Below are positions 1 to 64,000 of a DNA stretch of 64,000 nucleotides, in pieces. The stretch is from the IMG/VR virus record IMGVR_UViG_3300026097_000017, positions 16,074-80,073 of that record. One strand, given 5' to 3'. Under the pieces are notes generated by a model. That model did no database searches. It saw nothing but the letters and a program-made list of their open reading frames with translations, and was not told where the DNA came from. Origin of the DNA: a virus. The number at the start of each line of letters is the position of its first letter. Within the stretch, counting starts at the first letter, position 1. The position numbers were made by a program, and so were the translations under genes.

Positions 1-23
1 CAAGCGTTTTTATGAAAAAAATT
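1..23. repeat. 23-bp direct repeat, copy 1 (truncated promoter)
   Basis: Identical to 3496-3518. Bases 1-3 correspond to the upstream half (TTG on the minus strand) of a -35 box, so the window edge appears to cut through a further early promoter firing leftwards. Confidence 0.7.
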
Positions 24-396
24 CTAATAATTTTAGTCCGACTGCAGTAGCAGTGACAGCAGATCCTATCATAATTGCCTTATCGTTCCAGAGACCACCA
101 ACATATACCCAGCCAATTGCTGAAATGAAATAAGAGATAGTCCCGTAAAGTGCAAAAGAACTGCTCATCAAGAATATGCCCATGACACCAGTAATTACTG
201 ACATCCATTTTACTATCCAAGAAATATCATCTCTGGGGGTAGCTGGAGTCAGAGCATCATTTTCAGCCTGTAAAGCAGTCAGCTCTTCATTCAATCGCTT
301 TTTTTCTTTACTCAGCTCCATTGCGAGCTGAGCAGCTTTACTCATGACTGCTGGTGAATCCTCTTTAGGAGTTTCTTGATGAGCAGATTTTTCCAT
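10..396 (-). CDS. Coiled-coil membrane protein, unassigned
   Basis: A 128-residue protein that I do not recognise. Residues 1-55 are charged and helical, with a likely coiled coil around residues 25-50 (KEKKRLNEELTALQAEN). Residues 58-127 are hydrophobic and can form two or three membrane segments. It follows the small Sm-like gene with no gap and has no clear ribosome binding site, so it may depend on translational coupling. The C-terminus (LLEFFS) resembles the clamp-binding tail found elsewhere in this genome, but here it is the end of a membrane segment, so I do not read it that way. Function unknown; inner-membrane location inferred. Confidence 0.7.
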   Translation of the reverse strand: MEKSAHQETPKEDSPAVMSKAAQLAMELSKEKKRLNEELTALQAENDALTPATPRDDISWIVKWMSVITGVMGIFLMSSSFALYGTISYFISAIGWVYVGGLWNDKAIMIGSAVTATAVGLKLLEFFS

Positions 397-666
397 TTAT
401 GTAATCAATCCTGATGTTGCTTGCCGATATGCCTTGACGACATCATCATTAGTGGCAGTATAGAACACATAATTTTGAATGGTGATCTCATCAGGATTGT
501 CTTCGCCTGTCATACAGACTCCGCGAGCAAACCCCATGTTTCCACCTTCACCGTAAACTAACATGCGTGGGTCATCTAGAGTGATGGCTCCACCGCCTGT
601 GTTATTTAACTTACCTACAAACTCACCTGCCATTGTGACGACAGAAACTACTTGACCTTTATTCAT
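397..666 (-). CDS. Small Sm-like-fold candidate protein
   Basis: An 89-residue soluble protein. The N-terminal half (GQVVSVVTMAGEFVGKL, then a second strand ending ITLDDPRML) has the strand-turn-strand spacing of Sm/Lsm-type small beta barrels. This is pattern recognition only and no RNA-binding residue can be proved. The ATG at 666 is preceded by AAAGGTAAAGAAG, a usable ribosome binding site. It lies 5 bases after the methyltransferase gene and directly before the membrane protein gene, in the same transcript as the upstream tRNAs. Function unknown. Confidence 0.65.
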   Translation of the reverse strand: MNKGQVVSVVTMAGEFVGKLNNTGGGAITLDDPRMLVYGEGGNMGFARGVCMTGEDNPDEITIQNYVFYTATNDDVVKAYRQATSGLIT

Positions 667-671
667 CTTCT

Positions 672-1205
672 TTACCTTTTTAGCATTACTCTCAATTCAT
701 TGTGTCCATTCTTCAAAGTGTGAACGGCATGATCATCTATTTTACATCTATCAAGATGTTTAGTCAACTTTTCTAACCACCACTGTGGCTCTTTTATAAT
801 TATATGAGTGTTACGTCCATCAGGAAGTTTCTTTTGTGCTGGGTAACACGCAATGACCATATAAGCATGGCGATCGATCAGTTTATCCATACCTTGAACA
901 ATCTCAGCAAGATACTCAAATTCTAGATGTTCCATTACATCAAGACAGAACATCATATCATAAGATTGTGTTGGATATTGGTGATACTTTTCTACTGCTG
1001 GATCATATCCATCAACTTGGATATCAGGAAAATCTTCTTTAAGTTTATTAACAAGATTTCCATGAGCGCAACCATAATCTAGAATAGATTTGGGATTATG
1101 CTTGGTAACAAAGTTGAATGCATCTTCATATTCATTTAAACGTCCAGCAAACATATTACGCTGATGCATCGATGATAACTGCACTTTATAGTTTTCTGAA
1201 ATCAT
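672..1205 (-). CDS. SAM-dependent methyltransferase, class I-like
   Basis: A 177-residue protein. The glycine-rich SAM-binding motif I is ILDYGCAHGNLV near residue 41, followed by an acidic strand end (VDGYDP) and a motif-IV-like FCLDVMEHLE. This is the layout of small Rossmann methyltransferases that act on small molecules, sugars or lipids; nothing indicates DNA specificity. I place the start at 1205 (MISENYK), with AGGA nine bases upstream. An open frame continues to 1340 but runs through the structured noncoding region and looks non-coding. The gene is the first after the tRNA/noncoding RNA block. Substrate unknown. Confidence 0.75.
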   Translation of the reverse strand: MISENYKVQLSSMHQRNMFAGRLNEYEDAFNFVTKHNPKSILDYGCAHGNLVNKLKEDFPDIQVDGYDPAVEKYHQYPTQSYDMMFCLDVMEHLEFEYLAEIVQGMDKLIDRHAYMVIACYPAQKKLPDGRNTHIIIKEPQWWLEKLTKHLDRCKIDDHAVHTLKNGHNELRVMLKR

Positions 1206-1220
1206 TACATAATTTCCTAG

Positions 1221-1245
1221 TGGAGCCAAGGACAGGAATCGAACA
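1221..1245 (-). other. Orphan tRNA 3'-end fragment
   Basis: On the minus strand this reads as a T-loop (TTCGATT), the 3' half of a T-stem (CCTGT), an acceptor 3' strand and a terminal CCA. The T-stem 5' half that should precede it (ACAGG) is absent, and no matching acceptor 5' strand (GCCAAGG) occurs in the 250 bases upstream. It therefore looks like the last 24-25 bases of a tRNA gene without its body. It could be a tRNA remnant, a trace of recombination with a host tRNA gene, or the 3' exon of an interrupted tRNA. Confidence 0.45.
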
Positions 1246-1258
1246 TTCCAAAAATAAA

Positions 1259-1416
1259 TGGCGGAACGGGGGGAATCGGGTAACCCCCAAGGAGGTACTA
1301 TCTGATGTACCTTTCCGAATGGACCTCCTACAACTCGCAACCTCGCTAAAGGTATGGACGCTATCCCTTTGAGTTTACCTTATCCCCCATCAGCGAGAGA
1401 TATTCGGTCACGTTCC
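1259..1416 (-). ncRNA. Structured RNA with tRNA-like 3' end
   Basis: A stretch of about 158 bases with no credible gene, in which nested helices can be drawn by eye on the minus strand. GGAACG (1411-1416) pairs with CGTTCC (1263-1268) as an acceptor-like stem ending in GCCA (1259-1262). GGGGG/CCCCC (1284-1288 with 1269-1273) stacks directly on it like a T-arm, with a T-loop-like 10-base loop ending CGATT. CCGAAT/ATTCGG (1402-1407 with 1315-1320) encloses CTCGCT/AGCGAG and AAGGTA/TACCTT. AGGTAC/GTACCT forms a separate hairpin. The 3' terminus resembles that of tRNA-Asp. I could not find a tmRNA tag, a group I core or a known riboswitch signature. Confidence 0.5.
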
Positions 1417-1447
1417 TATCGGTGTTGCAATCACCGAACTCGGTTTG

Positions 1448-1470
1448 TCTAATGATTATTTCATTAGACT
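1448..1470 (-). other. Perfect 9-bp hairpin after tRNA-Asn
   Basis: GTCTAATGA and TCATTAGAC are perfectly complementary around a five-base AATAA loop. The hairpin starts six bases beyond the CCA end of tRNA-Asn. It has no downstream T-run, so it is more likely an RNA processing or structural element between the tRNA and the structured RNA than an intrinsic terminator. Confidence 0.55.
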
Positions 1471-1475
1471 GAAAA

Positions 1476-1551
1476 TGGCTGGGATAGTAGGGCTCGAACC
1501 TACGACCGAAGGATTAACAGTCCTTTGCTCTACCAACTGAGCTATATCCCA
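1476..1551 (-). tRNA. tRNA-Asn (anticodon GUU)
   Basis: A complete cloverleaf can be drawn. The acceptor stem TGGGATA pairs with TATCCCA. The anticodon stem AAGGA/TCCTT has the seven-base loop CTGTTAA, giving anticodon GTT (asparagine). The T-arm is GTAGG/CCTAC with loop TTCGAGC. The discriminator is G and CCA is encoded at 1476-1478. It lies 6 bases after tRNA-Arg in the same transcript. Phage tRNAs of this type probably supplement codons used more by the phage than by the host. Confidence 0.95.
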
Positions 1552-1557
1552 ATAAAT

Positions 1558-1634
1558 TGGCGTCCCCTGCAGGATTCGAACCTGCGACCCACAGCTTAGA
1601 AGGCTGTTGCTCTATCCAGCTGAGCTAAGGGGAC
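1558..1634 (-). tRNA. tRNA-Arg (anticodon UCU)
   Basis: A complete cloverleaf. The acceptor GTCCCCT pairs with AGGGGAC, the anticodon stem ACAGC/GCTGT encloses loop CTTCTAA (anticodon TCT, reading AGA), and the T-arm is GCAGG/CCTGC with loop TTCGAAT. The discriminator is G and CCA is encoded at 1558-1560. It lies immediately downstream of the 32-residue membrane protein gene and is served by the early promoter at 1768-1796. An AGA-reading tRNA suits an AT-rich phage genome. Confidence 0.95.
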
Positions 1635-1640
1635 AAAACT

Positions 1641-1739
1641 TTAAAACTTACAATCACTCTTTGCAATTAAATAGATAGCTGCTACAACGAGAACGCCACC
1701 AAGAAGAATCACATCAAGATAGTTTTGGGTGTATTCCAT
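1641..1739 (-). CDS. 32-residue single-span membrane protein
   Basis: A short gene: ATG at 1739, TAA at 1641-1643. The start is supported by ATGAGG five bases upstream and by a perfect early promoter whose predicted start of transcription lies about 22 bases upstream. The product begins MEYTQNYLD, has one hydrophobic segment (about residues 8-25, VILLGGVLVVAAIYLI) and ends SDCKF. It is the first gene of the early transcript that also carries the tRNAs. Function unknown; an inner-membrane micro-protein that modifies host physiology is plausible. Confidence 0.7.
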   Translation of the reverse strand: MEYTQNYLDVILLGGVLVVAAIYLIAKSDCKF

Positions 1740-1767
1740 AAAAACCTCATAACAAATCAACTATTCA

Positions 1768-1796
1768 ATTATAAGAGATACTCGCACAAAAAGCAA
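1768..1796 (-). promoter_or_regulatory. Early promoter (TTGCTT-17-TATAAT)
   Basis: On the minus strand the -35 box TTGCTT is at 1791-1796 and a perfect TATAAT is at 1768-1773, with a spacer of exactly 17 bases. An A/T-rich stretch lies upstream of the -35. It drives the 32-residue protein, the two tRNAs and the downstream RNA/methyltransferase block. Confidence 0.85.
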
Positions 1797-1807
1797 GCAT
1801 TTTTTTT

Positions 1808-1840
1808 AAAAAAGATGGGGGGATTTAACCCCCACCCATC
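1808..1840 (-). terminator. Intrinsic terminator after the DUF932 gene
   Basis: A G/C-rich hairpin (GATGG/CCATC continuing GGGG/CCCC around a TTAAAT loop, 1814-1840), followed on the minus strand by six T. It begins at the stop codon of the DUF932-like gene and ends just upstream of the next early promoter, separating the two early units. Confidence 0.8.
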
Positions 1841-2786
1841 AAGCTGCCTCAGCGAAATCAATCGCTGTTTCAAGAGCCTTCAACTTAGTCCGCTGGTTAG
1901 CACCGAACCAAGCAGAAGTCAGACGAGTATCAGTACTGCGTCCCAACTCATGGTCAGTCAGATAAGTCACAGCATTAAATGCCTGCCACCAAGAACCTTC
2001 CGCAAACTCAGCTCCTGGTTGAGTATGTAGCACTTCCTTCGCACGCAGAGCATTACGTGACACTTCCTTCTTACCAGAAGTTGGCCAAATCACATTGAAA
2101 TAGTCATCAATGCTTTGATTGGTGAAACGCTTATTACCAAGGAAGAAAGCCATATCCTTGTACTGCTCCATCTTCTCATGCGAGATACCCAGAGTTTCTT
2201 TCACCATGTCAGCATTAAATGCACGACGGTGATTCACTGAAATCGCATTCAAAGAGTTACTGTTCAGAGAAGCAGTCAACGTATTGTTGCAGACTACACG
2301 GATCGGTGTGAACCGAATATTGATCCCTGAACCAAACTCATGAGGATTAGAGAACAGAAGATATCCTTCCATCTTATCGCCATTGAATAACTCAAATCCT
2401 TCATCCTTGAGTTTAGCGAGAACCCATACTAACTTACCCTCACGCAGAGAACCAGCCGTATGCATCTCCATAGAACCTTCATCTACAAACTCACGGAAGA
2501 ACTCGAATGCTTCGCGGTTTTGTACAGGGTTCCAAGCATCAGAGATCTGAGACAAGAACTTGCCATCAGAATCACGAACCAATGCTTTCTTACCTGTTTT
2601 GACCATCTCGCCACCCAACTCATAAAAAGTATCGGTAGCATACACATTCCAGTCAAGACCAGATTTCACGAGCATGTCATCTACAGAGATGTCATTATTC
2701 ACAGCTGTACCCAAGCCATGCCAAGGAGTTTCACCAGCATAAGCCATTTGGGCTTTCCCATTCACAAATTCTAAATTATGAGCCAT
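1839..2786 (-). CDS. DUF932-family phage/plasmid-like protein
   Basis: A 315-residue protein beginning MAHNLEFVNGKAQMAY, with an early GETPWHGLG motif, which I recognise as the DUF932 family (phage/plasmid-like protein) found in many phages, plasmids and bacterial genomes. The molecular function of that family is not established. Full length for the family. It is transcribed alone from the early promoter at 2818-2846 and closed by the terminator at 1808-1840, so it is an early, probably host-directed or DNA-associated protein. Confidence 0.8.
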   Translation of the reverse strand: MAHNLEFVNGKAQMAYAGETPWHGLGTAVNNDISVDDMLVKSGLDWNVYATDTFYELGGEMVKTGKKALVRDSDGKFLSQISDAWNPVQNREAFEFFREFVDEGSMEMHTAGSLREGKLVWVLAKLKDEGFELFNGDKMEGYLLFSNPHEFGSGINIRFTPIRVVCNNTLTASLNSNSLNAISVNHRRAFNADMVKETLGISHEKMEQYKDMAFFLGNKRFTNQSIDDYFNVIWPTSGKKEVSRNALRAKEVLHTQPGAEFAEGSWWQAFNAVTYLTDHELGRSTDTRLTSAWFGANQRTKLKALETAIDFAEAA

Positions 2787-2817
2787 AATAAAATTTCCTT
2801 TTCACAATTGAACATAC

Positions 2818-2846
2818 ATTCTAATTTATTCTGACAAAAAAGTCAA
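2818..2846 (-). promoter_or_regulatory. Early promoter (TTGACT-17-TAGAAT)
   Basis: Minus strand: TTGACT at 2841-2846, 17-base spacer, TAGAAT at 2818-2823. The predicted start of transcription is near 2811, about 25 bases upstream of the DUF932 gene. It overlaps the 3' end of the preceding 66-residue gene. Confidence 0.85.
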
Positions 2847-3043
2847 GCATTTGGCAAAACTTTTTTTGTAATATTTTCAAATTTTCTACGAGACCGACTG
2901 AATGACAGCGGTTTATTGAAGAAGAATGGTGCGCTTTCACCCTCACGCTTGAAGGCAACCAGTTTCCCACCCTCATTAAGATAATAAGTGTGTGGGTACA
3001 AACCTTCAGTCGTTTCTACTAGCACTTTGCAGTAGTCACTCAT
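2843..3043 (-). CDS. 66-residue hypothetical protein
   Basis: A small, basic, soluble protein (MSDYCKVLVETTEG...), probably an alpha/beta fold. The C-terminal part is rich in Arg and Lys (SRSRRKFENITKK). Its ATG overlaps the stop of the preceding gene as ATGA, so it is translationally coupled to it. Its own 3' end contains the -35 region of the next early promoter. I do not recognise the family. Confidence 0.65.
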   Translation of the reverse strand: MSDYCKVLVETTEGLYPHTYYLNEGGKLVAFKREGESAPFFFNKPLSFSRSRRKFENITKKVLPNA

Positions 3044-3438
3044 ACTGTCACCTCCAAGTCAGCATACTCTTCGTATGGAAGAGGCTCGCAATCATCAGGC
3101 AAACCTTTCTTCCACTCGGCAGCAAGAGCCTCAGCTTCTTGCTCTTGCTCAAACTGAAGACGGAGCTGGTAACAGATATTCTCGTAGGTCTGTTCCAGAT
3201 CCTCAATATCCATTTCGTCCCAAGCAAGACGCATGCGGCAACCATAGAGGTCTTTCGACGCATCACTGATGCCATTGATCAGCTCATTACGCTTGAAGTC
3301 CTCTACAGTGTAGACACCCATCTCAGCCCAATGACTCAAGTCATCAGTGTACTTAGACATCCACAGTCCAGGTTCCTGCTCCATCATCAGATCAGCTTTA
3401 GCATTCAAGGACTCAATGTATTGAAGTAAACCAGACAT
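3040..3438 (-). CDS. 132-residue acidic hypothetical protein
   Basis: An acidic, mainly helical protein (MSGLLQYIESLNAKADL...). I place the start at 3438: AGAGG lies seven bases upstream, whereas the longer frame would need a TTG at 3465 almost at the predicted transcription start. It is the first gene of an early unit with the 66-residue protein. No known motif; small acidic early proteins in T4-like phages often bind host enzymes, but that is only an analogy. Confidence 0.65.
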   Translation of the reverse strand: MSGLLQYIESLNAKADLMMEQEPGLWMSKYTDDLSHWAEMGVYTVEDFKRNELINGISDASKDLYGCRMRLAWDEMDIEDLEQTYENICYQLRLQFEQEQEAEALAAEWKKGLPDDCEPLPYEEYADLEVTV

Positions 3439-3469
3439 AATAAAACCTCTTTTTCTCAACAACAAATAT

Positions 3470-3498
3470 AGTATGCATCATTGTGAGAAAAAAAGCAA
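3470..3498 (-). promoter_or_regulatory. Early promoter (TTGCTT-17-CATACT)
   Basis: Minus strand TTGCTT at 3493-3498, 17-base spacer, CATACT at 3470-3475 preceded by TG (extended -10). The -10 is weaker than in the other copies, but spacing and -35 context agree. It drives the 132- and 66-residue early genes. Confidence 0.7.
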
Positions 3499-3518
3499 GC
3501 GTTTTTATGAAAAAAATT
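3496..3518. repeat. 23-bp direct repeat, copy 2
   Basis: These 23 bases are identical to bases 1-23 of the window. Both copies sit at the upstream end of an early promoter -35 box (A/T-rich, UP-element-like) and just after a gene's stop codon. The match implies another early promoter just beyond the left edge of the window. Confidence 0.8.
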
Positions 3519-3523
3519 TAATT

Positions 3524-4327
3524 TTATTCTATGCCCATTTCTTTACGGATTTTAGTGGCACTGATTTGCTCAATGTCTTCACCTAAATGTTCCTGTTCAA
3601 TCTTATAGCCGACATCTCTACCATAGGTGATGTTGACGATATTAGGAACTACCATGATTTTGTATCTACCCTTATAATCCATGTCTAGTGCACGTGTGAT
3701 CCTTTCTTTTACGAAATTGGGATCAAAGGGATTGCTGTCATTCCAGCCCTGACAATCACGAATCATGATGACGACTTGCCCATGTTTTGCGAGTGCCTTC
3801 TCAAATAGAGTCTGATGTCCTAAATGCCATGGCTGCCAGCGTCCAAGCATCTGTACAGTTTCTTTGCGATTATCCCACTCATATGGCTGAGTTTTTCCAT
3901 TGATACGATCAGCAATTATCTCCGCATACTTATCTGCATTTTCTTCAGTCATCTCATATGAAAGTCTGAAATCATAGTTGTCAGGGTTTTTGAACTTTTT
4001 ATTAGTGTCCTCAAACCTACCCTCATCAATCGTATCCATCCAAATAATCCAGTCTGGGTTAAACTCAGCTCTCAACAAATGCGTTGGGCAAACAAAATCA
4101 GCAATCGCATATTTTGTTGCTGATGTCTCACACAACTTACGCATTCTAGTTGCTTGACGCAGTCTTCCCAAATCAGAAAAGTCCCAGTCATCATACTTCT
4201 CGCGGACTTTGTCAGCATTAAACCACTCAGCATCGCCCAATATTTTCTGTAGCTTTTCAGCGAAATATGTTTTTCCTGATCCAGGCAAGCCCATGATGAG
4301 AATTTTGATTGGTTCAGCTTTGTTCAT
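3524..4327 (-). CDS. P-loop kinase / nucleotidyltransferase fusion
   Basis: A 267-residue two-domain enzyme. The N-terminal domain has a P-loop (GLPGSGKT, residues 13-20) followed by a FNADKVR stretch like adenylylsulfate (CysC-type) kinases. The C-terminal domain has both signatures of the cytidylyltransferase/NMN adenylyltransferase superfamily: HLGH within GRWQPWHLGHQTL, and ISATKIR near the end. It probably phosphorylates and then nucleotidyl-activates a small molecule, or is involved in nucleotide cofactor metabolism. I chose the start at 4327 because GGGGT precedes it; it overlaps the DUF2061 gene. It is the last gene of the sugar cluster. Confidence 0.75.
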   Translation of the reverse strand: MNKAEPIKILIMGLPGSGKTYFAEKLQKILGDAEWFNADKVREKYDDWDFSDLGRLRQATRMRKLCETSATKYAIADFVCPTHLLRAEFNPDWIIWMDTIDEGRFEDTNKKFKNPDNYDFRLSYEMTEENADKYAEIIADRINGKTQPYEWDNRKETVQMLGRWQPWHLGHQTLFEKALAKHGQVVIMIRDCQGWNDSNPFDPNFVKERITRALDMDYKGRYKIMVVPNIVNITYGRDVGYKIEQEHLGEDIEQISATKIRKEMGIE

Positions 4328-4526
4328 GTTTACCCCATTTAATTTTAGCCCAACCACGTTCGTGGTAGTAATACAGAATTATTTTAGTTATGAACTCCAA
4401 GGAAGCGATACCTGTTGCTGCCGCAGGGTTCCCAGTGATCCACCAACTAATTAAGAATGTGCTAGCAGTTGCTATGAATCTCCAACTAGCAGTCTTAGCT
4501 ATAGATCTTAGTTTGCTTTCCTTCAT
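4314..4526 (-). CDS. DUF2061-like small membrane protein
   Basis: A 70-residue protein with the N-terminal pattern KLRSIAKTASWRFIA and two hydrophobic segments (about residues 16-31 and 35-52), ending in YHERGWAKIKWG. This resembles the DUF2061 family of small two-span membrane proteins, which in bacteria often lies next to CysC-type kinases and other sulfate or sugar activation genes. Here too a CysC-like kinase gene follows immediately (13-base overlap). Biochemical role unknown. Confidence 0.75.
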   Translation of the reverse strand: MKESKLRSIAKTASWRFIATASTFLISWWITGNPAAATGIASLEFITKIILYYYHERGWAKIKWGKHEQS

Positions 4527-5340
4527 GAAAATCGCATATGTCCTGATAAATTTCTTCTGGATGAATTGAATTCATCGCATCCTTACAATGCGAGCAATTG
4601 ATTTGCTTTCCGCAAGGTGTTTCTGGGTGATCATACACATAATATGTTTGATTACGATTACGATAACCTGTAATATTGGGAGTAATTACACCACCACAAA
4701 TTACAAAGGCACGTTTATTTCTCGCTGCAGCAAAGTGATGCATTCCACCCTCTGTTGTTACGATTGCCTTTGACCATTCAGCGATAGCGAATGCATCACG
4801 AATATTATCAACCTCAATATTGTATGCACCCTCAAGTTCTGGCTCATCGTATTCAACACGTCCTGACACATCAGTGTAGTTTCTAGAGGGAACTAATCTA
4901 ACCACGTGGTATTTTCTACGAACTAGATCACACAGTCGCTGCCACTTATCAAACCCCCAAACCTTATTGTCAGCGAGAGTTGTTCTTTTAGCATCAGGAT
5001 TTAAAATGACAAATGGTTTATTATCTTGAATGATTCTGTTCAAAGTCACTATTGACCATAAACTTTCTTCATCAGAGATTGAATATGGTGCTGGGATTGG
5101 TTCATAAGGTTGATAGTGAATACAACCATTACCCCAACCTTTTATATACCAACGATTGCCGTTGGGCTTTTCAGGAACATAAATCTTTTCACAATCAGTA
5201 ACAGCGTCATGGTCGACAACCCAATTCAGATCATCCCAAATGATTGATTTTTTTCGGTTAGCATGCACGACAGAGGTTGGGTTCTTTTCCCAAACTTTCC
5301 TTGCCTCACCCAACCACATCAAGTCATCACCCCAACCCAT
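4495..5340 (-). CDS. Glycosyltransferase, GT9-like
   Basis: A 281-residue protein. The C-terminal half has the nucleotide-sugar-binding pattern of GT-B enzymes of the heptosyltransferase (GT9) type: VTTEGGMHHFAAARNK followed by AFVICGG. The C-terminus has a CSHC cysteine pair. It starts directly at the stop of the preceding glycosyltransferase-like gene (shared base at 5340). Probably adds a sugar to a glycan; acceptor unknown. Confidence 0.65.
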   Translation of the reverse strand: MGWGDDLMWLGEARKVWEKNPTSVVHANRKKSIIWDDLNWVVDHDAVTDCEKIYVPEKPNGNRWYIKGWGNGCIHYQPYEPIPAPYSISDEESLWSIVTLNRIIQDNKPFVILNPDAKRTTLADNKVWGFDKWQRLCDLVRRKYHVVRLVPSRNYTDVSGRVEYDEPELEGAYNIEVDNIRDAFAIAEWSKAIVTTEGGMHHFAAARNKRAFVICGGVITPNITGYRNRNQTYYVYDHPETPCGKQINCSHCKDAMNSIHPEEIYQDICDFHEGKQTKIYS

Positions 5341-6272
5341 TATACACCTCTCAAGTGTTCCCAGACTTTGCCGTTTTTAAGTTCTTTTTGATGCCATTGC
5401 GCATAAGACAAATCATACAACCACTGCATACGCTCTTGTTCATTGACCATCTTAGGATCTAACAATGCATCGACGCTAGTGCTACTTATATCATAAGCAA
5501 AACTTCCAGGATCACAAGCGATGACAGGAACACCATTGACTACAGCATCAACTGCATAACCAGAAGAATACGTGAATGCAACCCAGCAATCTTTAAATGA
5601 ATCCAGCAAGTTTTCCTTTGTTCCAACTTCAAATTCGCAACCAAGTTCAATCATACCATCTATGTAACTCTGATCAAATTCACGCTGTAACTGTGGAGTT
5701 CTGACCACGATACGTCTTTCTAGTCCTAGTGTTAATAATATTTCTTTTACATCTTTGGCAGTTTCATATGCCCACTTAGAAATATTAGCACCTCTCAATG
5801 AGGCATCTCCTGGAAGTTGTAGAGCGATAGTGATTCTATTACCTTCAGTTCGCCATGGCTTGACATCAATCTCCAAGTCTTTTTGTATTTTAGTCCAACG
5901 ATCACTAGGACTGTTTACATTATTGAAGTTGCCAGTGTCTGCTAGGAATCCATTGACGCCAATACGATGATACACGTCAGACATAACGTTCTCAACTTTT
6001 TTTCTGCCGAGCAATGGTGTCTCAATACAAATAAACTTTGCATTTTCACGTTTACAAAATCTAACTACTTCATTTTTAACTCTATGGTGTTCATCATCTC
6101 TTGACTTCCATGATCCCCAAATAACATGATAATCTGCATAATCAGGAAATATGCTTCCATCAAAATGTAAATCTGCTACATCACCAAACTTATTGATGCT
6201 CTTAGCAAAGTCCCAAAGAATATCACGCTCAGCTTTATTTGGGGTAGAAAGCATATGAACTGCAACTTGCAT
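5340..6272 (-). CDS. Glycosyltransferase-like protein (GT-B type)
   Basis: A 310-residue protein with a GT-B-like C-terminal region: VAFTYSSGYAVDAVVNG followed by GVPVIACDPGSF, typical of the nucleotide-sugar side of glycosyltransferases that use a glycine-rich turn before the donor site. The N-terminal half shows no motif I can name. It lies between two other transferases in a tight operon. Acceptor and donor unknown; some such proteins are processing or transport enzymes rather than transferases. Confidence 0.55.
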   Translation of the reverse strand: MQVAVHMLSTPNKAERDILWDFAKSINKFGDVADLHFDGSIFPDYADYHVIWGSWKSRDDEHHRVKNEVVRFCKRENAKFICIETPLLGRKKVENVMSDVYHRIGVNGFLADTGNFNNVNSPSDRWTKIQKDLEIDVKPWRTEGNRITIALQLPGDASLRGANISKWAYETAKDVKEILLTLGLERRIVVRTPQLQREFDQSYIDGMIELGCEFEVGTKENLLDSFKDCWVAFTYSSGYAVDAVVNGVPVIACDPGSFAYDISSTSVDALLDPKMVNEQERMQWLYDLSYAQWHQKELKNGKVWEHLRGV

Positions 6273-6273
6273 T

Positions 6274-7011
6274 TTAACGTCCTATAATATTGTAGTCACC
6301 AAACTTTTCGTCAGGAATGCGTTTGGTATGATCATAACCATTTTCTTCAGCTTCTTTTAGTGTGTCCCAGAACAAGTCTACAACATCTTGACGCGAATGC
6401 TGTTCTGGTGTTCCTGTAAACCAAGCAGGTTGCCATGGTTGGGTAGACATCTTAGTATAATGTAATTGAAAGATACTGTCAAGCGTATAATTTTCACCGT
6501 CTAGACAGTTCCACTTAGGATCTAGATCTAAAACATATTCGGAACTTCCTGAGAACCGATTGATATTTCTATGGTGTGAATCTTCATTTCGTTTCATTCG
6601 TCGGACTGGTTGTAATAATTCACCTGCTTTCTCACAATCAATTAACATCACACAAAACTCATGCCCACCAAATCTTTGCCCTCTACGTGCAGCGAATGGT
6701 TTGCCTTCCATGTCTATGTCAAATAAATGAGCAAAGTCAGTAATGTTAATCATATCACAATCAGTATAGATTGCTCTACCTTTAAATTCACAGGCTTCAG
6801 GAATAGCCCAACGGAATCCTGAAAATGGAGTAGACCATCTCCTAGTATCCCAACCACCCCAAATACTATTCTCATTTTGTGTTTGTTTCATCCAATGAAT
6901 TTCTACTTCACGACTAGCATTCTTACGAATAGAATATTCATATGCTGTTTCAATTTTAGCGTCTTCACCATTAGCTGAAGTGCCAATAAAAATACGAATA
7001 GGATCACTCAT
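6274..7011 (-). CDS. Glycosyltransferase-like protein (GT-A type)
   Basis: A 245-residue protein beginning with the strand RIFIGTSANGEDAKIE and with an aspartate-rich metal/nucleotide motif in IYTDCDMINI (DxD). This is the layout of GT8-type and related GT-A transferases. It overlaps the methyltransferase gene by four bases (ATGA). The many aromatic and acidic residues suit a sugar-binding enzyme. Acceptor unknown. Confidence 0.6.
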   Translation of the reverse strand: MSDPIRIFIGTSANGEDAKIETAYEYSIRKNASREVEIHWMKQTQNENSIWGGWDTRRWSTPFSGFRWAIPEACEFKGRAIYTDCDMINITDFAHLFDIDMEGKPFAARRGQRFGGHEFCVMLIDCEKAGELLQPVRRMKRNEDSHHRNINRFSGSSEYVLDLDPKWNCLDGENYTLDSIFQLHYTKMSTQPWQPAWFTGTPEQHSRQDVVDLFWDTLKEAEENGYDHTKRIPDEKFGDYNIIGR

Positions 7012-7556
7012 AGCAAATTTTCCTTAACAAATACCATACCTGTCTTTTCTAGCCAAGATTCCTTTCCTCGCTTTTTATCCATAGTAGAGTTCTCTAAAAC
7101 TTCATCCAATATTTTTTGCGAGAACACGAAACCATATTCTTTAAACTTCTCAATCCAATAATCACGCTCTTTGCAATTTACATGCAATGGACCAGGATCC
7201 ATGTTACAAGTGCAGATTACATAATTACATTTATCAAATATCTTCATATAATTATGCATATGCTCTTCAGGGACATGTTCTAGGAACTCTACTGACCAAG
7301 CCAAATCAAACGTCTTATCAGTTTCCCAAGTGCCAACAGTGAAGTCAAGTAAAACATCAGGATTTACCGTGTGATCACCATCAATACCGACTGCTTCTAA
7401 ACCGATTCTCTTGGCGTGACTGACTTGCCCTCCTGGACCACAACCAACATCCACCATAGATTTCACACCATAGTTTTTCATCATCCATTTCAAAGAACCA
7501 CGATCAAACCATGTCTTGTTACTGTGCCCACCTAAATGTGCTGCTAATTCACTCAT
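7008..7556 (-). CDS. SAM-dependent methyltransferase
   Basis: A 182-residue class I methyltransferase: motif I is MVDVGCGPGGQVSHAKR, motif II is VGIDGD and motif IV is LAWSVEFLEHVPEE. In this cluster it probably methylates a sugar or a polyprenyl/phospho-sugar intermediate. Start and stop codons overlap those of both neighbours, so it is translationally coupled. Nothing indicates DNA as substrate. Confidence 0.75.
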   Translation of the reverse strand: MSELAAHLGGHSNKTWFDRGSLKWMMKNYGVKSMVDVGCGPGGQVSHAKRIGLEAVGIDGDHTVNPDVLLDFTVGTWETDKTFDLAWSVEFLEHVPEEHMHNYMKIFDKCNYVICTCNMDPGPLHVNCKERDYWIEKFKEYGFVFSQKILDEVLENSTMDKKRGKESWLEKTGMVFVKENLL

Positions 7557-8581
7557 TAAAACTTACTCCAAAAATCGTCACTGTTTCTGGGAACATTAAT
7601 TGCTGTTGCTGACGGATAAGGATTGCTGCTAGAATAATCATTAATTAATATTCGTTCGCCATGAGGAACATCTAGCATCACATTAAAATTGACGAAACCG
7701 TTGTCGATCAAAAAGTCACGAACCTTCTCTTCAGTATATCCAGGTCTGCTAGATACAAACATAAAGTAAGCACCATCATCATGCATCTGCTTTAGTTTCT
7801 TAACCGCATTCGGAATACCAACTATATCTTCCTCAATACTGGGATAAAAATACTCTGACTGATGATTGATTAGCGTTCCATCTAAATCACAAAACACTAC
7901 TGGATATTTTCTTTTGAGATCGTGCCACTCTTTTGCCGTTCCCACATCAACGTAGTCATCAACCTCTACTGAAACAAATACTTCTGTTTCTAACAGTTTC
8001 TTGACAACATGCGAAACGAATCTTTCGTCATCCTGATTCAAAGACTCAAACGCATCACAGTATTCACCAGCGTTGTTGAAGCAGTAACCCCCTACAACAA
8101 TATGATTACTCACCACTGACTTCTCTACAATATTGGTGATGATATTTTGTTCGTTGGTGATTACGAAACTCTTTGCTGCAACATTCTGAACTTGTAAATT
8201 ATTTCTTAGATCTACAGTGCAAATATAGTTTGCTGCATTAACTCGATCAAACTTGAAATGTGCATCGCAATCTTGAATAAACAATGGTTCCTGATCATTA
8301 ATATTGATCGCTATCTGATAAACAGTATCGGCTGGACCTGTTGTTTCATGATCCAAGATAACTACCTGTACAGCGTCACCAAATGCTTTGTTCAGTGCGT
8401 GCTCAGCATTATAGTATTTTGCATGCTCTCTCAGTATCGGGATGAATATAGTATCCTCACCCAACCACTGTTCTGCTGCGTGCTCAATCATCATTCTACC
8501 GTCTGGCATACTGAGTAGATATTTTGGTCTAGTTCCTGGAAACCTTGAGGATTTTCCAGCGCATGGAATTATTACAGCCAT
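7556..8581 (-). CDS. Sugar nucleotidyltransferase / HAD phosphatase fusion
   Basis: A 341-residue bifunctional protein. Residues 1-225 form a nucleotidyltransferase of the sugar-1-phosphate type: MAVIIPCAGKSSRFPG with a downstream PKYLL, then the catalytic-site aspartates in IQDCDAHF. Residues 228-341 form a HAD-superfamily hydrolase with the nucleophile motif FCDLDGTL and later SSRPG. The two activities could make and trim an activated sugar. Downstream (next gene) is an APH-like kinase, so phosphorylation, activation and dephosphorylation of one metabolite are encoded together. Confidence 0.8.
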   Translation of the reverse strand: MAVIIPCAGKSSRFPGTRPKYLLSMPDGRMMIEHAAEQWLGEDTIFIPILREHAKYYNAEHALNKAFGDAVQVVILDHETTGPADTVYQIAININDQEPLFIQDCDAHFKFDRVNAANYICTVDLRNNLQVQNVAAKSFVITNEQNIITNIVEKSVVSNHIVVGGYCFNNAGEYCDAFESLNQDDERFVSHVVKKLLETEVFVSVEVDDYVDVGTAKEWHDLKRKYPVVFCDLDGTLINHQSEYFYPSIEEDIVGIPNAVKKLKQMHDDGAYFMFVSSRPGYTEEKVRDFLIDNGFVNFNVMLDVPHGERILINDYSSSNPYPSATAINVPRNSDDFWSKF

Positions 8582-9381
8582 ACTTTAGTCAACTCCCTGT
8601 TAATCAGAGCTTTATTCTCTTTTTCAATACAATATGCTCTTACTCTTAAAAGCATAAAACAATACAATGCCTGATTATTCATTTCACCATATTCTTCTTT
8701 CAATGATTTAGAAATTTTATCACAAACAATTTTATGATTGACAGTATTAGTTTTCTTTCTTAAGAACCAGTGTCCGTCTAAATCTTGTCTTAGCTTTGCT
8801 GCATCAAAAACCCAACTGTTAAATTCTGTTGGGTTAGGATCTATTAGATAAAACTTACCTTTCTTGTAAATGATATTTTCTAGCGTAAAATCACCATGGA
8901 TCGGTCCATATGGTAACACTTTGGGTAATCGCTCAATTAAATCAGCAGCCAACAATGGAGTCGGATCATCTTCATCAAACGCATTGAATAATCTGCGAAT
9001 CTTTTCTTCATACAGTTCACTGAAATCAAATGTCTCAGTTGCGTTTTCTTTAAAAGTATCTAACGACTTTTTCAAAAAAGCAATCAGCTTATCTAATTCT
9101 TCTATAGAAGCATACTCTATATAAGTGTACATGTCAATACCATCAATATGTTCCATGGTATAACAATCGTTAGAAACTTCATATATTTCAGGAGTATTAA
9201 ATCCTAGATGACGTAAATGATTTTGAAGTGCCGCAGCATCTTTTAATTTGTTGCTTCCGCATTTTTCAACAGCATATCTGCCGTCAGGATATTGTATTAG
9301 TTTCACGACGCACCCCGAGTGTCCAGTAAAATGCTTAAGAGTGTTGTAAAAGTTTGAGGACAGTTTCCGCAGTTTTGGCAT
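8572..9381 (-). CDS. Aminoglycoside/choline-type phosphotransferase
   Basis: A 269-residue kinase-fold protein. The catalytic loop is IHGDFTLENI and the metal-binding motif is LIDPN in YLIDPNPTEF, as in APH/choline kinase-like enzymes. A phosphate-transfer role on a sugar or choline-like compound is likely. The gene overlaps the 3' end of the GT61-like gene by 47 bases, unusually long for this genome, but no better internal start is visible. Confidence 0.75.
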   Translation of the reverse strand: MPKLRKLSSNFYNTLKHFTGHSGCVVKLIQYPDGRYAVEKCGSNKLKDAAALQNHLRHLGFNTPEIYEVSNDCYTMEHIDGIDMYTYIEYASIEELDKLIAFLKKSLDTFKENATETFDFSELYEEKIRRLFNAFDEDDPTPLLAADLIERLPKVLPYGPIHGDFTLENIIYKKGKFYLIDPNPTEFNSWVFDAAKLRQDLDGHWFLRKKTNTVNHKIVCDKISKSLKEEYGEMNNQALYCFMLLRVRAYCIEKENKALINRELTKVWL

Positions 9382-10435
9382 TTACAATCATGTTTCCATT
9401 TTTTGATTTAGGTCTTTCGCTCGATGGTGGTAAACTCTTTTCTGCCGCAATGGTATGCCAAGTAGCATTATTAACATCACCCAAGTTATTCCAACCACAC
9501 TCCTCATTCACTTCAAATGCATGATTGAAGTCAATCACGTTAGGACTATTCGCAAACAACAGATGCGTAAATCCTGCACCAGTCGGACCAACAATATTCT
9601 CTGCTCCTGCGAATAAACTGATTTTTTCACACAATGTAAGACTTGTTAAATTATAACTCTTAAAGTCATATTTTTCAAGCACTTTCATGAGATCATTTTC
9701 ATTTTCTATATGACGAGCATTAGCATCAGCTCTAGAAATGTAAATATTTTTAATACTGTACGCATACTCATCAGAAATCATATTCTGCTTCAGATATCTT
9801 GCTGCCCACTTAGCTGACTTTCCACGATTAGATATTGAAGGATGAGTGAACACGTGTATTTCAGGAGAACGAAATGAACAAGGGATTTCAATTTCAATCA
9901 TTCGCTCAAGTATGTCAGGGAAAAACTCAAGTGCCTCTTTCTGCCATGACTTTAGAGGATTGACTATGATCGGATAACTATTTTCTCTAAGTGCACGGAT
10001 GGTAGGGAGGTCTTCACAAAAGTAATGCCAATAGTGTCCAGTTGTGGTAAACCACTGATTCACAGGCTCATTGAAAATATGCTGCCGATAATCTTCTATT
10101 TTGATATTGAATGATCTAGAATAATTATCCCACATAGCTTGATTCGTTCGAAAGGCATTCGCCTGTTTACCAAATCCGCTGTTGTAAATTTTATCACCTT
10201 GAATTACTGACTGTAACCCACACTCATCAAATCCTGAAGTACCTGATACACCAATAGCATCTTCAAACTTGATGTCGACTAGAGGTGGAGTGGTGTATTC
10301 AAAAACCTGTTCAATACACTCATTATCTTTCCAAATATTTGCTGTGTATTTTCTATGTTCACTTGGTTCAATTACTTTTATTTTGTCTTGATTATGATTG
10401 ACGTAACCTTCGGTGTCACGCTCTCTGACTTCCAT
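9335..10435 (-). CDS. GT61-like glycosyltransferase
   Basis: A 366-residue protein with the C-terminal motif VGPTGAGFTHLLFANS, typical of the DUF563/GT61 family of glycosyltransferases. The upstream half contains HYWHYFCEDLP, also seen in that family. It begins the sugar cluster and overlaps the RuvC-like gene by 20 bases. Likely transfers a sugar to a phage structural protein or a host surface glycan; acceptor not known. Confidence 0.75.
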   Translation of the reverse strand: MEVRERDTEGYVNHNQDKIKVIEPSEHRKYTANIWKDNECIEQVFEYTTPPLVDIKFEDAIGVSGTSGFDECGLQSVIQGDKIYNSGFGKQANAFRTNQAMWDNYSRSFNIKIEDYRQHIFNEPVNQWFTTTGHYWHYFCEDLPTIRALRENSYPIIVNPLKSWQKEALEFFPDILERMIEIEIPCSFRSPEIHVFTHPSISNRGKSAKWAARYLKQNMISDEYAYSIKNIYISRADANARHIENENDLMKVLEKYDFKSYNLTSLTLCEKISLFAGAENIVGPTGAGFTHLLFANSPNVIDFNHAFEVNEECGWNNLGDVNNATWHTIAAEKSLPPSSERPKSKNGNMIVNAKTAETVLKLLQHS

Positions 10436-10988
10436 TTTCTAATTCCACTCCAGCTTTACAAATGTAAAACGCATCAATAATATCACCAGACGGATTCCAA
10501 CTATTTTCTGTCTGCCCTAATAACTCTTTTAAATTTAATCCAGTTTCCTGAATAAATGTTTCTTGCATCAAGTTTTTGTCAGCATTACCTTTGCCAGTTG
10601 CTATTTTCTTGACAGCGGTAGGAGCTACGGAATCGTGATCGATACCCTTTTGCCAAAGGCGATCTTTGAGAATAGCTGTATTTTCAGCGATGTGAAATAC
10701 CCTACCCTTTGAGCCCATACTATATCCTTCAATGTATACCTTTTCTGCATTGAACATGTGCAGAACATACATCATAACCCAGTCAGCTATATTACTATAT
10801 CTTTGCTGCTCTGTAAAGTATTCTTGGTGTTGAACACCTAAAATATTTTTATATTTCCCTTCAAACTTTTTCTTATCTGTCAGGAAATAAAATTTACAAT
10901 TGTCAAATGTAATGTTTTCTTTATCTAAACATATACAAATTGCTGGTGATGTTAAAGAATAATCAACACCTGCTACGACTCGCCCCAT
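10416..10988 (-). CDS. RuvC-like Holliday junction resolvase
   Basis: A 190-residue protein with the RNase H-fold acidic residues in the expected order: AGVDYSLTSP (first Asp), VYIEGYSMGSKG (Glu) and GDIIDAFYIC (C-terminal Asp). T4 itself uses the unrelated gp49 for debranching before packaging; RuvC-like replacements are common in marine T4-like phages. It probably cuts branched replication or recombination intermediates. It overlaps the small zinc-binding protein gene by 16 bases. Confidence 0.8.
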   Translation of the reverse strand: MGRVVAGVDYSLTSPAICICLDKENITFDNCKFYFLTDKKKFEGKYKNILGVQHQEYFTEQQRYSNIADWVMMYVLHMFNAEKVYIEGYSMGSKGRVFHIAENTAILKDRLWQKGIDHDSVAPTAVKKIATGKGNADKNLMQETFIQETGLNLKELLGQTENSWNPSGDIIDAFYICKAGVELENGSQRA

Positions 10989-11182
10989 TTGTAATCACCA
11001 TCTGTCTCACCATATTCGTCTACTTCTATGTAGTCATCCTCAGTGAGCTCGGCTGAGCAGAAGGGGCATGCCACTAGGGACATGCCTCCTTCGTCAGTAT
11101 CGGTGAACTTTACAAAAAACCCAGTATTACATTCTTCGCAAGTAACGTCAACGACACGAGTATCAGGCTGCATATGCTTCAT
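10973..11182 (-). CDS. 69-residue zinc-ribbon-like protein
   Basis: A small acidic protein with two cysteine pairs (CEEC about residue 15 and CPFC about residue 39), spaced as in a zinc ribbon. It overlaps nrdB by 20 bases at its start and the RuvC-like gene at its end. It could begin at the second ATG (11173). Possible nucleic-acid or protein-binding adaptor; function unknown. Confidence 0.65.
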   Translation of the reverse strand: MKHMQPDTRVVDVTCEECNTGFFVKFTDTDEGGMSLVACPFCSAELTEDDYIEVDEYGETDGDYKWGES

Positions 11183-12404
11183 CCCATGAACCAGTCAATC
11201 CTGCAACTTCATACTCCGTCACTCTATTTTCAAAGAAGTTGGTGTGATCAGCACCACTCAACACCCACTCCAACCATGGTAAAGGATTTTCCTTAACCTT
11301 GAAGTTTGGCTTCAAGCCAAGCTGAAGCAGACGTCTGTCAGTGATGTAACGAATATACTGCTTGACTTCTGCAGCATCAAGTCCCTCAATCGTTCCTATC
11401 TTGTAAGCCAGATCAATGAACTTATCTTCTAAGTCAACTGCCAGTCTTGACATTTCATAGATCTCTTTCTTAAATTCTTCATCTACGATTCTAGGATGCT
11501 CTGAACAGTATGATCTGAACAGCTTTGAGTTTCCTTCAACATGCATAGATTCATCACGGATTGACCACTCAACAACCTTGCCCATGCCTTTCATCTTACC
11601 GAAACGCTGGAAGTTTAACAACATAACGAATGATGCAAACAGAGCAACACCCTCATTCATCACAGACTTAGCAAGAGCTAGTCCCAGTCCGCGAACAGTA
11701 GAAGGATCGGCATCAGTCATAAACTCAACTTTGTCCACCATTTCAGTGTATTCAAGGAATGCGTGATATTCTGACGCTGGTAATCCCAAGGTCTCATTGA
11801 GAAGCGCATATGCCCGCTGATGGATTCCTTCACGTGCAGCAAAAGAGCCAAGCATATTACGCACCTCATTATTTTTAAACTTCGGAATGAACTGATCGTA
11901 ATAGTTTTGCCCAACTGCAACATCTGATTGTGTGAATAATCTCAATATGTTAGTGATGTACTCTTTCTCAACAACACTCATTTTACCTGACTTCCAGTCA
12001 GAAACATCTTCTGACAAATCAACCTCATCTTCAATCCAATGTGCTTTTTCATGCCGAGTAGTAATCTCGACAGCCCACGGATAATGGAATGGTTTGAATG
12101 TAGTAGAGAACTGCGTGAGTCCACCAGACTTCTTCTTTAAGATATCTTCAGCTTTACGCATCAACTGATCATAGCCTCCGATATGCTTACCCTCAATAAA
12201 GATTTGCGGAACTGAGTTCACTGCTCTAAACTCAGGACTTTCACCGATAGTATCTTGAATGCCATTAATTTTCTGATAAAATGCTAGACGCTGTTCTTCA
12301 TCATCCAGCTTAACTTCGGTGTAATTAAATCCATGTTGTGTCAACCAATCTTTAGCTTTAACGCAGAATGGACAGTTAGACTTTGAATATACTTGAATTT
12401 CCAT
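11163..12404 (-). CDS. nrdB: Glutaredoxin-NrdB fusion (RNR small subunit)
   Basis: A 413-residue fusion. Residues 1-85 are a glutaredoxin domain with active site CPFC at 11-14 and the cis-proline region SVPQIF. The rest is the class I ribonucleotide reductase radical subunit: ligand motifs EDEVDL, EGIHQRAY (metal ligand Glu/His followed by the Tyr at the radical position), NEGVALF and RDESMHVEG. It reduces ribonucleotides to deoxyribonucleotides together with NrdA, encoded just upstream. The fused glutaredoxin could directly re-reduce the NrdA C-terminal cysteine pair. T4 encodes NrdC (its glutaredoxin) separately. Confidence 0.9.
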   Translation of the reverse strand: MEIQVYSKSNCPFCVKAKDWLTQHGFNYTEVKLDDEEQRLAFYQKINGIQDTIGESPEFRAVNSVPQIFIEGKHIGGYDQLMRKAEDILKKKSGGLTQFSTTFKPFHYPWAVEITTRHEKAHWIEDEVDLSEDVSDWKSGKMSVVEKEYITNILRLFTQSDVAVGQNYYDQFIPKFKNNEVRNMLGSFAAREGIHQRAYALLNETLGLPASEYHAFLEYTEMVDKVEFMTDADPSTVRGLGLALAKSVMNEGVALFASFVMLLNFQRFGKMKGMGKVVEWSIRDESMHVEGNSKLFRSYCSEHPRIVDEEFKKEIYEMSRLAVDLEDKFIDLAYKIGTIEGLDAAEVKQYIRYITDRRLLQLGLKPNFKVKENPLPWLEWVLSGADHTNFFENRVTEYEVAGLTGSWDEAYAA

Positions 12405-12412
12405 TTATTTCC

Positions 12413-14182
12413 CTACCCTTGACATGCAACGCATTCATCTTGCGACTCATTAGTTTCATTGAACTCTACCAATCTATCACGTTCAATTTTCTGAGCCACG
12501 TTTTCTGCTCTATTTGAAGTCTCAGTTCTTAAATAATACAAACCTTTACAACCATACTTCCAAGCATTATAGTGTGCTGTGTGCACATATGACTTTGGTG
12601 CACCTGCTGGGAAGAATAGATTTAATGATTGCCCTTGGCACAAATACTTCTGCCGAGTACCGCCAAGATAAACAACCCAATCCTGATTAATCTCAATCGC
12701 AGTTTTGAATACTGCCTTTTGTTCATCAGTCAAAAATGCAAGATGCTGCACAGAACCACCATTGGTGATGATTGAACTCCATACATCTTGCGTGCTCTTA
12801 TCTAGCGATTCTAATAATTGCTCTAGATACTTATTCTTGACGAGATGTGAACCTGCTCTTGTTCGGTGCGTGTAAGCATTAGCTTTGATGGGCTCGATAC
12901 TCGCACTAGTTCCACCAATGATAGAGCTGTTAGCATTCGGAGCAATCGCAAGTAAGTGTGCGTTGCGTCGACCAGTACCTACCATGTCTGGTGCTTCACC
13001 ACGTTCCTTACCCATTAACAACGTTTCTTCAATAGCTTCGCTCTGAATATGCTTGAAAATGCTTTCATTAACTTCACGTGCTTCTTCAGATTCAAAGGCG
13101 ACCATGTGCTTCTGCAAATATGAATGGAAGCCCATAGCTCCTAGTCCTAAAGATCTTTCTTGGCTTGCACTATAACGTGCACGTCCGATCTCTTCTCCTG
13201 CGTGATCAATGAAATACTGCAGGACGTTGTCAAGAAAGCGGATAAGATCACGAACAATAGTGGAATCCTTCCACTCATCAAATTTCTCCAAGTTTAATGA
13301 AGATAAACAACATACTGCCGTCCGATCTTCTGATGTTGGTAAATGAATTTCATTACATAAATTACTACCATGAATCTTCAATCCCTTTTTCTTCATGGTT
13401 TCTGGTAATGCATTATTAGCGGTGTCAATAAAATTCAAATATGGCTCACCTGTACGGAAACGTGTTTCTAAGATTTGTTCCCACAACTTTCGAGCTTTCG
13501 CTGTTTCTCTAACTGACTTATCGCTAGGATCAATCAAATCCCAGTCAGCATCATCTTTAACTGCTTGCATAAATGCATCAGTCAAATTAACAGCATGATG
13601 CAGATTCAAACACTTACGATTGACATCCCCTGTTGGGATACGCATGTTCAGATACTCAATAATATCTGGGTGATCAATGTCGATGTATGCGGCATATGAT
13701 CCTTTGCGTGTTTTGCCCTGACGATACGCTGTCATGTCAGCATCAACTGTGTGCAAAAATGGCATTGGTCCAGGAGCTTTATCTGACACTGAACGCACAT
13801 TGTTCCAGTGTCCTCCGACACCACCACCCTTTACTGAAAGCCAACGCAGTTCGCTCGAGTGCTCAATCAACCCCTCTAGTGAATCTGGAACATATGCCAA
13901 AAAGCAAGAGATGGGGAGAGCTTTAACCTTCTGTCCAGGCAAAACAGCATTCGATAAAATGGGTGATGAGAACATGAACCAACCCTTTGAGGCTCCGTCG
14001 TAGATCCTCTGAGCTAACTTCGTGTCACCATAGGAATACGCTACTGCTGCTCTAGCATAAGCCTCCTGAGGAGAGTCTTCCCCATCAATCATGTAATAGT
14101 CTTGTAATAGTTTAAGTGCTTGATCTGTAAGAACTTTGTCTCTCGTTAGATCAATGGTAATACCAAGATGCTCTTTCTGCAT
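12413..14182 (-). CDS. nrdA: Ribonucleotide reductase large subunit
   Basis: A 589-residue class I catalytic subunit, shorter than the E. coli enzyme (761) and without an obvious N-terminal ATP-cone domain, so overall allosteric activity control may be missing. Catalytic and redox features are visible: FSSPILSNA, LPISCFLA, NLCNEIHLP, CCLSSLN, GLGAMGFHSYLQK and the C-terminal pair CVACQG. I place the start at 14182 (MQKEHLG), with AAGGTG upstream. It is followed at once by the nrdB fusion, giving a complete deoxyribonucleotide supply module next to primase. Confidence 0.92.
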   Translation of the reverse strand: MQKEHLGITIDLTRDKVLTDQALKLLQDYYMIDGEDSPQEAYARAAVAYSYGDTKLAQRIYDGASKGWFMFSSPILSNAVLPGQKVKALPISCFLAYVPDSLEGLIEHSSELRWLSVKGGGVGGHWNNVRSVSDKAPGPMPFLHTVDADMTAYRQGKTRKGSYAAYIDIDHPDIIEYLNMRIPTGDVNRKCLNLHHAVNLTDAFMQAVKDDADWDLIDPSDKSVRETAKARKLWEQILETRFRTGEPYLNFIDTANNALPETMKKKGLKIHGSNLCNEIHLPTSEDRTAVCCLSSLNLEKFDEWKDSTIVRDLIRFLDNVLQYFIDHAGEEIGRARYSASQERSLGLGAMGFHSYLQKHMVAFESEEAREVNESIFKHIQSEAIEETLLMGKERGEAPDMVGTGRRNAHLLAIAPNANSSIIGGTSASIEPIKANAYTHRTRAGSHLVKNKYLEQLLESLDKSTQDVWSSIITNGGSVQHLAFLTDEQKAVFKTAIEINQDWVVYLGGTRQKYLCQGQSLNLFFPAGAPKSYVHTAHYNAWKYGCKGLYYLRTETSNRAENVAQKIERDRLVEFNETNESQDECVACQG

Positions 14183-14187
14183 TCTTA

Positions 14188-15186
14188 TTAACACCTTTTC
14201 CAGACATTCAAAGCCAGCAATGCTGCCATCCCTGAATGTGTGTTTTTATCAATTAAAGACTGGATATCTGACGTACTGAAACCTGCCATTATCATATCGT
14301 TTATATCTTTAAACGGCATGTAATCTGGCCAAATACAAACTGAGTAGCCTGATTCGATAGTTTTTTCGATACGTTTAATGATTTCAGAGTTTCTTTTCTC
14401 ATTGTCAAATACAAATACAGTCTTTCCCTTGTTTAAGTATGAAAGATTTATGTCGGCTCCTGCCATGGCTATGGCGTTGTACAAGAACATTGAATCGATT
14501 GGACCCTCTACAACATAGACAGTCTTATTGATATTCAATGTATCCAAACCAAATACTTTTGGAGCTTCCTCATCGAGCATTATCGTAATGTATTTTGCAT
14601 CACTTTTTGCTAGAGCCCTTCCTTGAAACCCGATGAGTTTTTGCCGTTCATCAAAAAACGGTATGATTAATCTCGGCTCTTCTCTTTTTATATTTTTAAA
14701 TTTTTCAGGGACGACGCTATTGACCCACTCGAAAAATTTAGGTGCATAAAAAAGTTTCGCATGATACTTGTTAGGTATCTTGCGGTGTAGTATATATTTC
14801 TTTAGTGGATGCTCGTGGCTTAACTGAGAGACTTTCTGTATATTTTTTAAAGCCCCATGAACTTCATACTGCTTCCTTTTCGGAATCAGTTTATCTTCCT
14901 TCCGAGTTCTTCCCTCAGTAAATTTTTCTAGACTGTACTGGCGATAAAGCTCAGGATCAATGCGCTCAAGTAACTTTGAGAAACTCATGCTCTCATAACA
15001 ATTGTGACACTTGAACACCAGTCGATCTTTGAATCGAAATAGGTATCCTCGTGTTTTGCTTTTGTTTTTCTGGGAGTCGCCGCAGATGGGGCAACGGAAG
15101 TTATAGAGATCGTTATCTTTTCTGCTGAACTTCTCTAGTTTAGGCGATAGAAATCCGATGAACTTATGATCAACCCACAACGACAT
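14188..15186 (-). CDS. 61: DNA primase (gp61)
   Basis: A 332-residue primase (T4 gp61 is 342). The N-terminal zinc site is CPICGDSQ with a second pair CHNC (about residues 34-62). The TOPRIM-type catalytic core has VVEGPIDSMFL and TVFVFDNEKR. With helicase gp41 it makes the RNA primers for lagging-strand synthesis. The start at 15186 (MSLWVD) has GGAG six bases upstream and lies about 20 bases after the predicted start of the early promoter at 15214-15242. Confidence 0.9.
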   Translation of the reverse strand: MSLWVDHKFIGFLSPKLEKFSRKDNDLYNFRCPICGDSQKNKSKTRGYLFRFKDRLVFKCHNCYESMSFSKLLERIDPELYRQYSLEKFTEGRTRKEDKLIPKRKQYEVHGALKNIQKVSQLSHEHPLKKYILHRKIPNKYHAKLFYAPKFFEWVNSVVPEKFKNIKREEPRLIIPFFDERQKLIGFQGRALAKSDAKYITIMLDEEAPKVFGLDTLNINKTVYVVEGPIDSMFLYNAIAMAGADINLSYLNKGKTVFVFDNEKRNSEIIKRIEKTIESGYSVCIWPDYMPFKDINDMIMAGFSTSDIQSLIDKNTHSGMAALLALNVWKRC

Positions 15187-15213
15187 AATATACTCCAATA
15201 ATTTAAGGGATCA

Positions 15214-15242
15214 AGTATATACTAAACTAATCAAGAAAGCAA
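15214..15242 (-). promoter_or_regulatory. Early promoter (TTGCTT-17-TATACT)
   Basis: Minus strand TTGCTT at 15237-15242, 17-base spacer, TATACT at 15214-15219. It drives primase 61, nrdA, the nrdB fusion and probably the genes after them. It sits between the lysis-like cassette and the primase gene. Confidence 0.85.
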
Positions 15243-15542
15243 GGACTGAACTGCAGGAAGCTGGGCTATGACAAACCCAGCTGCAGTTGCGATACCGATT
15301 ACAAACCACTTCCACTTTTCAAGTTCGTTGAGTCTTTTATCCATCTTTTCGTGATGAGTCTTAGACTCTTCTTTCATCTCTTTGATCTCTTTCATGATCT
15401 CTTTATGAGATGAGGCAACTTCTTCGTAAAGTTCGTCTCTCAAGGAACCAATCCTTTTGTGTAATGTTTCGTACTGTTCTTGCGCTTCCACGCGACGAGA
15501 CTCCAGTAATCGTAGTATGTAATCCTGTTCCATATTTACCAT
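15231..15542 (-). CDS. Coiled-coil, C-terminal single-span protein
   Basis: About 103 residues: a long charged coiled coil (residues 10-75, many Glu/Lys heptads) followed by one C-terminal membrane segment (WFVIGIATAAGFVIAQL). This layout resembles XhlA-type holin accessory proteins. The ATG at 15542 overlaps the stop of the EF-hand gene as TGATG, so the two are co-translated. The position just after spanin and holin-like genes supports a lysis role, but this is inference. Confidence 0.65.
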   Translation of the reverse strand: MVNMEQDYILRLLESRRVEAQEQYETLHKRIGSLRDELYEEVASSHKEIMKEIKEMKEESKTHHEKMDKRLNELEKWKWFVIGIATAAGFVIAQLPAVQSLLS

Positions 15543-15898
15543 CACTTTTCGCTAGAAGATTTATTCTTACCTTTTTGCGCAATAGCATCCGCTCCAAAAA
15601 ATGCTGATACTAATACAGCAATAGATGCAAAGTATGTTGGAGCAATGTCTGCGATTAATTGAGCAGCAGTATCTAAACCAAAAGCTGAGGTTAGGAATAT
15701 GCCAATAGGATATAGTAAAAGTCCAAATAAAGCAAACCATGCCATCTTACGAATAGCATCACGTTGAGCATCTTGATCTTCTAGTTCTTTGCGCTTAAAT
15801 TCCAAGTGCATATCCATCTCTTCTTTAGAGATGTGCCCATCACCGTTAGTGTCAATACCTTCGACGCATGATGCATCAATTGTTTTAGTGTCAGCCAT
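15542..15898 (-). CDS. EF-hand, two-span membrane protein (holin candidate)
   Basis: A 118-residue protein. Residues 17-28 (DTNGDGHISKEE) form a canonical EF-hand loop with acidic or oxygen ligands at positions 1, 3, 5 and 12. A charged helix (27-47) follows, then two membrane segments (about 49-70 and 77-102) and a lysine/serine-rich tail. It lies between the spanin pair and the XhlA-like protein, so a holin is the simplest reading. The calcium-binding loop is unusual for one. The start has AGAAGG upstream and a late-type promoter core lies 65 bases upstream. Confidence 0.6.
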   Translation of the reverse strand: MADTKTIDASCVEGIDTNGDGHISKEEMDMHLEFKRKELEDQDAQRDAIRKMAWFALFGLLLYPIGIFLTSAFGLDTAAQLIADIAPTYFASIAVLVSAFFGADAIAQKGKNKSSSEK

Positions 15899-15962
15899 TA
15901 GATTTTCCTTCTTATTATAGATTCAATCAGTTCCTATAACAAAGCATAATCTAACTAACTTC

Positions 15963-15970
15963 TATTTATT
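15963..15970 (-). promoter_or_regulatory. Late promoter core AATAAATA
   Basis: Minus-strand AATAAATA (consensus TATAAATA), overlapping the stop region of the outer spanin and about 65 bases upstream of the EF-hand protein. It could give late expression of the holin-like genes separately from the spanins. Confidence 0.45.
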
Positions 15971-16388
15971 GCAATTTAGTTTCGCTGACAGTAACATCAT
16001 CAGCATTCGGATTTACCGCATCCTCATAGTAAACAATTATCTGTGTTTGTTGATTAATATACCTTCTCAGCTCACCAACGTTTAACGCCAAGTTTTCATA
16101 ATCTCTGATAGATAATGCGACAAAAGCCAAATCACCATTTAGCTCTTGAAATTCTAAAATGAACTCTTCCAAGTTTTCTTTATTGACAACATGGATTCGA
16201 GTATCAACCAGCTGGACTGGCTTCGGTCTCTCCACTATCGGGACTTGCGTCTTCTCGATTTTGGTCACTACCTGTACTTTCGGTTCTGGCGTCGGGCTGA
16301 ACAGGCTGCAACCAGTCAGGAAGAGCAGAGTCGCCATCGCCACCAGTGTCTTGTTCGATATCACGCCACAATTTTGCCGTTGCACCAT
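15966..16388 (-). CDS. Outer-membrane spanin lipoprotein (Rz1-like)
   Basis: A 140-residue lipoprotein. A basic start and hydrophobic stretch lead to the lipobox LTGC at about residues 24-27, followed by a proline-rich linker (SPTPEPKVQ, IVERPKPVQ) typical of o-spanins. Its first 185 bases lie inside the end of the inner spanin gene in another frame, the classic Rz/Rz1 arrangement. It should sit in the outer membrane and complex with the inner spanin to fuse the membranes at lysis. Longer than lambda Rz1 (60 residues). Confidence 0.85.
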   Translation of the reverse strand: MVQRQNCGVISNKTLVAMATLLFLTGCSLFSPTPEPKVQVVTKIEKTQVPIVERPKPVQLVDTRIHVVNKENLEEFILEFQELNGDLAFVALSIRDYENLALNVGELRRYINQQTQIIVYYEDAVNPNADDVTVSETKLQ

Positions 16389-16710
16389 TCATCTTACCTT
16401 CTAATAATTCTGGCTTAGTCTTAGCCAATTCAGTTAAATTATGTCTTCTCAATTTATTTCTAAGTTCATCACCGTATGCCTCAGCCTTTTGAAGCTCACC
16501 CTGAAGTTTTCTATTAGATTCAGCAAATCGTTCCATGTCATTCTGAAGCGATTTAATGCTATCTTCACTAATAGCGATAGCAGTTTCTAACTTAGCGTTA
16601 TTTTCTCTGAGTACACCGATACGTTCTTGTGTGTCATTATAATACCAATAAAACGCACCACCCATAGCAAACATCAATACAGCCATTACAGCCGCAAGTT
16701 TCAATCCCAT
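16204..16710 (-). CDS. Inner-membrane spanin (Rz-like)
   Basis: A 168-residue protein with one N-terminal membrane segment (about residues 4-24), then a long coiled coil (30-90) and a polar Asp/Gly/Pro-rich tail. This is the i-spanin layout. The o-spanin gene overlaps its 3' third out of frame. The ATG overlaps the stop of the 33-residue protein (TAATG). Together with the o-spanin it breaches the outer membrane, which implies a Gram-negative host. Confidence 0.85.
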   Translation of the reverse strand: MGLKLAAVMAVLMFAMGGAFYWYYNDTQERIGVLRENNAKLETAIAISEDSIKSLQNDMERFAESNRKLQGELQKAEAYGDELRNKLRRHNLTELAKTKPELLEGKMNGATAKLWRDIEQDTGGDGDSALPDWLQPVQPDARTESTGSDQNREDASPDSGETEASPAG

Positions 16711-16811
16711 TACTTTTTAAACCTTTTCACAAAATCAATAATGCCATCAAGTTTCCAGCGAATAACCCATCCTGCGGCAAACCCTACGATAAATCCTAGT
16801 GTCATAAACAT
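16710..16811 (-). CDS. 33-residue single-span membrane protein
   Basis: A short gene with a strong ribosome binding site (GAGGAG six bases before the ATG at 16811) and a stop that overlaps the spanin start (TAATG). The product starts MFMTLGFIVGFAAGW, has one membrane segment (3-18) and a basic C-terminal tail (FVKRFKK). Its coupling to the spanin gene suggests a lysis-cassette role, perhaps a pinholin or regulator; unproven. Confidence 0.65.
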   Translation of the reverse strand: MFMTLGFIVGFAAGWVIRWKLDGIIDFVKRFKK

Positions 16812-16821
16812 ATTTAACTCC

Positions 16822-17715
16822 TCAAATTTTTAATACTTGATTGGGCGTTTTGAAATCCTTTTTTCTCATCACTGTCTTAGCGACCAAATCAATTTCCTGA
16901 TTATCTGAATCCCAGTTTAAAACGAAAGGAAGATTCACATCAGTTTGCATATCTTTAATTACTGCCTGCGCATCTGGACCAAGCTGTGCAATCTTTTTAC
17001 CATACTTCCGATACGTTTGCTTAAACAAACGAACGAGTTCGGCTGGAGTAATATCTTTAAAGTTGCGAGCGTCATTAACACGGTCAATGAAATGGCGAGT
17101 AAATTCAACATCAATACCAACAGCTCTGAATAATTTGTCAGCATATTGTTCAACCTTCTTTAGATCACCAAGAGTAACCTTTTCCACCAAGTCTGCTTTT
17201 TTCTTTCTTCTTAGAATGCTAGAACCATCAACGGGACTGCGGAATCTTTTACGATTTCCTTTCATACCCACTTGATATTTTGGTGATCTCCAGTGAACAG
17301 GATCATCACCTGTTCCTGCTACTGCAGCACCAGTAGACATAGTCGGTGCATCTTCTTTTACGCTCTCTGATAAAGTCTGCATATCCTGTTGATCTGCAAA
17401 CTTCCAAAAATCTTCTTCAAGTGTTTTTAGAGATGTGTTCTTACCCTCTTTCAGCAAAAACAATGCAGCTGTGTAGCGACCAAGCATCGTTCTACCAAAA
17501 GGAACTTTGGCTAGCATCTTTTTTAGATTGTTAACTAGAAGATCCATGTGAGTGAATGCTTCTTTTTCTTCACGTGTCTTCAGTTCTCTTCTTTTTCTGA
17601 GAACCTTTCCATCAGCATCAATGATTCCAAGCTGATATGCCTCTGTTTCCTCGAACGGAGTAGACAGTTTCTTGAGGAACTGATACGTGTAGAATGTTTC
17701 AAGCGGACTTTTCAT
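16822..17715 (-). CDS. Virion-associated candidate protein, unassigned
   Basis: A 297-residue basic protein. An N-terminal helical part is followed by a low-complexity linker around residues 115-140 (SVKEDAPTMSTG), an Arg/Lys-rich segment (RKRFRSPVDGSSILRRKKK), and a compact C-terminal domain from about 190 (TRHFIDRVNDAR ... DVNLPFVLNW). That C-terminal domain looks like those shared by several structural-region proteins of marine T4-like phages. I cannot assign a function; a nuclease-like or packaged basic protein is possible. Confidence 0.6.
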   Translation of the reverse strand: MKSPLETFYTYQFLKKLSTPFEETEAYQLGIIDADGKVLRKRRELKTREEKEAFTHMDLLVNNLKKMLAKVPFGRTMLGRYTAALFLLKEGKNTSLKTLEEDFWKFADQQDMQTLSESVKEDAPTMSTGAAVAGTGDDPVHWRSPKYQVGMKGNRKRFRSPVDGSSILRRKKKADLVEKVTLGDLKKVEQYADKLFRAVGIDVEFTRHFIDRVNDARNFKDITPAELVRLFKQTYRKYGKKIAQLGPDAQAVIKDMQTDVNLPFVLNWDSDNQEIDLVAKTVMRKKDFKTPNQVLKI

Positions 17716-18112
17716 AGCTCTGTTCCAATAACTCTCTTACTGTTTCGTCTTCTTCGATGTCACGCAAATAAATATCATCAGCATTCACGCCAATACCTTC
17801 TATTATGTTGACATCAATCCCCAAGAACACTAAAAATGCTTTCAAATAACCATGATGTAAAGGATCAATTTTCAAAAACAACATTCTAGTTGCAGGATAA
17901 TCACCAAAAAGATTGCGTAAAATTGTCATATGAGTTATAATCAGTCTTGACTGTAACTCACCCTTATTCATAAAACGATTGAAGAGTCTTCTCAAATACT
18001 TGATTCTCTTCAAGTCATCCTGAAACTCCAACACACTTACACAATCAGGATTCTCATAATGTTTGGCAGCATATAGTTCAAAGTTCAAATCATCTAATCT
18101 TTCAAAACTCAT
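17699..18112 (-). CDS. Conserved 137-residue marine phage protein
   Basis: A mostly helical protein with a strongly conserved-looking centre (DLKRIKYLRRLFNRF, RLIITHMTILRNLFG, ATRMLFLK) that I associate with T4-like marine phages, but without known function. It ends in an acidic tail. Its stop overlaps the start of the next gene by 17 bases. No signal peptide or membrane segment. Confidence 0.7.
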   Translation of the reverse strand: MSFERLDDLNFELYAAKHYENPDCVSVLEFQDDLKRIKYLRRLFNRFMNKGELQSRLIITHMTILRNLFGDYPATRMLFLKIDPLHHGYLKAFLVFLGIDVNIIEGIGVNADDIYLRDIEEDETVRELLEQSYEKSA

Positions 18113-18120
18113 TATAATAG

Positions 18121-18384
18121 TTATTCTGTCGGCATTTCATCTTCAGGTTCATCTTCTTGGGGATACAAAAGATAATCCCTAGCAGATGAAATTGACTCCT
18201 TCGCTCTGCTAATCTTGTTCATCCACCAACTGGGGAGAACATGATCTTCAGCAGGAATAGACTCTAACTCTTCTAAAATTTCTTCAGCTTCATCTCCGAT
18301 GATTTCAACCATACGTTTGGCAGAAGCCAAGTCCATATGCCCGCTTTCGGAAATGGTAGTCAAAAAGTCTTCAAACTTCTTCAT
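18121..18384 (-). CDS. 87-residue acidic hypothetical protein
   Basis: A small acidic helical protein (MKKFEDFLTTISESG...) with a central DHVLPSWWMNKISRAKE segment and a C-terminal EDEPEDEMPTE tail. The opening FEDFL pattern resembles other proteins in this block (for example FESYLEE of the KxDG protein), which may be a shared capsid-targeting or scaffold-like N-terminus. Function unknown. Confidence 0.6.
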   Translation of the reverse strand: MKKFEDFLTTISESGHMDLASAKRMVEIIGDEAEEILEELESIPAEDHVLPSWWMNKISRAKESISSARDYLLYPQEDEPEDEMPTE

Positions 18385-18385
18385 A

Positions 18386-18787
18386 TTAGAATACCTCTAA
18401 TGCAACTCTTTTGATTACAGTATTAGATACTGCAACATATAGATAGTTTTCATCCCAGAACAACTTGCCATCATGAGCAGCAACTGGTGAACCAAAAACT
18501 GTTGTAGCATTATTTGAGGCAGGTGTCTTGGCTGTATTGATCTGTACATGATCATTATTAGCAATCAACACACCAGTTACAGTTGTGTTTGCCTTAAAGA
18601 AGGACTTCGCTTCAATAATCGTATTCGCAGTAGTTCTCAACGTCCCTACTGCGATCGGATCAAAGAAGTTTTGTACAGTAACCTTCTTATTGGCTGGTGT
18701 TCCGCTTGGGTCATTGACCACATGTACCAAGTCATCGCTCGATACTGCGGTCAACTCATCAAGCTGAGTGATCTTTTTATCAGCCAT
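18386..18787 (-). CDS. Fibre-type structural protein
   Basis: A 133-residue beta-rich protein. Its start (KKITQLDELTAVSSDDLVHV and then NKKVTV) is the repeated N-terminal module of many phage tail fibre and virion proteins. The rest is rich in Thr, Asn and Val. Probably a virion decoration or fibre component; no receptor-binding domain can be identified. Confidence 0.7.
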   Translation of the reverse strand: MADKKITQLDELTAVSSDDLVHVVNDPSGTPANKKVTVQNFFDPIAVGTLRTTANTIIEAKSFFKANTTVTGVLIANNDHVQINTAKTPASNNATTVFGSPVAAHDGKLFWDENYLYVAVSNTVIKRVALEVF

Positions 18788-18797
18788 CAGTTAATCC

Positions 18798-19772
18798 TTA
18801 TGAATCAGGGAGTTCTACATCACCACTGTCATCATCACCGTCGCCAGTGATTGTCGACATAGCAACGAGTACTTCTGCTTTCTGACGTGTATTACCATTA
18901 GAATCAGTATATTGATCAGTGTAATGCACCCATCCAGCGTGAGAAGAACGCTCAGAATCTCTTGCTTCTACAGTAGCAGTAGCAGTTGAACCTGAACCAC
19001 CAGCTCCACCGAATGTTACAGCAGGTGCTGAAGTGTAGCCATATCCCGCTTCAGTGATTGTGATAGTAGAACCAACTCCGATTGTCAAATCCACAGTCAA
19101 AGCGTCATCGCCCGAACCATCAATCTTAGTTGTGGTTGCTTCATCAAGAGTAGGCAATACAGTATAAGAACCGCCATCTACGATAGTTAATGCTGTCACA
19201 ACACCTGACGCATCAGTAGTGACTGTCGCGTTTGCTGATGTACCAGTTCCACCATCAACTTCAATCGAATCACCGTTAGCGTATCCAGATCCACCAGCAT
19301 CACCAACTGCCATTGTGATTACAGTACCTACCGCTGTAGCAGTAGCAGTTGTTCCACTAGTTGGTGCAGCAAGTGTTACAGTTGGACGAGCAGTGTATCC
19401 TGTACCTGCAGCAGTCAAAGTGATTGCAGTAACCTTGCCTTCATTTACACCCATTTCCGCTACAGAAACGCCATAAACTTGGTCACCATCAATTGACGTG
19501 TCGCCATCAATAACATATGCAGGCTTTTCACTTACAGTGTATGCCTTACCAGTCAATGTACCAGTAGTCAGTTCAGTGTTTGATACTAAAGTCATTGATG
19601 TTGCATTAGTGATTGCAGAAATCACTGCTTCCCCGCCAGCGTCAGCAATAGCGATGACATCACCTGCTGCATAGTTGTTAGCAAAAAATGTATCTGTTCC
19701 AGTAACAGTCAATCCGCTCAAAGCAACTGTTCCTGGTGACGCAATATCGTCTTTATTTCCCCAGAGTGACAT
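18798..19772 (-). CDS. Repeat-rich beta structural protein
   Basis: A 324-residue protein composed mainly of Gly, Thr, Ala, Val and Asp. Imperfect units of about 40 residues recur, each with a G-x-GY-x-x-x-P-x-V-T-like core (GTGYTARPTVTL, GYGYTSAPAVTF). An N-terminal module begins MSLWGNKDD and the C-terminus is an acidic tail. This fits a surface-exposed virion protein, for example a head decoration or fibre. A late promoter core lies 27 bases upstream. Confidence 0.7.
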   Translation of the reverse strand: MSLWGNKDDIASPGTVALSGLTVTGTDTFFANNYAAGDVIAIADAGGEAVISAITNATSMTLVSNTELTTGTLTGKAYTVSEKPAYVIDGDTSIDGDQVYGVSVAEMGVNEGKVTAITLTAAGTGYTARPTVTLAAPTSGTTATATAVGTVITMAVGDAGGSGYANGDSIEVDGGTGTSANATVTTDASGVVTALTIVDGGSYTVLPTLDEATTTKIDGSGDDALTVDLTIGVGSTITITEAGYGYTSAPAVTFGGAGGSGSTATATVEARDSERSSHAGWVHYTDQYTDSNGNTRQKAEVLVAMSTITGDGDDDSGDVELPDS

Positions 19773-19798
19773 GTTTAGTCTCCTTTAATTAGTATTAT

Positions 19799-19806
19799 TA
19801 TTTATT
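19799..19806 (-). promoter_or_regulatory. Late promoter core AATAAATA
   Basis: Minus-strand AATAAATA, 27 bases upstream of the repeat-rich structural gene and at the end of the gene before it. It fits the TAAATA core common to the structural genes here. Confidence 0.55.
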
Positions 19807-20434
19807 TCTTTTCTTTAGCAAGCATATCAGCAACTTTCTTATATGTTGCAATATCTTTCTTGCTGAGACCATAATCATTTGCTTTTCTTTCCAGATCAGC
19901 TATTCCTGGACCTTTGCCTTCGGAATGCGTACCACAAGAACCTTCGTGCACTTTACCACATTTTTCGCACATAGCTTCCATAGTTTCCCCAAACATAGAC
20001 TTACGCAATTGATCTAGTTTCTTTGGAGAAACACCAAACTTAGCAATCGCATCTTTCTTAGACATGCCATCAAGCATTGCCTTCATTGCCGCAACTGCTT
20101 TTTTATCTTGCACACCTTCGTCTATTTCTACTTCAGGATTGACTTCTACTTTGTCTTCCTTTTTCTTTTCACTATCTTTGCCCATTGCTTCAGTCACTTT
20201 GTCTGGGTCCAGCTTGATTGTTACAGGAAACGTTTTTCCGCCAAACTCAAACTCTTTTTTCCCAGCCTTTTTGGCAGCTGCAGCCTTTACGATAAAGTCC
20301 TGAGCTGATTCAGTAGAAATTTCTTTTGGGATCTCTACTTTGATGCCATTTTTCTCAAAAACTTTCGTGCCAGTCATGACATTTTTAACAGCTTCTAGCA
20401 TACCGCTAGAATAACTAAATTTAGAACCGTACAT
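19802..20434 (-). CDS. Lysine-rich structural-region protein
   Basis: A 210-residue protein rich in Lys, Glu and Ala. An N-terminal beta part (KVFEKNGIKVEIPKE, KEFEFGGKTFPV) is followed by a charged helical linker, a short KKDAIAKFGVS segment and a cysteine/histidine cluster (CEKCGKVHEGSCGTH) that could hold zinc. It belongs to a run of proteins with the mixed, linker-rich style of the 1152-residue mosaic. Function unknown. Confidence 0.6.
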   Translation of the reverse strand: MYGSKFSYSSGMLEAVKNVMTGTKVFEKNGIKVEIPKEISTESAQDFIVKAAAAKKAGKKEFEFGGKTFPVTIKLDPDKVTEAMGKDSEKKKEDKVEVNPEVEIDEGVQDKKAVAAMKAMLDGMSKKDAIAKFGVSPKKLDQLRKSMFGETMEAMCEKCGKVHEGSCGTHSEGKGPGIADLERKANDYGLSKKDIATYKKVADMLAKEKK

Positions 20435-20729
20435 ATTTTTCTCCTATGAAATCCCGTTCTGTTATCTTTACGATTAAATTCGTAGTACCTTTAATAACCC
20501 GATGAAAGTCGTATGCCTTCACCAAAATAGTCATACCCTCTTCTAACTCAAAGGGAACTTTATTGTCATACTGAAACTTCCATCCTGCACCACCCATAAT
20601 TTCAATAATACGATCTTTTTTATCACGGTGCCAAATAAATTCGCTGTTAGACAAATTTACTGAAAATTCTCTCAAGAAGGATTTACTACCTTCTTCTCTC
20701 CAATCTTTGTATGGTATAGATTCACTCAT
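20421..20729 (-). CDS. Small cupin-like protein
   Basis: About 102 residues. I place the start at 20729 because GGAG lies six bases upstream. The sequence FIWHRDKKDRIIEIMGG, later GMTILVKAYDFHRVIKG, matches the two-motif spacing of a small cupin barrel, with histidines that could bind a metal. Substrate and role unknown; it may be a structural beta barrel. It overlaps its downstream neighbour by 14 bases. Confidence 0.6.
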   Translation of the reverse strand: MSESIPYKDWREEGSKSFLREFSVNLSNSEFIWHRDKKDRIIEIMGGAGWKFQYDNKVPFELEEGMTILVKAYDFHRVIKGTTNLIVKITERDFIGEKYVRF

Positions 20730-20743
20730 TGCATTCTCCAGTA

Positions 20744-21508
20744 TCACCAAAAAAAGCTACCACCGCCTTCTAATCCCAACTCTTTAGCATAGTAAGGAAG
20801 ACGACATGCCCAATATCCAGGCTTGGTATTATCTTTCTTTTGATCGCACTTATGTCGAGCATTGAAAGATTTCCTAGCAGCAGGATCATTGAGTTTGACC
20901 TTCAATCCAGAAGTATCACCAAACTGCACTTTAATGACATTACCCTTGTCATTTTTAACATACACATAGAACTTCTTGTCACCACCACGTTTGGGGCTGT
21001 TTAGTTCTACATCTCTTCCTTTATATTCAGCCTCAATTAACGGAATATCTAACGGAACTTCTTCACCTTCATAAATGCCGAGTTCTCCCGCATTTGATTC
21101 TAACAACATGCGATCAAAAGCATCATCGGTTTCTAACTTTCCTTCCTTCCACAATCTGCGACACTCTCTAAAAAACTCATAGTATGCCTCACTATGTGGA
21201 CGGAATATATTTTCTTTAATTGACAAATTATATTCAGTATGGTAATCGATGGCTTCAGAAATACTGTCATACCCTTCCACCATTGATGCTAGATCACGTG
21301 CATCCACACCTTGAAACTGTTTAGCAATCTGCGCAGCATAATACTCGATACTATGTTGCAGTTTACCTTCTTTGCGCTTTTTGTTAACTACTTGTTGTAA
21401 AATATCTTTAGCAACTTTATATGTGCGAGGCTTGGTCACATAGCGTCTCATCAGCTTTGTGAACCAATCCTCCTCAAGTTGTTTATCAAATTGCTTAAAA
21501 CTTAGCAT
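20744..21508 (-). CDS. Unassigned protein with Cys-rich C-terminal module
   Basis: A 254-residue protein. Residues 1-90 are helical and basic, the middle is acidic, and the C-terminal 60 residues (ARKSFNARHKCDQKKDNTK, GYWACRLPYYAK) form a compact module with paired cysteines that I have seen at the ends of several marine phage proteins. Function unknown. It is translationally coupled to the 1152-residue protein (shared base at 21508). Confidence 0.65.
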   Translation of the reverse strand: MLSFKQFDKQLEEDWFTKLMRRYVTKPRTYKVAKDILQQVVNKKRKEGKLQHSIEYYAAQIAKQFQGVDARDLASMVEGYDSISEAIDYHTEYNLSIKENIFRPHSEAYYEFFRECRRLWKEGKLETDDAFDRMLLESNAGELGIYEGEEVPLDIPLIEAEYKGRDVELNSPKRGGDKKFYVYVKNDKGNVIKVQFGDTSGLKVKLNDPAARKSFNARHKCDQKKDNTKPGYWACRLPYYAKELGLEGGGSFFW

Positions 21509-24500
21509 TACTTACCTGTCGCCAATTTAAGTGCATTCATAAAGTCTTTCTTGCTTCTACCCATCATCTGCTGAAGAGCTTGCTTCTGAATTGGCTTAGC
21601 AAGTGCTTGGTGAAGATTCATCAGTAATTTTGCATCTTTCGGGTCAATCTTCATGGTAGAACCATCAGCAAATTGTACTGGCTTCATACCTCTTAGATCA
21701 ACAACTTTACGCAGCTGCATTACGATATTTTCTTCTTCCTCTTCCTTTGGCTTACGACCTTCTTCAATATCTGACTTGACCATGTCTTTGACAGTATTCA
21801 AGTGTCCTTGATGATAGTCGTGCCCCATTAAGCCTGCTTCTTTGATCTTGGCTTTGGCAATTTCAATACGACGAGTAATTTCATCAACATCACCTTGAGT
21901 AGCAAACCCACGATCTATCGCTTTACCTTCAATCTCAAGATACTGGTCAACAGCTTTCATTGCAGTTCTAACTTTAGGAACGTCGCCAACCTTTTCTAAG
22001 TCTTTCTTAAACTGCTCAACAGCAGCAGGACATAAATCCATGTATTCATATGTTTGCCCAGCTATTTCTACTTCTTCATTCATATTTTTCATGATATCAT
22101 GTTGAGTTGCTGGCTTGATACCATAATCATTAAATGCTTTCTTGATGTCAGCATCAGAAAACTTTTTGTCGTTACCACTCTTGAAGTTGAACTTTTTAGC
22201 TAGATCAGAAATGAACTTTGGATTGCCACGCATCCAGTTAGCTTTGGTCAATGCCTTGTTGACATCATTCCAAGAATACTTTTCATCAAGTTCAAAGATT
22301 TCTTCTTCTGTCACTTCATCAAAAGATGCTACTCGCTTCTCTTCCATCAAACCATTTTTCTTAAGAATACGGAATACAACTTCACGAACATCAGTATCCA
22401 TATCCATTACGATTTTATTGAGTTGATTCAGTAAGTCGCCTGAGTTGATCAGAGAAACCTTACCGAGCCGATCTAGGATAATAGCCAGCTTCTTCAGATT
22501 CGCACCCTCAATCGGATCCTTCACTGAACGGAGTTCTTTAGATGCTCTTGAATATGCCTTAGAATCTTTTGATTCTTTCATCTTTATGCCACGCTTCGCA
22601 AGTTGTCTTGCTCTAGACATCCCTGAAGTCTTCGTTCCATCACTATTTCTTGGCGTCTTTTTAGGTTTGGGATCAGGATCGAAAGGTGGTTTTCCTTTAG
22701 CAGATTCCATCAAACCAGCCTTCTTTAATGCTTTATCAAGTTCATCTTTAATATCTTTATTTTTAGCGAGGAGACCATAATCTTTATTCACACTAGCAAT
22801 AAATCCACTAGCTTGTAAAATGTTAGGACTCTTCGCAAGAGCTTCCATGTTTCTAATCATGTCATTAAAGGTCGCTTTCATATCTTTGGAAATCTGTAGA
22901 CGGGAAACTTGCTTGACTCCTTCAGCACCTTTCTTCCAGTTGGCAGAAATTTTTGCTGCCTCATCCAGTTCAACTTCTTCACGAATATCTGATACCATAT
23001 GCAACTTATTATACATATCAACTTCCACATTAGTGCCGTCTTTCGCTGTACCGAACAGAACAGCGTTGGCAACTTTATCGACAGTATATTGCTTGCCTTG
23101 ATACTTGAACGTGTTACCTTTCCTGAATGGCTCTCTGATCTTTATTTCTTCTAGATCAGCTTCTTCATTCTTTGGCTTTTCACCTTTCTCTTTCTTGGCA
23201 ATGGCAATCGCTGCCTGTTGAGCAGGACTTACTGCTTCTTTCTTGTCAGGAAGCCCCTTATGCTTCGTGCTAGCAAAATCTTCTAAATCCTTTTCTGACA
23301 TAGAACCTGCCAGTTCTTTAACTTCATCTGATACTTCATCATCACTCAGCTCACCACGCTTATATTGAAGCGCAAGTGCCATCAACTTTTGTTGAGCTAC
23401 TGAAGTTGCCTTCTCTTCTAGTTCTATGAACTCTTCAAAAATTCTGTCTAAAGATTCCACTGTAAATTCCTCTTTCTTAGCTTTTTTGGCCTTCGCCCAT
23501 AAGTCTGCGTCAGCAGTTGTTCTAGTCTTTCCACCGACAATGAATGAATTGACGCGAGCAAATGCCCACTGATGTTGTGTTGCTCCAGGACGATGTCCTG
23601 TCTTCCAAGCTGCCATCCCTCTATCGTACACTTTTTTCAGAATACCATAAGGAATGCCTGATTTTTTGGATTTTTTCTTCAGCCCTTCGATTTGTTTCTC
23701 AGTTACCAACTCAATCTCTTCGTTGAATGCTTTCTCTTGCCACTCATAAGATCTATCATCTTTGGTGATTGGACCACCAGATGCCCAAGTGTCGCACGAA
23801 CGCTTAGAATGACACTTGAAGTGATGCATCCAGCAATAGCCCAACTCACCTGCACCCTCTGATACTTCTCCTGGCATACAATCTTTCATTCTTGGTGAAA
23901 TATCAAATGCTACGCAACTTCCACAATTAGATTTTTTAGCAGCATCAACAGTGGTGTTCCACTTATCTGCCAGTTTATTCCAGTAATCTCCTGGCTCGCT
24001 CACATTGAGAGGTCCATACATATGATTTCTGCGAGTTAAATTACGGTTTTTAGTATTAACATCTACATTTTGAGTTGCTGTAGGGCATGCAACTTCTTGC
24101 TCAACCATAGGTATTAATTGTATTTTTTCTTTGACGCAATTGGGCACAGGTTTTCCTCCCTTACCTTTCTTCATACCAACCTGCTTGTATCCATCCCAGC
24201 AAGGATCTTCATCTTCGCCATACATTTGCTTGTACTTCTTTGTATACTTACTTGGTTTAGTTTCTGCGTCAGCATCTCCAGGAGCAGGCTTATATGACTT
24301 AGGATCGTCATCAGGCAACTTGGCTCCACGCTTGAACTGTTGCGCTCTACTTTTGGCAGTCTTTTTCTTCATACCTTTATAGTATTGAGCAGGCTGATCG
24401 CCTTTTACATCAGGCATTACATCTTCAGTCAGACGCATACCTTTACGGACTTTCATAAAAACCTCTTCTGCTCTTTTCTGGAGTGCTTTAGGTAATCCTA

Positions 24501-24966
24501 GTGTGAAACTTTTTAAATCACCATTCGCAGCAAGTTCTCTCATCTTTGAAGCTGACATACCTGACACGTCTTCAGCATCAGGATCTCTTGCTCCTGCCGA
24601 AACAACTTCAATACTGTCAAAAGTATACTCTTTTTGATTGTAGTTGTTAAGCAGTTTATCAAATTTTTGCACACGATCTGAACCAACAACCATAATTACG
24701 TTGTCATATTCTTTATCGAGTTCTTTTAAAACTTCAATGACAGTGCGTGCTTTAGACACCTTGACAATTGGACCGAACGCAACTTTAGCGTAACGAACTT
24801 TGTCAAGATATGGGAGAGGATTCTTTTTAGGATCCTGCGACTGCGACAAATAAATTGCTACATCAGCACGTTTACGCAACGCAGTTTTTTTGAGTTTACT
24901 GACCAATAATTCATGACCAGTGGTTGGTGGATTGAGCCTACCAAATGTAAATACAATAGTTTTCAT
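21508..24966 (-). CDS. Giant mosaic protein with nucleotidyltransferase head
   Basis: A 1152-residue protein. Residues 1-170 form a cytidylyltransferase-like domain (FGRLNPPTTGHELL, a TTGH variant of HxGH, and MSASKMRE near 155). It then strings together small modules joined by Glu/Lys-rich linkers: a Cys-containing CWDGYKQVGMKKG piece, a Cys/His-rich region (about 330-400), a GIPYGILKKVYDRGMAAW domain (DUF5824-like), an AQQKLMALALQYKRGELS module (DUF3008-like) and helical repeats to the end. This style occurs in marine T4-like phages. It may be a virion-packaged or processed polyprotein. Active-site integrity is uncertain. Confidence 0.7.
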   Translation of the reverse strand: MKTIVFTFGRLNPPTTGHELLVSKLKKTALRKRADVAIYLSQSQDPKKNPLPYLDKVRYAKVAFGPIVKVSKARTVIEVLKELDKEYDNVIMVVGSDRVQKFDKLLNNYNQKEYTFDSIEVVSAGARDPDAEDVSGMSASKMRELAANGDLKSFTLGLPKALQKRAEEVFMKVRKGMRLTEDVMPDVKGDQPAQYYKGMKKKTAKSRAQQFKRGAKLPDDDPKSYKPAPGDADAETKPSKYTKKYKQMYGEDEDPCWDGYKQVGMKKGKGGKPVPNCVKEKIQLIPMVEQEVACPTATQNVDVNTKNRNLTRRNHMYGPLNVSEPGDYWNKLADKWNTTVDAAKKSNCGSCVAFDISPRMKDCMPGEVSEGAGELGYCWMHHFKCHSKRSCDTWASGGPITKDDRSYEWQEKAFNEEIELVTEKQIEGLKKKSKKSGIPYGILKKVYDRGMAAWKTGHRPGATQHQWAFARVNSFIVGGKTRTTADADLWAKAKKAKKEEFTVESLDRIFEEFIELEEKATSVAQQKLMALALQYKRGELSDDEVSDEVKELAGSMSEKDLEDFASTKHKGLPDKKEAVSPAQQAAIAIAKKEKGEKPKNEEADLEEIKIREPFRKGNTFKYQGKQYTVDKVANAVLFGTAKDGTNVEVDMYNKLHMVSDIREEVELDEAAKISANWKKGAEGVKQVSRLQISKDMKATFNDMIRNMEALAKSPNILQASGFIASVNKDYGLLAKNKDIKDELDKALKKAGLMESAKGKPPFDPDPKPKKTPRNSDGTKTSGMSRARQLAKRGIKMKESKDSKAYSRASKELRSVKDPIEGANLKKLAIILDRLGKVSLINSGDLLNQLNKIVMDMDTDVREVVFRILKKNGLMEEKRVASFDEVTEEEIFELDEKYSWNDVNKALTKANWMRGNPKFISDLAKKFNFKSGNDKKFSDADIKKAFNDYGIKPATQHDIMKNMNEEVEIAGQTYEYMDLCPAAVEQFKKDLEKVGDVPKVRTAMKAVDQYLEIEGKAIDRGFATQGDVDEITRRIEIAKAKIKEAGLMGHDYHQGHLNTVKDMVKSDIEEGRKPKEEEEENIVMQLRKVVDLRGMKPVQFADGSTMKIDPKDAKLLMNLHQALAKPIQKQALQQMMGRSKKDFMNALKLATGK

Positions 24967-25008
24967 CCAGGTTTCCCGAAGTGCTAACTGGTTAATTAAT
25001 TATGAATA

Positions 25009-25016
25009 TATTTAGT
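25009..25016 (-). promoter_or_regulatory. Late promoter core ACTAAATA
   Basis: Minus-strand ACTAAATA with downstream TATTC, 43 bases upstream of the 1152-residue gene and in the 52-base gap after the preceding structural gene. Same variant as upstream of portal and gp3. Confidence 0.45.
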
Positions 25017-25018
25017 AA

Positions 25019-25744
25019 TTAGGATCTTTGACCTGTTCCTTCGTCATCTATCAATATACCTTCCCCAAATACACCATATTCCTGCGTGCCTGCGCTGGCT
25101 TTGCCCTGAAACTGAATATCTGTTTTTTCGCTATATGCAAAGGGATAATATCTTTGAATATTCATCTGTTCTAGGAATGAAGTTTCTGCAACATTAAACT
25201 CTACTCCCGCTGGCGTGACAGCTCTATTTCTGAAAAATAATATACGATTGTTTAATGCTGCAGTAGCACTAAATGCGTCAATACGATTTAAATGGAAACT
25301 ATGTCCAGCAGGAACTGTGAAAATTGAGGCTTGATTTCTACCAACTCTTGGATTTATTTGGCCATAGACTGTACTACCACCAGTTAATGTGATAGTGCCA
25401 TTGGCTGTATTACCAGCAATAGTAATTAAATCATTGATTCTAAAAAACTCATTGGATAGAACGGTATTCGCTGTACCATCTACAGTGACATTTTCTGAAA
25501 TGATTTCATAGTTAGAATCTAAACCAACCACTCTAACTGTACAGCTATCAGTCCCATCATCACTAGTCATTCCCATAGCTGTATTCGCAGTGGGATAAGT
25601 GTATACAGTGTTATTTTCCCAAAGAGGAATATAGCTGGCACCTAGTGATGAATTGAAACCAAAAATGTTTCTGACACTAGCATTACGAACAAGTCCTCTA
25701 GCAACTGAAAGTCTTTCTTCATCTAAATATCTTAAATACGGCAT
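25019..25744 (-). CDS. Virion structural protein, beta-rich
   Basis: About 241 residues, beginning MPYLRYLDEERLSVARGL and continuing with Asn/Thr/Gly-rich beta strands; no membrane segment. It resembles structural proteins of marine T4-like phages in composition and opening sequence. The ATG at 25744 overlaps the stop of the KxDG protein gene (TAATG), which supports this start over an upstream TTG. Specific virion location unknown. Confidence 0.65.
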   Translation of the reverse strand: MPYLRYLDEERLSVARGLVRNASVRNIFGFNSSLGASYIPLWENNTVYTYPTANTAMGMTSDDGTDSCTVRVVGLDSNYEIISENVTVDGTANTVLSNEFFRINDLITIAGNTANGTITLTGGSTVYGQINPRVGRNQASIFTVPAGHSFHLNRIDAFSATAALNNRILFFRNRAVTPAGVEFNVAETSFLEQMNIQRYYPFAYSEKTDIQFQGKASAGTQEYGVFGEGILIDDEGTGQRS

Positions 25745-26973
25745 TATCGTTGCCAACCTTTCTTAATATTCGGAGAGAAGTTATTGTAAGAAAACTCCAT
25801 CCGATCAACGAGTTTCACTGCATCACCCTTTAGTTTGTCAATGGCGACGAAGCCTTCCTGTCCTGTCACTTTGTACCCATCATCAGTCAATACGAAAGTG
25901 CTCAGGCTCTTTACCTTATTTAGTTTTCCAATTAAAACCTGTTTAGCATCGACAAGGAGGTTCTGAAGTTCGAAGATCTTTTCAAGATTTTTCTTGTTGG
26001 TGTTCGAGAAAAAGCGCATGACCTGAGCTTTCTTGGCTCTGGGACCTGCCTTTCCTCTTTCGGTTTTTCGTTTTGATTCTTCTGCACCGTAGTACTCCAA
26101 TATGTAATCGATTAATTCGTTGACATGACGTTTCACATTCTTAACACGCTCGCCACTTCTCACCTTAGTATTATTGAACGTCTTTACTCGGAGTAATAAC
26201 TCATCATCTGCAGATATGCCGTTGAGCGTCTTAGGATCTAGAGATTGAAATATTTTTCCAGCCTGTGACAATATCTTATTGACTTCAGTTGTTTCTGCCT
26301 TAGTCATTGTCGCTGCACCTGAGACATCTTTGTACTCAGCATCAGTAGAAAATACAGCAGAACTATCTCTCAGAGTATCAGCAATATTCTTACCGAATGA
26401 TGCTCTCATATTCTCAAATGACTCACCGTCATAGTTCGTGTGCCAAACAACTCCAATTTTAGATGACAGTATCTGCCGAGCAAGTTTAGACTTCGCAGGA
26501 ACTGCGTAGACAATCGTGTTTGGATGGAACGTAATATATTCCTCACCATCAATCGTTGTTTTATCTACTGTATCATTAGAGAACAAAAAATCACCCTGAA
26601 TCACGTTGGTAATTCCAAGATCAGGGAAATGCTTCAATGCCAAAATTAATTTATTTTGGAGATCTCCTGAAGTATCTGCTTTAACTTCTGCTTCTGTCTT
26701 GTAGATCTTAGGCTCTTTATTGAAAATTCCTTTCTTGGCAACAAAAAACTTGCCGTCACGAGGATCGATACCAGCAAAAACGGCAGGAGCACCGTCCCAC
26801 TTGACGGAAATATTAACTTTTGAATCACTAGTACCAGCAAGCATGTCACGTACAGCTCTAAGAAAATTAATAGCTTCCCTAGCCCCTGCAACTCCTCCAT
26901 TTAGGACGAGATCTTCCACATGTTCCATATGAAGATTTTTAGATTCTTCGAGATATGATTCAAAATTCTTCAA
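25744..26973 (-). CDS. Putative covalent nucleotidyltransferase (ligase-like)
   Basis: A 409-residue protein with the ordered motifs of the DNA/RNA ligase and capping-enzyme superfamily: motif I as VKWDGAPAV (KxDG with the adenylated lysine, about residue 59), a following FVAKKG, a motif III-like VIQGDFLF, motif IV as QEGFVAI and motif V as AVKLVDR near the C-terminus. It could seal or adenylate nucleic acid ends. T4 ligases gp30 and RnlA/B are different in sequence. It is coupled to the following structural gene and preceded by a possible nuclease gene. Activity inferred from motifs only. Confidence 0.6.
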   Translation of the reverse strand: MKNFESYLEESKNLHMEHVEDLVLNGGVAGAREAINFLRAVRDMLAGTSDSKVNISVKWDGAPAVFAGIDPRDGKFFVAKKGIFNKEPKIYKTEAEVKADTSGDLQNKLILALKHFPDLGITNVIQGDFLFSNDTVDKTTIDGEEYITFHPNTIVYAVPAKSKLARQILSSKIGVVWHTNYDGESFENMRASFGKNIADTLRDSSAVFSTDAEYKDVSGAATMTKAETTEVNKILSQAGKIFQSLDPKTLNGISADDELLLRVKTFNNTKVRSGERVKNVKRHVNELIDYILEYYGAEESKRKTERGKAGPRAKKAQVMRFFSNTNKKNLEKIFELQNLLVDAKQVLIGKLNKVKSLSTFVLTDDGYKVTGQEGFVAIDKLKGDAVKLVDRMEFSYNNFSPNIKKGWQR

Positions 26974-28181
26974 GGTTGTAATCCTACTTTATCCGATGCC
27001 CGATTGGTTGAGTTTTTACTACGGAATACTACTTTCTTCACGCTGTCCTGTAACTCTGACATAATAACTGAAAAGTCACCAATCGGATTTGAATTGCCAA
27101 TACTGTATTTAACGTATATCACCAGTCCTGAAGTTGCATCCTTAAAAATATTTGTAGGATTCGCATCTTTGTTTGCTTTAGCAATAATATACTTTTCAGT
27201 GTAATAAAAGATTTCGCCGATCTTTGGCTGTCCCTTTAAGTTTGGGATGTTGATTAAGTCAATTAGATCAGCGAACAATTCGTAATCATAGTTTGTTTTT
27301 TGAAAATCAGAAAACTTTATTTTACTTGCTGCCTGCAATGCTTTATTTGATAAAACATTCTTTCCTTCTATAGCATTGATTGCCTGAAAAGGAAACTGTA
27401 CTGTAGAGTATTGAGTGATCATCTCAAGAATCTTTTTGACTGTAGAAGTATTGTATTTTCTCAAAAGATTTTTCTGCTCAAGTAATGTGATCACGTCAGC
27501 AGGTTTTAGTGTATTCGTAGTTGAACCACTCTTAGCTGAAATACTGTAACGAACCTTAGAACTGTCTTGGATATAGTAGTCAACGATCGGCTCATTACCT
27601 CTGAGCGGAAAGACCAGTGTTGGGTTGGTAGATAACTTAATTTGAGGAGAAAGTATTTTGTGCTTCACACAAGCGATTGCTCCTAGCATCTCACCATAGT
27701 CTTTCTGTATTTCATTGACACCACGGAAGTCGCCGAATGTTTTACGAACATCTGCCGCAGTTGTATTGTCAATCTTAGCCCAATATTTGGTCAATGCGAT
27801 TAAGTATGTTTTCAGATCGGCTTCTAAGTCTTGCCGTTCTTCAATCTCATCAATTAACCCTTTAGCAAGTTCATCTGCTTTAAGTGATTCTTTTTTGAGA
27901 AGTTTAAAATCTTGTGGTTTTAATTTGATACCAGAAACCAGTTTACTCTTTGGCTTCTGGACATTATTGAATGTGACGTAGTATTTTTTGTCGCGATACT
28001 GAATCGGGCATTTTTCATTGTAGGTATCGGTTGCCAGGAAAACGATTGGGGAACCAGCTTCAATATTACCAACGTTGCGCAATTGCTCATCAAGCAAAGG
28101 CGACTTCTTCTTCATTACGGTTTCAATGTCACCTTTGCCTTTGAAGTGTTTTTCCCAAGCGTCTTTACCTGTCGATGCCAT
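26970..28181 (-). CDS. Unassigned protein, possible nuclease fold
   Basis: A 403-residue protein. The central segment (EPIVDYYIQDSSKVRYSISA, then KSG) has a D...(S)xK spacing that could be a PD-(D/E)xK nuclease core, but the glutamate is not certain. The rest is mixed alpha/beta. The gene lies between the 65-residue protein and the ligase-like gene with four-base overlaps on both sides, so the three are probably expressed as a unit. Confidence 0.5.
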   Translation of the reverse strand: MASTGKDAWEKHFKGKGDIETVMKKKSPLLDEQLRNVGNIEAGSPIVFLATDTYNEKCPIQYRDKKYYVTFNNVQKPKSKLVSGIKLKPQDFKLLKKESLKADELAKGLIDEIEERQDLEADLKTYLIALTKYWAKIDNTTAADVRKTFGDFRGVNEIQKDYGEMLGAIACVKHKILSPQIKLSTNPTLVFPLRGNEPIVDYYIQDSSKVRYSISAKSGSTTNTLKPADVITLLEQKNLLRKYNTSTVKKILEMITQYSTVQFPFQAINAIEGKNVLSNKALQAASKIKFSDFQKTNYDYELFADLIDLINIPNLKGQPKIGEIFYYTEKYIIAKANKDANPTNIFKDATSGLVIYVKYSIGNSNPIGDFSVIMSELQDSVKKVVFRSKNSTNRASDKVGLQP

Positions 28182-28378
28182 TATTCGTTATCTGTTTGAC
28201 CTTCTTCGTCTGCTTCAATGTTTTTATCAGCATCAAATAATGATGACGCAATCTCAGCTCGTTTGGTATCCATTGCCAAACTAATACGCTGTAAGACTTC
28301 GTCCTCAAATGCTGATTTGAACGCAGATGCTTGTTTGTTTTGGGCTGCATCAACCATTTTATTTAAATTCTCTGACAT
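28181..28378 (-). CDS. 65-residue helical conserved protein
   Basis: A small helical protein (MSENLNKMVDAAQNKQASA..., ending in an acidic EADEEGQTDNE tail) with a KRAEIASSLFDAD segment. I associate this pattern with short proteins in the structural region of marine T4-like phages, but no function is known. A CCTAAATA late-type core lies 26 bases upstream. Its stop overlaps the next start by one base. Confidence 0.65.
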   Translation of the reverse strand: MSENLNKMVDAAQNKQASAFKSAFEDEVLQRISLAMDTKRAEIASSLFDADKNIEADEEGQTDNE

Positions 28379-28403
28379 AGTATATCCTCCTCATAGATAG
28401 AAA

Positions 28404-28411
28404 TATTTAGG
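28404..28411 (-). promoter_or_regulatory. Late promoter core CCTAAATA
   Basis: Minus-strand CCTAAATA overlapping the stop codon of the HELVH gene and 26 bases upstream of the 65-residue gene. It marks the switch from early to late genes here. Confidence 0.45.
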
Positions 28412-28796
28412 CACACACCGTAGCGAGTTCTTTCTCTTTAGAGTATGCCTCTTTCTCCCAAGGAAGTTCGTAGTATGGTACATTGTATTCCTTACCGTAC
28501 CAGAGACGACCGTCCTCACTCAACTCTTGTTTAATGTACTGTTTAGCGTGGACTAGTTCGTGAGCCAAATGACAACGTAATTCCGCATCAGTGAAATCTT
28601 CTTTAGCGATTTCAATAATGATGTCGTCGTAATCAGTATCTGTACCACAGAAACCACCCATCTCACCGTCGACTGATTTGCTACCAATAATAGTAACTTC
28701 GCCTTCAGTTACGTCTAACGCAGAAAGAACTCGGTAAGCAAAGTCACCGAGTTCTGCGTTTTTCTTTCTACCGAAACCTTTTACTTCAACAAACAT
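28407..28796 (-). CDS. HExxH metallopeptidase-like protein
   Basis: About 129 residues. HELVHAKQ (near residue 85) is a zinc metallopeptidase HExxH motif, in a context like SprT/WSS-type or minimal gluzincin proteins. Upstream, ITEDFTDAELRCHLA-like helical sequence leads into it. I set the start at 28796 (MFVEVKG) because the predicted transcription start (about 28816) lies after the longer frame's ATG at 28820, and GAGAGAG precedes 28796. It is an early gene, so it may cleave or bind host proteins. Confidence 0.65.
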   Translation of the reverse strand: MFVEVKGFGRKKNAELGDFAYRVLSALDVTEGEVTIIGSKSVDGEMGGFCGTDTDYDDIIIEIAKEDFTDAELRCHLAHELVHAKQYIKQELSEDGRLWYGKEYNVPYYELPWEKEAYSKEKELATVCA

Positions 28797-28822
28797 TAAC
28801 TTCTCTCTCAACCTATACATAT

Positions 28823-28851
28823 ATTGTAGTTTATTTCTGAGAAAAAGTCAA
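28823..28851 (-). promoter_or_regulatory. Early promoter (TTGACT-17-TACAAT)
   Basis: Minus strand TTGACT at 28846-28851, 17-base spacer, TACAAT at 28823-28828. The predicted start of transcription is near 28816, which fixes the start codon of the HELVH gene at 28796. Confidence 0.85.
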
Positions 28852-28854
28852 GCA

Positions 28855-29235
28855 TTATTTTTCACTTGGTTTCAACTTTGTTGTTGTTGCACCATAAGTG
28901 TCACTGAGATTGATCGTCAAAGCATCAGTATCTGAATCACCAATACCACTGATAGTGTATTCAAATGGATCGATGTCTGCATGATAACTTCCACCAGCAC
29001 CATCAAAAACGAAATCTACTTCGCTAGAATCATATGAATTGATTTCATTCAAGGTGATCGGATCATCATACTGATCATCTCTAACTAAATCAAAATATTC
29101 TTCTTGATCAATAACGAACCCTGATGCCAACATGAATGTGCGGAACTCACTCACAATGTCCACCATGCTCTCAGCTTCAAATGTGATACTTGTACTTCTA
29201 TCTTCATTGTACACAGAAAATGTATAACTAGCCAT
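28855..29235 (-). CDS. 126-residue acidic hypothetical protein
   Basis: An acidic, beta-rich soluble protein (MASYTFSVYNEDRSTS...) with many Asp, Ser and Tyr residues. No motif recognised. It follows helicase 41 by nine bases and precedes an early promoter, so it is the last gene of the uvsX-41 transcript. The strongly acidic composition would allow DNA mimicry, but that is speculation. Confidence 0.65.
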   Translation of the reverse strand: MASYTFSVYNEDRSTSITFEAESMVDIVSEFRTFMLASGFVIDQEEYFDLVRDDQYDDPITLNEINSYDSSEVDFVFDGAGGSYHADIDPFEYTISGIGDSDTDALTINLSDTYGATTTKLKPSEK

Positions 29236-29244
29236 ATTAAATCC

Positions 29245-30642
29245 TTATGTAATCCATCCAGAAAAATCTTTAACCGTATTCTTTACACTCTTCCCAAAGT
29301 CAGAGTTATCAAATACAGGCACATCTTGACCGCTGTCAATGATATCATCTTGAGCGGTTTGCTCTACATCATACAAGCGCATCTTAGAACGATCAATGCC
29401 AACTACGAAACGTTTGTTCATCGTTGGATCATTATAACGATTCTTCAACTGCTTGATCATGATTTGGTTTAAACTCTCCATCTCTTCAGTGGAGATCATT
29501 GCAAACATAAAGTCAGCTGTCGCTGGCAGACCGAATGATTCAGATGTATCTTCAAGTCCGATATCGCTCGACACATATCCTGAGCGAGTCGTCTGAGTAG
29601 CTGATACAACGGGAAGATTAAACTCTACCGCTAGTCCACGCAGTTCCTCAGCGATTGACTTGATGAGTGTGTAGGAGTTTACTGATCCACCCATCCGAAT
29701 CCTTGAGGAAGAACAAATATTCAGATAATCAATATAAATGATATCAGGAACAAAGTTCCGCTTCAAGTTCAGCTCATTCAATAAATGACGGAAGTGATTC
29801 ACTGATGCTGACGCAGTAGGATATTCCTTCACGATCAGCTTTCCGCTTGTTTGCTTGTTAATTTTATCAATCTTGCTTTGATAAAGTTGCTCAGGCAAGT
29901 TGTACAAATCATTCAAAGAAACGTTCATCAAGTTTGCGTCAATACGTTCAGCAATCTTTTCTTCAGCCATCTCCATCGTAATGTACAAAACATTGCGTCC
30001 CAACATTAAATTATTAGCAGCACAATGACACATGAACAACGATTTACCGACACCTGTACCTGCCAGCGCAATATTCAATGATTTGCGGGACAACCCACCT
30101 TTAGTGATAGTATTCAGAAGTTCTATATCAAACGGAATCTTATCTTCCTTCGTATGATAGAAAGCATATCGTTCAGCAGAATCTTCAATGAAATCGTGAC
30201 CAACGTTTGTATCAAAGGCAACTGCCAAAGCATCCTGCAGAAGTTTAGGAATATGCCCCTTGTCATGGTTTTTGTCACGCCCATCAAGAATTTGAATTGA
30301 ATCCATCACAGCATTGTAGACTGCTTTTTCTTGACAGTATTTTTCAGTTGAATCAATCAACCACTGATGATTAGGTTCATCCTCTACTGAACTAACTTCA
30401 CCAAGCAGATCATTAATTTGTTTAAACTCTTCTTCACGGAGATTGCTTAGATTATCAATCTCGATCTGTAGAGCTTCTTTAGTTGGAAGATTGTTATATT
30501 TTTCTACAAACGACTGTATTTCTTCAAACAGTATTTTCTCAGCCCGACTATTAAAATAATCAGGCTGAATGAATGGTAGAACTTTTCTAGTGTATTCCTC
30601 ATCAAACAGTAGATGACGAAGAATTACTGTTTCAATCCTCAA
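29245..30642 (-). CDS. 41: Replicative DNA helicase (gp41, DnaB type)
   Basis: About 465 residues (T4 gp41: 475). The RecA-type core has the Walker A motif GTGVGKSLF, DnaB-type VPDIIYIDYLNI (Walker B region) and SATQTTRSG. It unwinds the fork and works with primase 61. The best start is a TTG at 30642 (MRIETVILRHLL): it has AAGGAG at proper spacing and matches where T4 gp41 begins, whereas the longer open frame from 30687 has no good signal. It overlaps the preceding gene by 11 bases. Confidence 0.88.
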   Translation of the reverse strand: MRIETVILRHLLFDEEYTRKVLPFIQPDYFNSRAEKILFEEIQSFVEKYNNLPTKEALQIEIDNLSNLREEEFKQINDLLGEVSSVEDEPNHQWLIDSTEKYCQEKAVYNAVMDSIQILDGRDKNHDKGHIPKLLQDALAVAFDTNVGHDFIEDSAERYAFYHTKEDKIPFDIELLNTITKGGLSRKSLNIALAGTGVGKSLFMCHCAANNLMLGRNVLYITMEMAEEKIAERIDANLMNVSLNDLYNLPEQLYQSKIDKINKQTSGKLIVKEYPTASASVNHFRHLLNELNLKRNFVPDIIYIDYLNICSSSRIRMGGSVNSYTLIKSIAEELRGLAVEFNLPVVSATQTTRSGYVSSDIGLEDTSESFGLPATADFMFAMISTEEMESLNQIMIKQLKNRYNDPTMNKRFVVGIDRSKMRLYDVEQTAQDDIIDSGQDVPVFDNSDFGKSVKNTVKDFSGWIT

Positions 30643-30970
30643 CCTTATCTCCTTCAGCAACGACAGTTTCTGCATACGATGTAACAATATCTACCAGAAT
30701 ATCGCCCATATTATTTCTCAGTTCCGAGAATGGTTCTGGAGGAATATTGTCAACATCATACTCAAAGTCATCAGGAACTTCATGAATTTGATAACTGAAT
30801 TTCAAATCACAAGAACCATCTTCATGCTCATCGCCGACTGAGATTTCACCATAAGAATATTTCAAACCCTTAAAGTTTCCATCTATAATTTCTACTATCG
30901 CTGTATTAGAAGTTTCTGAAATCACATCAGAAACTTTGTACAGTTTACCCTCAAGTTCATACATCTTCAT
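30632..30970 (-). CDS. 112-residue acidic hypothetical protein
   Basis: A soluble, acidic protein (MKMYELEGKLYKVSD...), with a beta N-terminus and helical acidic C-terminus. It lies between uvsX/the 50-residue membrane protein and helicase 41. AAGG precedes the ATG. Its 70-base leader starts at the early promoter at 31047-31075. No known motif. Confidence 0.65.
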   Translation of the reverse strand: MKMYELEGKLYKVSDVISETSNTAIVEIIDGNFKGLKYSYGEISVGDEHEDGSCDLKFSYQIHEVPDDFEYDVDNIPPEPFSELRNNMGDILVDIVTSYAETVVAEGDKVED

Positions 30971-31109
30971 TTTCCTTAGATTCTTTGGACCATGAATAGG
31001 TTTCTGTCAAAACTAAAACCGTTCCTGCTATTAGTAGCCAAACATTATTATAAAAGAAACCTGACAAAAAAGCAAGGTGTCCGATAAAAACACCGAGTCT
31101 ATGACTCAT
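30957..31109 (-). CDS. 50-residue two-span membrane protein
   Basis: A short gene missed by length cut-offs. Its ATG (31109) lies within the last codons of uvsX and its TGA overlaps the first codons of the next gene, so it is wedged in by translational coupling on both sides. The product has two hydrophobic segments (GVFIGHLAFLSGFF; VWLLIAGTVLVLT) and a charged C-terminal tail (WSKESKENEDV). The early promoter at 31047-31075 lies inside its coding sequence. Function unknown. Confidence 0.65.
   Translation of the reverse strand: MSHRLGVFIGHLAFLSGFFYNNVWLLIAGTVLVLTETYSWSKESKENEDV
31047..31075 (-). promoter_or_regulatory. Early promoter (TTGCTT-17-TATAAT), inside a gene
   Basis: Minus strand TTGCTT at 31070-31075, 17-base spacer, perfect TATAAT at 31047-31052. 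Predicted start near 31040. It lies within the 50-residue membrane protein gene and would boost the 112-residue protein and helicase 41 independently of uvsX. Confidence 0.85.
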
Positions 31110-32151
31110 CTTCAACTACCTCAGGCTCAACTTCCTCATTACCATAAGTGAACTCAGCTTGAGCAGCTAGATCTAGTTGATGCAGTAAGTCTTCAGTAAA
31201 GTATTTTTCAGGATTCTTATAGATCTCTTTACCAAACACTTTCGTACCATCAGGCATTTCATATCGAGTAGAAACCTTCTTGATGATATCATATTTCTCA
31301 GCAAGTTCAAGTAACCCATAATACCGATCAAGTCCATTCGCATAAGACAGGCGAACCTCTACCTGACTATTTTCCTTTGTTAAACGCGACTTATGGAGTT
31401 TAGCTTTGATGATATTGCCTACGATATCTGTACCTTCTTTGTCCTTTTTCTTAGAAAGATAAACGATTGTAGAAGCAGTATATTTTAACCCTGAACCACC
31501 AGACATTTCTTTCATAGGAATATACGAACCGACCACATCATAAACATGGTTGGTTACAAGCAATGGTACTTGAATCTTAGCCAATGCTAGGTTAAGTACA
31601 CGGAACGTTGCCTTGAGTACCTGAGACTTGGTCATGTCTCTAGTTTCTTTACCGTCTGCAGTATCTTCAATCTCTTTAGTCGAAGATAACTGACCCAGAG
31701 AATCTAGCACCATCATCATTGGTTTGCGTGAATCTTCAGGCTGGTTTTTATACGTCTCGATGATTTTTAGCGCAGTATGACGAAACTTCTGAATTGTATC
31801 TGGTTCTGACACCGCAACTCTTGTAGTATCAATACCACGCGACTCCATCATTTCTTTAGTGACTGCAGCCTCAGTATCAAAATAAATGACACCCCCTTCA
31901 GGATTATCCTTTAGAAACTGTTGCATCACGCCAAGAACAAAGAATGTTTTACCAGTCGCTGATTCACCAGCAAATGTTGTAACTTTATTATTAGGAACAC
32001 CACCATAGATTGTTCCTGACAACGCAGCATTTAGGATATATGAACCTGTATCAATATACCCACTAAACTCACCAGACGATTTGCCATCTGCTGCAATATT
32101 AGTATCTTCATCTTTAATTTGTGTGACAATATCACGGAAAAAATCTGACAT
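31099..32151 (-). CDS. uvsX: Recombinase UvsX (RecA-like)
   Basis: A 350-residue strand-exchange protein (T4 UvsX: 391). Walker A is GESATGKTFF, with a Walker B region MMVLDSLGQLSS and VTNHVYD. With UvsY and gp32 it drives recombination-dependent replication. The start codon overlaps the stop of the TAGT-like glycosyltransferase gene (TAATG after a seven-T run), so it is coupled to it. The C-terminus is acidic (EVEPEVVEDES). Confidence 0.93.
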   Translation of the reverse strand: MSDFFRDIVTQIKDEDTNIAADGKSSGEFSGYIDTGSYILNAALSGTIYGGVPNNKVTTFAGESATGKTFFVLGVMQQFLKDNPEGGVIYFDTEAAVTKEMMESRGIDTTRVAVSEPDTIQKFRHTALKIIETYKNQPEDSRKPMMMVLDSLGQLSSTKEIEDTADGKETRDMTKSQVLKATFRVLNLALAKIQVPLLVTNHVYDVVGSYIPMKEMSGGSGLKYTASTIVYLSKKKDKEGTDIVGNIIKAKLHKSRLTKENSQVEVRLSYANGLDRYYGLLELAEKYDIIKKVSTRYEMPDGTKVFGKEIYKNPEKYFTEDLLHQLDLAAQAEFTYGNEEVEPEVVEDES

Positions 32152-32939
32152 TAAAAAAATCCTTCAAGTGTTGCTGTTTCTTCCTGACGACGATCTTTGA
32201 GCCGCAGTTCCGCATGCCCTGTAGTTTCTCTAATATACATCGTACAAAGTTCAGGAAACATTTTGGCGATCCTACTGATTGAGTCATACACATACTCTTT
32301 GGTACGCACCTCTTGAAGACCACCTTCTTCTTTGTAATAATTACTTTTCACAGTATAGTTATCTAATCGGCAAAGCACGTCATTCTTGACATACTGACGG
32401 AGACTGTACTCATAGTCCTCACCATGATTTGTCACTCTTGCCAAATAATCATCATGCTCTACGATCACACCGAACATCGATGCAATCACATAGCAGAGTT
32501 TAGTGTAAACACGATCTTTCATAAAGAACGCATTTGAAGCTGCATAGATGCCGAACGTTTTAGCACCAACCTGCTCAGCTTCAGTGAACCCTCTTATTAT
32601 AATCTCTTTTTCCAAATTGTCAATAGGTTCCAGCTTTTTATCATTCTTTCTTTGAACTTCTTGAACGTCATCATCAAACATCATCAAATATGTGCCTTCT
32701 GGATAATACCGTTCAATCCAGTTTCTTTGGGCTCCGATTGTAGGAACACCCTTTACAATATTTTGCCCATAAGGATTATCTTTTAGCGCATTTGAATATG
32801 TTTCAAACTCTTTATCATCAGCCACAAATACAGTGACACGCTCTGGATCAATATTATGGTGTTCAAATACTTTGAACGTCTTTTCTTGAATTGTTTTCGT
32901 ACGCTTATAGGATGGCACTGCAATTTTATAATCAATCAT
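32151..32939 (-). CDS. TET-associated-type glycosyltransferase (TAGT-like)
   Basis: A 262-residue protein. The start IAVPSYKRTKTIQ, then VFVADDKEF, GAQRNWI (69-75) and the metal-binding DDD (89-91) are the pattern of GT-A glycosyltransferases that accompany phage TET/JBP dioxygenases (the TAGT group). It would glycosylate the hydroxymethylated base made by the enzyme encoded immediately upstream, with a TAATG overlap. The protein ends TLEGFF, nearly identical to the ends of the dioxygenase and DNA polymerase, a likely sliding-clamp-binding peptide. Family assignment is from motif memory. Confidence 0.75.
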   Translation of the reverse strand: MIDYKIAVPSYKRTKTIQEKTFKVFEHHNIDPERVTVFVADDKEFETYSNALKDNPYGQNIVKGVPTIGAQRNWIERYYPEGTYLMMFDDDVQEVQRKNDKKLEPIDNLEKEIIIRGFTEAEQVGAKTFGIYAASNAFFMKDRVYTKLCYVIASMFGVIVEHDDYLARVTNHGEDYEYSLRQYVKNDVLCRLDNYTVKSNYYKEEGGLQEVRTKEYVYDSISRIAKMFPELCTMYIRETTGHAELRLKDRRQEETATLEGFF

Positions 32940-34369
32940 TAAAAAAATCCTTCTAGACTCGCTTTTTCTTCAACTGCTTCAGGATGATATTTTGCTAGTG
33001 TATCACGTCCACCGTGATGCTCTAGATATTGATACCATTCTTTAGAATCCCACATTCCTGGACTCACACCGTTCCAGTATGGACGCCATAGTACATGGTG
33101 CTCATTCAAACGACGATCATCAACAAACTGTCTTCGCAGTTTTTCATAATCATAAGAACCAAGCTGTAACATATCCTCGCGGAAATAAAACACCAAAGAC
33201 ATACGGAGGAAATCATCTTCACCTGAATCAGGTGCTTCAATCGGAGTGTTCGCATGAATCACTCGCATATTATCAATCAGCAACAAATCCCCTGGACGAA
33301 CATTGATTGCCGCACGAACTTCAGGAGCAACCAAATAACCACCTTTCCAACTCTTGCCTTCTTTAGTGACAACAGTCAGATTAGAGTATCCCTCATTCAA
33401 AGAACCTGCATCACGATGACTTGCCATTCGTGCATTACGATCTTTAGTTGTAGTATTTACAGTAATTGTAGTCAGCGTAGTATCTTCGCCTATCAGGAAT
33501 TTGTTGTCAATCGAGTCGGCACATTTTTTCTGCAACGCATAACGTTCAGGGAGCATCCGAGCAAACTCTTTATCAAGTTTCCTAGCAAATGGATAGCACT
33601 TTTCAAACTTCTCTAAGTTGTGTTCAGTGTAAGAAGTTGCTCGCCCATAAGGAATCCGAGGATATCTACCATAATACCCAGCGATACCTGACCAAATGGG
33701 AGTCGCATAAGAGGTTGCCGAGATCATAGTCTTAGCAATTTTCAAAGCATACTTAGCTGCGTCATCTACTGACATTTCAGCGAGTCGTTTCATCGCCTCA
33801 TCGAAAAAGCCTGTGTAGTTTTCAAACTCGGCTTCTACCTTCGTACGCAACCAAACACCGCCACGTGTTTCATACTTTTCAGTTTTATGACGCTCTACAA
33901 TTTCTTCTATCGGATCAGAGCCATCGATATTTTGAGGTGAGCCATCAATGTAATAATCAAGAATATCTTGTTGAAAAGGTGTCACCCAATCACGATTACC
34001 TGACTGCTCTGATCTTGGTCCAGCGGCAAGTCCTCGGTTATTAGATTCAACTGCTGCATCAAACAATCCTTCATACGCACCTTTCTGTTCTTCTTCGGTG
34101 AATACGTTTTTACGGAACTTGAATGCAATTTGCTGTTCACCTAGACAACCAATACATTGCCCATTACAATCTGTAGATTTGACTAAATCACAATCAGGTG
34201 GAAGATAAAAATCTGCATCATTGTCGATTAGAATATCGTAATCATTCTCGTCTACATATTTACCGAGAAGATCTTCTTTGTTGTCAGCGAACAAGGCAAT
34301 ATAAACGTCTTGACCTTCGTCACCTTTATACTTCTGCCAAGATCTGCCGCCAATGGTTACTGTTTCCAT
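32939..34369 (-). CDS. TET/JBP-like 2OG-Fe(II) DNA dioxygenase
   Basis: A 476-residue protein. The C-terminal part carries the 2-oxoglutarate dioxygenase core: HRD (H318/D320) in RMASHRDAGS, then WKGGYLVAPE, the strand RPGDLLLID, the distal histidine (H372, RVIHANTP) and a 2OG-binding Arg (R389, FLRMSLVF). The order fits the TET/JBP family, which oxidises the methyl group of 5-methylcytosine or thymine in DNA. An N-terminal Cys cluster (60, 68, 72, 75) may bind metal. It ends SLEGFF. The start at 34369 has GGAG upstream and follows its own early promoter. The oxidised base is not known. Confidence 0.75.
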   Translation of the reverse strand: METVTIGGRSWQKYKGDEGQDVYIALFADNKEDLLGKYVDENDYDILIDNDADFYLPPDCDLVKSTDCNGQCIGCLGEQQIAFKFRKNVFTEEEQKGAYEGLFDAAVESNNRGLAAGPRSEQSGNRDWVTPFQQDILDYYIDGSPQNIDGSDPIEEIVERHKTEKYETRGGVWLRTKVEAEFENYTGFFDEAMKRLAEMSVDDAAKYALKIAKTMISATSYATPIWSGIAGYYGRYPRIPYGRATSYTEHNLEKFEKCYPFARKLDKEFARMLPERYALQKKCADSIDNKFLIGEDTTLTTITVNTTTKDRNARMASHRDAGSLNEGYSNLTVVTKEGKSWKGGYLVAPEVRAAINVRPGDLLLIDNMRVIHANTPIEAPDSGEDDFLRMSLVFYFREDMLQLGSYDYEKLRRQFVDDRRLNEHHVLWRPYWNGVSPGMWDSKEWYQYLEHHGGRDTLAKYHPEAVEEKASLEGFF

Positions 34370-34392
34370 ATAAGTTCTCCATGTATGCAATC

Positions 34393-34421
34393 ATTATAAC
34401 TTATTTACACAAACTTATCAA
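34393..34421 (-). promoter_or_regulatory. Early promoter (TTGATA-17-TATAAT)
   Basis: Minus strand TTGATA at 34416-34421, 17-base spacer, perfect TATAAT at 34393-34398. Predicted start near 34386, a 17-base leader for the dioxygenase. The promoter overlaps the end of the AT-hook membrane protein gene and serves the dioxygenase, TAGT-like and uvsX genes. Confidence 0.85.
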
Positions 34422-35241
34422 GCAGTTTTTTCTTTTCTACTTTAGGTGGACGTCCACGCTTTTTAGGTTTGTGTTGTTCAATCAACTGTTGAGTTCTCAC
34501 TTTTTTACGCTGTTCCTTCAGCGATATACTAGCAGCTATCACAAGCAGCACTGCTAATGGATCAAATACAAAAATAATAATCAGAATGACAAATCGTACT
34601 GCCTTCTCTAAAACTTGCTGATCAGGATTGTCACCAAATATCAATTCTGCAATGAACGCAAGAGGACCGACTTCCGCTTTAAAAGCTGACACTTGAAGCT
34701 GAATCTGTGCCAACTCGTCTTGAAGCGAGATGATCTTATTGGACGCTTGATTGATGGATTCCTGGATTTTCTCACGTTCCTCAGTCTGACTTTCTCTTGC
34801 CTCAAGTCCCTTAGAAACTGCCCCAAGCTCGATATATCTTTGTAATGCATCATCAAGCTGTTCCAGAATGGCTTCATTCCGCTCGATTTCCCGATTCTCT
34901 CTCTGAATTCTGGTTTCAATCTGTGTCGCTTTGATGGTAGACTCATTTAAACCTGCTCCCTGATCAATATGTGCTTTCGATAAAAATCCAAAGATACCCA
35001 TTGATGTGATAAACATCAACAGCACAACTGCACCAGTGAGATAATATTTCAATGCTCTAGGTGCAACTTCCCAGTTTTGATGCAGCCATGCCGCAGTCAA
35101 AAGTTTACCTGCTTCCAACACGATACCCATGATCACAATCGCAGTAAAACTCGCAGCGAATATAGCTGTCAATCCAATGATTGAGTAATACGCAGCTACA
35201 GTAGCAATAGCAATCGCTGTAATTAAAGTTGCTATAACCAT
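34405..35241 (-). CDS. AT-hook membrane protein with coiled coil
   Basis: A 278-residue protein with an unusual layout: three N-terminal membrane segments (about 3-22, 26-50, 66-88), a soluble coiled coil (100-190), one more membrane segment (about 215-240), then a basic tail containing KKRGRPPK, a classic AT-hook that inserts into the minor groove of A/T-rich DNA. The tail would face the cytoplasm. It sits between DNA polymerase and the base-modification genes, so it may tether phage DNA or the replisome to the membrane. Function unproven. Confidence 0.7.
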   Translation of the reverse strand: MVIATLITAIAIATVAAYYSIIGLTAIFAASFTAIVIMGIVLEAGKLLTAAWLHQNWEVAPRALKYYLTGAVVLLMFITSMGIFGFLSKAHIDQGAGLNESTIKATQIETRIQRENREIERNEAILEQLDDALQRYIELGAVSKGLEARESQTEEREKIQESINQASNKIISLQDELAQIQLQVSAFKAEVGPLAFIAELIFGDNPDQQVLEKAVRFVILIIIFVFDPLAVLLVIAASISLKEQRKKVRTQQLIEQHKPKKRGRPPKVEKKKLLDKFV

Positions 35242-35543
35242 TAACTTTCGCTTCTTGTGATTGCTAAGATATCCTCGATCTTCTCTTCAATAATTTGTTT
35301 ACGTCCTGGCCAATAAATGTATTCTTTGTCAGATGTGTTTAGCAGATTGACTAACAAAGGCATTATCATTTGTTCAACCATTTGTAGTTTTTCGGCAGCA
35401 GATCTTTCTAAAGTATTGCGAACGCTGTCAACAACTTCTTCAATCTTGGTGTCAGTAGCAGCATTGTATTCTGCTTCACTAACTGCACTAAAACCAAAAT
35501 CGTTATCATTTGACAAATATTCCTGTGGTATTTTAATAGCCAT
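35241..35543 (-). CDS. 100-residue hypothetical protein next to gp43
   Basis: A helical, acidic protein (MAIKIPQEYLSNDNDFGF...). The ATG at 35543 overlaps the stop of gp43 (TAATG), favouring this start over a longer frame. It ends overlapping the AT-hook gene in the same way. The neighbourhood suggests a replication-associated accessory, but there is no motif. Confidence 0.65.
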   Translation of the reverse strand: MAIKIPQEYLSNDNDFGFSAVSEAEYNAATDTKIEEVVDSVRNTLERSAAEKLQMVEQMIMPLLVNLLNTSDKEYIYWPGRKQIIEEKIEDILAITRSES

Positions 35544-38017
35544 TAGAAAAAGCTCTCCAGTGTACTTTGTTTCTCTACATCCCAACCAATCTTAGAGGTG
35601 ATCACCTTTAGTGGTTCTAGGAATGACTTTTCGAATTGTGTATCATAATCAATATACTTATTTAAGTCAAGCTCTTCTGGCATGTTAGACAGAATAGAGA
35701 TGACATTTTCACCGATACTATTTGGCGTTTTCAAATAACAGAATTTAATTTTCTCGCCTTCTTGGATCGGCTGATATTTTTTAGTCAATCCTTTTTTGTC
35801 AAGAAGATGATTAAACAGCAACGCACCTCTAACATGAATCGGTGTTCCTGATGAGTAGATATCTGAAGAATCAGCATACTTTGCTAATCCTTTAACTCCT
35901 CTCGGGAAAGCCACATCTTCAAACGGCATCTTTTTAAACTTCTCACGGCTATCGGTAACAAACTGATGAAGTAATGATTCGTCGCCCTCCATAATAAGTT
36001 GCAGTGCTTCTTTAATCATTTCACGGCAAGCATATGGAGTTGAAGATTTTACAGCCTCAATACCCATCATCTTGAGTTTCGGTTCATTATACCTCACACC
36101 CTCAGAATCATGAACATTCAGAATGTATCTTTTCTTAGCAGTCCAGATACCTTTATCAGCAATAACTTCTCGAGCCATCACCATCTTGTTCTGATAGGCT
36201 CCCATATAATTCGCAAGCTCTTCATAGGACTCAGTAATAAATTTCTCAAATCTTTCTTCACAAACAGTATTCAAAAAATCGACTGGACTTTTAGGATTGA
36301 ACTTTTTGACCAACTCATCCATGCGGACATAGATAGAATCAGTATCAATCGCAATCACATAATCTTCATCAGTGCCCAGCAACTTGTTCATGTACTGGTT
36401 TACTTTCTTTTCAATCCATCTGATTGAGAGTTGTCCTGAGATGGTGATTGCTTCTCCGAGTTTGACGTCGAAGAATCTGAAGTATTTGTTTCCGATTGCT
36501 CCATAGGCTGAGTTGAGGGAGATTTTTTTTGCCATCTGGATGTTATGGTATTTAGATATTGAGTTGCGTAGGCGAATCTTCTCCTTCTCATCAGCTGTAC
36601 CTTTCTTGCTTTCCAGTTCCTTCTGCGCATTGATCATTTCCTTCTTATAGAAAACACGATCATTGTACATCTTCTGCATCAATTCAGGCAAGAACCCTTG
36701 GAAGTCCTTGCGGAAATAGTGACCATTTGCCGCCAAGCAGTATTCAGTTTCATTAGGATATTGTTCAGTCAAAAGTTTATTAACAGAGGTGTCAATATGT
36801 TTGCCTTCTACCAAAGTATCAGGCGAAATATTATACTGCATCATTAAGTGAGGATACAGACTATTTAGGTCAAAGGAGACAACCCAGTCGTGCATTCCGA
36901 CTTGCGGTTCTTTTACATAAGCACCTTCAATCTGACCATCTTTATCCCGATCCTCCATTTGAGGAACAACAACATTTTTAGAAAGTAGATGGTTATGAAT
37001 GATTGTGTCCCACATCCGAACCTGTGTCATCACATCATTTAAATTCACCTTTGCGTCATACGCAAGAGCAAGCGCAAGTTCAATCAGCTTCAGCTTATCG
37101 TCTAGTTTCTGAACCAACTCAACGTCTTTGATGTTGTATTCAATAAACTTCTGATAGTCTTCTTTGTATAACTGGTGAAGAGAGTTGTATTCAGAATAAT
37201 CAATCTTCTTTTCACCGAGCTCTACGAAAGCGATATTATCCAACCGATATGATTCTTGCTGAGTATAAGTAAACTTCTTATACATTTCAAGATAATCCAA
37301 ACTAACGATGCCGCAAAGAACATACGCATAGTTCTGCCTGTTCATCAGTCTCACGATGCGCTCTTCAACCTGCCCCCAAGGAGAAAGTTTTTTAGCCATG
37401 CGTTCATCAAACTTCTTTTCAATGCGACGATACAGATAAGGAATATCAAAGAACTGAGTGTTCCAGCCTGTGATGATATCGACATCCATTTTCTGCCACA
37501 TATCAAGGAATTTGAGTAACAGATCATTCTCATTATTACAACGAATGTAACGGACATCTTCCCTATGCTGCTTGTATTCGCCTATACCGAGAACCCAATA
37601 AACTCCTTTAAAGTATATCGTGATTGCAGTGATCGGCTCAGCAACGTCCGCAGGATCAGGGAAACCAGACTCAGAGCCAACCTCAATATCAATATTGGCG
37701 ACTCTAATTAAGTTTACATCGTAATCAACTTTAGGATATTGTTCATTGATAAAACAATATTCATATTTGTTAGACCCATAGATTTCAAAGTTTTGTATAT
37801 CACCATATTTGGCAATAAATTCTTTGGCATCTGAAATGGTGCCTTGTTTGACAGGTTCAACAGGAATACCTTTAACTGTTTTGAAGTTAGAAGGTTTGTT
37901 GGTCGGGATGTAGAGTGTTGGTGAGTAAGGAACACGTTCGTGGAACCGCTTTCCGTTGCGATAACCACGAACGTAGATTTTATCACCTCTACGAAGAAAG
38001 TTCGTATAAAATTCCAT
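35543..38017 (-). CDS. 43: DNA polymerase (gp43, family B)
   Basis: An 824-residue family B polymerase (T4: 898). The exonuclease motif is ANIDIEV (D110, E112). Polymerase motifs are DLNSLYPHLM (motif A), LNSAYGAIGN (motif B) and AIDTDSIYV (motif C). It ends TLESFF, the position where T4 gp43 binds the gp45 clamp. The start MEFYTNFLRRGD agrees with the T4 N-terminus (MKEFYIS). The early promoter places its transcription start at about the base before the ATG, so the mRNA may be leaderless. Confidence 0.95.
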   Translation of the reverse strand: MEFYTNFLRRGDKIYVRGYRNGKRFHERVPYSPTLYIPTNKPSNFKTVKGIPVEPVKQGTISDAKEFIAKYGDIQNFEIYGSNKYEYCFINEQYPKVDYDVNLIRVANIDIEVGSESGFPDPADVAEPITAITIYFKGVYWVLGIGEYKQHREDVRYIRCNNENDLLLKFLDMWQKMDVDIITGWNTQFFDIPYLYRRIEKKFDERMAKKLSPWGQVEERIVRLMNRQNYAYVLCGIVSLDYLEMYKKFTYTQQESYRLDNIAFVELGEKKIDYSEYNSLHQLYKEDYQKFIEYNIKDVELVQKLDDKLKLIELALALAYDAKVNLNDVMTQVRMWDTIIHNHLLSKNVVVPQMEDRDKDGQIEGAYVKEPQVGMHDWVVSFDLNSLYPHLMMQYNISPDTLVEGKHIDTSVNKLLTEQYPNETEYCLAANGHYFRKDFQGFLPELMQKMYNDRVFYKKEMINAQKELESKKGTADEKEKIRLRNSISKYHNIQMAKKISLNSAYGAIGNKYFRFFDVKLGEAITISGQLSIRWIEKKVNQYMNKLLGTDEDYVIAIDTDSIYVRMDELVKKFNPKSPVDFLNTVCEERFEKFITESYEELANYMGAYQNKMVMAREVIADKGIWTAKKRYILNVHDSEGVRYNEPKLKMMGIEAVKSSTPYACREMIKEALQLIMEGDESLLHQFVTDSREKFKKMPFEDVAFPRGVKGLAKYADSSDIYSSGTPIHVRGALLFNHLLDKKGLTKKYQPIQEGEKIKFCYLKTPNSIGENVISILSNMPEELDLNKYIDYDTQFEKSFLEPLKVITSKIGWDVEKQSTLESFF

Positions 38018-38024
38018 GATGTAA

Positions 38025-38053
38025 ATTATAACTCAGTTGAAGAATGAAAGCAA
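38025..38053 (-). promoter_or_regulatory. Early promoter of gp43 (TTGCTT-17-TATAAT)
   Basis: Minus strand TTGCTT at 38048-38053, 17-base spacer, perfect TATAAT at 38025-38030. Transcription would start about seven bases on, at 38018, one base before the gp43 ATG; there is no room for a ribosome binding site. Confidence 0.85.
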
Positions 38054-38058
38054 GGACT

Positions 38059-38493
38059 TTAACTATTTTCTTCCCTGTATGCATCCAAAGTCTTCTTGAA
38101 TTTATTTGCGTGAGATCTTTCTGCTTTTGCTAGAGTCTCAAACCAATCAGCAATTTCATCATAACCTTCATCACGAGCAGTCTTAGCCATTCCTGGATAC
38201 ATGTCTGTATACTCATGAGTTTCACCTGCAATAGCAGACTCAAGAGCCTCTTCAACAGTTTTAGCTGGCAATCCAGTTTCAGGATCTCCTGCTCCACCGT
38301 CGATGAGATATTCCATATGTCCATGCGCATGACCAGTTTCGCCTTCCGCAGTATTACGGAAAACGTTCGCTACATCTGGTGCACCTTGTACGTCAGCTTC
38401 ATTAGCAAAGTACAGGTAGCGACGGTTGGCTTTAGACTCACCTGCGAATGCATCTTTCAATGCTTGTTCAGTTTTAGTACCTTTCAAACTCAT
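38059..38493 (-). CDS. Rubrerythrin-type diiron protein
   Basis: A 144-residue four-helix ferritin-like protein. All seven expected diiron ligands are in place: E19, E52-x-x-H55, E91, E94, E125-x-x-H128, in the order of bacterial rubrerythrins. There is no C-terminal rubredoxin domain, so it would need an external electron donor. Rubrerythrins reduce hydrogen peroxide. Protection of phage iron enzymes (NrdB, the dioxygenase) or of the cell during infection is a plausible reason for its presence. It lies between the endopeptidase and polymerase genes. Confidence 0.88.
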   Translation of the reverse strand: MSLKGTKTEQALKDAFAGESKANRRYLYFANEADVQGAPDVANVFRNTAEGETGHAHGHMEYLIDGGAGDPETGLPAKTVEEALESAIAGETHEYTDMYPGMAKTARDEGYDEIADWFETLAKAERSHANKFKKTLDAYREENS

Positions 38494-38518
38494 AATATTT
38501 CCTTATGTTAAAGTAGAA

Positions 38519-38983
38519 TTAAGCGTTAATCCCTTCACTATATTGCGTCTTTCCGTCTACGCGAGAGGCTGTGAGAATAGACTTTCGATTATCCCCATCA
38601 GCTTTATACGATACATGTACCCAACCACTATCAGGGATACCAGGAGTATAAAACTCGAGAATGAGCTGATCAAAGTCAAGATTATCTCTAATCCACTCAG
38701 CAAGCTCCGCATTAGGAGTCCCTGGGACTTCAATATCTGCCGCTTCACCCTTGCAATGCTGAGATCGAGAAGATCCCCCCACAGCATCATTAAGGTCGGG
38801 AGAGCGATAACCACTATTAATAACAGTTGGACCAAAATGGTCACGAACTTTTTGAACGACGTTTTCAAATAATGCAACAGCTGCATCCATGTGTTCTCCT
38901 TGTGGAGTATTATCAATACCTTTGCGCTCAGCAGTTTGAGACTTAGTAAATTCAGCGAGTGAAAAATTTTCAGAAAGTTTCAT
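38519..38983 (-). CDS. M15-type peptidoglycan endopeptidase (endolysin candidate)
   Basis: A 154-residue protein with the M15 zinc peptidase motifs: SQHCKGEAADI (His and Asp ligands, about residues 77-85) and GWVHVSY (third His ligand). The N-terminal LSENFSLAEFTKSQTAE is usual for this family. It probably cleaves the L-Ala-D-Glu or a D-Ala bond in cell-wall peptides during lysis. It has AGGAG before the ATG and a strong hairpin upstream. Single domain, so a free enzyme rather than a tail-borne lysin. Confidence 0.82.
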   Translation of the reverse strand: MKLSENFSLAEFTKSQTAERKGIDNTPQGEHMDAAVALFENVVQKVRDHFGPTVINSGYRSPDLNDAVGGSSRSQHCKGEAADIEVPGTPNAELAEWIRDNLDFDQLILEFYTPGIPDSGWVHVSYKADGDNRKSILTASRVDGKTQYSEGINA

Positions 38984-38999
38984 ATCTTCTCCTGTAAAT

Positions 39000-39019
39000 G
39001 GGAGTCCCGAAGGACTCCC
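39000..39019 (-). terminator. UUCG hairpin after Hsp20
   Basis: GGGAGTCC/GGACTCCC around a TTCG tetraloop on the minus strand, 18 bases after the Hsp20 stop. There is no clear T-run (ATTTACAGG follows), so it may be a partial terminator, an mRNA end or a processing signal upstream of the endopeptidase gene. Confidence 0.6.
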
Positions 39020-39036
39020 TATTAGTTAACCAAAAA

Positions 39037-39468
39037 CTATTTGATTTCTACAGTTTTGGGTTTCTTAGCTTCTGGAATAATACGCTCCAAAGCAATCTTT
39101 AGCATGCCGTTGAGCATTTCCGCATTTTGAACCTCGACAGCATCGTTCAAATTGAACGTGCGAGTAAATGGACGGAAAGCCAGACCTTGATATAAAAATT
39201 CGTTTTTGTCATCCTGCGCAGCATTACCTTTGACAGTTAGCTTATCGCCTGCTACATTGATTTCAATATCAGTCTTTCCGAAACCAGCAACAGCCATTTC
39301 AATGACATATGTGTTTTCATCAGTTTTCTTGATATTGTATGGTGGATAGTTGGGAATGTTTTTAGACATGTTGTCATGAAACTCATTGAGTTTGTTAAAA
39401 ACATCGTCATAACCAATTAGAAACTTATCAAGATCTTTATGCGTAAATGTTGGAAGTAATGTTGTCAT
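39037..39468 (-). CDS. Small heat-shock protein (Hsp20)
   Basis: A 143-residue alpha-crystallin family chaperone. The central domain runs from about residue 40 (NIKKTDENTYVIEMAVAGF) through the strand GDKLTVKG to FRPFTRTF, with a C-terminal MLKIALERIIPE. It should hold unfolded proteins, perhaps during capsid assembly. Hsp20 genes are common in marine T4-like phages. It is flanked by a CCTAAATA late core upstream and a strong hairpin downstream, so it forms a separate unit. Confidence 0.9.
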   Translation of the reverse strand: MTTLLPTFTHKDLDKFLIGYDDVFNKLNEFHDNMSKNIPNYPPYNIKKTDENTYVIEMAVAGFGKTDIEINVAGDKLTVKGNAAQDDKNEFLYQGLAFRPFTRTFNLNDAVEVQNAEMLNGMLKIALERIIPEAKKPKTVEIK

Positions 39469-39500
39469 ACTCTTCTCCTTTTCAGCGAGTTAACAATTAA

Positions 39501-39519
39501 GAGTCCCATTAGGCGACTC
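39501..39519 (-). other. Leader hairpin upstream of Hsp20
   Basis: A weak GAGTC/GACTC hairpin with a nine-base loop in the 60-base gap before Hsp20, downstream of the CCTAAATA core. It may affect translation or end the previous transcript. Short stem, so low confidence. Confidence 0.35.
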
Positions 39520-39524
39520 AATTT

Positions 39525-39532
39525 TATTTAGG
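39525..39532 (-). promoter_or_regulatory. Late promoter core CCTAAATA
   Basis: Minus-strand CCTAAATA overlapping the stop of the 76-residue gene and 57 bases before the Hsp20 start. It resembles the other TAAATA cores; it would give Hsp20 late expression. Confidence 0.4.
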
Positions 39533-39758
39533 CTGCTTTAGCCAATTCAACCTGTTGTTCAACTTTATCGTCATTAACAGGTGTTTTGTCTAACCATACA
39601 GGATGTTCCTCATCCATAATGGCTTGGACTAGTTCGCTGTAAGACCAGTGCTTAAAATCACTATTATATGCCTTTAAATGTTCAGCGAGTCTAAATGCGG
39701 CTTGTAATTTGCGCGCATGAATTATGGAATCATAGATTCCACGAAAAAAGTTCAGCAT
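39528..39758 (-). CDS. 76-residue hypothetical protein
   Basis: A small helical protein (MLNFFRGIYDSIIHARKLQ...). I place the start at 39758, where AGGAG precedes the ATG; the longer frame would run into regA. It follows regA by 13 bases. No known motif. Confidence 0.6.
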   Translation of the reverse strand: MLNFFRGIYDSIIHARKLQAAFRLAEHLKAYNSDFKHWSYSELVQAIMDEEHPVWLDKTPVNDDKVEQQVELAKAA

Positions 39759-39771
39759 TGTGTGCTCCTGT

Positions 39772-40176
39772 TTACTTTTTCTTGCCAATATTGTACTTGG
39801 CAACTAAATTCCACTCTTCACGTTCCTTGTAAGGAAGGATTTTAATTTGTGAGAGTGGGCTCGTTGGTGTAGCCGTTTTTGACGGATCCACCAAATCAAT
39901 CAACTCCCATTCGGCGAGAAGATTGATTACAGTATTCCGTCTGGCCATGTCATCTTCATTTGGCCAGTTAGTTGGTTTACCATCGAGAGCAAACAGTTCT
40001 TTAAAATGAACTATAAAATATCTGCCTTGCTTGTGTAGAATATGACAAGATTGAAATAATGTCTTATCTTTCTTTGAAGCAATGCCGATGCGAGTCAAAG
40101 TCTCTCGCACTTTCAAAAAGTCATCCTGTTCTTTTAATTTTATCTCAATCATTGAAGACATATCAAAGATTGTCAT
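39772..40176 (-). CDS. regA: Translational repressor RegA
   Basis: A 134-residue protein strongly resembling T4 RegA (122 residues): MIEIKLKEQDDFLKVRETLT, FQSCHILHKQGRYFIVHFKE and the C-terminal YNIGKKK. It binds the start regions of early mRNAs and blocks their translation. It has an eight-residue N-terminal extension if the start at 40176 is used; AGGTGG before that ATG and the ATGA overlap with gp62 favour it, but 40152 would match T4 exactly. Confidence 0.93.
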   Translation of the reverse strand: MTIFDMSSMIEIKLKEQDDFLKVRETLTRIGIASKKDKTLFQSCHILHKQGRYFIVHFKELFALDGKPTNWPNEDDMARRNTVINLLAEWELIDLVDPSKTATPTSPLSQIKILPYKEREEWNLVAKYNIGKKK

Positions 40177-40547
40177 TTCATTCCACCTTTATCAAGTTTT
40201 GTTTTTATTAATTTTATTTGTTCTTTGGTGAGAACTTTCTCAGCGTCACATGCCTTAGTGTAAGAATAATTATAATATTCCATAAGCATTTCTACTGTGG
40301 CAGACTTACTTTTTTTATGCCATCCGAAACGTTTTCTTTTACGAACAGTATTTAGTAAAAACTCATATTGTAATTTATTGTCAATATGGTGGTAGAAATT
40401 CATCTCATTGCCATGATGCACAGTATCAATATGCATTGACATGGCACGATTAACAAGGAAGGAAGAATATTCTTTCTCCGCTTGCTTGTCAGTCATCAAA
40501 TCCTTTTTACTTTCATTGATAGAATTTACAAAATCAAATGGATTCAT
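40173..40547 (-). CDS. 62: Clamp loader small subunit (gp62-like)
   Basis: A 124-residue protein, shorter than T4 gp62 (187), assigned mainly by position between gp44 and regA (the T4 order is 45-44-62-regA-43) and by similarity in style to marine-phage gp62 (MNPFDFVNSINESKKDL). The start at 40547 overlaps the stop of the small membrane protein gene as ATGA. It should complete the 44/62 clamp loader that opens the gp45 ring. Confidence 0.7.
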   Translation of the reverse strand: MNPFDFVNSINESKKDLMTDKQAEKEYSSFLVNRAMSMHIDTVHHGNEMNFYHHIDNKLQYEFLLNTVRKRKRFGWHKKSKSATVEMLMEYYNYSYTKACDAEKVLTKEQIKLIKTKLDKGGMK

Positions 40548-40714
40548 AATCCCAATAATCCCCAACCGTGATTGGCTACAGCATTTAGGATAATAAAAAT
40601 CCCAACAAAAAGCTCGAACACCACAATAATAGTACGAACGATTGCAACTCTGTCAGCTTTACTGTCATCATCATATGCCTTAGATCCTAATGCTTTAGCC
40701 CAAATATTCCACAT
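40544..40714 (-). CDS. 56-residue membrane protein within the clamp operon
   Basis: A short protein (MWNIWAKALGSKAYDDD...) with one membrane segment (about 27-50, IIVVFELFVGIFIILNAV). The ATG at 40714 overlaps the gp44 stop (TAATG) and its own stop overlaps the gp62 start. It separates gp44 from gp62, which are adjacent in T4. Function unknown. Confidence 0.65.
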   Translation of the reverse strand: MWNIWAKALGSKAYDDDSKADRVAIVRTIIVVFELFVGIFIILNAVANHGWGLLGL

Positions 40715-41652
40715 TATTGAAACGCACATTCTGACATAATTTCAGTCAGACATGCTACGAGATTAACTTCTTGATCCGCAACGAATGCAGACTTGTAAGA
40801 ATACTCAGCGACTATCAAGACCAAAGATGGTACTGATTCAGGTTTCATGTAATCAGTTGCGGAGTCATATAGTTTACGATACATCATGACAGGATCATTG
40901 TCAATATTTTCCACAACCCATTTACGAACTTCTTTGAAGTTCCTTTCTTTCATGTGTTGTATTAGACTTTTGATAGATACATCTACTAAATTTACTAGAA
41001 TACCTGTGTCTATCTTTCCTGACACTGAATACCGCTGTAATTCATTCAGCACCCGACGGAAGTCAGGGAAGTGCTTCATGATTACCTGAGCAACAACCTT
41101 TTCTTCATACTCAATATGTTCTTGAGAAAGAATCCCATGAATACGCTTCATCAGCTGAGCTGCTAATTTTGGCTTTTCATTGTTAGGAATCTTGAACTCT
41201 ATTACTGAGCACCTTGAATGGAGAGGAGATATAATGCGGTTAGCAAAATTACAAGTAAGTATAAACCCACAATTATTACTAAACTCCTCCATAAAGTTGC
41301 GAAGAGCAGGCTGAGTAGATTGGGGATTGAGATAATCAGCCTCATCAAGGATGACATACTTACGACCACCATCAAAACTGACAGTGCTAGCAAAATTACG
41401 AATGTCATTCCGAAGAGTATCGATGTTTCCATTCATTGAACCATTGATAATAATATAATCACAACCGAGTTCTTCTAGCATGGCGCGAGCAACTGTAGTT
41501 TTGCCCATACCTGCTCCACCTGTGAGAAGAAGGTTAGGAACGTTTCCCTGTTTAATGAACTCTTTAAACGTTTCCTTCATCTCAGGTGAGAGAATCGTAT
41601 CATCCACTGTGCGTGGGCGATACTTCTCTACCCATAAAAAATCATCTCTCAT
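40714..41652 (-). CDS. 44: Clamp loader large subunit (gp44)
   Basis: A 312-residue AAA+ ATPase (T4: 319). Walker A is GGAGMGKTT, Walker B ILDEADYL and the arginine-finger SRC motif is HSRCSVIEF. Four copies with one gp62 load the gp45 clamp using ATP. Normal length, all key residues present. It follows gp45 by 17 bases. Confidence 0.95.
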   Translation of the reverse strand: MRDDFLWVEKYRPRTVDDTILSPEMKETFKEFIKQGNVPNLLLTGGAGMGKTTVARAMLEELGCDYIIINGSMNGNIDTLRNDIRNFASTVSFDGGRKYVILDEADYLNPQSTQPALRNFMEEFSNNCGFILTCNFANRIISPLHSRCSVIEFKIPNNEKPKLAAQLMKRIHGILSQEHIEYEEKVVAQVIMKHFPDFRRVLNELQRYSVSGKIDTGILVNLVDVSIKSLIQHMKERNFKEVRKWVVENIDNDPVMMYRKLYDSATDYMKPESVPSLVLIVAEYSYKSAFVADQEVNLVACLTEIMSECAFQ

Positions 41653-41669
41653 AATATAGACCTCAAAAA

Positions 41670-42341
41670 TTAAGAATTATACTGGGAATTAGATTCTAAA
41701 GCAATCCAGTATTCTAAATTTGCATCAACTGATTTAAAATGCGAGATACCCTTTGAAGAGATCTGTACATTATAATCACCGTTGATCAGTTTGAGGTTTT
41801 CAGTTTTAAAGATCATGCGGAACTCAGCATCAGTTTCACCAACTGTCATGGAGAATGTGTCACTTGAGTCATTCTTAACATCAAGAGCAGTCAACTTGAT
41901 AGTTTCACCATCACCCACTACAGCGATTTCAGGCAAACTCATCACACCACAAGCACGTTGTACTTTCTGCAAAATATCATGACTCAGCTGGAACTGAATC
42001 TCTGCCTCAGGGAAGTTGGGACTCTTCTCTGGTGGCTTAGTGATGATAGATTCATCAGCATAACCATAGCGAGTCTTTTGCCCATTGTTATCTACAATCT
42101 CTAGACTAGTGTCATTCACATTCACTTCTGGCTCTTCGAACAAGTCAAGAACAGAAATGAAACGATTTAGTTCGTAGATACCAAAGTTGCGTTCAAAGTT
42201 CTCATCAACCTGCGCTTTGGCTAGAATATTTTTTCTAGGAGAAACTGTTGCCAGCGTATTTCCTTCTTTGAACATCATACTAGAATTAATAGTAGAAAAG
42301 TTCTTCAGGATGTTAATTGTATTTTCACTAATTTTCATCAT
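41670..42341 (-). CDS. 45: Sliding clamp (gp45)
   Basis: A 223-residue clamp subunit (T4: 228), recognisable from its opening (MKISENTINILKNFSTIN) and position before gp44-gp62-regA. Three copies form the ring that holds gp43 on DNA and, in T4, activates late transcription through gp55 and gp33. Here it is the probable partner of the LE(G/S)FF tails of polymerase, dioxygenase and glycosyltransferase. The start may be the second ATG (42338). Confidence 0.92.
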   Translation of the reverse strand: MMKISENTINILKNFSTINSSMMFKEGNTLATVSPRKNILAKAQVDENFERNFGIYELNRFISVLDLFEEPEVNVNDTSLEIVDNNGQKTRYGYADESIITKPPEKSPNFPEAEIQFQLSHDILQKVQRACGVMSLPEIAVVGDGETIKLTALDVKNDSSDTFSMTVGETDAEFRMIFKTENLKLINGDYNVQISSKGISHFKSVDANLEYWIALESNSQYNS

Positions 42342-42345
42342 TACC

Positions 42346-43203
42346 TCACTTCTTCATTTTTTCAATCATATTTTGATCAGCTGTAGGAGATGCCCCAACA
42401 GCAGCCAATGCTTGTAGTGTTCCACCAAAAATGTACATACCTACATGCTTCAGTTCCATCCAAGGCAGATACCAAACTTTGGAATCTGATTCCCTCGCAT
42501 ATTGACAGAACATGTAATCTTCAGAAAGATAACGTTTAGTTTTGTCATCAATCAATGCTTGGAAGTACATCATGATTTCACGAGAGCCATCAAAGTTTTT
42601 CGTACGAACATGGTCAGGTTTGTATGAATAGTCTGGCCATTTTTCAGCAAACCGATTAAACACCTTCTTCTTAATCATCATGAATCCTGTACCACCCTCA
42701 AGCACTTCGACAGGTTCATTCAGTTTAATTTCAGTAGTTCCTGGAACTGGGTTGAAAACATAATCCCCAACAAAAGCATCTAGTGCTGAGGGATTGTCAT
42801 CAGCATACCCCTTATCGACAGCTTTAGCAACCTTTTCCCATGCGATAGTTTTCTTAGGATATGGACCACAGAGAACATCATATTCATTATTCTCATCTTC
42901 ATCATCCATCATTGCTGCCATGGTTAGGATATAGTTCGGATCAAATCCGATGTCACTATCAATAAACATGAGATGAGTACAGTCAGAACGAATGAACTCA
43001 TCAACCAAATAGTTGCGAGCACGTGTAATCAGTGACTCATTAAACAAGTAGAAAAACCGCACATCAATACCATACTTGGCTGCCAACGTAGCAAGTTCTG
43101 TACACGATTTAGTGTAAACCCCAGCACATTGTCCACCATACATTGGTGTCGCAACGAAGATTTTTTTCTTTCTCAACTCATCAACAGAAATTTCAACTTC
43201 CAT
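42346..43203 (-). CDS. GT-A type glycosyltransferase-like protein
   Basis: A 285-residue protein. The pattern KKIFVATPMYGGQC, then HLMFIDSDIGFDP (a DxD-type metal motif) is that of GT-A glycosyltransferases; later FVGDYVFNPVPGTTE and a C-terminal helix follow. It lies between deformylase and gp45, so it could belong to replication-linked DNA modification or to surface glycosylation. It lacks the clamp-binding tail seen in the TAGT-like protein. Confidence 0.65.
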   Translation of the reverse strand: MEVEISVDELRKKKIFVATPMYGGQCAGVYTKSCTELATLAAKYGIDVRFFYLFNESLITRARNYLVDEFIRSDCTHLMFIDSDIGFDPNYILTMAAMMDDEDENNEYDVLCGPYPKKTIAWEKVAKAVDKGYADDNPSALDAFVGDYVFNPVPGTTEIKLNEPVEVLEGGTGFMMIKKKVFNRFAEKWPDYSYKPDHVRTKNFDGSREIMMYFQALIDDKTKRYLSEDYMFCQYARESDSKVWYLPWMELKHVGMYIFGGTLQALAAVGASPTADQNMIEKMKK

Positions 43204-43204
43204 A

Positions 43205-43708
43205 CTATTTCCTTTTCAATTTTTTAGCTTGACGTACAGCTCTATCTAAATGAATTTTATTGGCTCTTTGTTTAAACACGATTCCATCTAAATGATCATA
43301 CTCGTGCTGAAAGATTCTAGCAGTCAAGCCAGAGAACTTTTCTGTATGTGTCTCACCATTCGCATCTCGGAAACGCACACGGATTCCCAAAGGTCTTTTA
43401 ATTTTAACCCATAATTGTTTAAAAGTCAAGCATCCTTCTTCATAATAATCAGTTTCTTCGCTGAAGTCGACTATCCTAGGATTAAACACTGGAATTATGG
43501 ATTCAGGTTGGTCAGGATTACCTATGATAAACACTCTAAGTGGAATCCCTGCTTGAATAGCAGATAGACCAATACCTTTGTTTGCACACATAGTATCAGT
43601 TAAGTTCTGAATTAACTCTTTAGGATCTGTTTGTGGATTATCAAAATCAAACATTTCAGAAACAGATTTTATTTTAGGATCTGTATCTGGTATCAAATCA
43701 AGTATCAT
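43205..43708 (-). CDS. def: Peptide deformylase
   Basis: A 167-residue enzyme with all three deformylase motifs: GIGLSAIQAG (motif 1), EEGCLTF (motif 2, metal-binding Cys) and FQHEYDHLDG (motif 3, HExxH). It removes the formyl group from new proteins. Phage deformylases are common in marine T4-like phages. It overlaps the gp46 gene by one base. Confidence 0.95.
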   Translation of the reverse strand: MILDLIPDTDPKIKSVSEMFDFDNPQTDPKELIQNLTDTMCANKGIGLSAIQAGIPLRVFIIGNPDQPESIIPVFNPRIVDFSEETDYYEEGCLTFKQLWVKIKRPLGIRVRFRDANGETHTEKFSGLTARIFQHEYDHLDGIVFKQRANKIHLDRAVRQAKKLKRK

Positions 43709-45426
43709 TATGCCACCATCTTACTATAATTACCTTTCTTCTCAAATCGAATCACATCATTGAACCGATCCTGAAGAACATCACCTTTATGACTGATCAC
43801 GAAGACATTAGTTTCTTCACCAAACGCACGAAGAATCTTCATGAAATCTTCAGTACCATTCCCATCCAAACTACTGTCAAAGACTTCGTCTAGAATTAGT
43901 AGATTTGTACTCACTGAGTTTTTGAGCTTTGCGACGGATCTCCAAGTAAATAGGAGAGATAGATCAATCCGCATTTTTTCACCTTCTGAGAAGGAAGCAT
44001 AACTAAACTCATTCCGATATCGACTGTTAATTGTTTCACTGAAGTTCTCATCAAGTTCAAAGTTGATATAGAAGTCCATTGAAGCCAAGTATTTATTCAC
44101 CAACTTGTTAATAATAGGCACATACTGCTTAATAATTTTAGTTTTAATTCCTGAGTCTTTCAACATCATAGCAGCGAGATTCATCACTTCCCTTTCTTCT
44201 GACAAAACTGACTTGGTTCTCATCAGTCCTGTACCTTCTTCTACTAGAGCTTGCAATTTATCTTGCTCAGGTTGTACACCAGTATCATCATTCGTTGATA
44301 GAGATTGTATCTGTTTTTGAACCTGCCCGATGAAATGATTTTTCGAAGATATTTCAACATTATACTCCGAAATATTTTTTTGTAAAGTATTAATTTCATC
44401 AAGTATCTTTTGACGTTCATCTAGTTTCTCCGCAAGTTCAGTGATTTTTTTCTGTAACTCTTTATCAGCTTTATCCAACTCAGATATTTTATTTTCGTTG
44501 GTCTCGATAATTTCTTGCTTAAACTCAGATTGAATCTCTTGCTTACAACTTGGACAGTTATCATTTTCAGCATAGAACTTTTTCTCTTTCTTAGCTTGTT
44601 TGATTTTCTGCTTCAGATCAAAATCTATTTCATTAGCTTTGCCTAGTCTGGTTTCCACTTCTCGAAAGTTGTCGGTACTTTTCCCAAGTTTCTCAATTTG
44701 TTGTTGAACCTTATTCGTTTTGCCCTCAAGAGCACTAATTTCTTTTTCAGTGTCTGATATGACTTTCTCATACTCTTTTTTCTTTTTCTCGTTATCATTC
44801 TTTAGAGTTTTGATATAGTCCTTTTGTAGCTTCACCTTCTCTTCAGTCAATGCGATTGCATTTTCATTTTGAGTTGTTCGCTCTTTTAGATCGGCAACTT
44901 TTTGCTTCAGAACTACATTCATCCTTGAAAAGATTTCAATATCAAGTAGATCTTCAATCACTTCACGACGATGCCCTGCTGGCAACTGCATGAATGGTAC
45001 GAATGCTGATGAACCAAGTATTACAATCTGAGTAAATGTTTTGAAGTTTAACTTCAGTATGTTTTTCTCAAGATATTCCTGCTGATCTCTCATAGCAGCT
45101 TGTTGATTCAATAATTCACCATTGATATAAATCTCAAAGATGACAGGCTTCAAACCACGTATGACTTTGTAATCACGATTACCGATACGAAACTCAATTT
45201 CAGTAACCATGTCTCGATTGTTTGATGTATTCATCAACTGTGGTTTGTTAATCTTTCGGAATGGCTTACCAAACAAACTGAATGTCAAAGCATCCAGCAT
45301 AGTTGATTTACCAGCACCATTTTGCCCCACAACTAAACAGCTTGGTTTATCGTCTAATTGTAGTTCCGTGAATGTATTTCCTGTTGAAAGAAAGTTCTTC
45401 CATCTAATCGTCTTGAAGTGTATCAC
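43708..45426 (-). CDS. 46: Recombination nuclease subunit gp46 (Rad50/SbcC-like)
   Basis: A 572-residue SMC-like ATPase (T4: 560). Walker A is GQNGAGKSTML, then a long coiled coil with the zinc hook CPSC, the ABC signature FSEGEKMRI and Walker B NLLILDEVFDSS. With gp47 it resects DNA ends for recombination and host DNA breakdown. All key motifs present. Confidence 0.95.
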   Translation of the reverse strand: MIHFKTIRWKNFLSTGNTFTELQLDDKPSCLVVGQNGAGKSTMLDALTFSLFGKPFRKINKPQLMNTSNNRDMVTEIEFRIGNRDYKVIRGLKPVIFEIYINGELLNQQAAMRDQQEYLEKNILKLNFKTFTQIVILGSSAFVPFMQLPAGHRREVIEDLLDIEIFSRMNVVLKQKVADLKERTTQNENAIALTEEKVKLQKDYIKTLKNDNEKKKKEYEKVISDTEKEISALEGKTNKVQQQIEKLGKSTDNFREVETRLGKANEIDFDLKQKIKQAKKEKKFYAENDNCPSCKQEIQSEFKQEIIETNENKISELDKADKELQKKITELAEKLDERQKILDEINTLQKNISEYNVEISSKNHFIGQVQKQIQSLSTNDDTGVQPEQDKLQALVEEGTGLMRTKSVLSEEREVMNLAAMMLKDSGIKTKIIKQYVPIINKLVNKYLASMDFYINFELDENFSETINSRYRNEFSYASFSEGEKMRIDLSLLFTWRSVAKLKNSVSTNLLILDEVFDSSLDGNGTEDFMKILRAFGEETNVFVISHKGDVLQDRFNDVIRFEKKGNYSKMVA

Positions 45427-46469
45427 TCGAGATCTAGTGCCTCATGGTATAAGTTTATCAATAATCCTTCTAACTTTTTCTGATTAGAAGTTTGCACACC
45501 GCTGACATATTTCTTCAAAATAGTCATCGTATCTTCAGCTTCATTTACCAAATCATCATCATTGGTCTGATCAATATTCATATGGTCGTCCACCACTGCA
45601 ACATCATAAACTCCACTACGATATAACTTATCAAGGAAAATGTCAAACGCTGTGGGATCTTTTTTTGTTCGGACGATAACTTTCACAAAACACCCTTCAT
45701 ACAAATCGTATTCATGCTTTTGTGGTTTGCTGTCATCATAAATGATTTTGTAGAATAACCGATGAGGATTACGAACTTCCACCAAGTCTCCTGTATCAGT
45801 GTCAAAAATATGAAACCCACGCCAGTCATTATAGTCTGACCATGTCATTTCATAAGGAGAGCCAAGATAAGTGAGATTGTCTCGAGACGATTTGTGATGA
45901 AAATGACCAGAAAATACTCTGTCGAATTTACTGAATACATTAGTTTGTAGTCCATGATGATTTACCGATCCTCTATACATTTCAAACCCTTGCACTTCTA
46001 AATGACCAAATGCATACTTAGCATCAGTCTTGTTCAAAAGCTCAAAAGTTTCTTCTTCATTTTCAGGGCAGATCCAAGGAATCATCATCAATTTAGTATT
46101 GTCAATCGTGACTTCCTGTGGATCCATTACTAGATTAAAACCATACTCAGATTTAGAATACAGTTCACGCAAAGCATTTACATGTATCGTGTTCTTGTAA
46201 TATGAGTCATGATTTCCCACAATAAAATGCGCTTCGATACCACGTTCATGGATCGGAAGCATCATATCATCTTCTAAATTTCTGGCAGTAACATAATTGA
46301 TTTGTTTTCTTTTGTCAACTAGATCACCAAGATGAATTAAATGTTTAATATTATGCTTGTCAAGATATGGGAAAAAGAACTCATGGTAGAACTTCTTCAT
46401 ATGATTCGCAAACACAATATTATCATTGCGCACACCAAAGTGTGTATCAGTAATTAAAGCAACTTTCAC
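45423..46469 (-). CDS. 47: Recombination nuclease subunit gp47 (Mre11/SbcD-like)
   Basis: A 348-residue phosphoesterase (T4: 339) with the metal-binding motifs DTHFGV, LGDLVD, GNHDSY and SGHFHHKS. It is the catalytic partner of gp46. Start and stop overlap both neighbours by four bases (ATGA), forming the 55-47-46 operon. Confidence 0.95.
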   Translation of the reverse strand: MKVALITDTHFGVRNDNIVFANHMKKFYHEFFFPYLDKHNIKHLIHLGDLVDKRKQINYVTARNLEDDMMLPIHERGIEAHFIVGNHDSYYKNTIHVNALRELYSKSEYGFNLVMDPQEVTIDNTKLMMIPWICPENEEETFELLNKTDAKYAFGHLEVQGFEMYRGSVNHHGLQTNVFSKFDRVFSGHFHHKSSRDNLTYLGSPYEMTWSDYNDWRGFHIFDTDTGDLVEVRNPHRLFYKIIYDDSKPQKHEYDLYEGCFVKVIVRTKKDPTAFDIFLDKLYRSGVYDVAVVDDHMNIDQTNDDDLVNEAEDTMTILKKYVSGVQTSNQKKLEGLLINLYHEALDLE

Positions 46470-47020
46470 TCTGCGTCATCCTCGATGAAGTTTTCTATTC
46501 CTACTTTCTTTTTCGCCTTTTTACGCTTTTCAAGATTAGACTCAAATGTTACCATAAAGTCATCCATATATTCCTGAGCATAATCATTATGAAATGGGCG
46601 ATTCATTTCTGGAGTTGCTTCTTCAGCCTGAACCATCTCCATAATTGTAATATTCTTAGTGGAACTGTATTTGACGTAGAGCTGTTTCTTTTCTTTTTGA
46701 ATCCTGCGTAAAAATGCATAATAGATTATCTGCGTGAAATACGCAAAAGGATTACTACTTTTGTCAGGATTAAAATTATTGATGTATTGAACACAGTTCT
46801 CCACACCATCAGAGATCATATCTTCTCTAAATTGATAGCTTATGAAGTTTGGCTTGGTGGATAATCTTCGAGCGATCATCAAAAAACATTCACCCACATA
46901 ATTGGGAATGATTGGTTTTTCCTTGCCTTCTTTTTCAGCCTGTTTTACTTTTTCTCGATACTCGATGAGTGAGTTGAGAAACTCTTTGTTGTTGATATAA
47001 TGAGTTGATTTTCGTGCCAC
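46466..47020 (-). CDS. 55: Late sigma factor gp55
   Basis: A 184-residue protein (T4: 185), the sigma factor that directs host RNA polymerase to TATAAATA late promoters. Recognised by its position and by the central region resembling sigma-70 region 2 (AYFTQIIYYAFLRRIQKEK). It starts with GTG at 47020. Near the C-terminus it has VGIENFIEDD, similar to the clamp-binding tails of other proteins here; in T4 the gp55 C-terminus contacts gp45. This links late transcription to replication. Confidence 0.85.
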   Translation of the reverse strand: MARKSTHYINNKEFLNSLIEYREKVKQAEKEGKEKPIIPNYVGECFLMIARRLSTKPNFISYQFREDMISDGVENCVQYINNFNPDKSSNPFAYFTQIIYYAFLRRIQKEKKQLYVKYSSTKNITIMEMVQAEEATPEMNRPFHNDYAQEYMDDFMVTFESNLEKRKKAKKKVGIENFIEDDAE

Positions 47021-47032
47021 TTAAAAAACCTC

Positions 47033-47061
47033 TTGACTTTTTAGTTAATAGTCGGTATAAT
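47033..47061 (+). promoter_or_regulatory. Early-type promoter on the opposite strand
   Basis: Plus strand TTGACT at 47033-47038, 17-base spacer, perfect TATAAT at 47056-47061, with the CTTGACTTTTT context seen in the phage's minus-strand early promoters. It points rightwards, away from gp55 and against the 47088-47504 gene and uvsW. No plus-strand gene follows, so the product would be an antisense RNA. Confidence 0.7.
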
Positions 47062-47087
47062 TCTATATGCGGTTTTTAATAATAATA

Positions 47088-47504
47088 TTAATGCATAAAG
47101 TTATCGTTATTTCCAGAAGGTTGCCATGCTTCTAACAACTTCTTATAAGATTCCTCATTCATTTTAGGGTGTTTCATAAGTTTGGTATTGGTTGCAAGGC
47201 TTTCCTCTTTCGAACTATTATACTCCTCATTACTCAAAATGTCAAACTCTTCAACGCATTCATTGTACAGTTCTTCTAGTTCTGAACTTATTCCACTTAC
47301 TGTAATTAATTGACTATTGAATATTGGATGAAAAGACCAAGTGCTTCGGGGCAGCCATGGGGTGAGCGAAAGAATTTTCTCACCATCTTCGAAATAAGAT
47401 AAGACCTGCATGGGATCACTAACAAACATAAAACCACTTTCTTCAGTATCTACAATTTTAGCAACAATGTCTTCACCATTCGACAATTTCAAATATCTGA
47501 TCAT
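47088..47504 (-). CDS. 138-residue protein, Sm-like N-terminus
   Basis: An acidic protein. The first 45 residues (MIRYLKLSNGEDIVAKIVD, then SGFMFVSDPMQVLS) have the strand-loop-strand character of small beta-barrel Sm-like proteins. The rest is acidic and helical. It is coupled to uvsW by a four-base overlap and lies over the start of the putative antisense transcript. Function unknown. Confidence 0.6.
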   Translation of the reverse strand: MIRYLKLSNGEDIVAKIVDTEESGFMFVSDPMQVLSYFEDGEKILSLTPWLPRSTWSFHPIFNSQLITVSGISSELEELYNECVEEFDILSNEEYNSSKEESLATNTKLMKHPKMNEESYKKLLEAWQPSGNNDNFMH

Positions 47505-48943
47505 TGTTGTTCTCCCATCTTGATATTATATATTCTGTACACAAACTTCTCTTGATTGTATATTTTCATTCGCTCAATAAAATGATTCAGTGTATAGTTA
47601 TGGTTATCTCTATAACTCAAATCATCAACAATGTCATATAAAGTTGCAACTTCTTTATTCTCACCCAACCGCAAAGCTCGACCAATCGATTGTAAAACTC
47701 TAACTTTAGATTTAGATGGGCTAGCAAAAATTATGTTGTGTAGATTGCGTATGTTAATCCCAGTAGAAAAAGTACCAAAGGAAGCAATAATAATGCCATC
47801 CGCTTCCTTCTCTGTGAACGATCTAACTTCTTCGCGATCTGAAGAAGCGACTCCTCCGTGAATAAAGCTAACGGATCTTGATCCTGCTCGATTTTTGATG
47901 TCTTCATATAAGACTGCCCCATGACGATCTACATACTGATACAATATTAAAGTGTTTCCCTCAAGAGATAATGCTAGATTTCGTATGAATGCATTCCTCT
48001 TTTCATTGGATACTAAAAAGTCAATCTCATCATTATACTTATAATTCTGTGCGAGACGTCTCATTCCTTCTGGATATTCTAACACGAGTGCTTTGATTCT
48101 GAAATCGGCAAGTTGTTTTCTTTCCATCAGCTTACTGGTTTCAGTGACTTTATACACTGGTCCAAATAAACCTTCTAGTACAAGCTGATGTGTTTCAGTT
48201 CCATCAAGTGTTCCAGTCAAACCAACACGATATTTCGTATTTTCTAAATTGGTCATGATTTTACTCAATGACTTTGACTTATACAGGTGAGCTTCGTCAC
48301 CAATTACAGCATCAAACTGTTTAAAGTAATCTGCTGGTAATTTGTAGATAGACTGCCAAGTTGAAATTACCACTCGCTCATCAGTAATCTTTTCTGCACC
48401 TGCCATGATTTCATGTACAGTTCCTTCATATCCATAGTCTCGGAAGTCTTTCTGCATCTGTGAAACCAGTGATACAGTTGGAACTAGAATTAATACTCTA
48501 CCTTGAATAAACCGTGTTAGCAAGTAAATAATTAATGACTTACCTGATGCAGTCGGTGATAATAACAAACATCTTCTATATCTCGCAGCATGAACAAAGG
48601 CAGTTAGCTGATAATCTCTTGGCTCAAATGGTAGGTTGAGTGATTGCGCAAACTCTTTGGCTTCATATAATGAGAACTCATCAACCAAGTCCATCTTCTC
48701 ATTAATTTTTATGGTAGCATTATTCTCTTTGGCAAATTTTCTGAGATAAGGCAGTAATCCAATATACAAAGTCTTGGCTCGGATATTGAACAAGCGAATC
48801 TTACCATCCCACACCTTTCTCCGATATGCAGGCATAAATTCATGTCCTGGAACCATAAACGTGAAATAGTCACTCAAACTCTGAGCTAATGATTCTTCAC
48901 AATCCACCCGAACGAACACTTCGTTCATCTTAGTAATATTCAT
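47501..48943 (-). CDS. uvsW: Helicase UvsW
   Basis: About 480 residues (T4: 503). SF2 helicase motifs: Walker A SPTASGKSL, DEAH box as GDEAHLY, GLTGTLDG and the C-terminal VLQSIGRALR. It unwinds R-loops and branched DNA and helps the switch from origin to recombination-dependent replication. I choose the start at 48943 (MNITKMNEVFVRVDCEES): it has GGGATG upstream, overlaps the uvsY stop as TGATG and matches the T4 N-terminus better than the longer frame from 48970. Confidence 0.92.
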   Translation of the reverse strand: MNITKMNEVFVRVDCEESLAQSLSDYFTFMVPGHEFMPAYRRKVWDGKIRLFNIRAKTLYIGLLPYLRKFAKENNATIKINEKMDLVDEFSLYEAKEFAQSLNLPFEPRDYQLTAFVHAARYRRCLLLSPTASGKSLIIYLLTRFIQGRVLILVPTVSLVSQMQKDFRDYGYEGTVHEIMAGAEKITDERVVISTWQSIYKLPADYFKQFDAVIGDEAHLYKSKSLSKIMTNLENTKYRVGLTGTLDGTETHQLVLEGLFGPVYKVTETSKLMERKQLADFRIKALVLEYPEGMRRLAQNYKYNDEIDFLVSNEKRNAFIRNLALSLEGNTLILYQYVDRHGAVLYEDIKNRAGSRSVSFIHGGVASSDREEVRSFTEKEADGIIIASFGTFSTGINIRNLHNIIFASPSKSKVRVLQSIGRALRLGENKEVATLYDIVDDLSYRDNHNYTLNHFIERMKIYNQEKFVYRIYNIKMGEQQ

Positions 48944-49398
48944 CACATCCCAATTATAAGTCTTTTCCATTCGATTACATTCTTTAGCTGAAAGGATCTA
49001 TTGTTAAGTTGCTTTATTATTTCTTCCAGAAAAGAGACTTTCTCATTCTGATACTCCAGCATAGTGTGCAGTTTCAGCATAGGTTTGTCTGCGTCGATAT
49101 AATATCTGATCTGGTCTTTTAAAACACGCTTCTCTTTATTGATAGGATCAAGACGTAGAGATTCAAACTCATCGTCATCCATTGGCATTCCTGCATAAAA
49201 CTTCCAAAGTAATGCTGAACGTTCTTTCATTTTCAGCTCGAGTCTCCGAGCTTCTAAACGTTCTTCTGATAAAATTTTAAAGTATTTGGCATGCAGTTTT
49301 GGGGTATCTGCACTTGCTTGTGATACGCTGTTGATATTATCAGAAATATCTAACGCTGAATCTTTCTCCCAAAGATCTTGTATCTTGCTGAGATCCAT
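48943..49398 (-). CDS. uvsY: Recombination mediator UvsY
   Basis: A 151-residue helical, charged protein (T4: 137). The order gp23-gp3-uvsY-uvsW and the conserved centre (HAKYFKILSEERLEARRLE, FYAGMP) support it. It loads UvsX on gp32-covered single-stranded DNA. Confidence 0.9.
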   Translation of the reverse strand: MDLSKIQDLWEKDSALDISDNINSVSQASADTPKLHAKYFKILSEERLEARRLELKMKERSALLWKFYAGMPMDDDEFESLRLDPINKEKRVLKDQIRYYIDADKPMLKLHTMLEYQNEKVSFLEEIIKQLNNRSFQLKNVIEWKRLIIGM

Positions 49399-49418
49399 AA
49401 TAACTCCACTGTATCATA

Positions 49419-49943
49419 TTATCTAATTTCGTATGTTCTATATCTAAAGGTGACATCACTGGTCAAAAACTCAATATCACTTGAAGAATAATCAAAGTCT
49501 AAACTTGATAGAGCGACTGGGAACATGTCAAAAAACACAACCTGTATATTTGCGTTTTTAGCATTAGTCAGAATATTTAATGTGGCATCACTGTACAGCT
49601 CACCACTATCAGGATTCAACTTACTAGATTTGTTGCGTTCCCTTCTGTACTTTTCAAAGTCAGTATCACGTCCGATTGAAGTGATCCAGTTATACAGCTC
49701 TTTCCAGTTGTTCAAGTCTTCGTCAACTATAAACCTCAACGTAAACTCCTCATAAGTAATGTCATCTCCTGGGAAGAAGTTTGACGCAAAAGGAGTTGGT
49801 TGAATCGCTTGCCCTAATATCAATCCAGGAAGATTCGCAGCTTGCACAAAAAATTCTGTGTTTGGAATCTTCTTGAGCTGGAACTGAAACCCAGTCGGCG
49901 AAAGATAGTTTTTATTGGAAGGAGCTCTGCTTAGTGCTGACAT
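49419..49943 (-). CDS. 3: Tail completion and sheath stabiliser gp3
   Basis: A 174-residue protein (T4: 176). The segment YEEFTLRFIVDEDLNNWKEL matches the corresponding T4 gp3 segment (LIVRFIVDEELKSW). It caps the tail tube. Located downstream of gp23 as in many marine T4-like phages. An ACTAAATA late core lies 25 bases upstream and the gp23 terminator is just before that. Confidence 0.88.
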   Translation of the reverse strand: MSALSRAPSNKNYLSPTGFQFQLKKIPNTEFFVQAANLPGLILGQAIQPTPFASNFFPGDDITYEEFTLRFIVDEDLNNWKELYNWITSIGRDTDFEKYRRERNKSSKLNPDSGELYSDATLNILTNAKNANIQVVFFDMFPVALSSLDFDYSSSDIEFLTSDVTFRYRTYEIR

Positions 49944-49967
49944 ATCATTTCCTAAACTCTACTTCTA

Positions 49968-49975
49968 TATTTAGT
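49968..49975 (-). promoter_or_regulatory. Late promoter core ACTAAATA
   Basis: Minus-strand ACTAAATA, 25 bases before the gp3 start and directly after the gp23 terminator, so gp3-uvsY-uvsW can restart transcription late. Confidence 0.55.
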
Positions 49976-49978
49976 CGT

Positions 49979-50003
49979 AAAAAAAGGGGAGCCGAAGCTC
50001 CCC
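49979..50003 (-). terminator. Strong UUCG terminator after gp23
   Basis: GGGGAGC/GCTCCCC around a TTCG tetraloop, followed on the minus strand by seven T (49979-49985). Placed 45 bases after the major capsid gene, a typical strong terminator that limits read-through from the most abundant late transcript. Confidence 0.92.
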
Positions 50004-50047
50004 CAAAATAACTACTATTGTAGTCTTTTTTATTATTTTAAACTTTA

Positions 50048-51427
50048 TTACATCAAGTTAGAAACAGCTACAAATCTGTAGTAGATGTTCTTGTTAGCGA
50101 ATGCAATAGTTCCATCTGCAGCAGATGTAGCGAATGGGTTCGCGACCATGCCGTAGCGAGTCTTGAAACCAATCTTAGGCTGGAAGGTATCTTCACCAAC
50201 CGCACGAACCATCTGGAGTGGTACGTATGGGCAGTAGAACAAGCCAGCGTCGAACGCTGAAGAACCTTTGTAGCCGATGGTAACATACTGGTTACCAGCT
50301 GATGATGAGAAGTATGGGTCGATATAGACACGAATACGTCCGTTCAATACACCAGCAAACGTGTTACCAGTGTCATCTACCTGAAGGTTGTTGCTATCGA
50401 GAGCAGGAGTGTAGTCAAGTACACCAGCCATCTGAAGAGCAGAAGCTACATCAGAAGAACAGATCATGACGTTACCCTTACCACGACGAGTTGCCTTAGC
50501 AATTTCGTTCGCATCACGCTCAATTTGGAACATCAGACCTTTGAACTTCTCTACAGACCAACGTCCGTTAGAGTCAACATCAAGGTTGAATGTACCAGCA
50601 GATGCTACGTTGTTCTGAGCACCAGCAGTAGCAGTATAGTTGATAGTACGAACTACTTCGCGGTTGATTTCAGAAAGGATCTCAGCTGACAAGATGTTTG
50701 CCAACTCAGACTCAGCGTCAAGACCGTGAACAGCCTTGAGATCCTGAGCGAGTTCCATTGTGTACTCAGCCTTCAACGCACGAGAAACTGCTGTTACAGC
50801 AACCTTCTCGATTGAGAACGCCATTTCACGGAACTGCTCACCAGTCGCTCCACCCAATGCTTCCGCTTGAGCAGTAGTCATACCAGTTGCAACAGTGTAG
50901 CCGTTAGCAGATGCACGTGAAGTAGGATCAGAACCAGTCTGACCAACAACAGTACCAGCGTTAGACTCGTCGATGTTATTAGTTGACGCAGTGTTCGCAG
51001 CATAAGACTTCGAGAATGAAGTATCTGCTTCGTTGAACAGTGCCTCATCACCAGTCTGGCTGTTAAAGCGTGAACGCATCGCAAAGATAAGTCCTGTAGG
51101 ACCAGTCATTGGCTGAACACCAGCGATATCATATGCGATCAGATTAGGCATAGAACGACGGACCAGTGAAATAAGTACTGGATCGTATGTGTCGATAGCA
51201 CCATCTGATGCAGTAGATGACGATGCACCCATTGCGTTAGTTGGTGCAGCCTCTAAAAGTGAAGTTTGCTGTGCAAACCCACCAGAACGCCCCTCGCGAA
51301 GAGATGCTTCTTGGTTTTCTAATAGTTGAGCAGTAACAGCACGACGATGAGCATCGTTAATACCAGGAGCTTCTGGATGTTCAAGGACGGGCTGCCATTT
51401 ATTAATAAGTTGATCAACAGTATTCAT
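50048..51427 (-). CDS. 23: Major capsid protein gp23
   Basis: A 459-residue capsid protein (T4: 521). The gene follows 21-22 and precedes 3, as expected. An N-terminal propeptide ends in a fitting gp21 cleavage site, LLE/A at residues 57-60 (T4 cuts after residue 65 at a site of the same type). The mature shell protein would be about 400 residues. An AATAAATA late core lies 20 bases upstream and a strong terminator follows. Confidence 0.93.
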   Translation of the reverse strand: MNTVDQLINKWQPVLEHPEAPGINDAHRRAVTAQLLENQEASLREGRSGGFAQQTSLLEAAPTNAMGASSSTASDGAIDTYDPVLISLVRRSMPNLIAYDIAGVQPMTGPTGLIFAMRSRFNSQTGDEALFNEADTSFSKSYAANTASTNNIDESNAGTVVGQTGSDPTSRASANGYTVATGMTTAQAEALGGATGEQFREMAFSIEKVAVTAVSRALKAEYTMELAQDLKAVHGLDAESELANILSAEILSEINREVVRTINYTATAGAQNNVASAGTFNLDVDSNGRWSVEKFKGLMFQIERDANEIAKATRRGKGNVMICSSDVASALQMAGVLDYTPALDSNNLQVDDTGNTFAGVLNGRIRVYIDPYFSSSAGNQYVTIGYKGSSAFDAGLFYCPYVPLQMVRAVGEDTFQPKIGFKTRYGMVANPFATSAADGTIAFANKNIYYRFVAVSNLM

Positions 51428-51446
51428 TGATTTTTCCCCTTTACCT

Positions 51447-51454
51447 TATTTATT
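51447..51454 (-). promoter_or_regulatory. Late promoter core AATAAATA for gp23
   Basis: Minus-strand AATAAATA overlapping the gp22 stop region, 20 bases before the gp23 start. One mismatch to TATAAATA. Fits the high late expression needed for the major capsid gene. Confidence 0.6.
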
Positions 51455-52541
51455 TTTTTGTTTTCAATTGAGACAAGTGAGTCATGTATCTTGCCATAGT
51501 GTCAGACATGCCGTTGGTATCAATCCCATCGGTTGATTCATCGATTTGCTCATCGTCACTGACAGTTGCTTCGGTTGGGAAATAGTTTTCCTTAACCATA
51601 GCGACTTTCTCACGGAATTGGTCATCATCTTCATACTCAATCCCTTCTGCCAAAGACTTCAGCTTCTCTACTTGAGTATCAGCTAATTCCTCTGACAATT
51701 CGTCGATGACAGCTGTTCTTTTCATTTCAGACAATTCCTTCTGAATTGAAATAGAATAATTAACAGCTTCATCCAAAGACTCTTCAAGTTCGTCTACTTT
51801 GTTAGCCAGATCTTCGACTACGTCGACTTTCTCTTCTGGCACATCAACGTAGTGCTCAACGAACAAAGACTTGAGACCTTGCAGGAATTCTTCTGCAATC
51901 TCAGCTCTCATACCACGCTCAATAGCGAGTTCGTTTTGCTCCATGAATTGCTCGACAACATATTCGAGATATTCATTTAACTTACCTGAAATTTCTTCTT
52001 TAATTGATTCGAGTTGTTCTTCAACAGCGTTATCAATATCTTCAGAAACAGTTGTAATATGCTCATTAACCTGAGCAACTACTGCTGCTTGGAAAAGTTC
52101 AGACGCTGTATTTTTAAATTCTTCTGAAAGAGATTCATCAGAACTAAAGATAGCTTCGATATCTGCAGAAATGTCAAGATCTTCTTTAGTCATCTTCTTA
52201 CCTTTGTAAGATGATTTGACCATTTTCTTCTTGGACTTCATTTCTTCCATATCGTCGTCATCGTCATCGTCATCGTCATTATCTTCGCCATCCATCGCTT
52301 TGAGCATTTTTTCGTAAACTGACTCAAGTTCAGCTTTCTTCATTTCGCCCATTTTTGACATCATAGCGTTGATCATACCCATCTTAGTTGATGGTGCTTT
52401 AGTATCAGATGAACCTTGCTTGACTGCTGTAGTCTCGCCACCCGTTTTATCGGCTGAACGCTTCGCAGCTTCGTCAAGTTCCAAGTCTTGATCTACTGTC
52501 TCATCGATCTCGACTTCGGTATCGTATTTCTGGTCAACCAT
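51450..52541 (-). CDS. 22: Prohead scaffold protein gp22
   Basis: A 363-residue, very acidic, helical protein (T4: 269), encoded between the protease and capsid genes. A run of nine Asp (DNDDDDDDDDDM, about residue 93) in an acidic low-complexity segment is encoded by repeated GAT/GAC codons. It forms the core on which gp23 assembles and should then be degraded by gp21. The long C-terminal coiled coil is typical. Confidence 0.88.
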   Translation of the reverse strand: MVDQKYDTEVEIDETVDQDLELDEAAKRSADKTGGETTAVKQGSSDTKAPSTKMGMINAMMSKMGEMKKAELESVYEKMLKAMDGEDNDDDDDDDDDMEEMKSKKKMVKSSYKGKKMTKEDLDISADIEAIFSSDESLSEEFKNTASELFQAAVVAQVNEHITTVSEDIDNAVEEQLESIKEEISGKLNEYLEYVVEQFMEQNELAIERGMRAEIAEEFLQGLKSLFVEHYVDVPEEKVDVVEDLANKVDELEESLDEAVNYSISIQKELSEMKRTAVIDELSEELADTQVEKLKSLAEGIEYEDDDQFREKVAMVKENYFPTEATVSDDEQIDESTDGIDTNGMSDTMARYMTHLSQLKTKK

Positions 52542-52565
52542 TGGTATTCCCCCTAGTGATTAATT

Positions 52566-52573
52566 TATTTATA
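52566..52573 (-). promoter_or_regulatory. Late promoter TATAAATA for gp22
   Basis: A perfect T4-type late promoter core on the minus strand, overlapping the stop of gp21 and 25 bases before gp22. Confidence 0.8.
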
Positions 52574-53228
52574 ATTTTCTCAAATTTTCCATAAATCTAC
52601 GGAAAACACGCAACTTCACCTCGTCGAGATTCCGAGTTGTTGCTTCCTTTACTTCATCATGTAATTCGGAAATATCAACCTCTTTTATGAGACCGTTTTC
52701 CCAAATCCATTCCTTTCCTTCCATGATACCCTCTACGAAAGCATCTGGTGCTGAAGGATCGGCTACAATGTCAGCTGCAGTAGCAAGATAAAAATCACCT
52801 TGTACTTCGGCTGCACCACCTTTTGACTGTTTTAGTGTTCCCATACCTCTAGATGAAACACCAAGACCTGCACCTTCGTCAATGAAGTTTTTAACGATAT
52901 TCCCCATGGGAGTATCCATAATCTTAGCAGAACCGATAAAGTTATTTCCATCCTGCTTTAATTCTTTAATCATATGCGAAACTCTGTCTAAGTTTACAGT
53001 TGGACCTTGTGGGTGTCCAAGTTCGCCATATGCTCTGTTCTTAGCAATATATTCTTTATTGTATCTTTCGACTTCTTTCGCCAATACTTCTACAGGATAG
53101 ACTCGACCATTACGATTCTTGATTTCGCCTTGCATAAAGACACCGCGAATCATATAATCTTTCTTTCCGCTGTCGTCAGCTTCAGTCAGATACTGAACAT
53201 CTTCATTTAATTCTGTTATTAGTTTCAT
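52569..53228 (-). CDS. 21: Prohead protease gp21
   Basis: A 219-residue serine protease (T4: 212, family S77). The catalytic His is in ELGHPQG and the Ser in GLGVSSRGMG, in the expected order. It is incorporated into the prohead, then cleaves gp23, gp22 and itself at (L/I)xE sites before packaging. Confidence 0.93.
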   Translation of the reverse strand: MKLITELNEDVQYLTEADDSGKKDYMIRGVFMQGEIKNRNGRVYPVEVLAKEVERYNKEYIAKNRAYGELGHPQGPTVNLDRVSHMIKELKQDGNNFIGSAKIMDTPMGNIVKNFIDEGAGLGVSSRGMGTLKQSKGGAAEVQGDFYLATAADIVADPSAPDAFVEGIMEGKEWIWENGLIKEVDISELHDEVKEATTRNLDEVKLRVFRRFMENLRKL

Positions 53229-53229
53229 G

Positions 53230-53502
53230 TTACAGTCCTAACGTTTTTCTTTTTCTTAATGTCTTAGATCTCTTACGCAAAGTCTGAGACATTTTTCCCT
53301 TTCTCTTCTTAGCAGCCTTACGTTGAGCCATCTTTCTAGCTCTACGCTCAGCGGCAGACATTTTAACAAGTTTTCCGCCACGAACAGTGTAACCTGCTTT
53401 ACCCGCAACTTTTTTTCTTCTTTGAACTTGTCCGCCACGAACTCTATTCACTTTTTTAAAAGTGACTTCGTCCATATTGGCAAATTCAAAAAATGTCAGC
53501 AT
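53230..53502 (-). CDS. Very basic 90-residue prohead-region protein
   Basis: An extremely Arg/Lys-rich protein; the C-terminal half is nearly all basic and Ala (AERRARKMAQRKAAKKRK, TLRKRSKTLRKRK). Its start, MLTFFEFANMDEVTF, is acidic/hydrophobic. It occupies the gp67/gp68 position next to gp21. A basic packaged core protein or DNA-neutralising protein is likely. T4 gp67 is acidic, so this is not a simple equivalent. Confidence 0.65.
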   Translation of the reverse strand: MLTFFEFANMDEVTFKKVNRVRGGQVQRRKKVAGKAGYTVRGGKLVKMSAAERRARKMAQRKAAKKRKGKMSQTLRKRSKTLRKRKTLGL

Positions 53503-53762
53503 TACGCTCTAAATCCGATTCTAACAGCTTTAACTTCTACATTTGATGAAAGATTATCTGTGTAATCCTTTTCTACAAACTCAATACCTTTAGAAGCCAT
53601 CGTGAAAGTGCCGATAGTATTAGATCCATCGTTGCTAGTATGAGTAATCAAAGCTGGTGTATCTTGATCGTTGTAAACACGAACCAACTTTGCATCAAAA
53701 ACTGTATTAGCAGTAGTCAATGCTATTTCGTTATCACCTTGAAGTTTAATGATACTGGGCAT
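53502..53762 (-). CDS. 86-residue beta-rich structural-region protein
   Basis: A small Thr/Asn-rich beta protein (MPSIIKLQGDNEIALTT..., ending VEVKAVRIGFRA). Encoded between the two prohead core candidates with one-base overlaps on both sides. Probably a head component; I cannot name it. Confidence 0.6.
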   Translation of the reverse strand: MPSIIKLQGDNEIALTTANTVFDAKLVRVYNDQDTPALITHTSNDGSNTIGTFTMASKGIEFVEKDYTDNLSSNVEVKAVRIGFRA

Positions 53763-54187
53763 TATCTTCTCGCCTGTTTAAATGCAAAGTCAACCATTTT
53801 CATGAAGGAAGAAACATCTTTGTTTAGCATTCTTTCCAACTTTTTTTGGTTTGACGGATTTACCGCATCATAAACTTTTGTGATAGCACTGGCTGTCATC
53901 AAGTCTACTGGCGTTTCATCTCCATCGTCAAACTTAATAGACTTTGTGCCTTTACGCTTGACGATATCTCTTAAATCTTTGAGGACATTCTTTTCAGCCA
54001 TCGTATTTGTTTCTTTGTCAGAAATACGTTTGGCTTGCCCTTTATCTGACTTGAACTGACCATCCGTAGCAACAGGGTAATCAGTAGCCTGCGTTCCGTG
54101 AACTGCAAAGAATGCTTTATCTTGCTCAGATCGAGGATTAATTACCTCATTCATTCTTTTTCTAAGTTCTTTGAATGGACGTGCCAT
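53762..54187 (-). CDS. Prohead core candidate (gp68 position)
   Basis: A 141-residue basic helical protein (MARPFKELRKRMNEVI..., with a C-terminal FMKMVDFAFKQARR). T4 gp68 is also 141 residues and lies just before gene 21. I assign it only by position and size. A perfect TATAAATA promoter lies 27 bases upstream, so it begins the prohead gene transcript. Confidence 0.6.
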   Translation of the reverse strand: MARPFKELRKRMNEVINPRSEQDKAFFAVHGTQATDYPVATDGQFKSDKGQAKRISDKETNTMAEKNVLKDLRDIVKRKGTKSIKFDDGDETPVDLMTASAITKVYDAVNPSNQKKLERMLNKDVSSFMKMVDFAFKQARR

Positions 54188-54213
54188 TGTTCTCTCCTAT
54201 AATCCTTACAATA

Positions 54214-54221
54214 TATTTATA
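54214..54221 (-). promoter_or_regulatory. Late promoter TATAAATA
   Basis: A perfect late promoter core on the minus strand, 27 bases before the gp68-position gene, at the end of the fibre-like gene. Confidence 0.8.
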
Positions 54222-54223
54222 AA

Positions 54224-55012
54224 TTATGCAAAATAAGGTATTTTGTAGTCTGTTCCATCAATTGTCACTGTCAAATATCCATCTGGATTAGCAACTACTC
54301 TATCGTTGTTAGTTAAATTTTTCAAGATTGAGGTGACTGGAGTATTGTCCCCTGTAGTTGTTAATTGACTAAATGAATTAGCAACTGTCAAGTAATTAGC
54401 AACTGTAGTATTCACATAGCTGTTGGCAGCGGCATAAGATAAATCCGCTTTCAGTGATAATTGATCATTGACATAAGTATTAGCAGCGAATGTTGCATTT
54501 ACATAAGTATTTGCTGCTTTCCCTGCATCTAATGTATTTACACTACTATTAATTGTAGTGACAAAATTAGCATCATCGCCTATCGCTGCAGCAAGTTCAT
54601 CTAATGTGTTTAATAGGTCTGGTGCACCATCAACTAATGTACTGAGCTGATTACTCACATATGATTGCATGAACGCATTACTTACTGCATCATCAATTAA
54701 TCCTGTAAGTCTTAATGTGACATTAGTAGAGTCAGGTCTGCTGAATACAATTGTATCGTTTGCGTCATACCATTCTACTGAAGAAATACCAATAGACTCA
54801 GCATTAGCTACAGTAATATAATTTTGTAATTGTGTATTAGAAGCGAGGTTTTCTATTTCGCTATATTTTGCTAATCTTGCTCCACCAACTGCTGTTCCAT
54901 CGTGTACAGCTAATGTGTTGATGTCTGTGATGACAGTGATCTCACCATTGGCGCCAGTGAAATTATTATGCTGGGCGAGCGTTCCTCTGCGTAATTGTAG
55001 AATCGTTGCCAT
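54224..55012 (-). CDS. Tail fibre-like protein
   Basis: A 262-residue protein. The N-terminus (ILQLRRGTLAQHNNFTGANG, then LAVHDGTAVGGARLAK) is a recurring module of phage fibre and virion proteins. Later residues contain repeats of NTYVN(A/D) and a C-terminal VTIDGTDYKIPYF. It could bind receptors or be part of the neck. Carries its own AATAAATA late core. Confidence 0.72.
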   Translation of the reverse strand: MATILQLRRGTLAQHNNFTGANGEITVITDINTLAVHDGTAVGGARLAKYSEIENLASNTQLQNYITVANAESIGISSVEWYDANDTIVFSRPDSTNVTLRLTGLIDDAVSNAFMQSYVSNQLSTLVDGAPDLLNTLDELAAAIGDDANFVTTINSSVNTLDAGKAANTYVNATFAANTYVNDQLSLKADLSYAAANSYVNTTVANYLTVANSFSQLTTTGDNTPVTSILKNLTNNDRVVANPDGYLTVTIDGTDYKIPYFA

Positions 55013-55047
55013 TAGTGATCTATGTCTCTATAATCTGTCATACATTG

Positions 55048-55055
55048 TATTTATT
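55048..55055 (-). promoter_or_regulatory. Late promoter core AATAAATA
   Basis: Minus-strand AATAAATA directly after the collagen-like gene and 36 bases before the fibre-like gene. Confidence 0.55.
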
Positions 55056-56462
55056 TTACGCAGTTAGTAGTCCTAAATCTTGACCAATTAACTGCCCTGA
55101 AGGCTCCATTAAATCTGTGGCAAGTTGAGTAGGAACACCAAACGCATCAGTCGATCTTGCAGCAACTGTTCCTAAATCACCACCAACCTCTTCATCACCT
55201 GTGTTCGGGTTAATAACTGTATTGGCACTGATTAATGTTATTAAGTCAGATATTTTTCTATAAGTATTTTCTAAGTAGTTATTCGCAACAAGAGTATCGG
55301 TATCAGTAGAAATCAAGTCAGCATTATTAATTACAATTTTAGCTCTTGATGCATTAGTGGTGGATTCCCTCGCAGTAATTTCAGCAACACCAATCGTTAC
55401 TGTATTTGAGGAAACGTATAAATCTTTGTATCTTTTATCTGGCGTACCAAGACTATAAACATTGTTAGCATCGGGGATGATGCTTTTAGTGGTAATAGAT
55501 GTCGAGAAAACATTTTGTACTAATTGTGGATCATCATCAGCTTTCGGATACACTTTGAACTGGAACATTTCAGCGGAAGCATTCCAGACTGGAACATAGT
55601 TATTTTCCAGTGTTAGTGTATCTACATCATCCAAGTTCCGCATTCTAACTTCACCACCACCAGCTGTACCAGCCATGGTGAAGCGATTGCCTCCGACGGT
55701 GCTAGATACTTTAGCAGCAACGTCATTCTTTAATTTTGTGACATCATTAAAAACTTTAGATTGTAATTTTTCGAACCGATCTTCTAATGGTTTGAGATCT
55801 GGTGTTAGTCCTGGATCACCTTTTTCGCCTTGTGGTCCACGCTCACCTTGCTCTCCTTTTTGTCCTCTAGGTCCAGCTGGTCCAGCTTCACCACGAATCC
55901 CCTGCTCGCCCTTCGGTCCAGCCTCGCCTTTCTCTCCACGTGGACCCTGTATTCCCACGGCTCCATCCAGACCGCTAGGACCTCGTTCCCCTTGAATGCC
56001 TTGATCACCTTTGTCCCCTTTATCGCCCTTGTCGCCTTTCTCGCCTTGTTCGCCAGTATCGCCTTTTGGACCTTGTGGACCGATCTCTCCTTGATCTCCT
56101 TTATCCCCTTTTAGTCCTCTTGGACCTTGCTCTCCAGGATCACCTTGATCTCCTTTTTCACCCTTCTCACCAGTGTCGCCTTGTACACCTTGAACACCCT
56201 GTAGACCTTGGATGCCCTGATCACCTTTATCACCTTTATCGCCTGTGTCACCTTTTGGACCCTGTGGACCCATGTCTCCTTGTGGTCCAGGAACAGGCTC
56301 TTCGGTTAAAACTGTTGGGGGTGCGTATGAGTTGTCAAGTTCTTCAACCTGACTTTGTAAGGATTGTAATTGTTCAGTGAGCTTAGAAATCTCTTGCTTA
56401 GTATATTGTATACTGGCAGCAAGAGCTTTCGCAAGTTCTAGCTGATCATTCCTTTGACTCAT
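55056..56462 (-). CDS. Collagen-like fibre protein
   Basis: About 468 residues. An N-terminal coiled coil (residues 5-45) is followed by 53 uninterrupted Gly-X-Y triplets (GDK, GPQ, GEK and similar), then a beta C-terminal domain ending GQDLGLLTA. Trimeric collagen-like rods of this kind make stiff phage fibres. The start at 56462 has AAGGA upstream; it overlaps the end of gp20 by 17 bases, as does the tight packing of the operon. Its site on the virion is unknown. Confidence 0.85.
   Translation of the reverse strand: MSQRNDQLELAKALAASIQYTKQEISKLTEQLQSLQSQVEELDNSYAPPTVLTEEPVPGPQGDMGPQGPKGDTGDKGDKGDQGIQGLQGVQGVQGDTGEKGEKGDQGDPGEQGPRGLKGDKGDQGEIGPQGPKGDTGEQGEKGDKGDKGDKGDQGIQGERGPSGLDGAVGIQGPRGEKGEAGPKGEQGIRGEAGPAGPRGQKGEQGERGPQGEKGDPGLTPDLKPLEDRFEKLQSKVFNDVTKLKNDVAAKVSSTVGGNRFTMAGTAGGGEVRMRNLDDVDTLTLENNYVPVWNASAEMFQFKVYPKADDDPQLVQNVFSTSITTKSIIPDANNVYSLGTPDKRYKDLYVSSNTVTIGVAEITARESTTNASRAKIVINNADLISTDTDTLVANNYLENTYRKISDLITLISANTVINPNTGDEEVGGDLGTVAARSTDAFGVPTQLATDLMEPSGQLIGQDLGLLTA
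55812..56288 (-). repeat. DNA encoding 53 Gly-X-Y collagen triplets
   Basis: A nine-base-periodic, G-rich (on the minus strand) stretch encoding the collagen-like rod. It is uninterrupted and prone to slippage, so length variation between related phages is expected. Confidence 0.9.
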
Positions 56463-58083
56463 TGATTTGTTCCTTGTCACTGTTCAAATCATTAAAAAAC
56501 TTAGTCATGGAACGAGTCAATTCTTTTTGATCCTCATCACTTTCACCAAACATTTGAGGAGAATTATTAGATATTTCTGGTTCTTCTACTTCTTCTTCCG
56601 CAGGTGGTGGTTCATCACCCTGAGCCATCTGCTTATCCATTAACTGCATTTCTTCTTCAGATTGTTGAAGAACCTGTTTACGCACATATTCAATAGAGAA
56701 ATACTTACCAACATAGTCATCAATATCACGCAATAATGATAACCGTTCTCTAATAAGTTCAGCATCTTTCAACTCAGTGAAATGCGAATCTCTATTGTAA
56801 TCATAGTTTATCTTTTCTTTAATCTCACTCCATTCAGCCTTGGTGATAACACCTTTCAAGACCAATTGAGTTTCTAAAATTCTATCAAAAAGATATGCGA
56901 AACGTGAACGTAATCTTGTAATGAATTTAGCAAACTTCAATTCATCACGTGTAATTTCTGATGCTCTGCCCATCCCGAATGCTTGATCTTGTTCAAGTCT
57001 AGTTGATGGTACATTAAGAGCTTTGTATAGTTTTCTTTGGAAATATTCTACGTCAGCCAACTCACCCAAATTTTGCCCTGCGGGTAGAGTAGTGATCTCA
57101 GTTCCTCTGCCGCCTTCACGACGAGGCAACCAATAATCCTCTAGCATAGTCTGATAACGTCTGTCATCGCGAATCTCGCCAGTCTGAGCATCATATACTA
57201 GTTTATTCTTATACTTCACCATGATGTCACGCAGATATTGCTCTGCTTTCATCTTAGGCAAGTTACCTACATCAATGTAGAAGATGCGACGCTCTGGTGC
57301 TCGAGAAATACGATAAATGACTGTAGCATCTTCCAGCATACGCAACTGATTCAATGGCTTCATAGCTTTATGTAAATGCGAAATAGTCATTTTGTTATCT
57401 TTGTCAGTAAGTCCTGACGTCACATAAGCTATTGAATCTGGTGAAATTTTAACACCTGTAGAATTAGTAGCACCACCATATTGAGAATTACTTTTGTTCA
57501 TATACAAGAAGTAATCTACGCTTTTGTGTGTGCCAACACCAATTCCTGTTGGGTCTTTTTCTCTAACCTTTTCTCTAACTTTTTTGATTTTTCTTGGATC
57601 AATAAAGCGTAATTCTTGAATGCCTCGACGAGGATTTTTTTCATCGATCATCATGTGGTAGTAAACTCTGCCATCAACATACCACTGTCGGAATGCCTCA
57701 TATCCCTGATTATTGAAATCAAGCATAGAAAGAACATTGTCGAACTCATCTCTGATTTTATCTTTAATAGTTTTGGGGAGCTTGGTGTTTTCCAGATTGA
57801 TTTTTACTGGACCACCGTTCTCATCATAAACGATTGCTTCGTTGACAATATCATCGATGGCTGACTCACATTCAGCAGTAGTAGCCATGTCGCGATATTT
57901 ATTAATGAGATCAGACTCATTTCTAGCCTGCCCCTCAATATCCATATAGGTGCCATAAACACCTGCAGATTGGATGGTTACCGCACCATCTTCATCGGGT
58001 GGAGGCGCAAATGAACGTACAGTATCACTCTGCGCTTCCTCTTCGTCACGGGAAATTTTAAAACCGAAAAGTTGGATTGCCAT
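56446..58083 (-). CDS. 20: Portal protein gp20
   Basis: A 545-residue protein (T4: 524) in the usual place between gp19 and the prohead core genes. Recognised by its portal-type central region (LEDATVIYRISRAPERRIFY, GRASEITRDELKFAKFI). Twelve copies form the head vertex through which DNA is packaged. An acidic C-terminus (EEEVEEPEISNN). Its leader starts in the loop of the gp19 terminator. Confidence 0.93.
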   Translation of the reverse strand: MAIQLFGFKISRDEEEAQSDTVRSFAPPPDEDGAVTIQSAGVYGTYMDIEGQARNESDLINKYRDMATTAECESAIDDIVNEAIVYDENGGPVKINLENTKLPKTIKDKIRDEFDNVLSMLDFNNQGYEAFRQWYVDGRVYYHMMIDEKNPRRGIQELRFIDPRKIKKVREKVREKDPTGIGVGTHKSVDYFLYMNKSNSQYGGATNSTGVKISPDSIAYVTSGLTDKDNKMTISHLHKAMKPLNQLRMLEDATVIYRISRAPERRIFYIDVGNLPKMKAEQYLRDIMVKYKNKLVYDAQTGEIRDDRRYQTMLEDYWLPRREGGRGTEITTLPAGQNLGELADVEYFQRKLYKALNVPSTRLEQDQAFGMGRASEITRDELKFAKFITRLRSRFAYLFDRILETQLVLKGVITKAEWSEIKEKINYDYNRDSHFTELKDAELIRERLSLLRDIDDYVGKYFSIEYVRKQVLQQSEEEMQLMDKQMAQGDEPPPAEEEVEEPEISNNSPQMFGESDEDQKELTRSMTKFFNDLNSDKEQINESKE

Positions 58084-58101
58084 TTGTTACCTCAAAATAA
58101 A

Positions 58102-58139
58102 AGAGTGGAGCACCAGTTTAATATTTAGTACTCCACTCT
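58102..58139 (-). terminator. Terminator hairpin after gp19
   Basis: AGAGTGGAG/CTCCACTCT, a perfect 9-bp stem, followed on the minus strand by TTTTATTTT. It lies just after the tail tube gene. The loop contains an ACTAAATA late-promoter core. Confidence 0.85.
58122..58129 (-). promoter_or_regulatory. Late promoter core in the terminator loop
   Basis: Minus-strand ACTAAATA in the loop of the gp19 terminator, 38 bases before the gp20 start. It fits as the start point for the portal transcript. Confidence 0.45.
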
Positions 58140-58147
58140 CAGTGGTT

Positions 58148-58696
58148 TTAGGTGGTAACGCCAGCGATATCGAACCAATCAAATTGATAAGTTACTGTAA
58201 ACTCTTCAATCGTATCTACTGTTTCCCACGCAAGATCAATTGCTGATACGTTGGTTGGGAATATGTTACGAATATTCACAGCTTGAATGATTCCACCATC
58301 TTTAGAATAATGGCGAACAACTGCATCACTAGTGTATGAAGTTGGATCTGAAGTTGCTCCACCAACACGCTGTGCAGCATTTTGCTGGTGTGAAGCGATT
58401 CTATCCATCCAACGCATATGAGCATCATACACGTTGAAGTCTTCATCGTTAATGACTGTTACTGTCCACTCAGCAAAGGTGCGGTCGCCCGCAACCTTTA
58501 CAGTTCTGCCGAAGTAAGGAACTTCAATAATGCCGATTGTTGACTCAGGTAACTGAGCAGCTTTACAAGAGAAGGTGAACTTATTGACGTTCAACCCAAT
58601 CCCTAAACCTGGATCAGTCACCTGCACTTCAAACAGGCTAGGACGAGCACCACCAAATTGTAGGTTGTCTCTAAAGTTTGCGACTGAAAATGCCAT
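58148..58696 (-). CDS. 19: Tail tube protein gp19
   Basis: A 182-residue protein (T4: 163), following the sheath gene, with the N-terminal FRDNLQFGGARPSLFEVQV and C-terminal YQFDWFDIAG patterns of T4-like tube proteins. Forms the inner tube of the tail. Ends at a strong terminator. Confidence 0.93.
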   Translation of the reverse strand: MAFSVANFRDNLQFGGARPSLFEVQVTDPGLGIGLNVNKFTFSCKAAQLPESTIGIIEVPYFGRTVKVAGDRTFAEWTVTVINDEDFNVYDAHMRWMDRIASHQQNAAQRVGGATSDPTSYTSDAVVRHYSKDGGIIQAVNIRNIFPTNVSAIDLAWETVDTIEEFTVTYQFDWFDIAGVTT

Positions 58697-58709
58697 TTAG
58701 GTTTCTCCC

Positions 58710-60629
58710 TTAAAACTGTCCGACGATTTCGTTAAATTCAACACCAGATCTCACCGCAACGAAATTCAACTGAATGAAGTTGATAGAACGGTTCGGTTTG
58801 ATATAAATGTCGCCGACAAACTGATTACTGTCAATAATCTCAGCAGTATTGTTTGTTTCATCCGCAACTACACGGAAATCTACAATACCTCTACGAGCTT
58901 GTACAGTTCTCAAGTATGGTTCGATCAGATTAACAAACTGCTGTCTAGTAAACTCATCGTTGAACTCGAACAGTGAAGACTCAGCTGCAGCTGCGATTGC
59001 TTCTTCGATGGTAATAAACAGTCTACGAACGTTGATACGATCAAACGCAGAAGCACGTCCCAACAGAGTCTTATCGCCGAACAAGAGAGTTCCTTGATTG
59101 GGGAAAGTTACAATTGGGTTGACACCATTCTTGTAAAGAGTGTCACGTTCTGCTTTCCTAGGATTGAACGACAACTTACGCACATTCTTAATCCGTCCAC
59201 GATCAGTACCTGCTGGAGAGAACCAAGGATCTCTAACTTGATCAGTTCTGGCCATTACACCAGCCAGATCACCTGACATATTAGTGTAGCGATACACATC
59301 GTTATATTTGTCAAAGCGGTTTTTCCAAGCACTACCCATTATAGCGTATGAGCTTGATGGTAATGAGTTTCTATAAGTAACTACACTACTCGCTTCGCTA
59401 CCATTATTATCAACTACATCAGCACGTCTAGGTGAGAGCGTTACAAGAACGTCCTTACGCACTTCAGCAATATTGTTGATCATATGAGTAGCAATTGTTT
59501 GATCGCCTCGTGTTTCAATTAAGAAAGCAATATCCGCTTCATCTTCATTCTTGAAGTAATCAGAAGCTGTCACAACTTCAGAAGCAGTAGTATCAACACC
59601 ATCTGCCCCACCTGCCATTGAGCGAGTATGAGGAGCGAATGTATCAAACGTAGTAGCAGTAGAAAGTTCACTACCCCAGTTTGAAGAATCACCAGGATGA
59701 TCTAACCACCAAACATAACTTGAACGTCTGTTGACTACATCTTTGTAGTAATTTGATGCTCCAGTTTCATCTTTTGCATCAGAACCTTTAGAAACATTTT
59801 CAAATCTTTCTAGTACCTGATCCGCGACACCAGTCCAAAGTCCATCTTCATCAACAACAACTACGTGCAGCTCATCTACTGAAGAACCCTTTGTAGTTGC
59901 GTCAGGTGATGTTCCTGGAGCCCGATCTACTGAATCAAAGTATTCCCAACGTCTTGTTGGTGTACCACTATCAGAACTATTAATCACAATACCGTCTGTA
60001 TGAGCAGTAGCCAACGTCAATGACGTGTTACTGGTAATAGAGGAAACCTTAATTGTTTGTCCACCCAAAACAACCAGATCACCAACTACCAACTCTGATT
60101 CAAATATTGTGTTATTACCTGTCAATGTGGTACTGTTTGCAGTAACTGCAACATTACCAGTTAAGGTTGATTCAAAAGCGTCCGATCCTGAACACAAAGA
60201 AATTTTTAGTGAATTACCAAGCGCACCAGCATACTTGGCTGCAAAGACACCTGAGTTTCCAGATCCATCTTCGTAATTTTCTTCGTAATGAAGTTCATTT
60301 TTTACCAAAAGTCCTGTACCAGCTGTATTAGATCCAGTGGTGGCTTCTGATGTTGCGTTTAAAGCGTCTGATGCATAAGCACGAACTACATATAGCGCAC
60401 TTGCATAAGAAAGGAAATCAGCAGCAGCAAAAAAGTCCTGTGCATTATTAGCATTAGGTTTTTGAAAATTGCTTACTAATTCTTCTTCATTTGTTACAAG
60501 GACACGTTCTTCAACAGGTCCCCAACGAAACTGTCCAGCCAATCCTGCAGCGGAAGTTGCCACAGCTGGGACGATGGTGGTCAGATCAATTTCGCTAACA
60601 TTTACTCCTGGACTTACCTGCAGAGCCAT
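58710..60629 (-). CDS. 18: Tail sheath protein gp18
   Basis: A 639-residue protein (T4: 659). N-terminal SPGVNVSEIDL and C-terminal region (GTLLFGDKTLLG, FIQLNFVAVRSGVEF) are typical of contractile sheath proteins. It forms the contractile sheath. A perfect TATAAATA late promoter lies 47 bases upstream. Confidence 0.95.
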   Translation of the reverse strand: MALQVSPGVNVSEIDLTTIVPAVATSAAGLAGQFRWGPVEERVLVTNEEELVSNFQKPNANNAQDFFAAADFLSYASALYVVRAYASDALNATSEATTGSNTAGTGLLVKNELHYEENYEDGSGNSGVFAAKYAGALGNSLKISLCSGSDAFESTLTGNVAVTANSTTLTGNNTIFESELVVGDLVVLGGQTIKVSSITSNTSLTLATAHTDGIVINSSDSGTPTRRWEYFDSVDRAPGTSPDATTKGSSVDELHVVVVDEDGLWTGVADQVLERFENVSKGSDAKDETGASNYYKDVVNRRSSYVWWLDHPGDSSNWGSELSTATTFDTFAPHTRSMAGGADGVDTTASEVVTASDYFKNEDEADIAFLIETRGDQTIATHMINNIAEVRKDVLVTLSPRRADVVDNNGSEASSVVTYRNSLPSSSYAIMGSAWKNRFDKYNDVYRYTNMSGDLAGVMARTDQVRDPWFSPAGTDRGRIKNVRKLSFNPRKAERDTLYKNGVNPIVTFPNQGTLLFGDKTLLGRASAFDRINVRRLFITIEEAIAAAAESSLFEFNDEFTRQQFVNLIEPYLRTVQARRGIVDFRVVADETNNTAEIIDSNQFVGDIYIKPNRSINFIQLNFVAVRSGVEFNEIVGQF

Positions 60630-60675
60630 CTTATTCTCCCTAAAGTTATTATTAGCAACTTATTTGTTGTTCAGT

Positions 60676-60683
60676 TATTTATA
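60676..60683 (-). promoter_or_regulatory. Late promoter TATAAATA for gp18
   Basis: A perfect late core on the minus strand, 47 bases before the sheath gene, just after the terminase gene's end. Confidence 0.8.
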
Positions 60684-60697
60684 AATTGCCGTATTTT

Positions 60698-62317
60698 TTA
60701 TCCAATAGGGTCGTGATAGGTGAACCACCTAGTTCCTGAAGTATCAACAATTGATTCATCATCATGACCATCATTGATAATTCCGAAGGGGAGCATTTCA
60801 TTTTCGTAATTGTCTTCATGTTCTTGAGCTAATTTTCTACGAACATCCAAATCAGTTAATTCTTTAAAGTATGTTTGCGATGACATCCATGCAAACAAAA
60901 CACAAGTCATTACCAAATCATCATGATGCCCTTGTTCTGCCTCATACGACCCACCACGTTGCGTAAAACTAGAAAGTTCAGCAACAGTATCAAAATCGTT
61001 AATAATCAGTTGATCATTTTCGATCAACGTCTTTAAGTTTGAACAACCAATTTTCTTTACAGATTTCGTTGTTCGAACACCTAATTGGGAGTTCTTTCCG
61101 AAGCCACCCCCTAACTGCTGTCCGCCTCTACCCATGGGTGTGGTTGACATCATGTTTTCGTATTCTAAGTCATTATATAGTGCATCAGCGACTTGCCCAC
61201 CAATATCGTTGATCTCTACTAAAATAAAAGCATCATTATACGCTTTTGCTATCTGGTGAATGACATTAGGAAACACCATCGGATTAATCATATTATTTTT
61301 GTACTTAGCAACTTGCCTGTATGGTATCTGAGAAATATCAAATACAGTGAACGCAGAGTAATCATTCCCAACACCACGAGCAACGTCAACTGTTATAGCA
61401 TAATTATGTCCAGCCGTAGGCTCTTCATAATAGTCGACTTCATTTTTTCTTACCTTTGGATCTCTATACGCAATTGATGAAATTTTCGATGCGTTAATGA
61501 GAGTGTGCGAAGAACCAATAAACTCACATTCAAATTCTTGACGGAACTGTTCTTCAGAGGTATTTTTGATTGTTTCCTCTCTCCACTTGTCATCCCTTCC
61601 TGGAACTTGTGACCAGTGAACGTCAATAGGAACGTATAAGGATCTTCGCTCAACAGCATCAGTCCACATTTTGTAAAAGTGATTCATTCCATTAGGAGTT
61701 GATACGATAATAACTTTTGATGTTTTACCTGAAGTCACCGTAGGATAAACTGAAGCAAAGAAGTCCTCAGCCATGTTTTGTGGTACGAACGCAAACTCAT
61801 CTAAGAAAATGAGGTTGAACGATCCGCCTCGAACAGCTGACGAAGAAGTTGCTGCTGCGAGTATTTTTGAACCATTCTCTAATTCAATGTTACCTTTGTT
61901 CCATACAACAACACCCTGTTGAAGCCACTTGGGTAAATGCTCATAAGCTATCTGGATTTTACCCAACAGTTCTCTTGCTAGTGAACCTTTGTTGGCTAAG
62001 ATGGCAATATTCTGTTGTTCGCTGAAAAGAATGACCCACAGCATATAAGCTGTTACAGTCGTAGACTTACCTGTCTGTCTAGGCAACTTATTAATGACGA
62101 AACGATTGTTCGCGAATGTTTCTACCATATCGCTTTGGTAGTCATACATTCTGAATTTAACCAAACCCTTGTCAATGTTTACAATCTTCACATATTTTTC
62201 AATAAAATAAACAGGATCTTTCATACATTTCATGTATTCCTCGATCTGCTTCTTAGTGAAGTCAACTGCTACATTGGATTTTTTTAGATTGGGGTTGCCA
62301 AGATAATTTTCACTCAT
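60698..62317 (-). CDS. 17: Terminase large subunit gp17
   Basis: About 539 residues (T4: 610). ATPase: Walker A-like LPRQTGKST, Walker B FNLIFLDEFAFVP. Nuclease: acidic residues in AITVDVARGVGNDYS, LVEINDIGGQ and GHHDDLVMT. It pumps and cuts the DNA. The start lies in a series of ATG codons (62317-62329) that overlap the end of gp16; 62317 (MSENYLG) is the most likely. Confidence 0.94.
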   Translation of the reverse strand: MSENYLGNPNLKKSNVAVDFTKKQIEEYMKCMKDPVYFIEKYVKIVNIDKGLVKFRMYDYQSDMVETFANNRFVINKLPRQTGKSTTVTAYMLWVILFSEQQNIAILANKGSLARELLGKIQIAYEHLPKWLQQGVVVWNKGNIELENGSKILAAATSSSAVRGGSFNLIFLDEFAFVPQNMAEDFFASVYPTVTSGKTSKVIIVSTPNGMNHFYKMWTDAVERRSLYVPIDVHWSQVPGRDDKWREETIKNTSEEQFRQEFECEFIGSSHTLINASKISSIAYRDPKVRKNEVDYYEEPTAGHNYAITVDVARGVGNDYSAFTVFDISQIPYRQVAKYKNNMINPMVFPNVIHQIAKAYNDAFILVEINDIGGQVADALYNDLEYENMMSTTPMGRGGQQLGGGFGKNSQLGVRTTKSVKKIGCSNLKTLIENDQLIINDFDTVAELSSFTQRGGSYEAEQGHHDDLVMTCVLFAWMSSQTYFKELTDLDVRRKLAQEHEDNYENEMLPFGIINDGHDDESIVDTSGTRWFTYHDPIG

Positions 62318-62750
62318 CATCATCCTCATCAGTCTTGCCTGAGATCAACCTATGTAAATCTGAAGTTGATCCGACAAATAACGAATTATGTGTTACATTG
62401 GTGTTATGTTCATTTTTAACTTCTTGATTGATGTCTTTATATTTTTTTGACAAATCAAGCAAGTCTTTGTTGGCAGAAGCAATAGTGTTGATTAGTTGAG
62501 CTATGACTTCATATGCTCTTGGTGATTCACCTTCACGTGCAATCATCATAATCCCATCAATGGCTTGCTGACCACGTTCGATTAATTCTCTGAGGTTTTG
62601 TCTAGCGTATTCAAAATCAGCATCAACTGATTGCTCACTATTTACAATTACTTCAGCTTTTTCTAATATTTCTTCCCCTTCCTCAATTACTTCATAAGCA
62701 GAGGCAGGGATATCAAAAACATTATTCAACTTCTCATCAACTGTAGCCAT
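62310..62750 (-). CDS. 16: Terminase small subunit gp16
   Basis: A 146-residue acidic helical protein (T4: 164), by position before gp17 and by its coiled-coil content. It regulates gp17 and recognises DNA for packaging. The C-terminus is very acidic (TDEDDDE) and overlaps the gp17 start. Confidence 0.85.
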   Translation of the reverse strand: MATVDEKLNNVFDIPASAYEVIEEGEEILEKAEVIVNSEQSVDADFEYARQNLRELIERGQQAIDGIMMIAREGESPRAYEVIAQLINTIASANKDLLDLSKKYKDINQEVKNEHNTNVTHNSLFVGSTSDLHRLISGKTDEDDDE

Positions 62751-62753
62751 GTT

Positions 62754-63614
62754 TTAAATATTCTCAGTTATACTCGTACTAAATCCAAAATCATCATCTG
62801 CGTCAATTTGACTTATTGGGACGGATAGGGCAGCATTACTTGTAGGAGTACCATCAGATTTTAATGCTGGTCTGGTGAACACATTACCCAATGGTTCAGT
62901 ATTACTTATAACGTTGTTAGAGATACCTGTTGTGACAGTTTGATTGTCAAACTCTAAATTAGGAATATTCAAATTAATTGTTGAAGACTTAATCAGTCCA
63001 GAACGATCTCTAACTGGTGGGAAGATGTATCCTTTAACAGTGAAATCTAACTGCCAAGTCAACGCTCTACGCTCCTCAAAATTGCCGTCATAGACATCTT
63101 CCGATGACACTGAGGTTAATATAGTTGGAACATCCAGATTAAGATCCATTTCAGGAATTAATCTCATTGTACTCATGAACTCAGGAGTAAAGAATGGAAG
63201 GATTTGTTCTAAGATCTGAGTACCATCTTCAGCATTCTTCACCAGAATATAAACTGAGAACTCAATATCATAGGGAACAGGCGAATACATCGCTTTTAAT
63301 GCTTTACTATCAGTCGTGGATAGTTTATAATGATTCTGTAAGGAATTTAAACGTCTTTCTGATGCATAGTTCATTGACGTCATTTCAAAACCAATTCTTG
63401 GTAATGTTACAGCAAACTTCTGATCATTTAAATCTGGGAAAGCGGTGACTCGTGCTAACCATTTCTGTTTTGGTCCATACGCAATCGGTACAGCAATCGT
63501 CTGTACTATGTTTCCTGAACTGTCTGTTCTGGCGACTTCAATATCATTAAACATGTTACCAATCATGATAACATATTTTCTTAGTGTACTGTGATAAAAT
63601 TTATGGCCAAACAT
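62754..63614 (-). CDS. 15: Tail terminator / sheath stabiliser gp15
   Basis: A 286-residue protein (T4: 272). MFGHKFYHSTLRKYVIMIGN matches the opening of T4 gp15 (MFGYFYNSSFRRYATLMGD), and IVEQILP-like ILEQILPFFTPEF and GYIFPPV are shared. It caps the tail and joins it to the head. Its start follows the gp14 stop directly. Confidence 0.9.
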   Translation of the reverse strand: MFGHKFYHSTLRKYVIMIGNMFNDIEVARTDSSGNIVQTIAVPIAYGPKQKWLARVTAFPDLNDQKFAVTLPRIGFEMTSMNYASERRLNSLQNHYKLSTTDSKALKAMYSPVPYDIEFSVYILVKNAEDGTQILEQILPFFTPEFMSTMRLIPEMDLNLDVPTILTSVSSEDVYDGNFEERRALTWQLDFTVKGYIFPPVRDRSGLIKSSTINLNIPNLEFDNQTVTTGISNNVISNTEPLGNVFTRPALKSDGTPTSNAALSVPISQIDADDDFGFSTSITENI

Positions 63615-64000
63615 TTAGTATTCCTGTACTTCCGAGAATGGATTTCGCTCAGAGAAATCAATAATTGAAAGTGACTGTTGCCTGTAATAATCGTTTTGAG
63701 CAAGTCCATCAATACTTTCAACATCAACACCAATCTGTACATTATCAGAATCAATACTTGCAGACTCAAATACAATACTGTCGCCATCTTCGCTGAGTAA
63801 TTTATTGCCGTCTTCAAGTAGAACTTCTGATGCACGGAGATCTAAACTTTCATTCAGTGCCATAGTGTCAATAGAAGTGTTGCCTGTAGCAAAACGCTCA
63901 CTAGAGAACTGGAACAATTCACAGCGCAATTCATAAGTATACAATGTACCGTGTGGGTAGAATGTTTCTTCATCTTCAACGAACTTCACTTCAAATACAG
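63615..64000 (-). CDS. 14: Neck protein gp14, C-terminal part (cut by window edge)
   Basis: The frame runs off the right edge at 64000; only about 128 residues are inside. The visible part (VFEVKFVEDEETFYP, later NTSIDTMALNESLD, IIDFSERNPFSEV) aligns in order with the C-terminal half of T4 gp14, and the gene precedes gp15 as in T4. A GTG at 63989 is inside this reading frame and is not the true start. Neck protein of the head-tail junction. Confidence 0.8.
   Translation of the reverse strand, partial: VFEVKFVEDEETFYPHGTLYTYELRCELFQFSSERFATGNTSIDTMALNESLDLRASEVLLEDGNKLLSEDGDSIVFESASIDSDNVQIGVDVESIDGLAQNDYYRQQSLSIIDFSERNPFSEVQEY

Follow-up and report, generated by a model that had tools for sequence, protein, structure and literature searches.

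The window analysed here, a 64,000-nucleotide stretch of a viral record from IMG/VR, carries on its minus strand genes for a gp43-type DNA polymerase, a sliding clamp with its loader, a late sigma factor and two putative base-modifying enzymes, as follows:

35543..38017, minus strand: gp43-type family B DNA polymerase, 824 aa, C-terminus QSTLESFF (Pfam DNA_pol_B 1e-27, exo1 5e-26; phrog_262)
35546..35569, minus strand: clamp-type tail of the polymerase, QSTLESFF (motif kept in 21/21 unique relatives)
32939..34390, minus strand: TET/JBP-type 2OG-Fe(II) DNA dioxygenase (DIOX), 483 aa (Pfam Tet_JBP 2e-14)
32942..32965, minus strand: clamp-type tail of DIOX, KASLEGFF (homologue conservation; low pLDDT)
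32151..32939, minus strand: TET-associated glycosyltransferase (TAGT) of GT-A/GT2 fold, 262 aa (PF20691 1e-16)
32154..32177, minus strand: clamp-type tail of TAGT, TATLEGFF (22/27 relatives tailed; pLDDT <50)
41670..42341, minus strand: gp45 sliding clamp (PCNA-like), the presumed receptor (PF09116 2e-14; phrog_223 4e-78)
40714..41652, minus strand: gp44 clamp loader large subunit (Gp44_lid 1e-14, AAA 1e-14)
40173..40565, minus strand: gp62 clamp loader small subunit (phrog_225 3e-39)
46466..47020, minus strand: gp55 late sigma factor (phrog_234 8e-59), with a degenerate clamp motif, GIENFIEDDAE, at 46469-46501

The TAGT gene directly follows that of DIOX, and the window gp45 aligns over its full length to RB69 gp45 (PDB 1b77/1b8h; 1e-19). 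The initial annotation had noticed that polymerase, DIOX and TAGT end in TLESFF, SLEGFF and TLEGFF, respectively, and these endings are exact in three minus-strand ORFs; the counterpart of the polymerase tail in T4 gp43 is KASLDFLFG. UvsX, at 31099-32151 and within the span reported with the three genes, has no tail. A GIENFI peptide had also been placed six residues from the end of gp55; it is present but stands five residues from the end, and the window gp55 resembles the polymerase tail weakly (rank 45 of 113 ORFs), a poor match that was counted against the tethering to gp45 considered below. Clearer versions of the tail are found in gp55 of relatives (SDLTEFLVN, SDLMDFFLDDEE and STLDKFIADE).

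A strict motif was defined after the examples had been seen and its counts are therefore descriptive only: in the 80-kb contig 3 of 120 ORFs end in it, where shuffled C-termini lead one to expect 0.045, and, in a survey of 4,453 unique IMG/VR ORFs, it was found on the polymerase (21/21), DIOX (80/87) and TAGT (22/27), and not on gp46 (0/42), gp45 (0/35), gp44 (0/23), UvsX (0/15) or gp41 (0/14). The concern that the same tail might be widespread in unrelated phage proteins was not borne out, as it ends 21 of the 3,950 unlabelled ORFs of this sample (0.5%), a rarity that also rules out a generic hydrophobic C-terminus as the explanation. A more independent test is a motif-free ranking, in which the ORFs of each genome are ordered by likeness to the tail of their own polymerase. 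In Klebsiella phage Magnus the 5-hmdU enzymes are exactly the three ORFs nearest to the polymerase tail (ranks 2-4 of 203), and the modification enzymes take ranks 2-3 of 113 in the window, 2-3 of 186 in G025, 2-3 of 188 in C48C1, 3-5 of 209 in Vi01, and 2, 3 and 5 of 202 in D506, with a chance of 7e-7 to 2e-4 for each ranked set. The DLP6 polymerase is not in the ranking, owing to a longer antisense ORF and the overlap filter, and its tail was taken from the annotation. The tail class differs between lineages yet follows that of the polymerase (permutation p=2e-4, nine lineages), and in some lineages the tails (VNLLxMM, KLW) are hydrophobic or basic, not acidic.

Loss of the tails in close relatives, which had been named as an observation that would speak against a function, is not what the DIOX and polymerase relatives show: across 36 DIOX homologues of 44-73% identity, L479 is kept in 36/36, F482 in 34/36 and F483 in 33/36, and the polymerase motif is present in all its relatives, while the linker that precedes the DIOX tail is free both in sequence (~2.7 bits of entropy) and in length (17-28 residues). 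In the folded part of DIOX the HxD...H motif and the 2OG-binding Arg are invariant (H325, D327, H379, R396) and the structure nearest to its AF2 model is NgTET1 bound to 5mC DNA; judging from its family, DIOX would oxidise a 5-methylpyrimidine in DNA. TAGT scores 61.9 bits in Pfam against a cut-off of 27.5, both D89 and D90 of its Asp-rich motif are invariant, and its fold matches TarS/TarP/RmlT. The tails of both enzymes are predicted to be disordered (TAGT residues 252-262 have pLDDT <50), and the low pLDDT, together with the existence of tail-less homologues, rules out the tail as part of the enzyme fold. The 5 of 27 TAGT relatives that are untailed all sit in contigs without detected gp45, and a 66%-identical TAGT, again in a contig without detected gp45, ends at the point from which the window TAGT continues with RQEETATLEGFF.

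Complete genomes agree with this distribution, as the initial annotation had proposed to check: gp45 was found in 10/10 complete named phages of the tailed group and in 0/7 complete control phages, in which the homologues are untailed. In the portions examined of the LF/FL-tailed contigs G022, G032-034 and G044, all of them fragments, no gp45 was detected, and this too was counted against a tether.

Among base-modifying enzymes the proposal had named DIOX and TAGT; the tails on the two enzymes stand, but the set is much wider, and tails on further enzyme classes rule out a feature confined to three genes. Polymerase-matched tails are carried also by amino acid:DNA transferases, 5-hmdU DNA kinases, other glycosyltransferases, GNATs and one Dam methylase, and tailed HNH endonucleases were seen as well; the tail rates of GNAT, GT-B, kinase, HNH and the L008 ADDT are biased upward, because their references were chosen as tailed. 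The modification enzymes of Vi01 and PhiW-14 have polymerase-like tails too. The tail is absent from T4 AGT and BGT, from Muldoon TAGT, from Cr30 DIOX and ADDT and from most P-loop kinases adjoining DIOX/ADDT, and these tail-less enzymes are likewise among the points counted against a tether.

In T4 the C-termini of gp43, gp55 and gp33 bind gp45 and are interchangeable, that of gp55 standing on a variable linker (PMC2988020, PMC7892883), as the initial annotation had stated for gp43 and gp55. The shared peptide is very likely a T4-type sliding-clamp-binding motif (SCBM) on a flexible linker, tethering DIOX, TAGT and the polymerase to gp45. The tails would hold the three proteins on gp45 loaded on DNA and, DIOX and TAGT being so placed, their substrate would be the duplex newly synthesised behind the fork, where DIOX would hydroxylate the 5-methyl group of a pyrimidine and TAGT would glycosylate the resulting hydroxyl product. 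The idea that base modifiers ride on the clamp is strongly supported by tail conservation, gp45 co-occurrence, the untailed homologues of gp45-less phages and the lineage match, but it does not hold universally.

Three other readings have to be weighed. The likeness might be a functionless by-product of 3'-end copying between neighbouring genes, as TAGT and DIOX are adjacent and their last 21 nt are identical at 17/21; this is hardly credible, given that the polymerase matches TAGT and DIOX at only 13/21 and 11/21, that at ~50% protein divergence the motif is still there and the linker is not, and that in Vi01 and Magnus the tails are on genes that are not adjacent. Moreover, the tail Leu is encoded by all six Leu codons across homologues, and selection therefore acts at the protein level. 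A different replisome hub as the partner of the tails, such as the clamp loader, SSB or helicase, is also very unlikely: several hubs exist in the same phages and the partner is not identifiable from sequence alone, but the T4 polymerase and gp55 tails, which these resemble, bind gp45 (PMC2988020, PMC7892883), and tail presence tracks gp45 presence among complete genomes.

Clamp binding could instead be real but serve away from the fork, in later modification at leftover clamps or as a tool-belt with late transcription or repair. That gp45 also activates T4 late transcription (PMC2988020), that T4 alpha-glucosylation is set by promoter strength and activity and not by clamp binding (PMC13216743), and that the tails on GNATs, HNH endonucleases and a Dam methylase point to a wider range of clients all favour this alternative; against it, the tails of most genomes are nearer to the polymerase tail than the gp55 tail is, which bears on the binding site and not directly on timing, and on balance we consider it unlikely.

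The target base of DIOX and TAGT is probably thymine, in a base-J-like pathway, and thymine (converted to glycosyl-hydroxymethyluracil) is more likely than cytosine because searches for C5-methylase and thymidylate-synthase-type genes came up empty in C48C1, DLP6, G025, G027 and the window contig. The C5-cytosine methyltransferase PF00145 is absent from 16 records, which include complete C48C1, DLP6 and Cr30, a 155-kb and a 152-kb contig, and the window contig, itself partial; the thymidylate-synthase-type PF00303 has no match in the window contig (partial), G025, G027, C48C1 and DLP6, and is present in T4, Vi01, PhiW-14, D506 and Cr30. The C5-methylase and dCMP-hydroxymethylase routes were thus set aside for C48C1, DLP6, G025, G027 and the window contig. 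In T4, hmC is made as a nucleotide before replication, and the thymidylate-synthase homologue of Vi01 and PhiW-14, by which these differ from the TET phages C48C1, DLP6, G025 and G027, presumably makes hmdU as a nucleotide. The enzymes of ViI (Vi01), PhiW-14 and M6 work on hydroxymethylpyrimidines that have been incorporated into DNA (PMC6449724), M6 differing in being without gp45 and without tails. Kinetoplastid base J (JBP hydroxylase and glycosyltransferase) is alike in TET/JBP-family base hydroxylation in DNA followed by glycosylation; here the base is a prediction, and no clamp tag on JBP was found in the literature searched.

The window-type tails share with the T4/RB69 SCBMs (gp43, gp55, gp33 and DNA ligase) a short hydrophobic-acidic peptide, C-terminal in gp43, gp55 and gp33, a divergent linker (shown for gp55), unrelated carriers and a phage-encoded gp45; they differ in standing on base-modifying enzymes, often on more than one enzyme of the same pathway, and in a class that varies between phage lineages. 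The impression that no clamp-tethered base modifier had been described proved wrong: an interaction of T4 alpha-glucosyltransferase with gp45 is on record (Sommer 2004) and has been confirmed in a pull-down (PMC13216743). BGT does not bind gp45, and the pull-down paper concludes that alpha/beta glucosylation levels in T4 are not mainly set by clamp binding (PMC13216743), which was also counted against the tether. T4 AGT, of GT-B fold, is alike in that it glycosylates phage DNA and associates physically with gp45, and differs in being a single enzyme that ends SSFCFKEQFDIITK, with no SLDFLF-type tail.

The question touched by these tails is how phages get their target bases modified ahead of host nucleases. 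If the clamp tether is true, the modification machinery joins the replisome, which would explain both coverage and timing, and simple tests could be made in Vi01 and PhiW-14, well-studied phages with known modified bases. The tags are predictive as well as portable and specific to a lineage: ordering the ~200 genes of a genome by the polymerase tail and nothing else brings modification enzymes close to the head of the list, and the tail can thus be used to propose clamp clients not yet recognised.

It is quite possible, though short of probable, that hypermodification is generally clamp-organised, each lineage tagging enzymes of any fold for its own clamp with a tag that evolves with the polymerase tail, and some clamp-less phages using the host beta clamp. 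The bacterial beta-clamp-binding motif is of QL[SD]LF type; it is alike in the logic of a short linear clamp hook and differs in peptide and receptor. Tails resembling it are found only on TAGT/MTase of the gp45-less P12024L-type phages, in which TAGT ends NQLEIF, NQTQLF or NQTTLF.

In the window, part of an 80,073-bp virus record, the minus strand carries a T4-like replication block with, in this order, gp41, UvsX, a TET-associated glycosyltransferase (TAGT), a TET/JBP-type dioxygenase (DIOX), two small ORFs, the polymerase, RegA, gp62, gp44, the sliding clamp gp45, gp46/47 and gp55. Three of the products end in a similar short peptide, or tail:

32151-32939, minus strand: TAGT, GT-A/GT2 fold, C-terminus TATLEGFF
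32939-34390, minus strand: DIOX, Tet_JBP family, C-terminus KASLEGFF
35543-38017, minus strand: gp43-type polymerase, DNA_pol_B family, C-terminus QSTLESFF

The three are members of unrelated families. The AF2 model of DIOX (mean pLDDT 86) has Naegleria TET1 bound to 5mC DNA as its nearest structure, and AlphaFold confidence is low at the tails of DIOX and TAGT. The initial annotation was correct in pointing out the shared tail, which is larger in extent than stated, reaching other enzymes and other phages; tagging of hypermodification enzymes for the clamp appears to recur as a design among phages whose replisome is of the T4 type.

A strict motif, written after seeing examples, was counted at the C-termini of 4,453 unique ORFs from DIOX/TAGT loci and from loci with ADDT (amino acid:DNA transferase). 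It was present in 21/21 polymerases, 80/87 DIOX, 22/27 TAGT, 28/60 ADDT (most of the remaining ADDT have a relaxed GLExF version) and 26/40 members of one acetyltransferase-type (GNAT) family, and in none of 42 gp46, 35 gp45, 23 gp44, 15 UvsX and 14 gp41. The possibility that the tail is widespread in unrelated phage proteins, raised in the initial annotation, was not borne out, the motif occurring in 21 of 3,950 other ORFs. Among DIOX and TAGT, the motif is missing from a frameshifted copy (L031), from ORFs that are partial or divergent (L051, L303) and from those of L062-L067, contigs without detected gp45.

Conservation was counted in IMG/VR loci that encode a relative of DIOX or TAGT, and the tail proved to be maintained: among 36 DIOX homologues (identity down to 44%) Leu479 is invariant, Phe482 and Phe483 are Phe in 34 and 33, respectively, and the linker is free (positions 474-477, ~2.7 bits entropy), with a W452-to-tail distance of 17 to 28 residues and all six Leu codons in use for the tail Leu. 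Judging from alignments and models, this conserved yet unfolded tip has the look of a short linear binding motif. In T4 gp55, the epitope that binds the clamp likewise combines a conserved tip with a free linker (PMC2988020). In L038, a relative nearly identical to the window phage in polymerase (97%) and TAGT (95%), DIOX is a different allele, about 50% identical to that of the window, yet it ends STLEDFFA.

Unrelated enzymes in the same neighbourhoods also carry the tail: a GT-B-type glycosyltransferase occupying the TAGT slot (TLDSFFG in L005, TLEDFFG in L010), the ADDT of L008 (GLEEFF), some GNATs, a single P-loop kinase (L009, DLSSFF), the T2/T6-type TAGT of L036 (SLESFF), the TAGT of Stenotrophomonas phage DLP6 (DLSSFFN) and the Dam-type adenine methylase of phage C48C1 (TLDAFFG). 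A 109-aa protein of no assigned function directly upstream of DIOX (L129:12119-12448, in the 155-kb contig G025) ends GSLEEFMV. HNH and GIY-YIG type endonucleases with the same kind of tail (L018:8887-9375, L279:11952-12617, L320:8376-8945) may be homing endonucleases that travel with the clamp. GenBank labels several TET/JBP-type dioxygenases "SNF2 DNA repair protein" (DLP6, L118:19968-21314; Cr30, L119:19995-21323; S-CBWM1, L120:3729-5165), the last confirmed as Tet_JBP.

When enzymes were chosen by Pfam family, not by tail, modification-enzyme tails matched the polymerase of the same phage across lineages, including those with 5-hmdU DNA kinases (HMUD2, HMUDK_hel): Salmonella phage Vi01 (polymerase VNLLSMMGKKG, ADDT VNLMSLLKR, HMUD2 VSLLGLMRKA, HMUDK_hel VNLLDRLKKPE), Vibrio phage D506 (ARKLW, TRKLW, TKKLW and TKRLW, in the same order), PhiW-14 (polymerase KLGAFFV, ADDT-family GLGSFFR), Cygsa01 (polymerase SVMDFFS, ADDT DLMGFFQ, kinase-family proteins NVFDLF and SVLDLF) and Cr30 (polymerase DLSSLFD, TAGT DLSKLF). 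In a motif-free ranking of all ORFs of a genome by C-terminal similarity to its own polymerase, the 5-hmdU enzymes stood at ranks 2-4 of 203 in Magnus (three enzymes), 3-5 of 209 in Vi01 and 2, 3 and 5 of 202 in D506; TAGT and DIOX were second and third of 113 in the window phage, and DIOX and TAGT second and third of 186 in the 155-kb contig. Ranks were weaker for PhiW-14 HMUDK_hel (38) and for Cr30 DIOX (19) and ADDT (42). Shuffling of polymerases gave p=2e-4 among nine lineages and 5e-5 among 14 genomes, the former being preferred because related lineages are not independent (the sample includes the close relatives Magnus and Vi01, and D506 and K469). Small proteins of no assigned family in Vi01 (L202:10855-11067, 70 aa), D506 (L195:16591-16890, 99 aa) and Cygsa01 (L222:11899-12210, 103 aa) equal the modification enzymes in match to their own polymerase tail and are candidate new clamp clients. 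In Delftia phage PhiW-14, a DUF4326 protein (L213:3170-3487) and a PD-(D/E)XK nuclease (L210:6996-7856) have C-termini, GLGAFFT and GLGGFFA, that resemble that of the polymerase.

Tails and clamp co-occur in complete genomes, a pattern that the initial annotation had proposed to check: gp45 (phrog_223) is present in 10/10 complete named phages of the tailed group and was not found in any of seven complete controls with tail-less homologues (M6, S-CBWM1, Serendipitous, Altadena, Lilmac1015, P12024L, HTVC112P), among which the S-CBWM1 TAGT C-terminus, HELEDLLP, bears a doubtful likeness to the tail. The TAGT of L062 and L064, contigs without detected gp45, are 66% identical to that of the window and stop at LRLKDMR/LRLKDTR, precisely where the latter adds RQEETATLEGFF. 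In some contigs with LF/FL-type tails, which are fragments, gp45 was not seen. The bacterial beta-clamp motif is Q-x-x-[LI]-F. In gp45-less phages (Nonlabens phage P12024L, L140:3595-4353 and 4355-4990; L262:3001-3759; L263:3-248) TAGT ends NQLEIF, NQTQLF or NQTTLF, and the DNA methylase adjoining TAGT in P12024L-type loci ends QQTLF; these ends fit that motif and could possibly hook the enzymes to the host clamp. The window gp45 can be aligned end to end with that of RB69, a clamp crystallised together with the polymerase C-terminal peptide (PMC2988020).

Binding of DIOX and TAGT to gp45 through the tail is putative. T4 alpha-GT binds gp45 though it has no such tail, T4 beta-GT does not bind it, and T4 glucosylation levels were credited to expression and activity over clamp binding (PMC13216743). 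Muldoon TAGT, Cr30 DIOX and ADDT, and most P-loop kinases adjoining DIOX/ADDT are untailed, and therefore tagging is not at every step of every pathway. The initial annotation was aware of no described clamp-tethered base-hypermodification system. In the open-licence literature searched, no paper describing modification enzymes with such tails was found, which is weak evidence of novelty; alpha-GT is one loose precedent, binding gp45 without the tail seen here. The design joins the clamp-binding tail of T4 to post-replicative base hypermodification, each already known, in a combination for which no description was found.

The tails of T4 gp43, gp55 and gp33 bind gp45 and are exchangeable (PMC2988020). 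DIOX and TAGT would occupy the same site, which would place their activity on DNA close to the fork. The substrate of TET enzymes is DNA rather than free nucleotides. Since neither a thymidylate-synthase-type hydroxymethylase nor a C5-cytosine methylase was found in C48C1, DLP6, the 155- and 152-kb contigs or the window contig, the simplest route would be conversion of thymine in DNA to hydroxymethyluracil by DIOX followed by addition of a sugar by TAGT, with ADDT/GNAT chemistry replacing the sugar in relatives. Thymine as the modified base is a prediction, supported by the fact that the ADDT family works on thymine derivatives.

A cluster at 4495-10435 of the window (GT9, GT8 and GT61 glycosyltransferases, a nucleotidyltransferase, an APH-type phosphotransferase and a methyltransferase) is a possible source of sugars for TAGT, or may modify surface glycans. 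Between polymerase and DIOX, a 278-aa protein (34405-35241), apparently with membrane and coiled-coil segments, ends KLLDKFV, which ranks fourth in the contig for similarity to the polymerase tail. The replication block also includes rubrerythrin-like (38059-38493) and Hsp20-like (39037-39468) ORFs, assigned solely from reading translations.

Follow-up and report, generated by a model that had tools for sequence, protein, structure and literature searches.

We propose that a TET/JBP-family dioxygenase and a glycosyltransferase encoded side by side in a phage form a two-step cassette for the post-replicative hypermodification of a pyrimidine, most probably thymine, and that this cassette is tethered to the phage replisome. 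We put the probability of this reading at roughly 0.58. The genes lie on a stretch of 64,000 nucleotides, in the following called the window, which is taken from an 80,073-base virus fragment; all features given below are on the minus strand. According to our proposal, the C-terminal tails of both enzymes would let them attach to gp45 clamps that remain behind once the replication fork has passed. The dioxygenase would hydroxylate the 5-methyl group of a base in the nascent duplex, most probably turning thymine into 5-hydroxymethyluracil (5hmU), and the glycosyltransferase would then add a sugar to the new hydroxyl group, yielding a base-J-like glycosyl-5hmU. Such a mark would be expected to block restriction or CRISPR nucleases.

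The dioxygenase gene (32939..34369, ATG at 34369) codes for 476 aa, comprising an N-terminal region (residues ~1-235) and a C-terminal double-stranded beta-helix domain. The protein matches the Pfam family Tet_JBP (PF12851) at 2e-14 (53.6 bits versus a curated cut-off of 34.9) and, in a PHROGs search, phrog_24024 at 7e-150. The Fe(II)/2OG motifs H318-R-D320, H372 and R389 are found in TET order, and in an alignment H318, D320, H372 and R389 are invariant across 25 dioxygenase relatives. When a profile of diverse phage members was used, HRD aligned with the HRD of human TET2, the distal His with its LHATTP and the 2OG Arg with its RIS. The AlphaFold (AF2) model of the dioxygenase has a mean pLDDT of 75.9; its fold matches in the PDB are CcTet, NgTet1 and TET2 at ranks 1-21, followed by FTO (22-23) and CMD1 (24-28). 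Sequence and model together confirm an enzyme of the TET/JBP family with a predicted TET-type double-stranded beta-helix fold. The database name of its homologues, 'SNF2 DNA repair protein', was rejected because the Pfam search of the window protein gave no SNF2 domain. A weak match (7e-5) to phrog_6059, 'queuine tRNA-ribosyltransferase', extends over the oxygenase core.

The adjacent 262-aa open reading frame (32151..32939) is confirmed by the same kinds of evidence as a TET-associated GT-A glycosyltransferase (TAGT). It matches the Pfam family TAGT (PF20691) at 1e-16, with 61.9 bits versus a curated cut-off of 27.5, as well as phrog_25200 (9.5e-45) and phrog_842 (beta-glucosyl-HMC-alpha-GT; 5e-19). 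An SYKR motif is located at residues 9-12 and a DDD motif at residues 88-90, and D88 and D89 are invariant in an alignment of 26 diverse TAGTs. The AF2 model (pLDDT 89.6) has GT-A/GT2 fold matches, supporting a predicted GT-A fold, and shows at the C-terminus a disordered linker followed by a short helix at the extreme end. The dioxygenase and TAGT genes overlap by one base (TAATG at 32939), as do the TAGT gene and that of a UvsX-like recombinase (TAATG at 32151), whose start overlaps the TAGT stop (31099..32151; phrog_97, 1e-83). A survey of 80 TAGT loci, 78 of which include upstream sequence, revealed a TET gene in all 78, and in 63 of them the two genes overlap or are at most 20 nt apart. 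An earlier note on this DNA had placed both genes at these positions, had described the first product as TET/JBP-like with HRD, distal His and 2OG Arg and the second as a GT-A enzyme with the SYKR and DDD motifs of the TET-associated group, and had regarded the pair as coupled to uvsX. Pfam, PHROGs, motifs, folds and the one-base overlaps bear this description out, and the profile search that it had named as a possible refutation places the dioxygenase with Tet_JBP.

A feature missed by the earlier note is a C-terminal tail that the dioxygenase and the TAGT have in common with the DNA polymerase. The dioxygenase ends in SLEGFF (32942..32959), the TAGT, behind its disordered linker, in TLEGFF (32154..32171), and the polymerase in TLESFF (35546..35563); we regard them as putative tails of the sliding-clamp-binding type. 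Among the 116 gene-like open reading frames of the 80-kb record these three are the only carriers, the UvsX-like recombinase being without the tail, and versions of [ST]LE.FF close the full-length dioxygenases of the alignment. The motif was defined on a first set of material and then tested on the 80 TAGT loci, which were fetched afterwards. There it was present at the end of polB (5/5), TET (46/56) and TAGT (44/54) and absent from all 593 other open reading frames, 26 clamps and 4 UvsX proteins; a Fisher test gives ~1e-59, a value that is overstated since the rows are related. Most of the TET and TAGT exceptions are near variants such as SLAGFL, VDLEDFFA, STLGDLF and ATLSDFF. The tail is clearly absent in L197, L198, L199 and L201 and from one TET (L145), and a search of the whole contigs L197, L198 and L201 did not find a T4-type polymerase. 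In the tail-positive 136-kb contig G057 the polymerase search likewise gave no match, so the contigs may lack parts of their genomes or the search may have missed genes; a clamp gene is situated near the locus.

Outside these loci the tail is lacking from the TETs of P12024L, HTVC112P and actinobacteriophages, from the dioxygenase of S-CBWM1 and from the ViI modification enzymes that were checked; Cr30 has only a remnant-like ATLF. In relatives of the window dioxygenase the tail is also found at the end of GT4, ADDT and GNAT partner proteins, and in C48C1 a D12-class DNA methyltransferase (PF02086) is the only carrier besides the polymerase and the dioxygenase.

The sequence [ST]LE.FF resembles the SLDFLFG tail of T4 gp43, which ends in KASLDFLFG; gp55 contains SLDFLYEAND, and the T4 alpha-glucosyltransferase (alpha-GT) ends in FDIITK. 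In T4 the tails of gp43, gp33 and gp55 bind gp45, and those of gp43 and gp55 are interchangeable (PMC2988020). The T4 alpha-GT binds gp45 as well, a contact that reportedly is not the chief factor setting the level of glucosylation (PMC13216743). The window encodes the corresponding replication proteins, namely a gp43-like family B DNA polymerase (35543..38017; phrog_262, E = 0), a gp45-type sliding clamp, our proposed docking partner (41670..42341; phrog_223, 4e-78), and the large gp44-type (40714..41652; phrog_168, 1e-122) and small gp62-type (40173..40565; phrog_225, 3e-39) subunits of the clamp loader. From the motif and the T4 precedent we infer that the tails of the dioxygenase and the TAGT bind the clamp. 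With gp43-type acidic-hydrophobic tails on both, the enzymes could ride clamps and modify the nascent duplex. Fork-tethered modification is the best reading of the tails, and the shared tails would account for the tie to replication better than does the adjacency of uvsX.

As to the base that is modified, we considered which substrate the phage could provide. The earlier note had seen no methyltransferase or hydroxymethylase in the window and had proposed a search outside of it. Profile searches of the 80,073-base record, itself a fragment, detected no cytosine-C5 methyltransferase (C5-MTase, PF00145), no PF00303 (TS-type) gene and no amino acid:DNA transferase (ADDT, PF18724), and the absence extends further. 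PF00145 was found in 0 of 78 related records, made up of 24 with the dioxygenase (including the complete phages C48C1, DLP6, Cr30 and S-CBWM1), 45 TAGT contigs reaching 155 kb and 9 further TET-carrying records. PF00303 was absent from 68 of 69 records, Cr30 giving the sole match. The same PF00145 and PF00303 searches were positive in 9-11 of 14 control genomes, a comparison set that did not include an MTase-linked phage TET. Taken together, there is no visible phage source of 5-methylcytosine (5mC) or, via PF00303, of hydroxymethylated nucleotides. Thymine, unlike 5mC, is always available as a substrate, and ThyX is present in the 80,073-base record. PF00145 is also absent for other phage TETs in phages with no detected T4-type polymerase, and its absence is therefore not peculiar to the dioxygenase family of the window. 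An IMG/VR scan with the TET of an Arthrobacter phage found no relatives.

We surveyed the neighbourhoods of 45 dioxygenase loci, taken from IMG/VR and from phages, for the genes accompanying the dioxygenase. The gene for the second step differs between loci. Besides TAGT we found a GT4 glycosyltransferase; an epimerase together with a gene whose sequence reads as UDP-galactopyranose-mutase-like; ADDT accompanied by a P-loop kinase; a PLP enzyme; and a GNAT acetyltransferase along with a class II amidotransferase and an amidoligase-like protein. ADDT, assigned by its Pfam name, occurs in 11 of 25 records with the dioxygenase and in 0 of 14 controls; TAGT was found in five of those 25 records, and only Cr30 has both. 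The kinases of L012 and Cr30 belong to phrog_800, which also includes the protein of ViI called 5-hmdU DNA kinase in Pfam. In ViI, M6 and phiW-14, a 5hmdU DNA kinase and transferases are part of thymidine hypermodification (PMC6449724). Partners of the ADDT and 5hmdU-kinase-like type argue that the dioxygenase supplies 5hmU.

A further hint comes from the residue at position H+5. In known TETs this residue reads N4 of cytosine, namely Asn1387 in TET2, Asp234 in NgTet1 and Asp350 in CMD1, and docking to CMD1 suggests that thymine cannot use Asp350 favourably (PMC11040006, PMC7854593). The window dioxygenase has Ser323 (33401..33403) at the equivalent position and not the Asn or Asp of 5mC-oxidising TETs. 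Among the matches listed, Ser is found at H+5 in every sequence at least 62% identical to that of the window and Asp or Asn in the others; in the tree the Ser-type rows group together as a single, fully supported clade of 18. The residue does not serve as the sole classifier of the base, since ADDT and TAGT each accompany Ser-type as well as Asp-type dioxygenases. The sister contig L122 carries the whole operon at ~86-90% DNA identity and a TAGT that is 95% identical, and its dioxygenase is a 50%-identical Asp-type allele; with the TAGT kept and the allele differing, the dioxygenase has thus been exchanged as a unit. This suggests that Ser- and Asp-type dioxygenases feed the same TAGT or that the TAGT is tolerant. 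As the Asp-type phages likewise have no 5mC source, the residue alone does not decide the base, although Ser323 would fit thymine better than Asp does.

For the clade of the window, thymine is favoured by the missing C5-MTase, by Ser323 and by sister loci whose partner genes are ADDT or 5hmdU-kinase-like, and from these sequence data we consider it the probable target. Against thymine, TETs of the sister clade, also without a C5-MTase, keep the Asp that favours cytosine in known enzymes. The earlier note had left the base open between 5mC and thymine; it was right in that neither is proven, but the evidence now favours thymine for this clade. We judge cytosine an unlikely target. Were it the target, the cassette would still be docked on the clamp; the host or a C5-MTase that Pfam does not recognise would furnish 5mC, the TET would oxidise it to 5hmC and the TAGT would glycosylate the product. 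Published phage TET systems work in this manner (PMC12730594, citing Burke 2021), the PF20691 members of T2 and T6 glucosylate modified cytosine (PMC13216743), and the cytosine-reading Asp is kept in most sister TETs. Such a scheme, itself improbable in our estimate, has to contend with the lack of PF00145 even in four complete phages and in contigs of 134-155 kb under searches with positive controls, with a supply of host 5mC that would be sparse and unreliable, with relatives that employ thymidine-hypermodification partners, and with Ser323 in the clade of the window.

Two other explanations leave the target base aside. The pair could modify bases while its tail has a different shared binding partner or reflects a chance likeness between the ends of coupled genes; indeed, the tail codons GAAGGA-TTTTTT of the window also resemble a Shine-Dalgarno sequence upstream of the next ATG. 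We rejected the tail as a by-product of ribosome binding sites or translational coupling because its codons differ between genes and several genes with the tail are not followed by a coupled gene. Together with the conservation at the protein level, the occurrence at the end of the polymerase, the likeness to SLDFLFG of gp43 and the absence of the tail where no T4-type polymerase was found, this makes a tail unrelated to the clamp rather improbable. We give still less weight to a dioxygenase acting on a small molecule or glycan in concert with a TAGT that serves as surface-glycan transferase. The best direct PDB sequence matches of the dioxygenase are clavaminate synthases (E = 1.5e-4), and teichoic-acid transferases are among the GT-A fold matches. 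The clavaminate match, obtained with phmmer from the single sequence, covers only ~55 residues around the distal His, however, and we rejected this identity since profile and fold searches rank TET first. In addition, the linkage of TAGT to TET in 78 of 78 loci, the position of both genes among replication genes and the tail common with the polymerase speak against a substrate other than DNA, which we regard as very improbable.

Returning to the clamp-tethered cassette, we suggest tentatively, with the odds slightly against it, a broader scheme in which widespread T4-like phages oxidise thymine of nascent DNA to base-J-type glycosyl-5hmU, the dioxygenase and an interchangeable TAGT, GT4, ADDT or acetyltransferase hanging on the clamp. 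The tails suggest that phage DNA is disguised while it is being copied. If this is true, hypermodification would be an intrinsic function of the replication fork, which would explain how long genomes become modified during copying, and a C-terminal clamp tail would be a simple rule for marking DNA-modifying enzymes in T4-like phages. It would also represent a second route to 5hmU-based hypermodification, for which an altered nucleotide pool is not needed, predict the first phage base J and offer new tools for the enzymatic labelling of thymine in DNA.

Cassettes of TET and glycosyltransferase in phages, an alpha-GT that binds gp45, and thymidine hypermodification are already known; what is new is that the enzymes are predicted to dock on the clamp and that a source of 5mC is missing. 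To our knowledge, clamp tails have not been described for TET, TAGT or ADDT. A thymine substrate may have been predicted earlier, in the primary papers on phage TETs (Iyer 2013; Burke 2021). As of 2019, no phage had been reported to contain glucosylated 5hmdU (PMC6449724). The phage C5-MTase/TET/glycosyltransferase systems (PMC12730594, summarising Burke 2021) share with the window the joint occurrence of TET and glycosyltransferase and the oxidation and subsequent glycosylation in polymer DNA. The family of the window differs from them in the absence of a C5-MTase from all 78 records, in its clamp-type tails and in the Ser at the N4-reading position. The base J pathway of kinetoplastids likewise combines a dioxygenase of the same superfamily, the thymine hydroxylase JBP1/2, with a separate glycosyltransferase (JGT), and the window pair would also act on T; the latter, however, is encoded by a prokaryotic virus and carries replisome tails, and its product is predicted from genes. 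To the thymidine hypermodification of ViI, M6 and phiW-14 there is a connection through the ADDT and the kinases of the same PHROG that adjoin close dioxygenase homologues. In those phages 5hmdU is incorporated, whereas here 5hmU would arise by post-replicative oxidation of T and not by incorporation of 5hmdUTP. Of the ViI-type set of PF00303, 5hmdU kinase and ADDT, the 80-kb record has neither PF00303 nor ADDT, and in relatives ADDT and kinase occur but PF00303 does not.

Among the T-even phages, the beta-glucosyl-HMC alpha-glucosyltransferase of T2 and T6 belongs to the same family as the window TAGT (PF20691/phrog_842). Unlike the latter, the enzyme of T2 and T6 acts on 5hmC that already bears a sugar, which it extends, and a T4-type first glucosyltransferase and a dCMP hydroxymethylase (PF00303) were not seen here. 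The T4 alpha-GT on gp45 (Sommer 2004; PMC13216743) provides the precedent for a DNA glycosyltransferase docked on a phage sliding clamp, which is here predicted. In contrast to the window TAGT, it is a GT-B enzyme acting on 5hmC that lacks a gp43-like C-terminal tail, whereas in the window system tails mark both steps and, in addition, several unrelated enzyme families.

The dioxygenase alleles of the window (32974-34392) and of the sister phage contig L122 (3623-4895) are only 50% identical, whereas the sequences flanking the gene, including that of the TET-associated glycosyltransferase (TAGT), show about 86-90% DNA identity between the two. In L122 the dioxygenase gene alone is swapped relative to the window, which amounts to a gene-sized exchange. 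Between the dioxygenase and polymerase genes lies a predicted membrane coiled-coil protein (34405-35241), to which Pfam and PHROGs assigned no confident family. Upstream of the polymerase, a putative rubrerythrin-like protein (38059-38493) and a putative Hsp20-like protein (39037-39468) were recognized by eye. Positions 1476-1634 hold a pair of tRNA genes, one for Asn(gtt) and one for Arg(tct).

The window also encodes a conserved protein (phrog_1574; 42346-43203) with a weak match to Anp1 glycosyltransferases, and a protein with the same weak match was found in the TAGT neighbourhood in 46 of the 80 TAGT loci. Beyond the window, the same record (L001) contains a GT4 glycosyltransferase (12335-13330) and a weakly GT8-like protein (1736-2428), both without clamp tails at their C-termini. 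Additional glycosylation could possibly come from these two proteins.

In phage C48C1, a D12-class N6-adenine DNA methyltransferase (33480-34364; 13980-14864 of locus L090) adjoins the polymerase and ends in STLDAFFG, suggesting that clamp tails may mark Dam-type enzymes, too. At a single locus, contig L198, in which a T4-type polymerase was not detected, two tandem TAGTs (7721-8503 and 8500-9294) end in QETLFS and QKTLFDMI, respectively, which resemble the bacterial beta-clamp motif QxxLF. The gp55-like late sigma factor of the window (46466-47020) ends in GIENFIEDDAE, a looser tail like SLDFLYEAND of T4 gp55.
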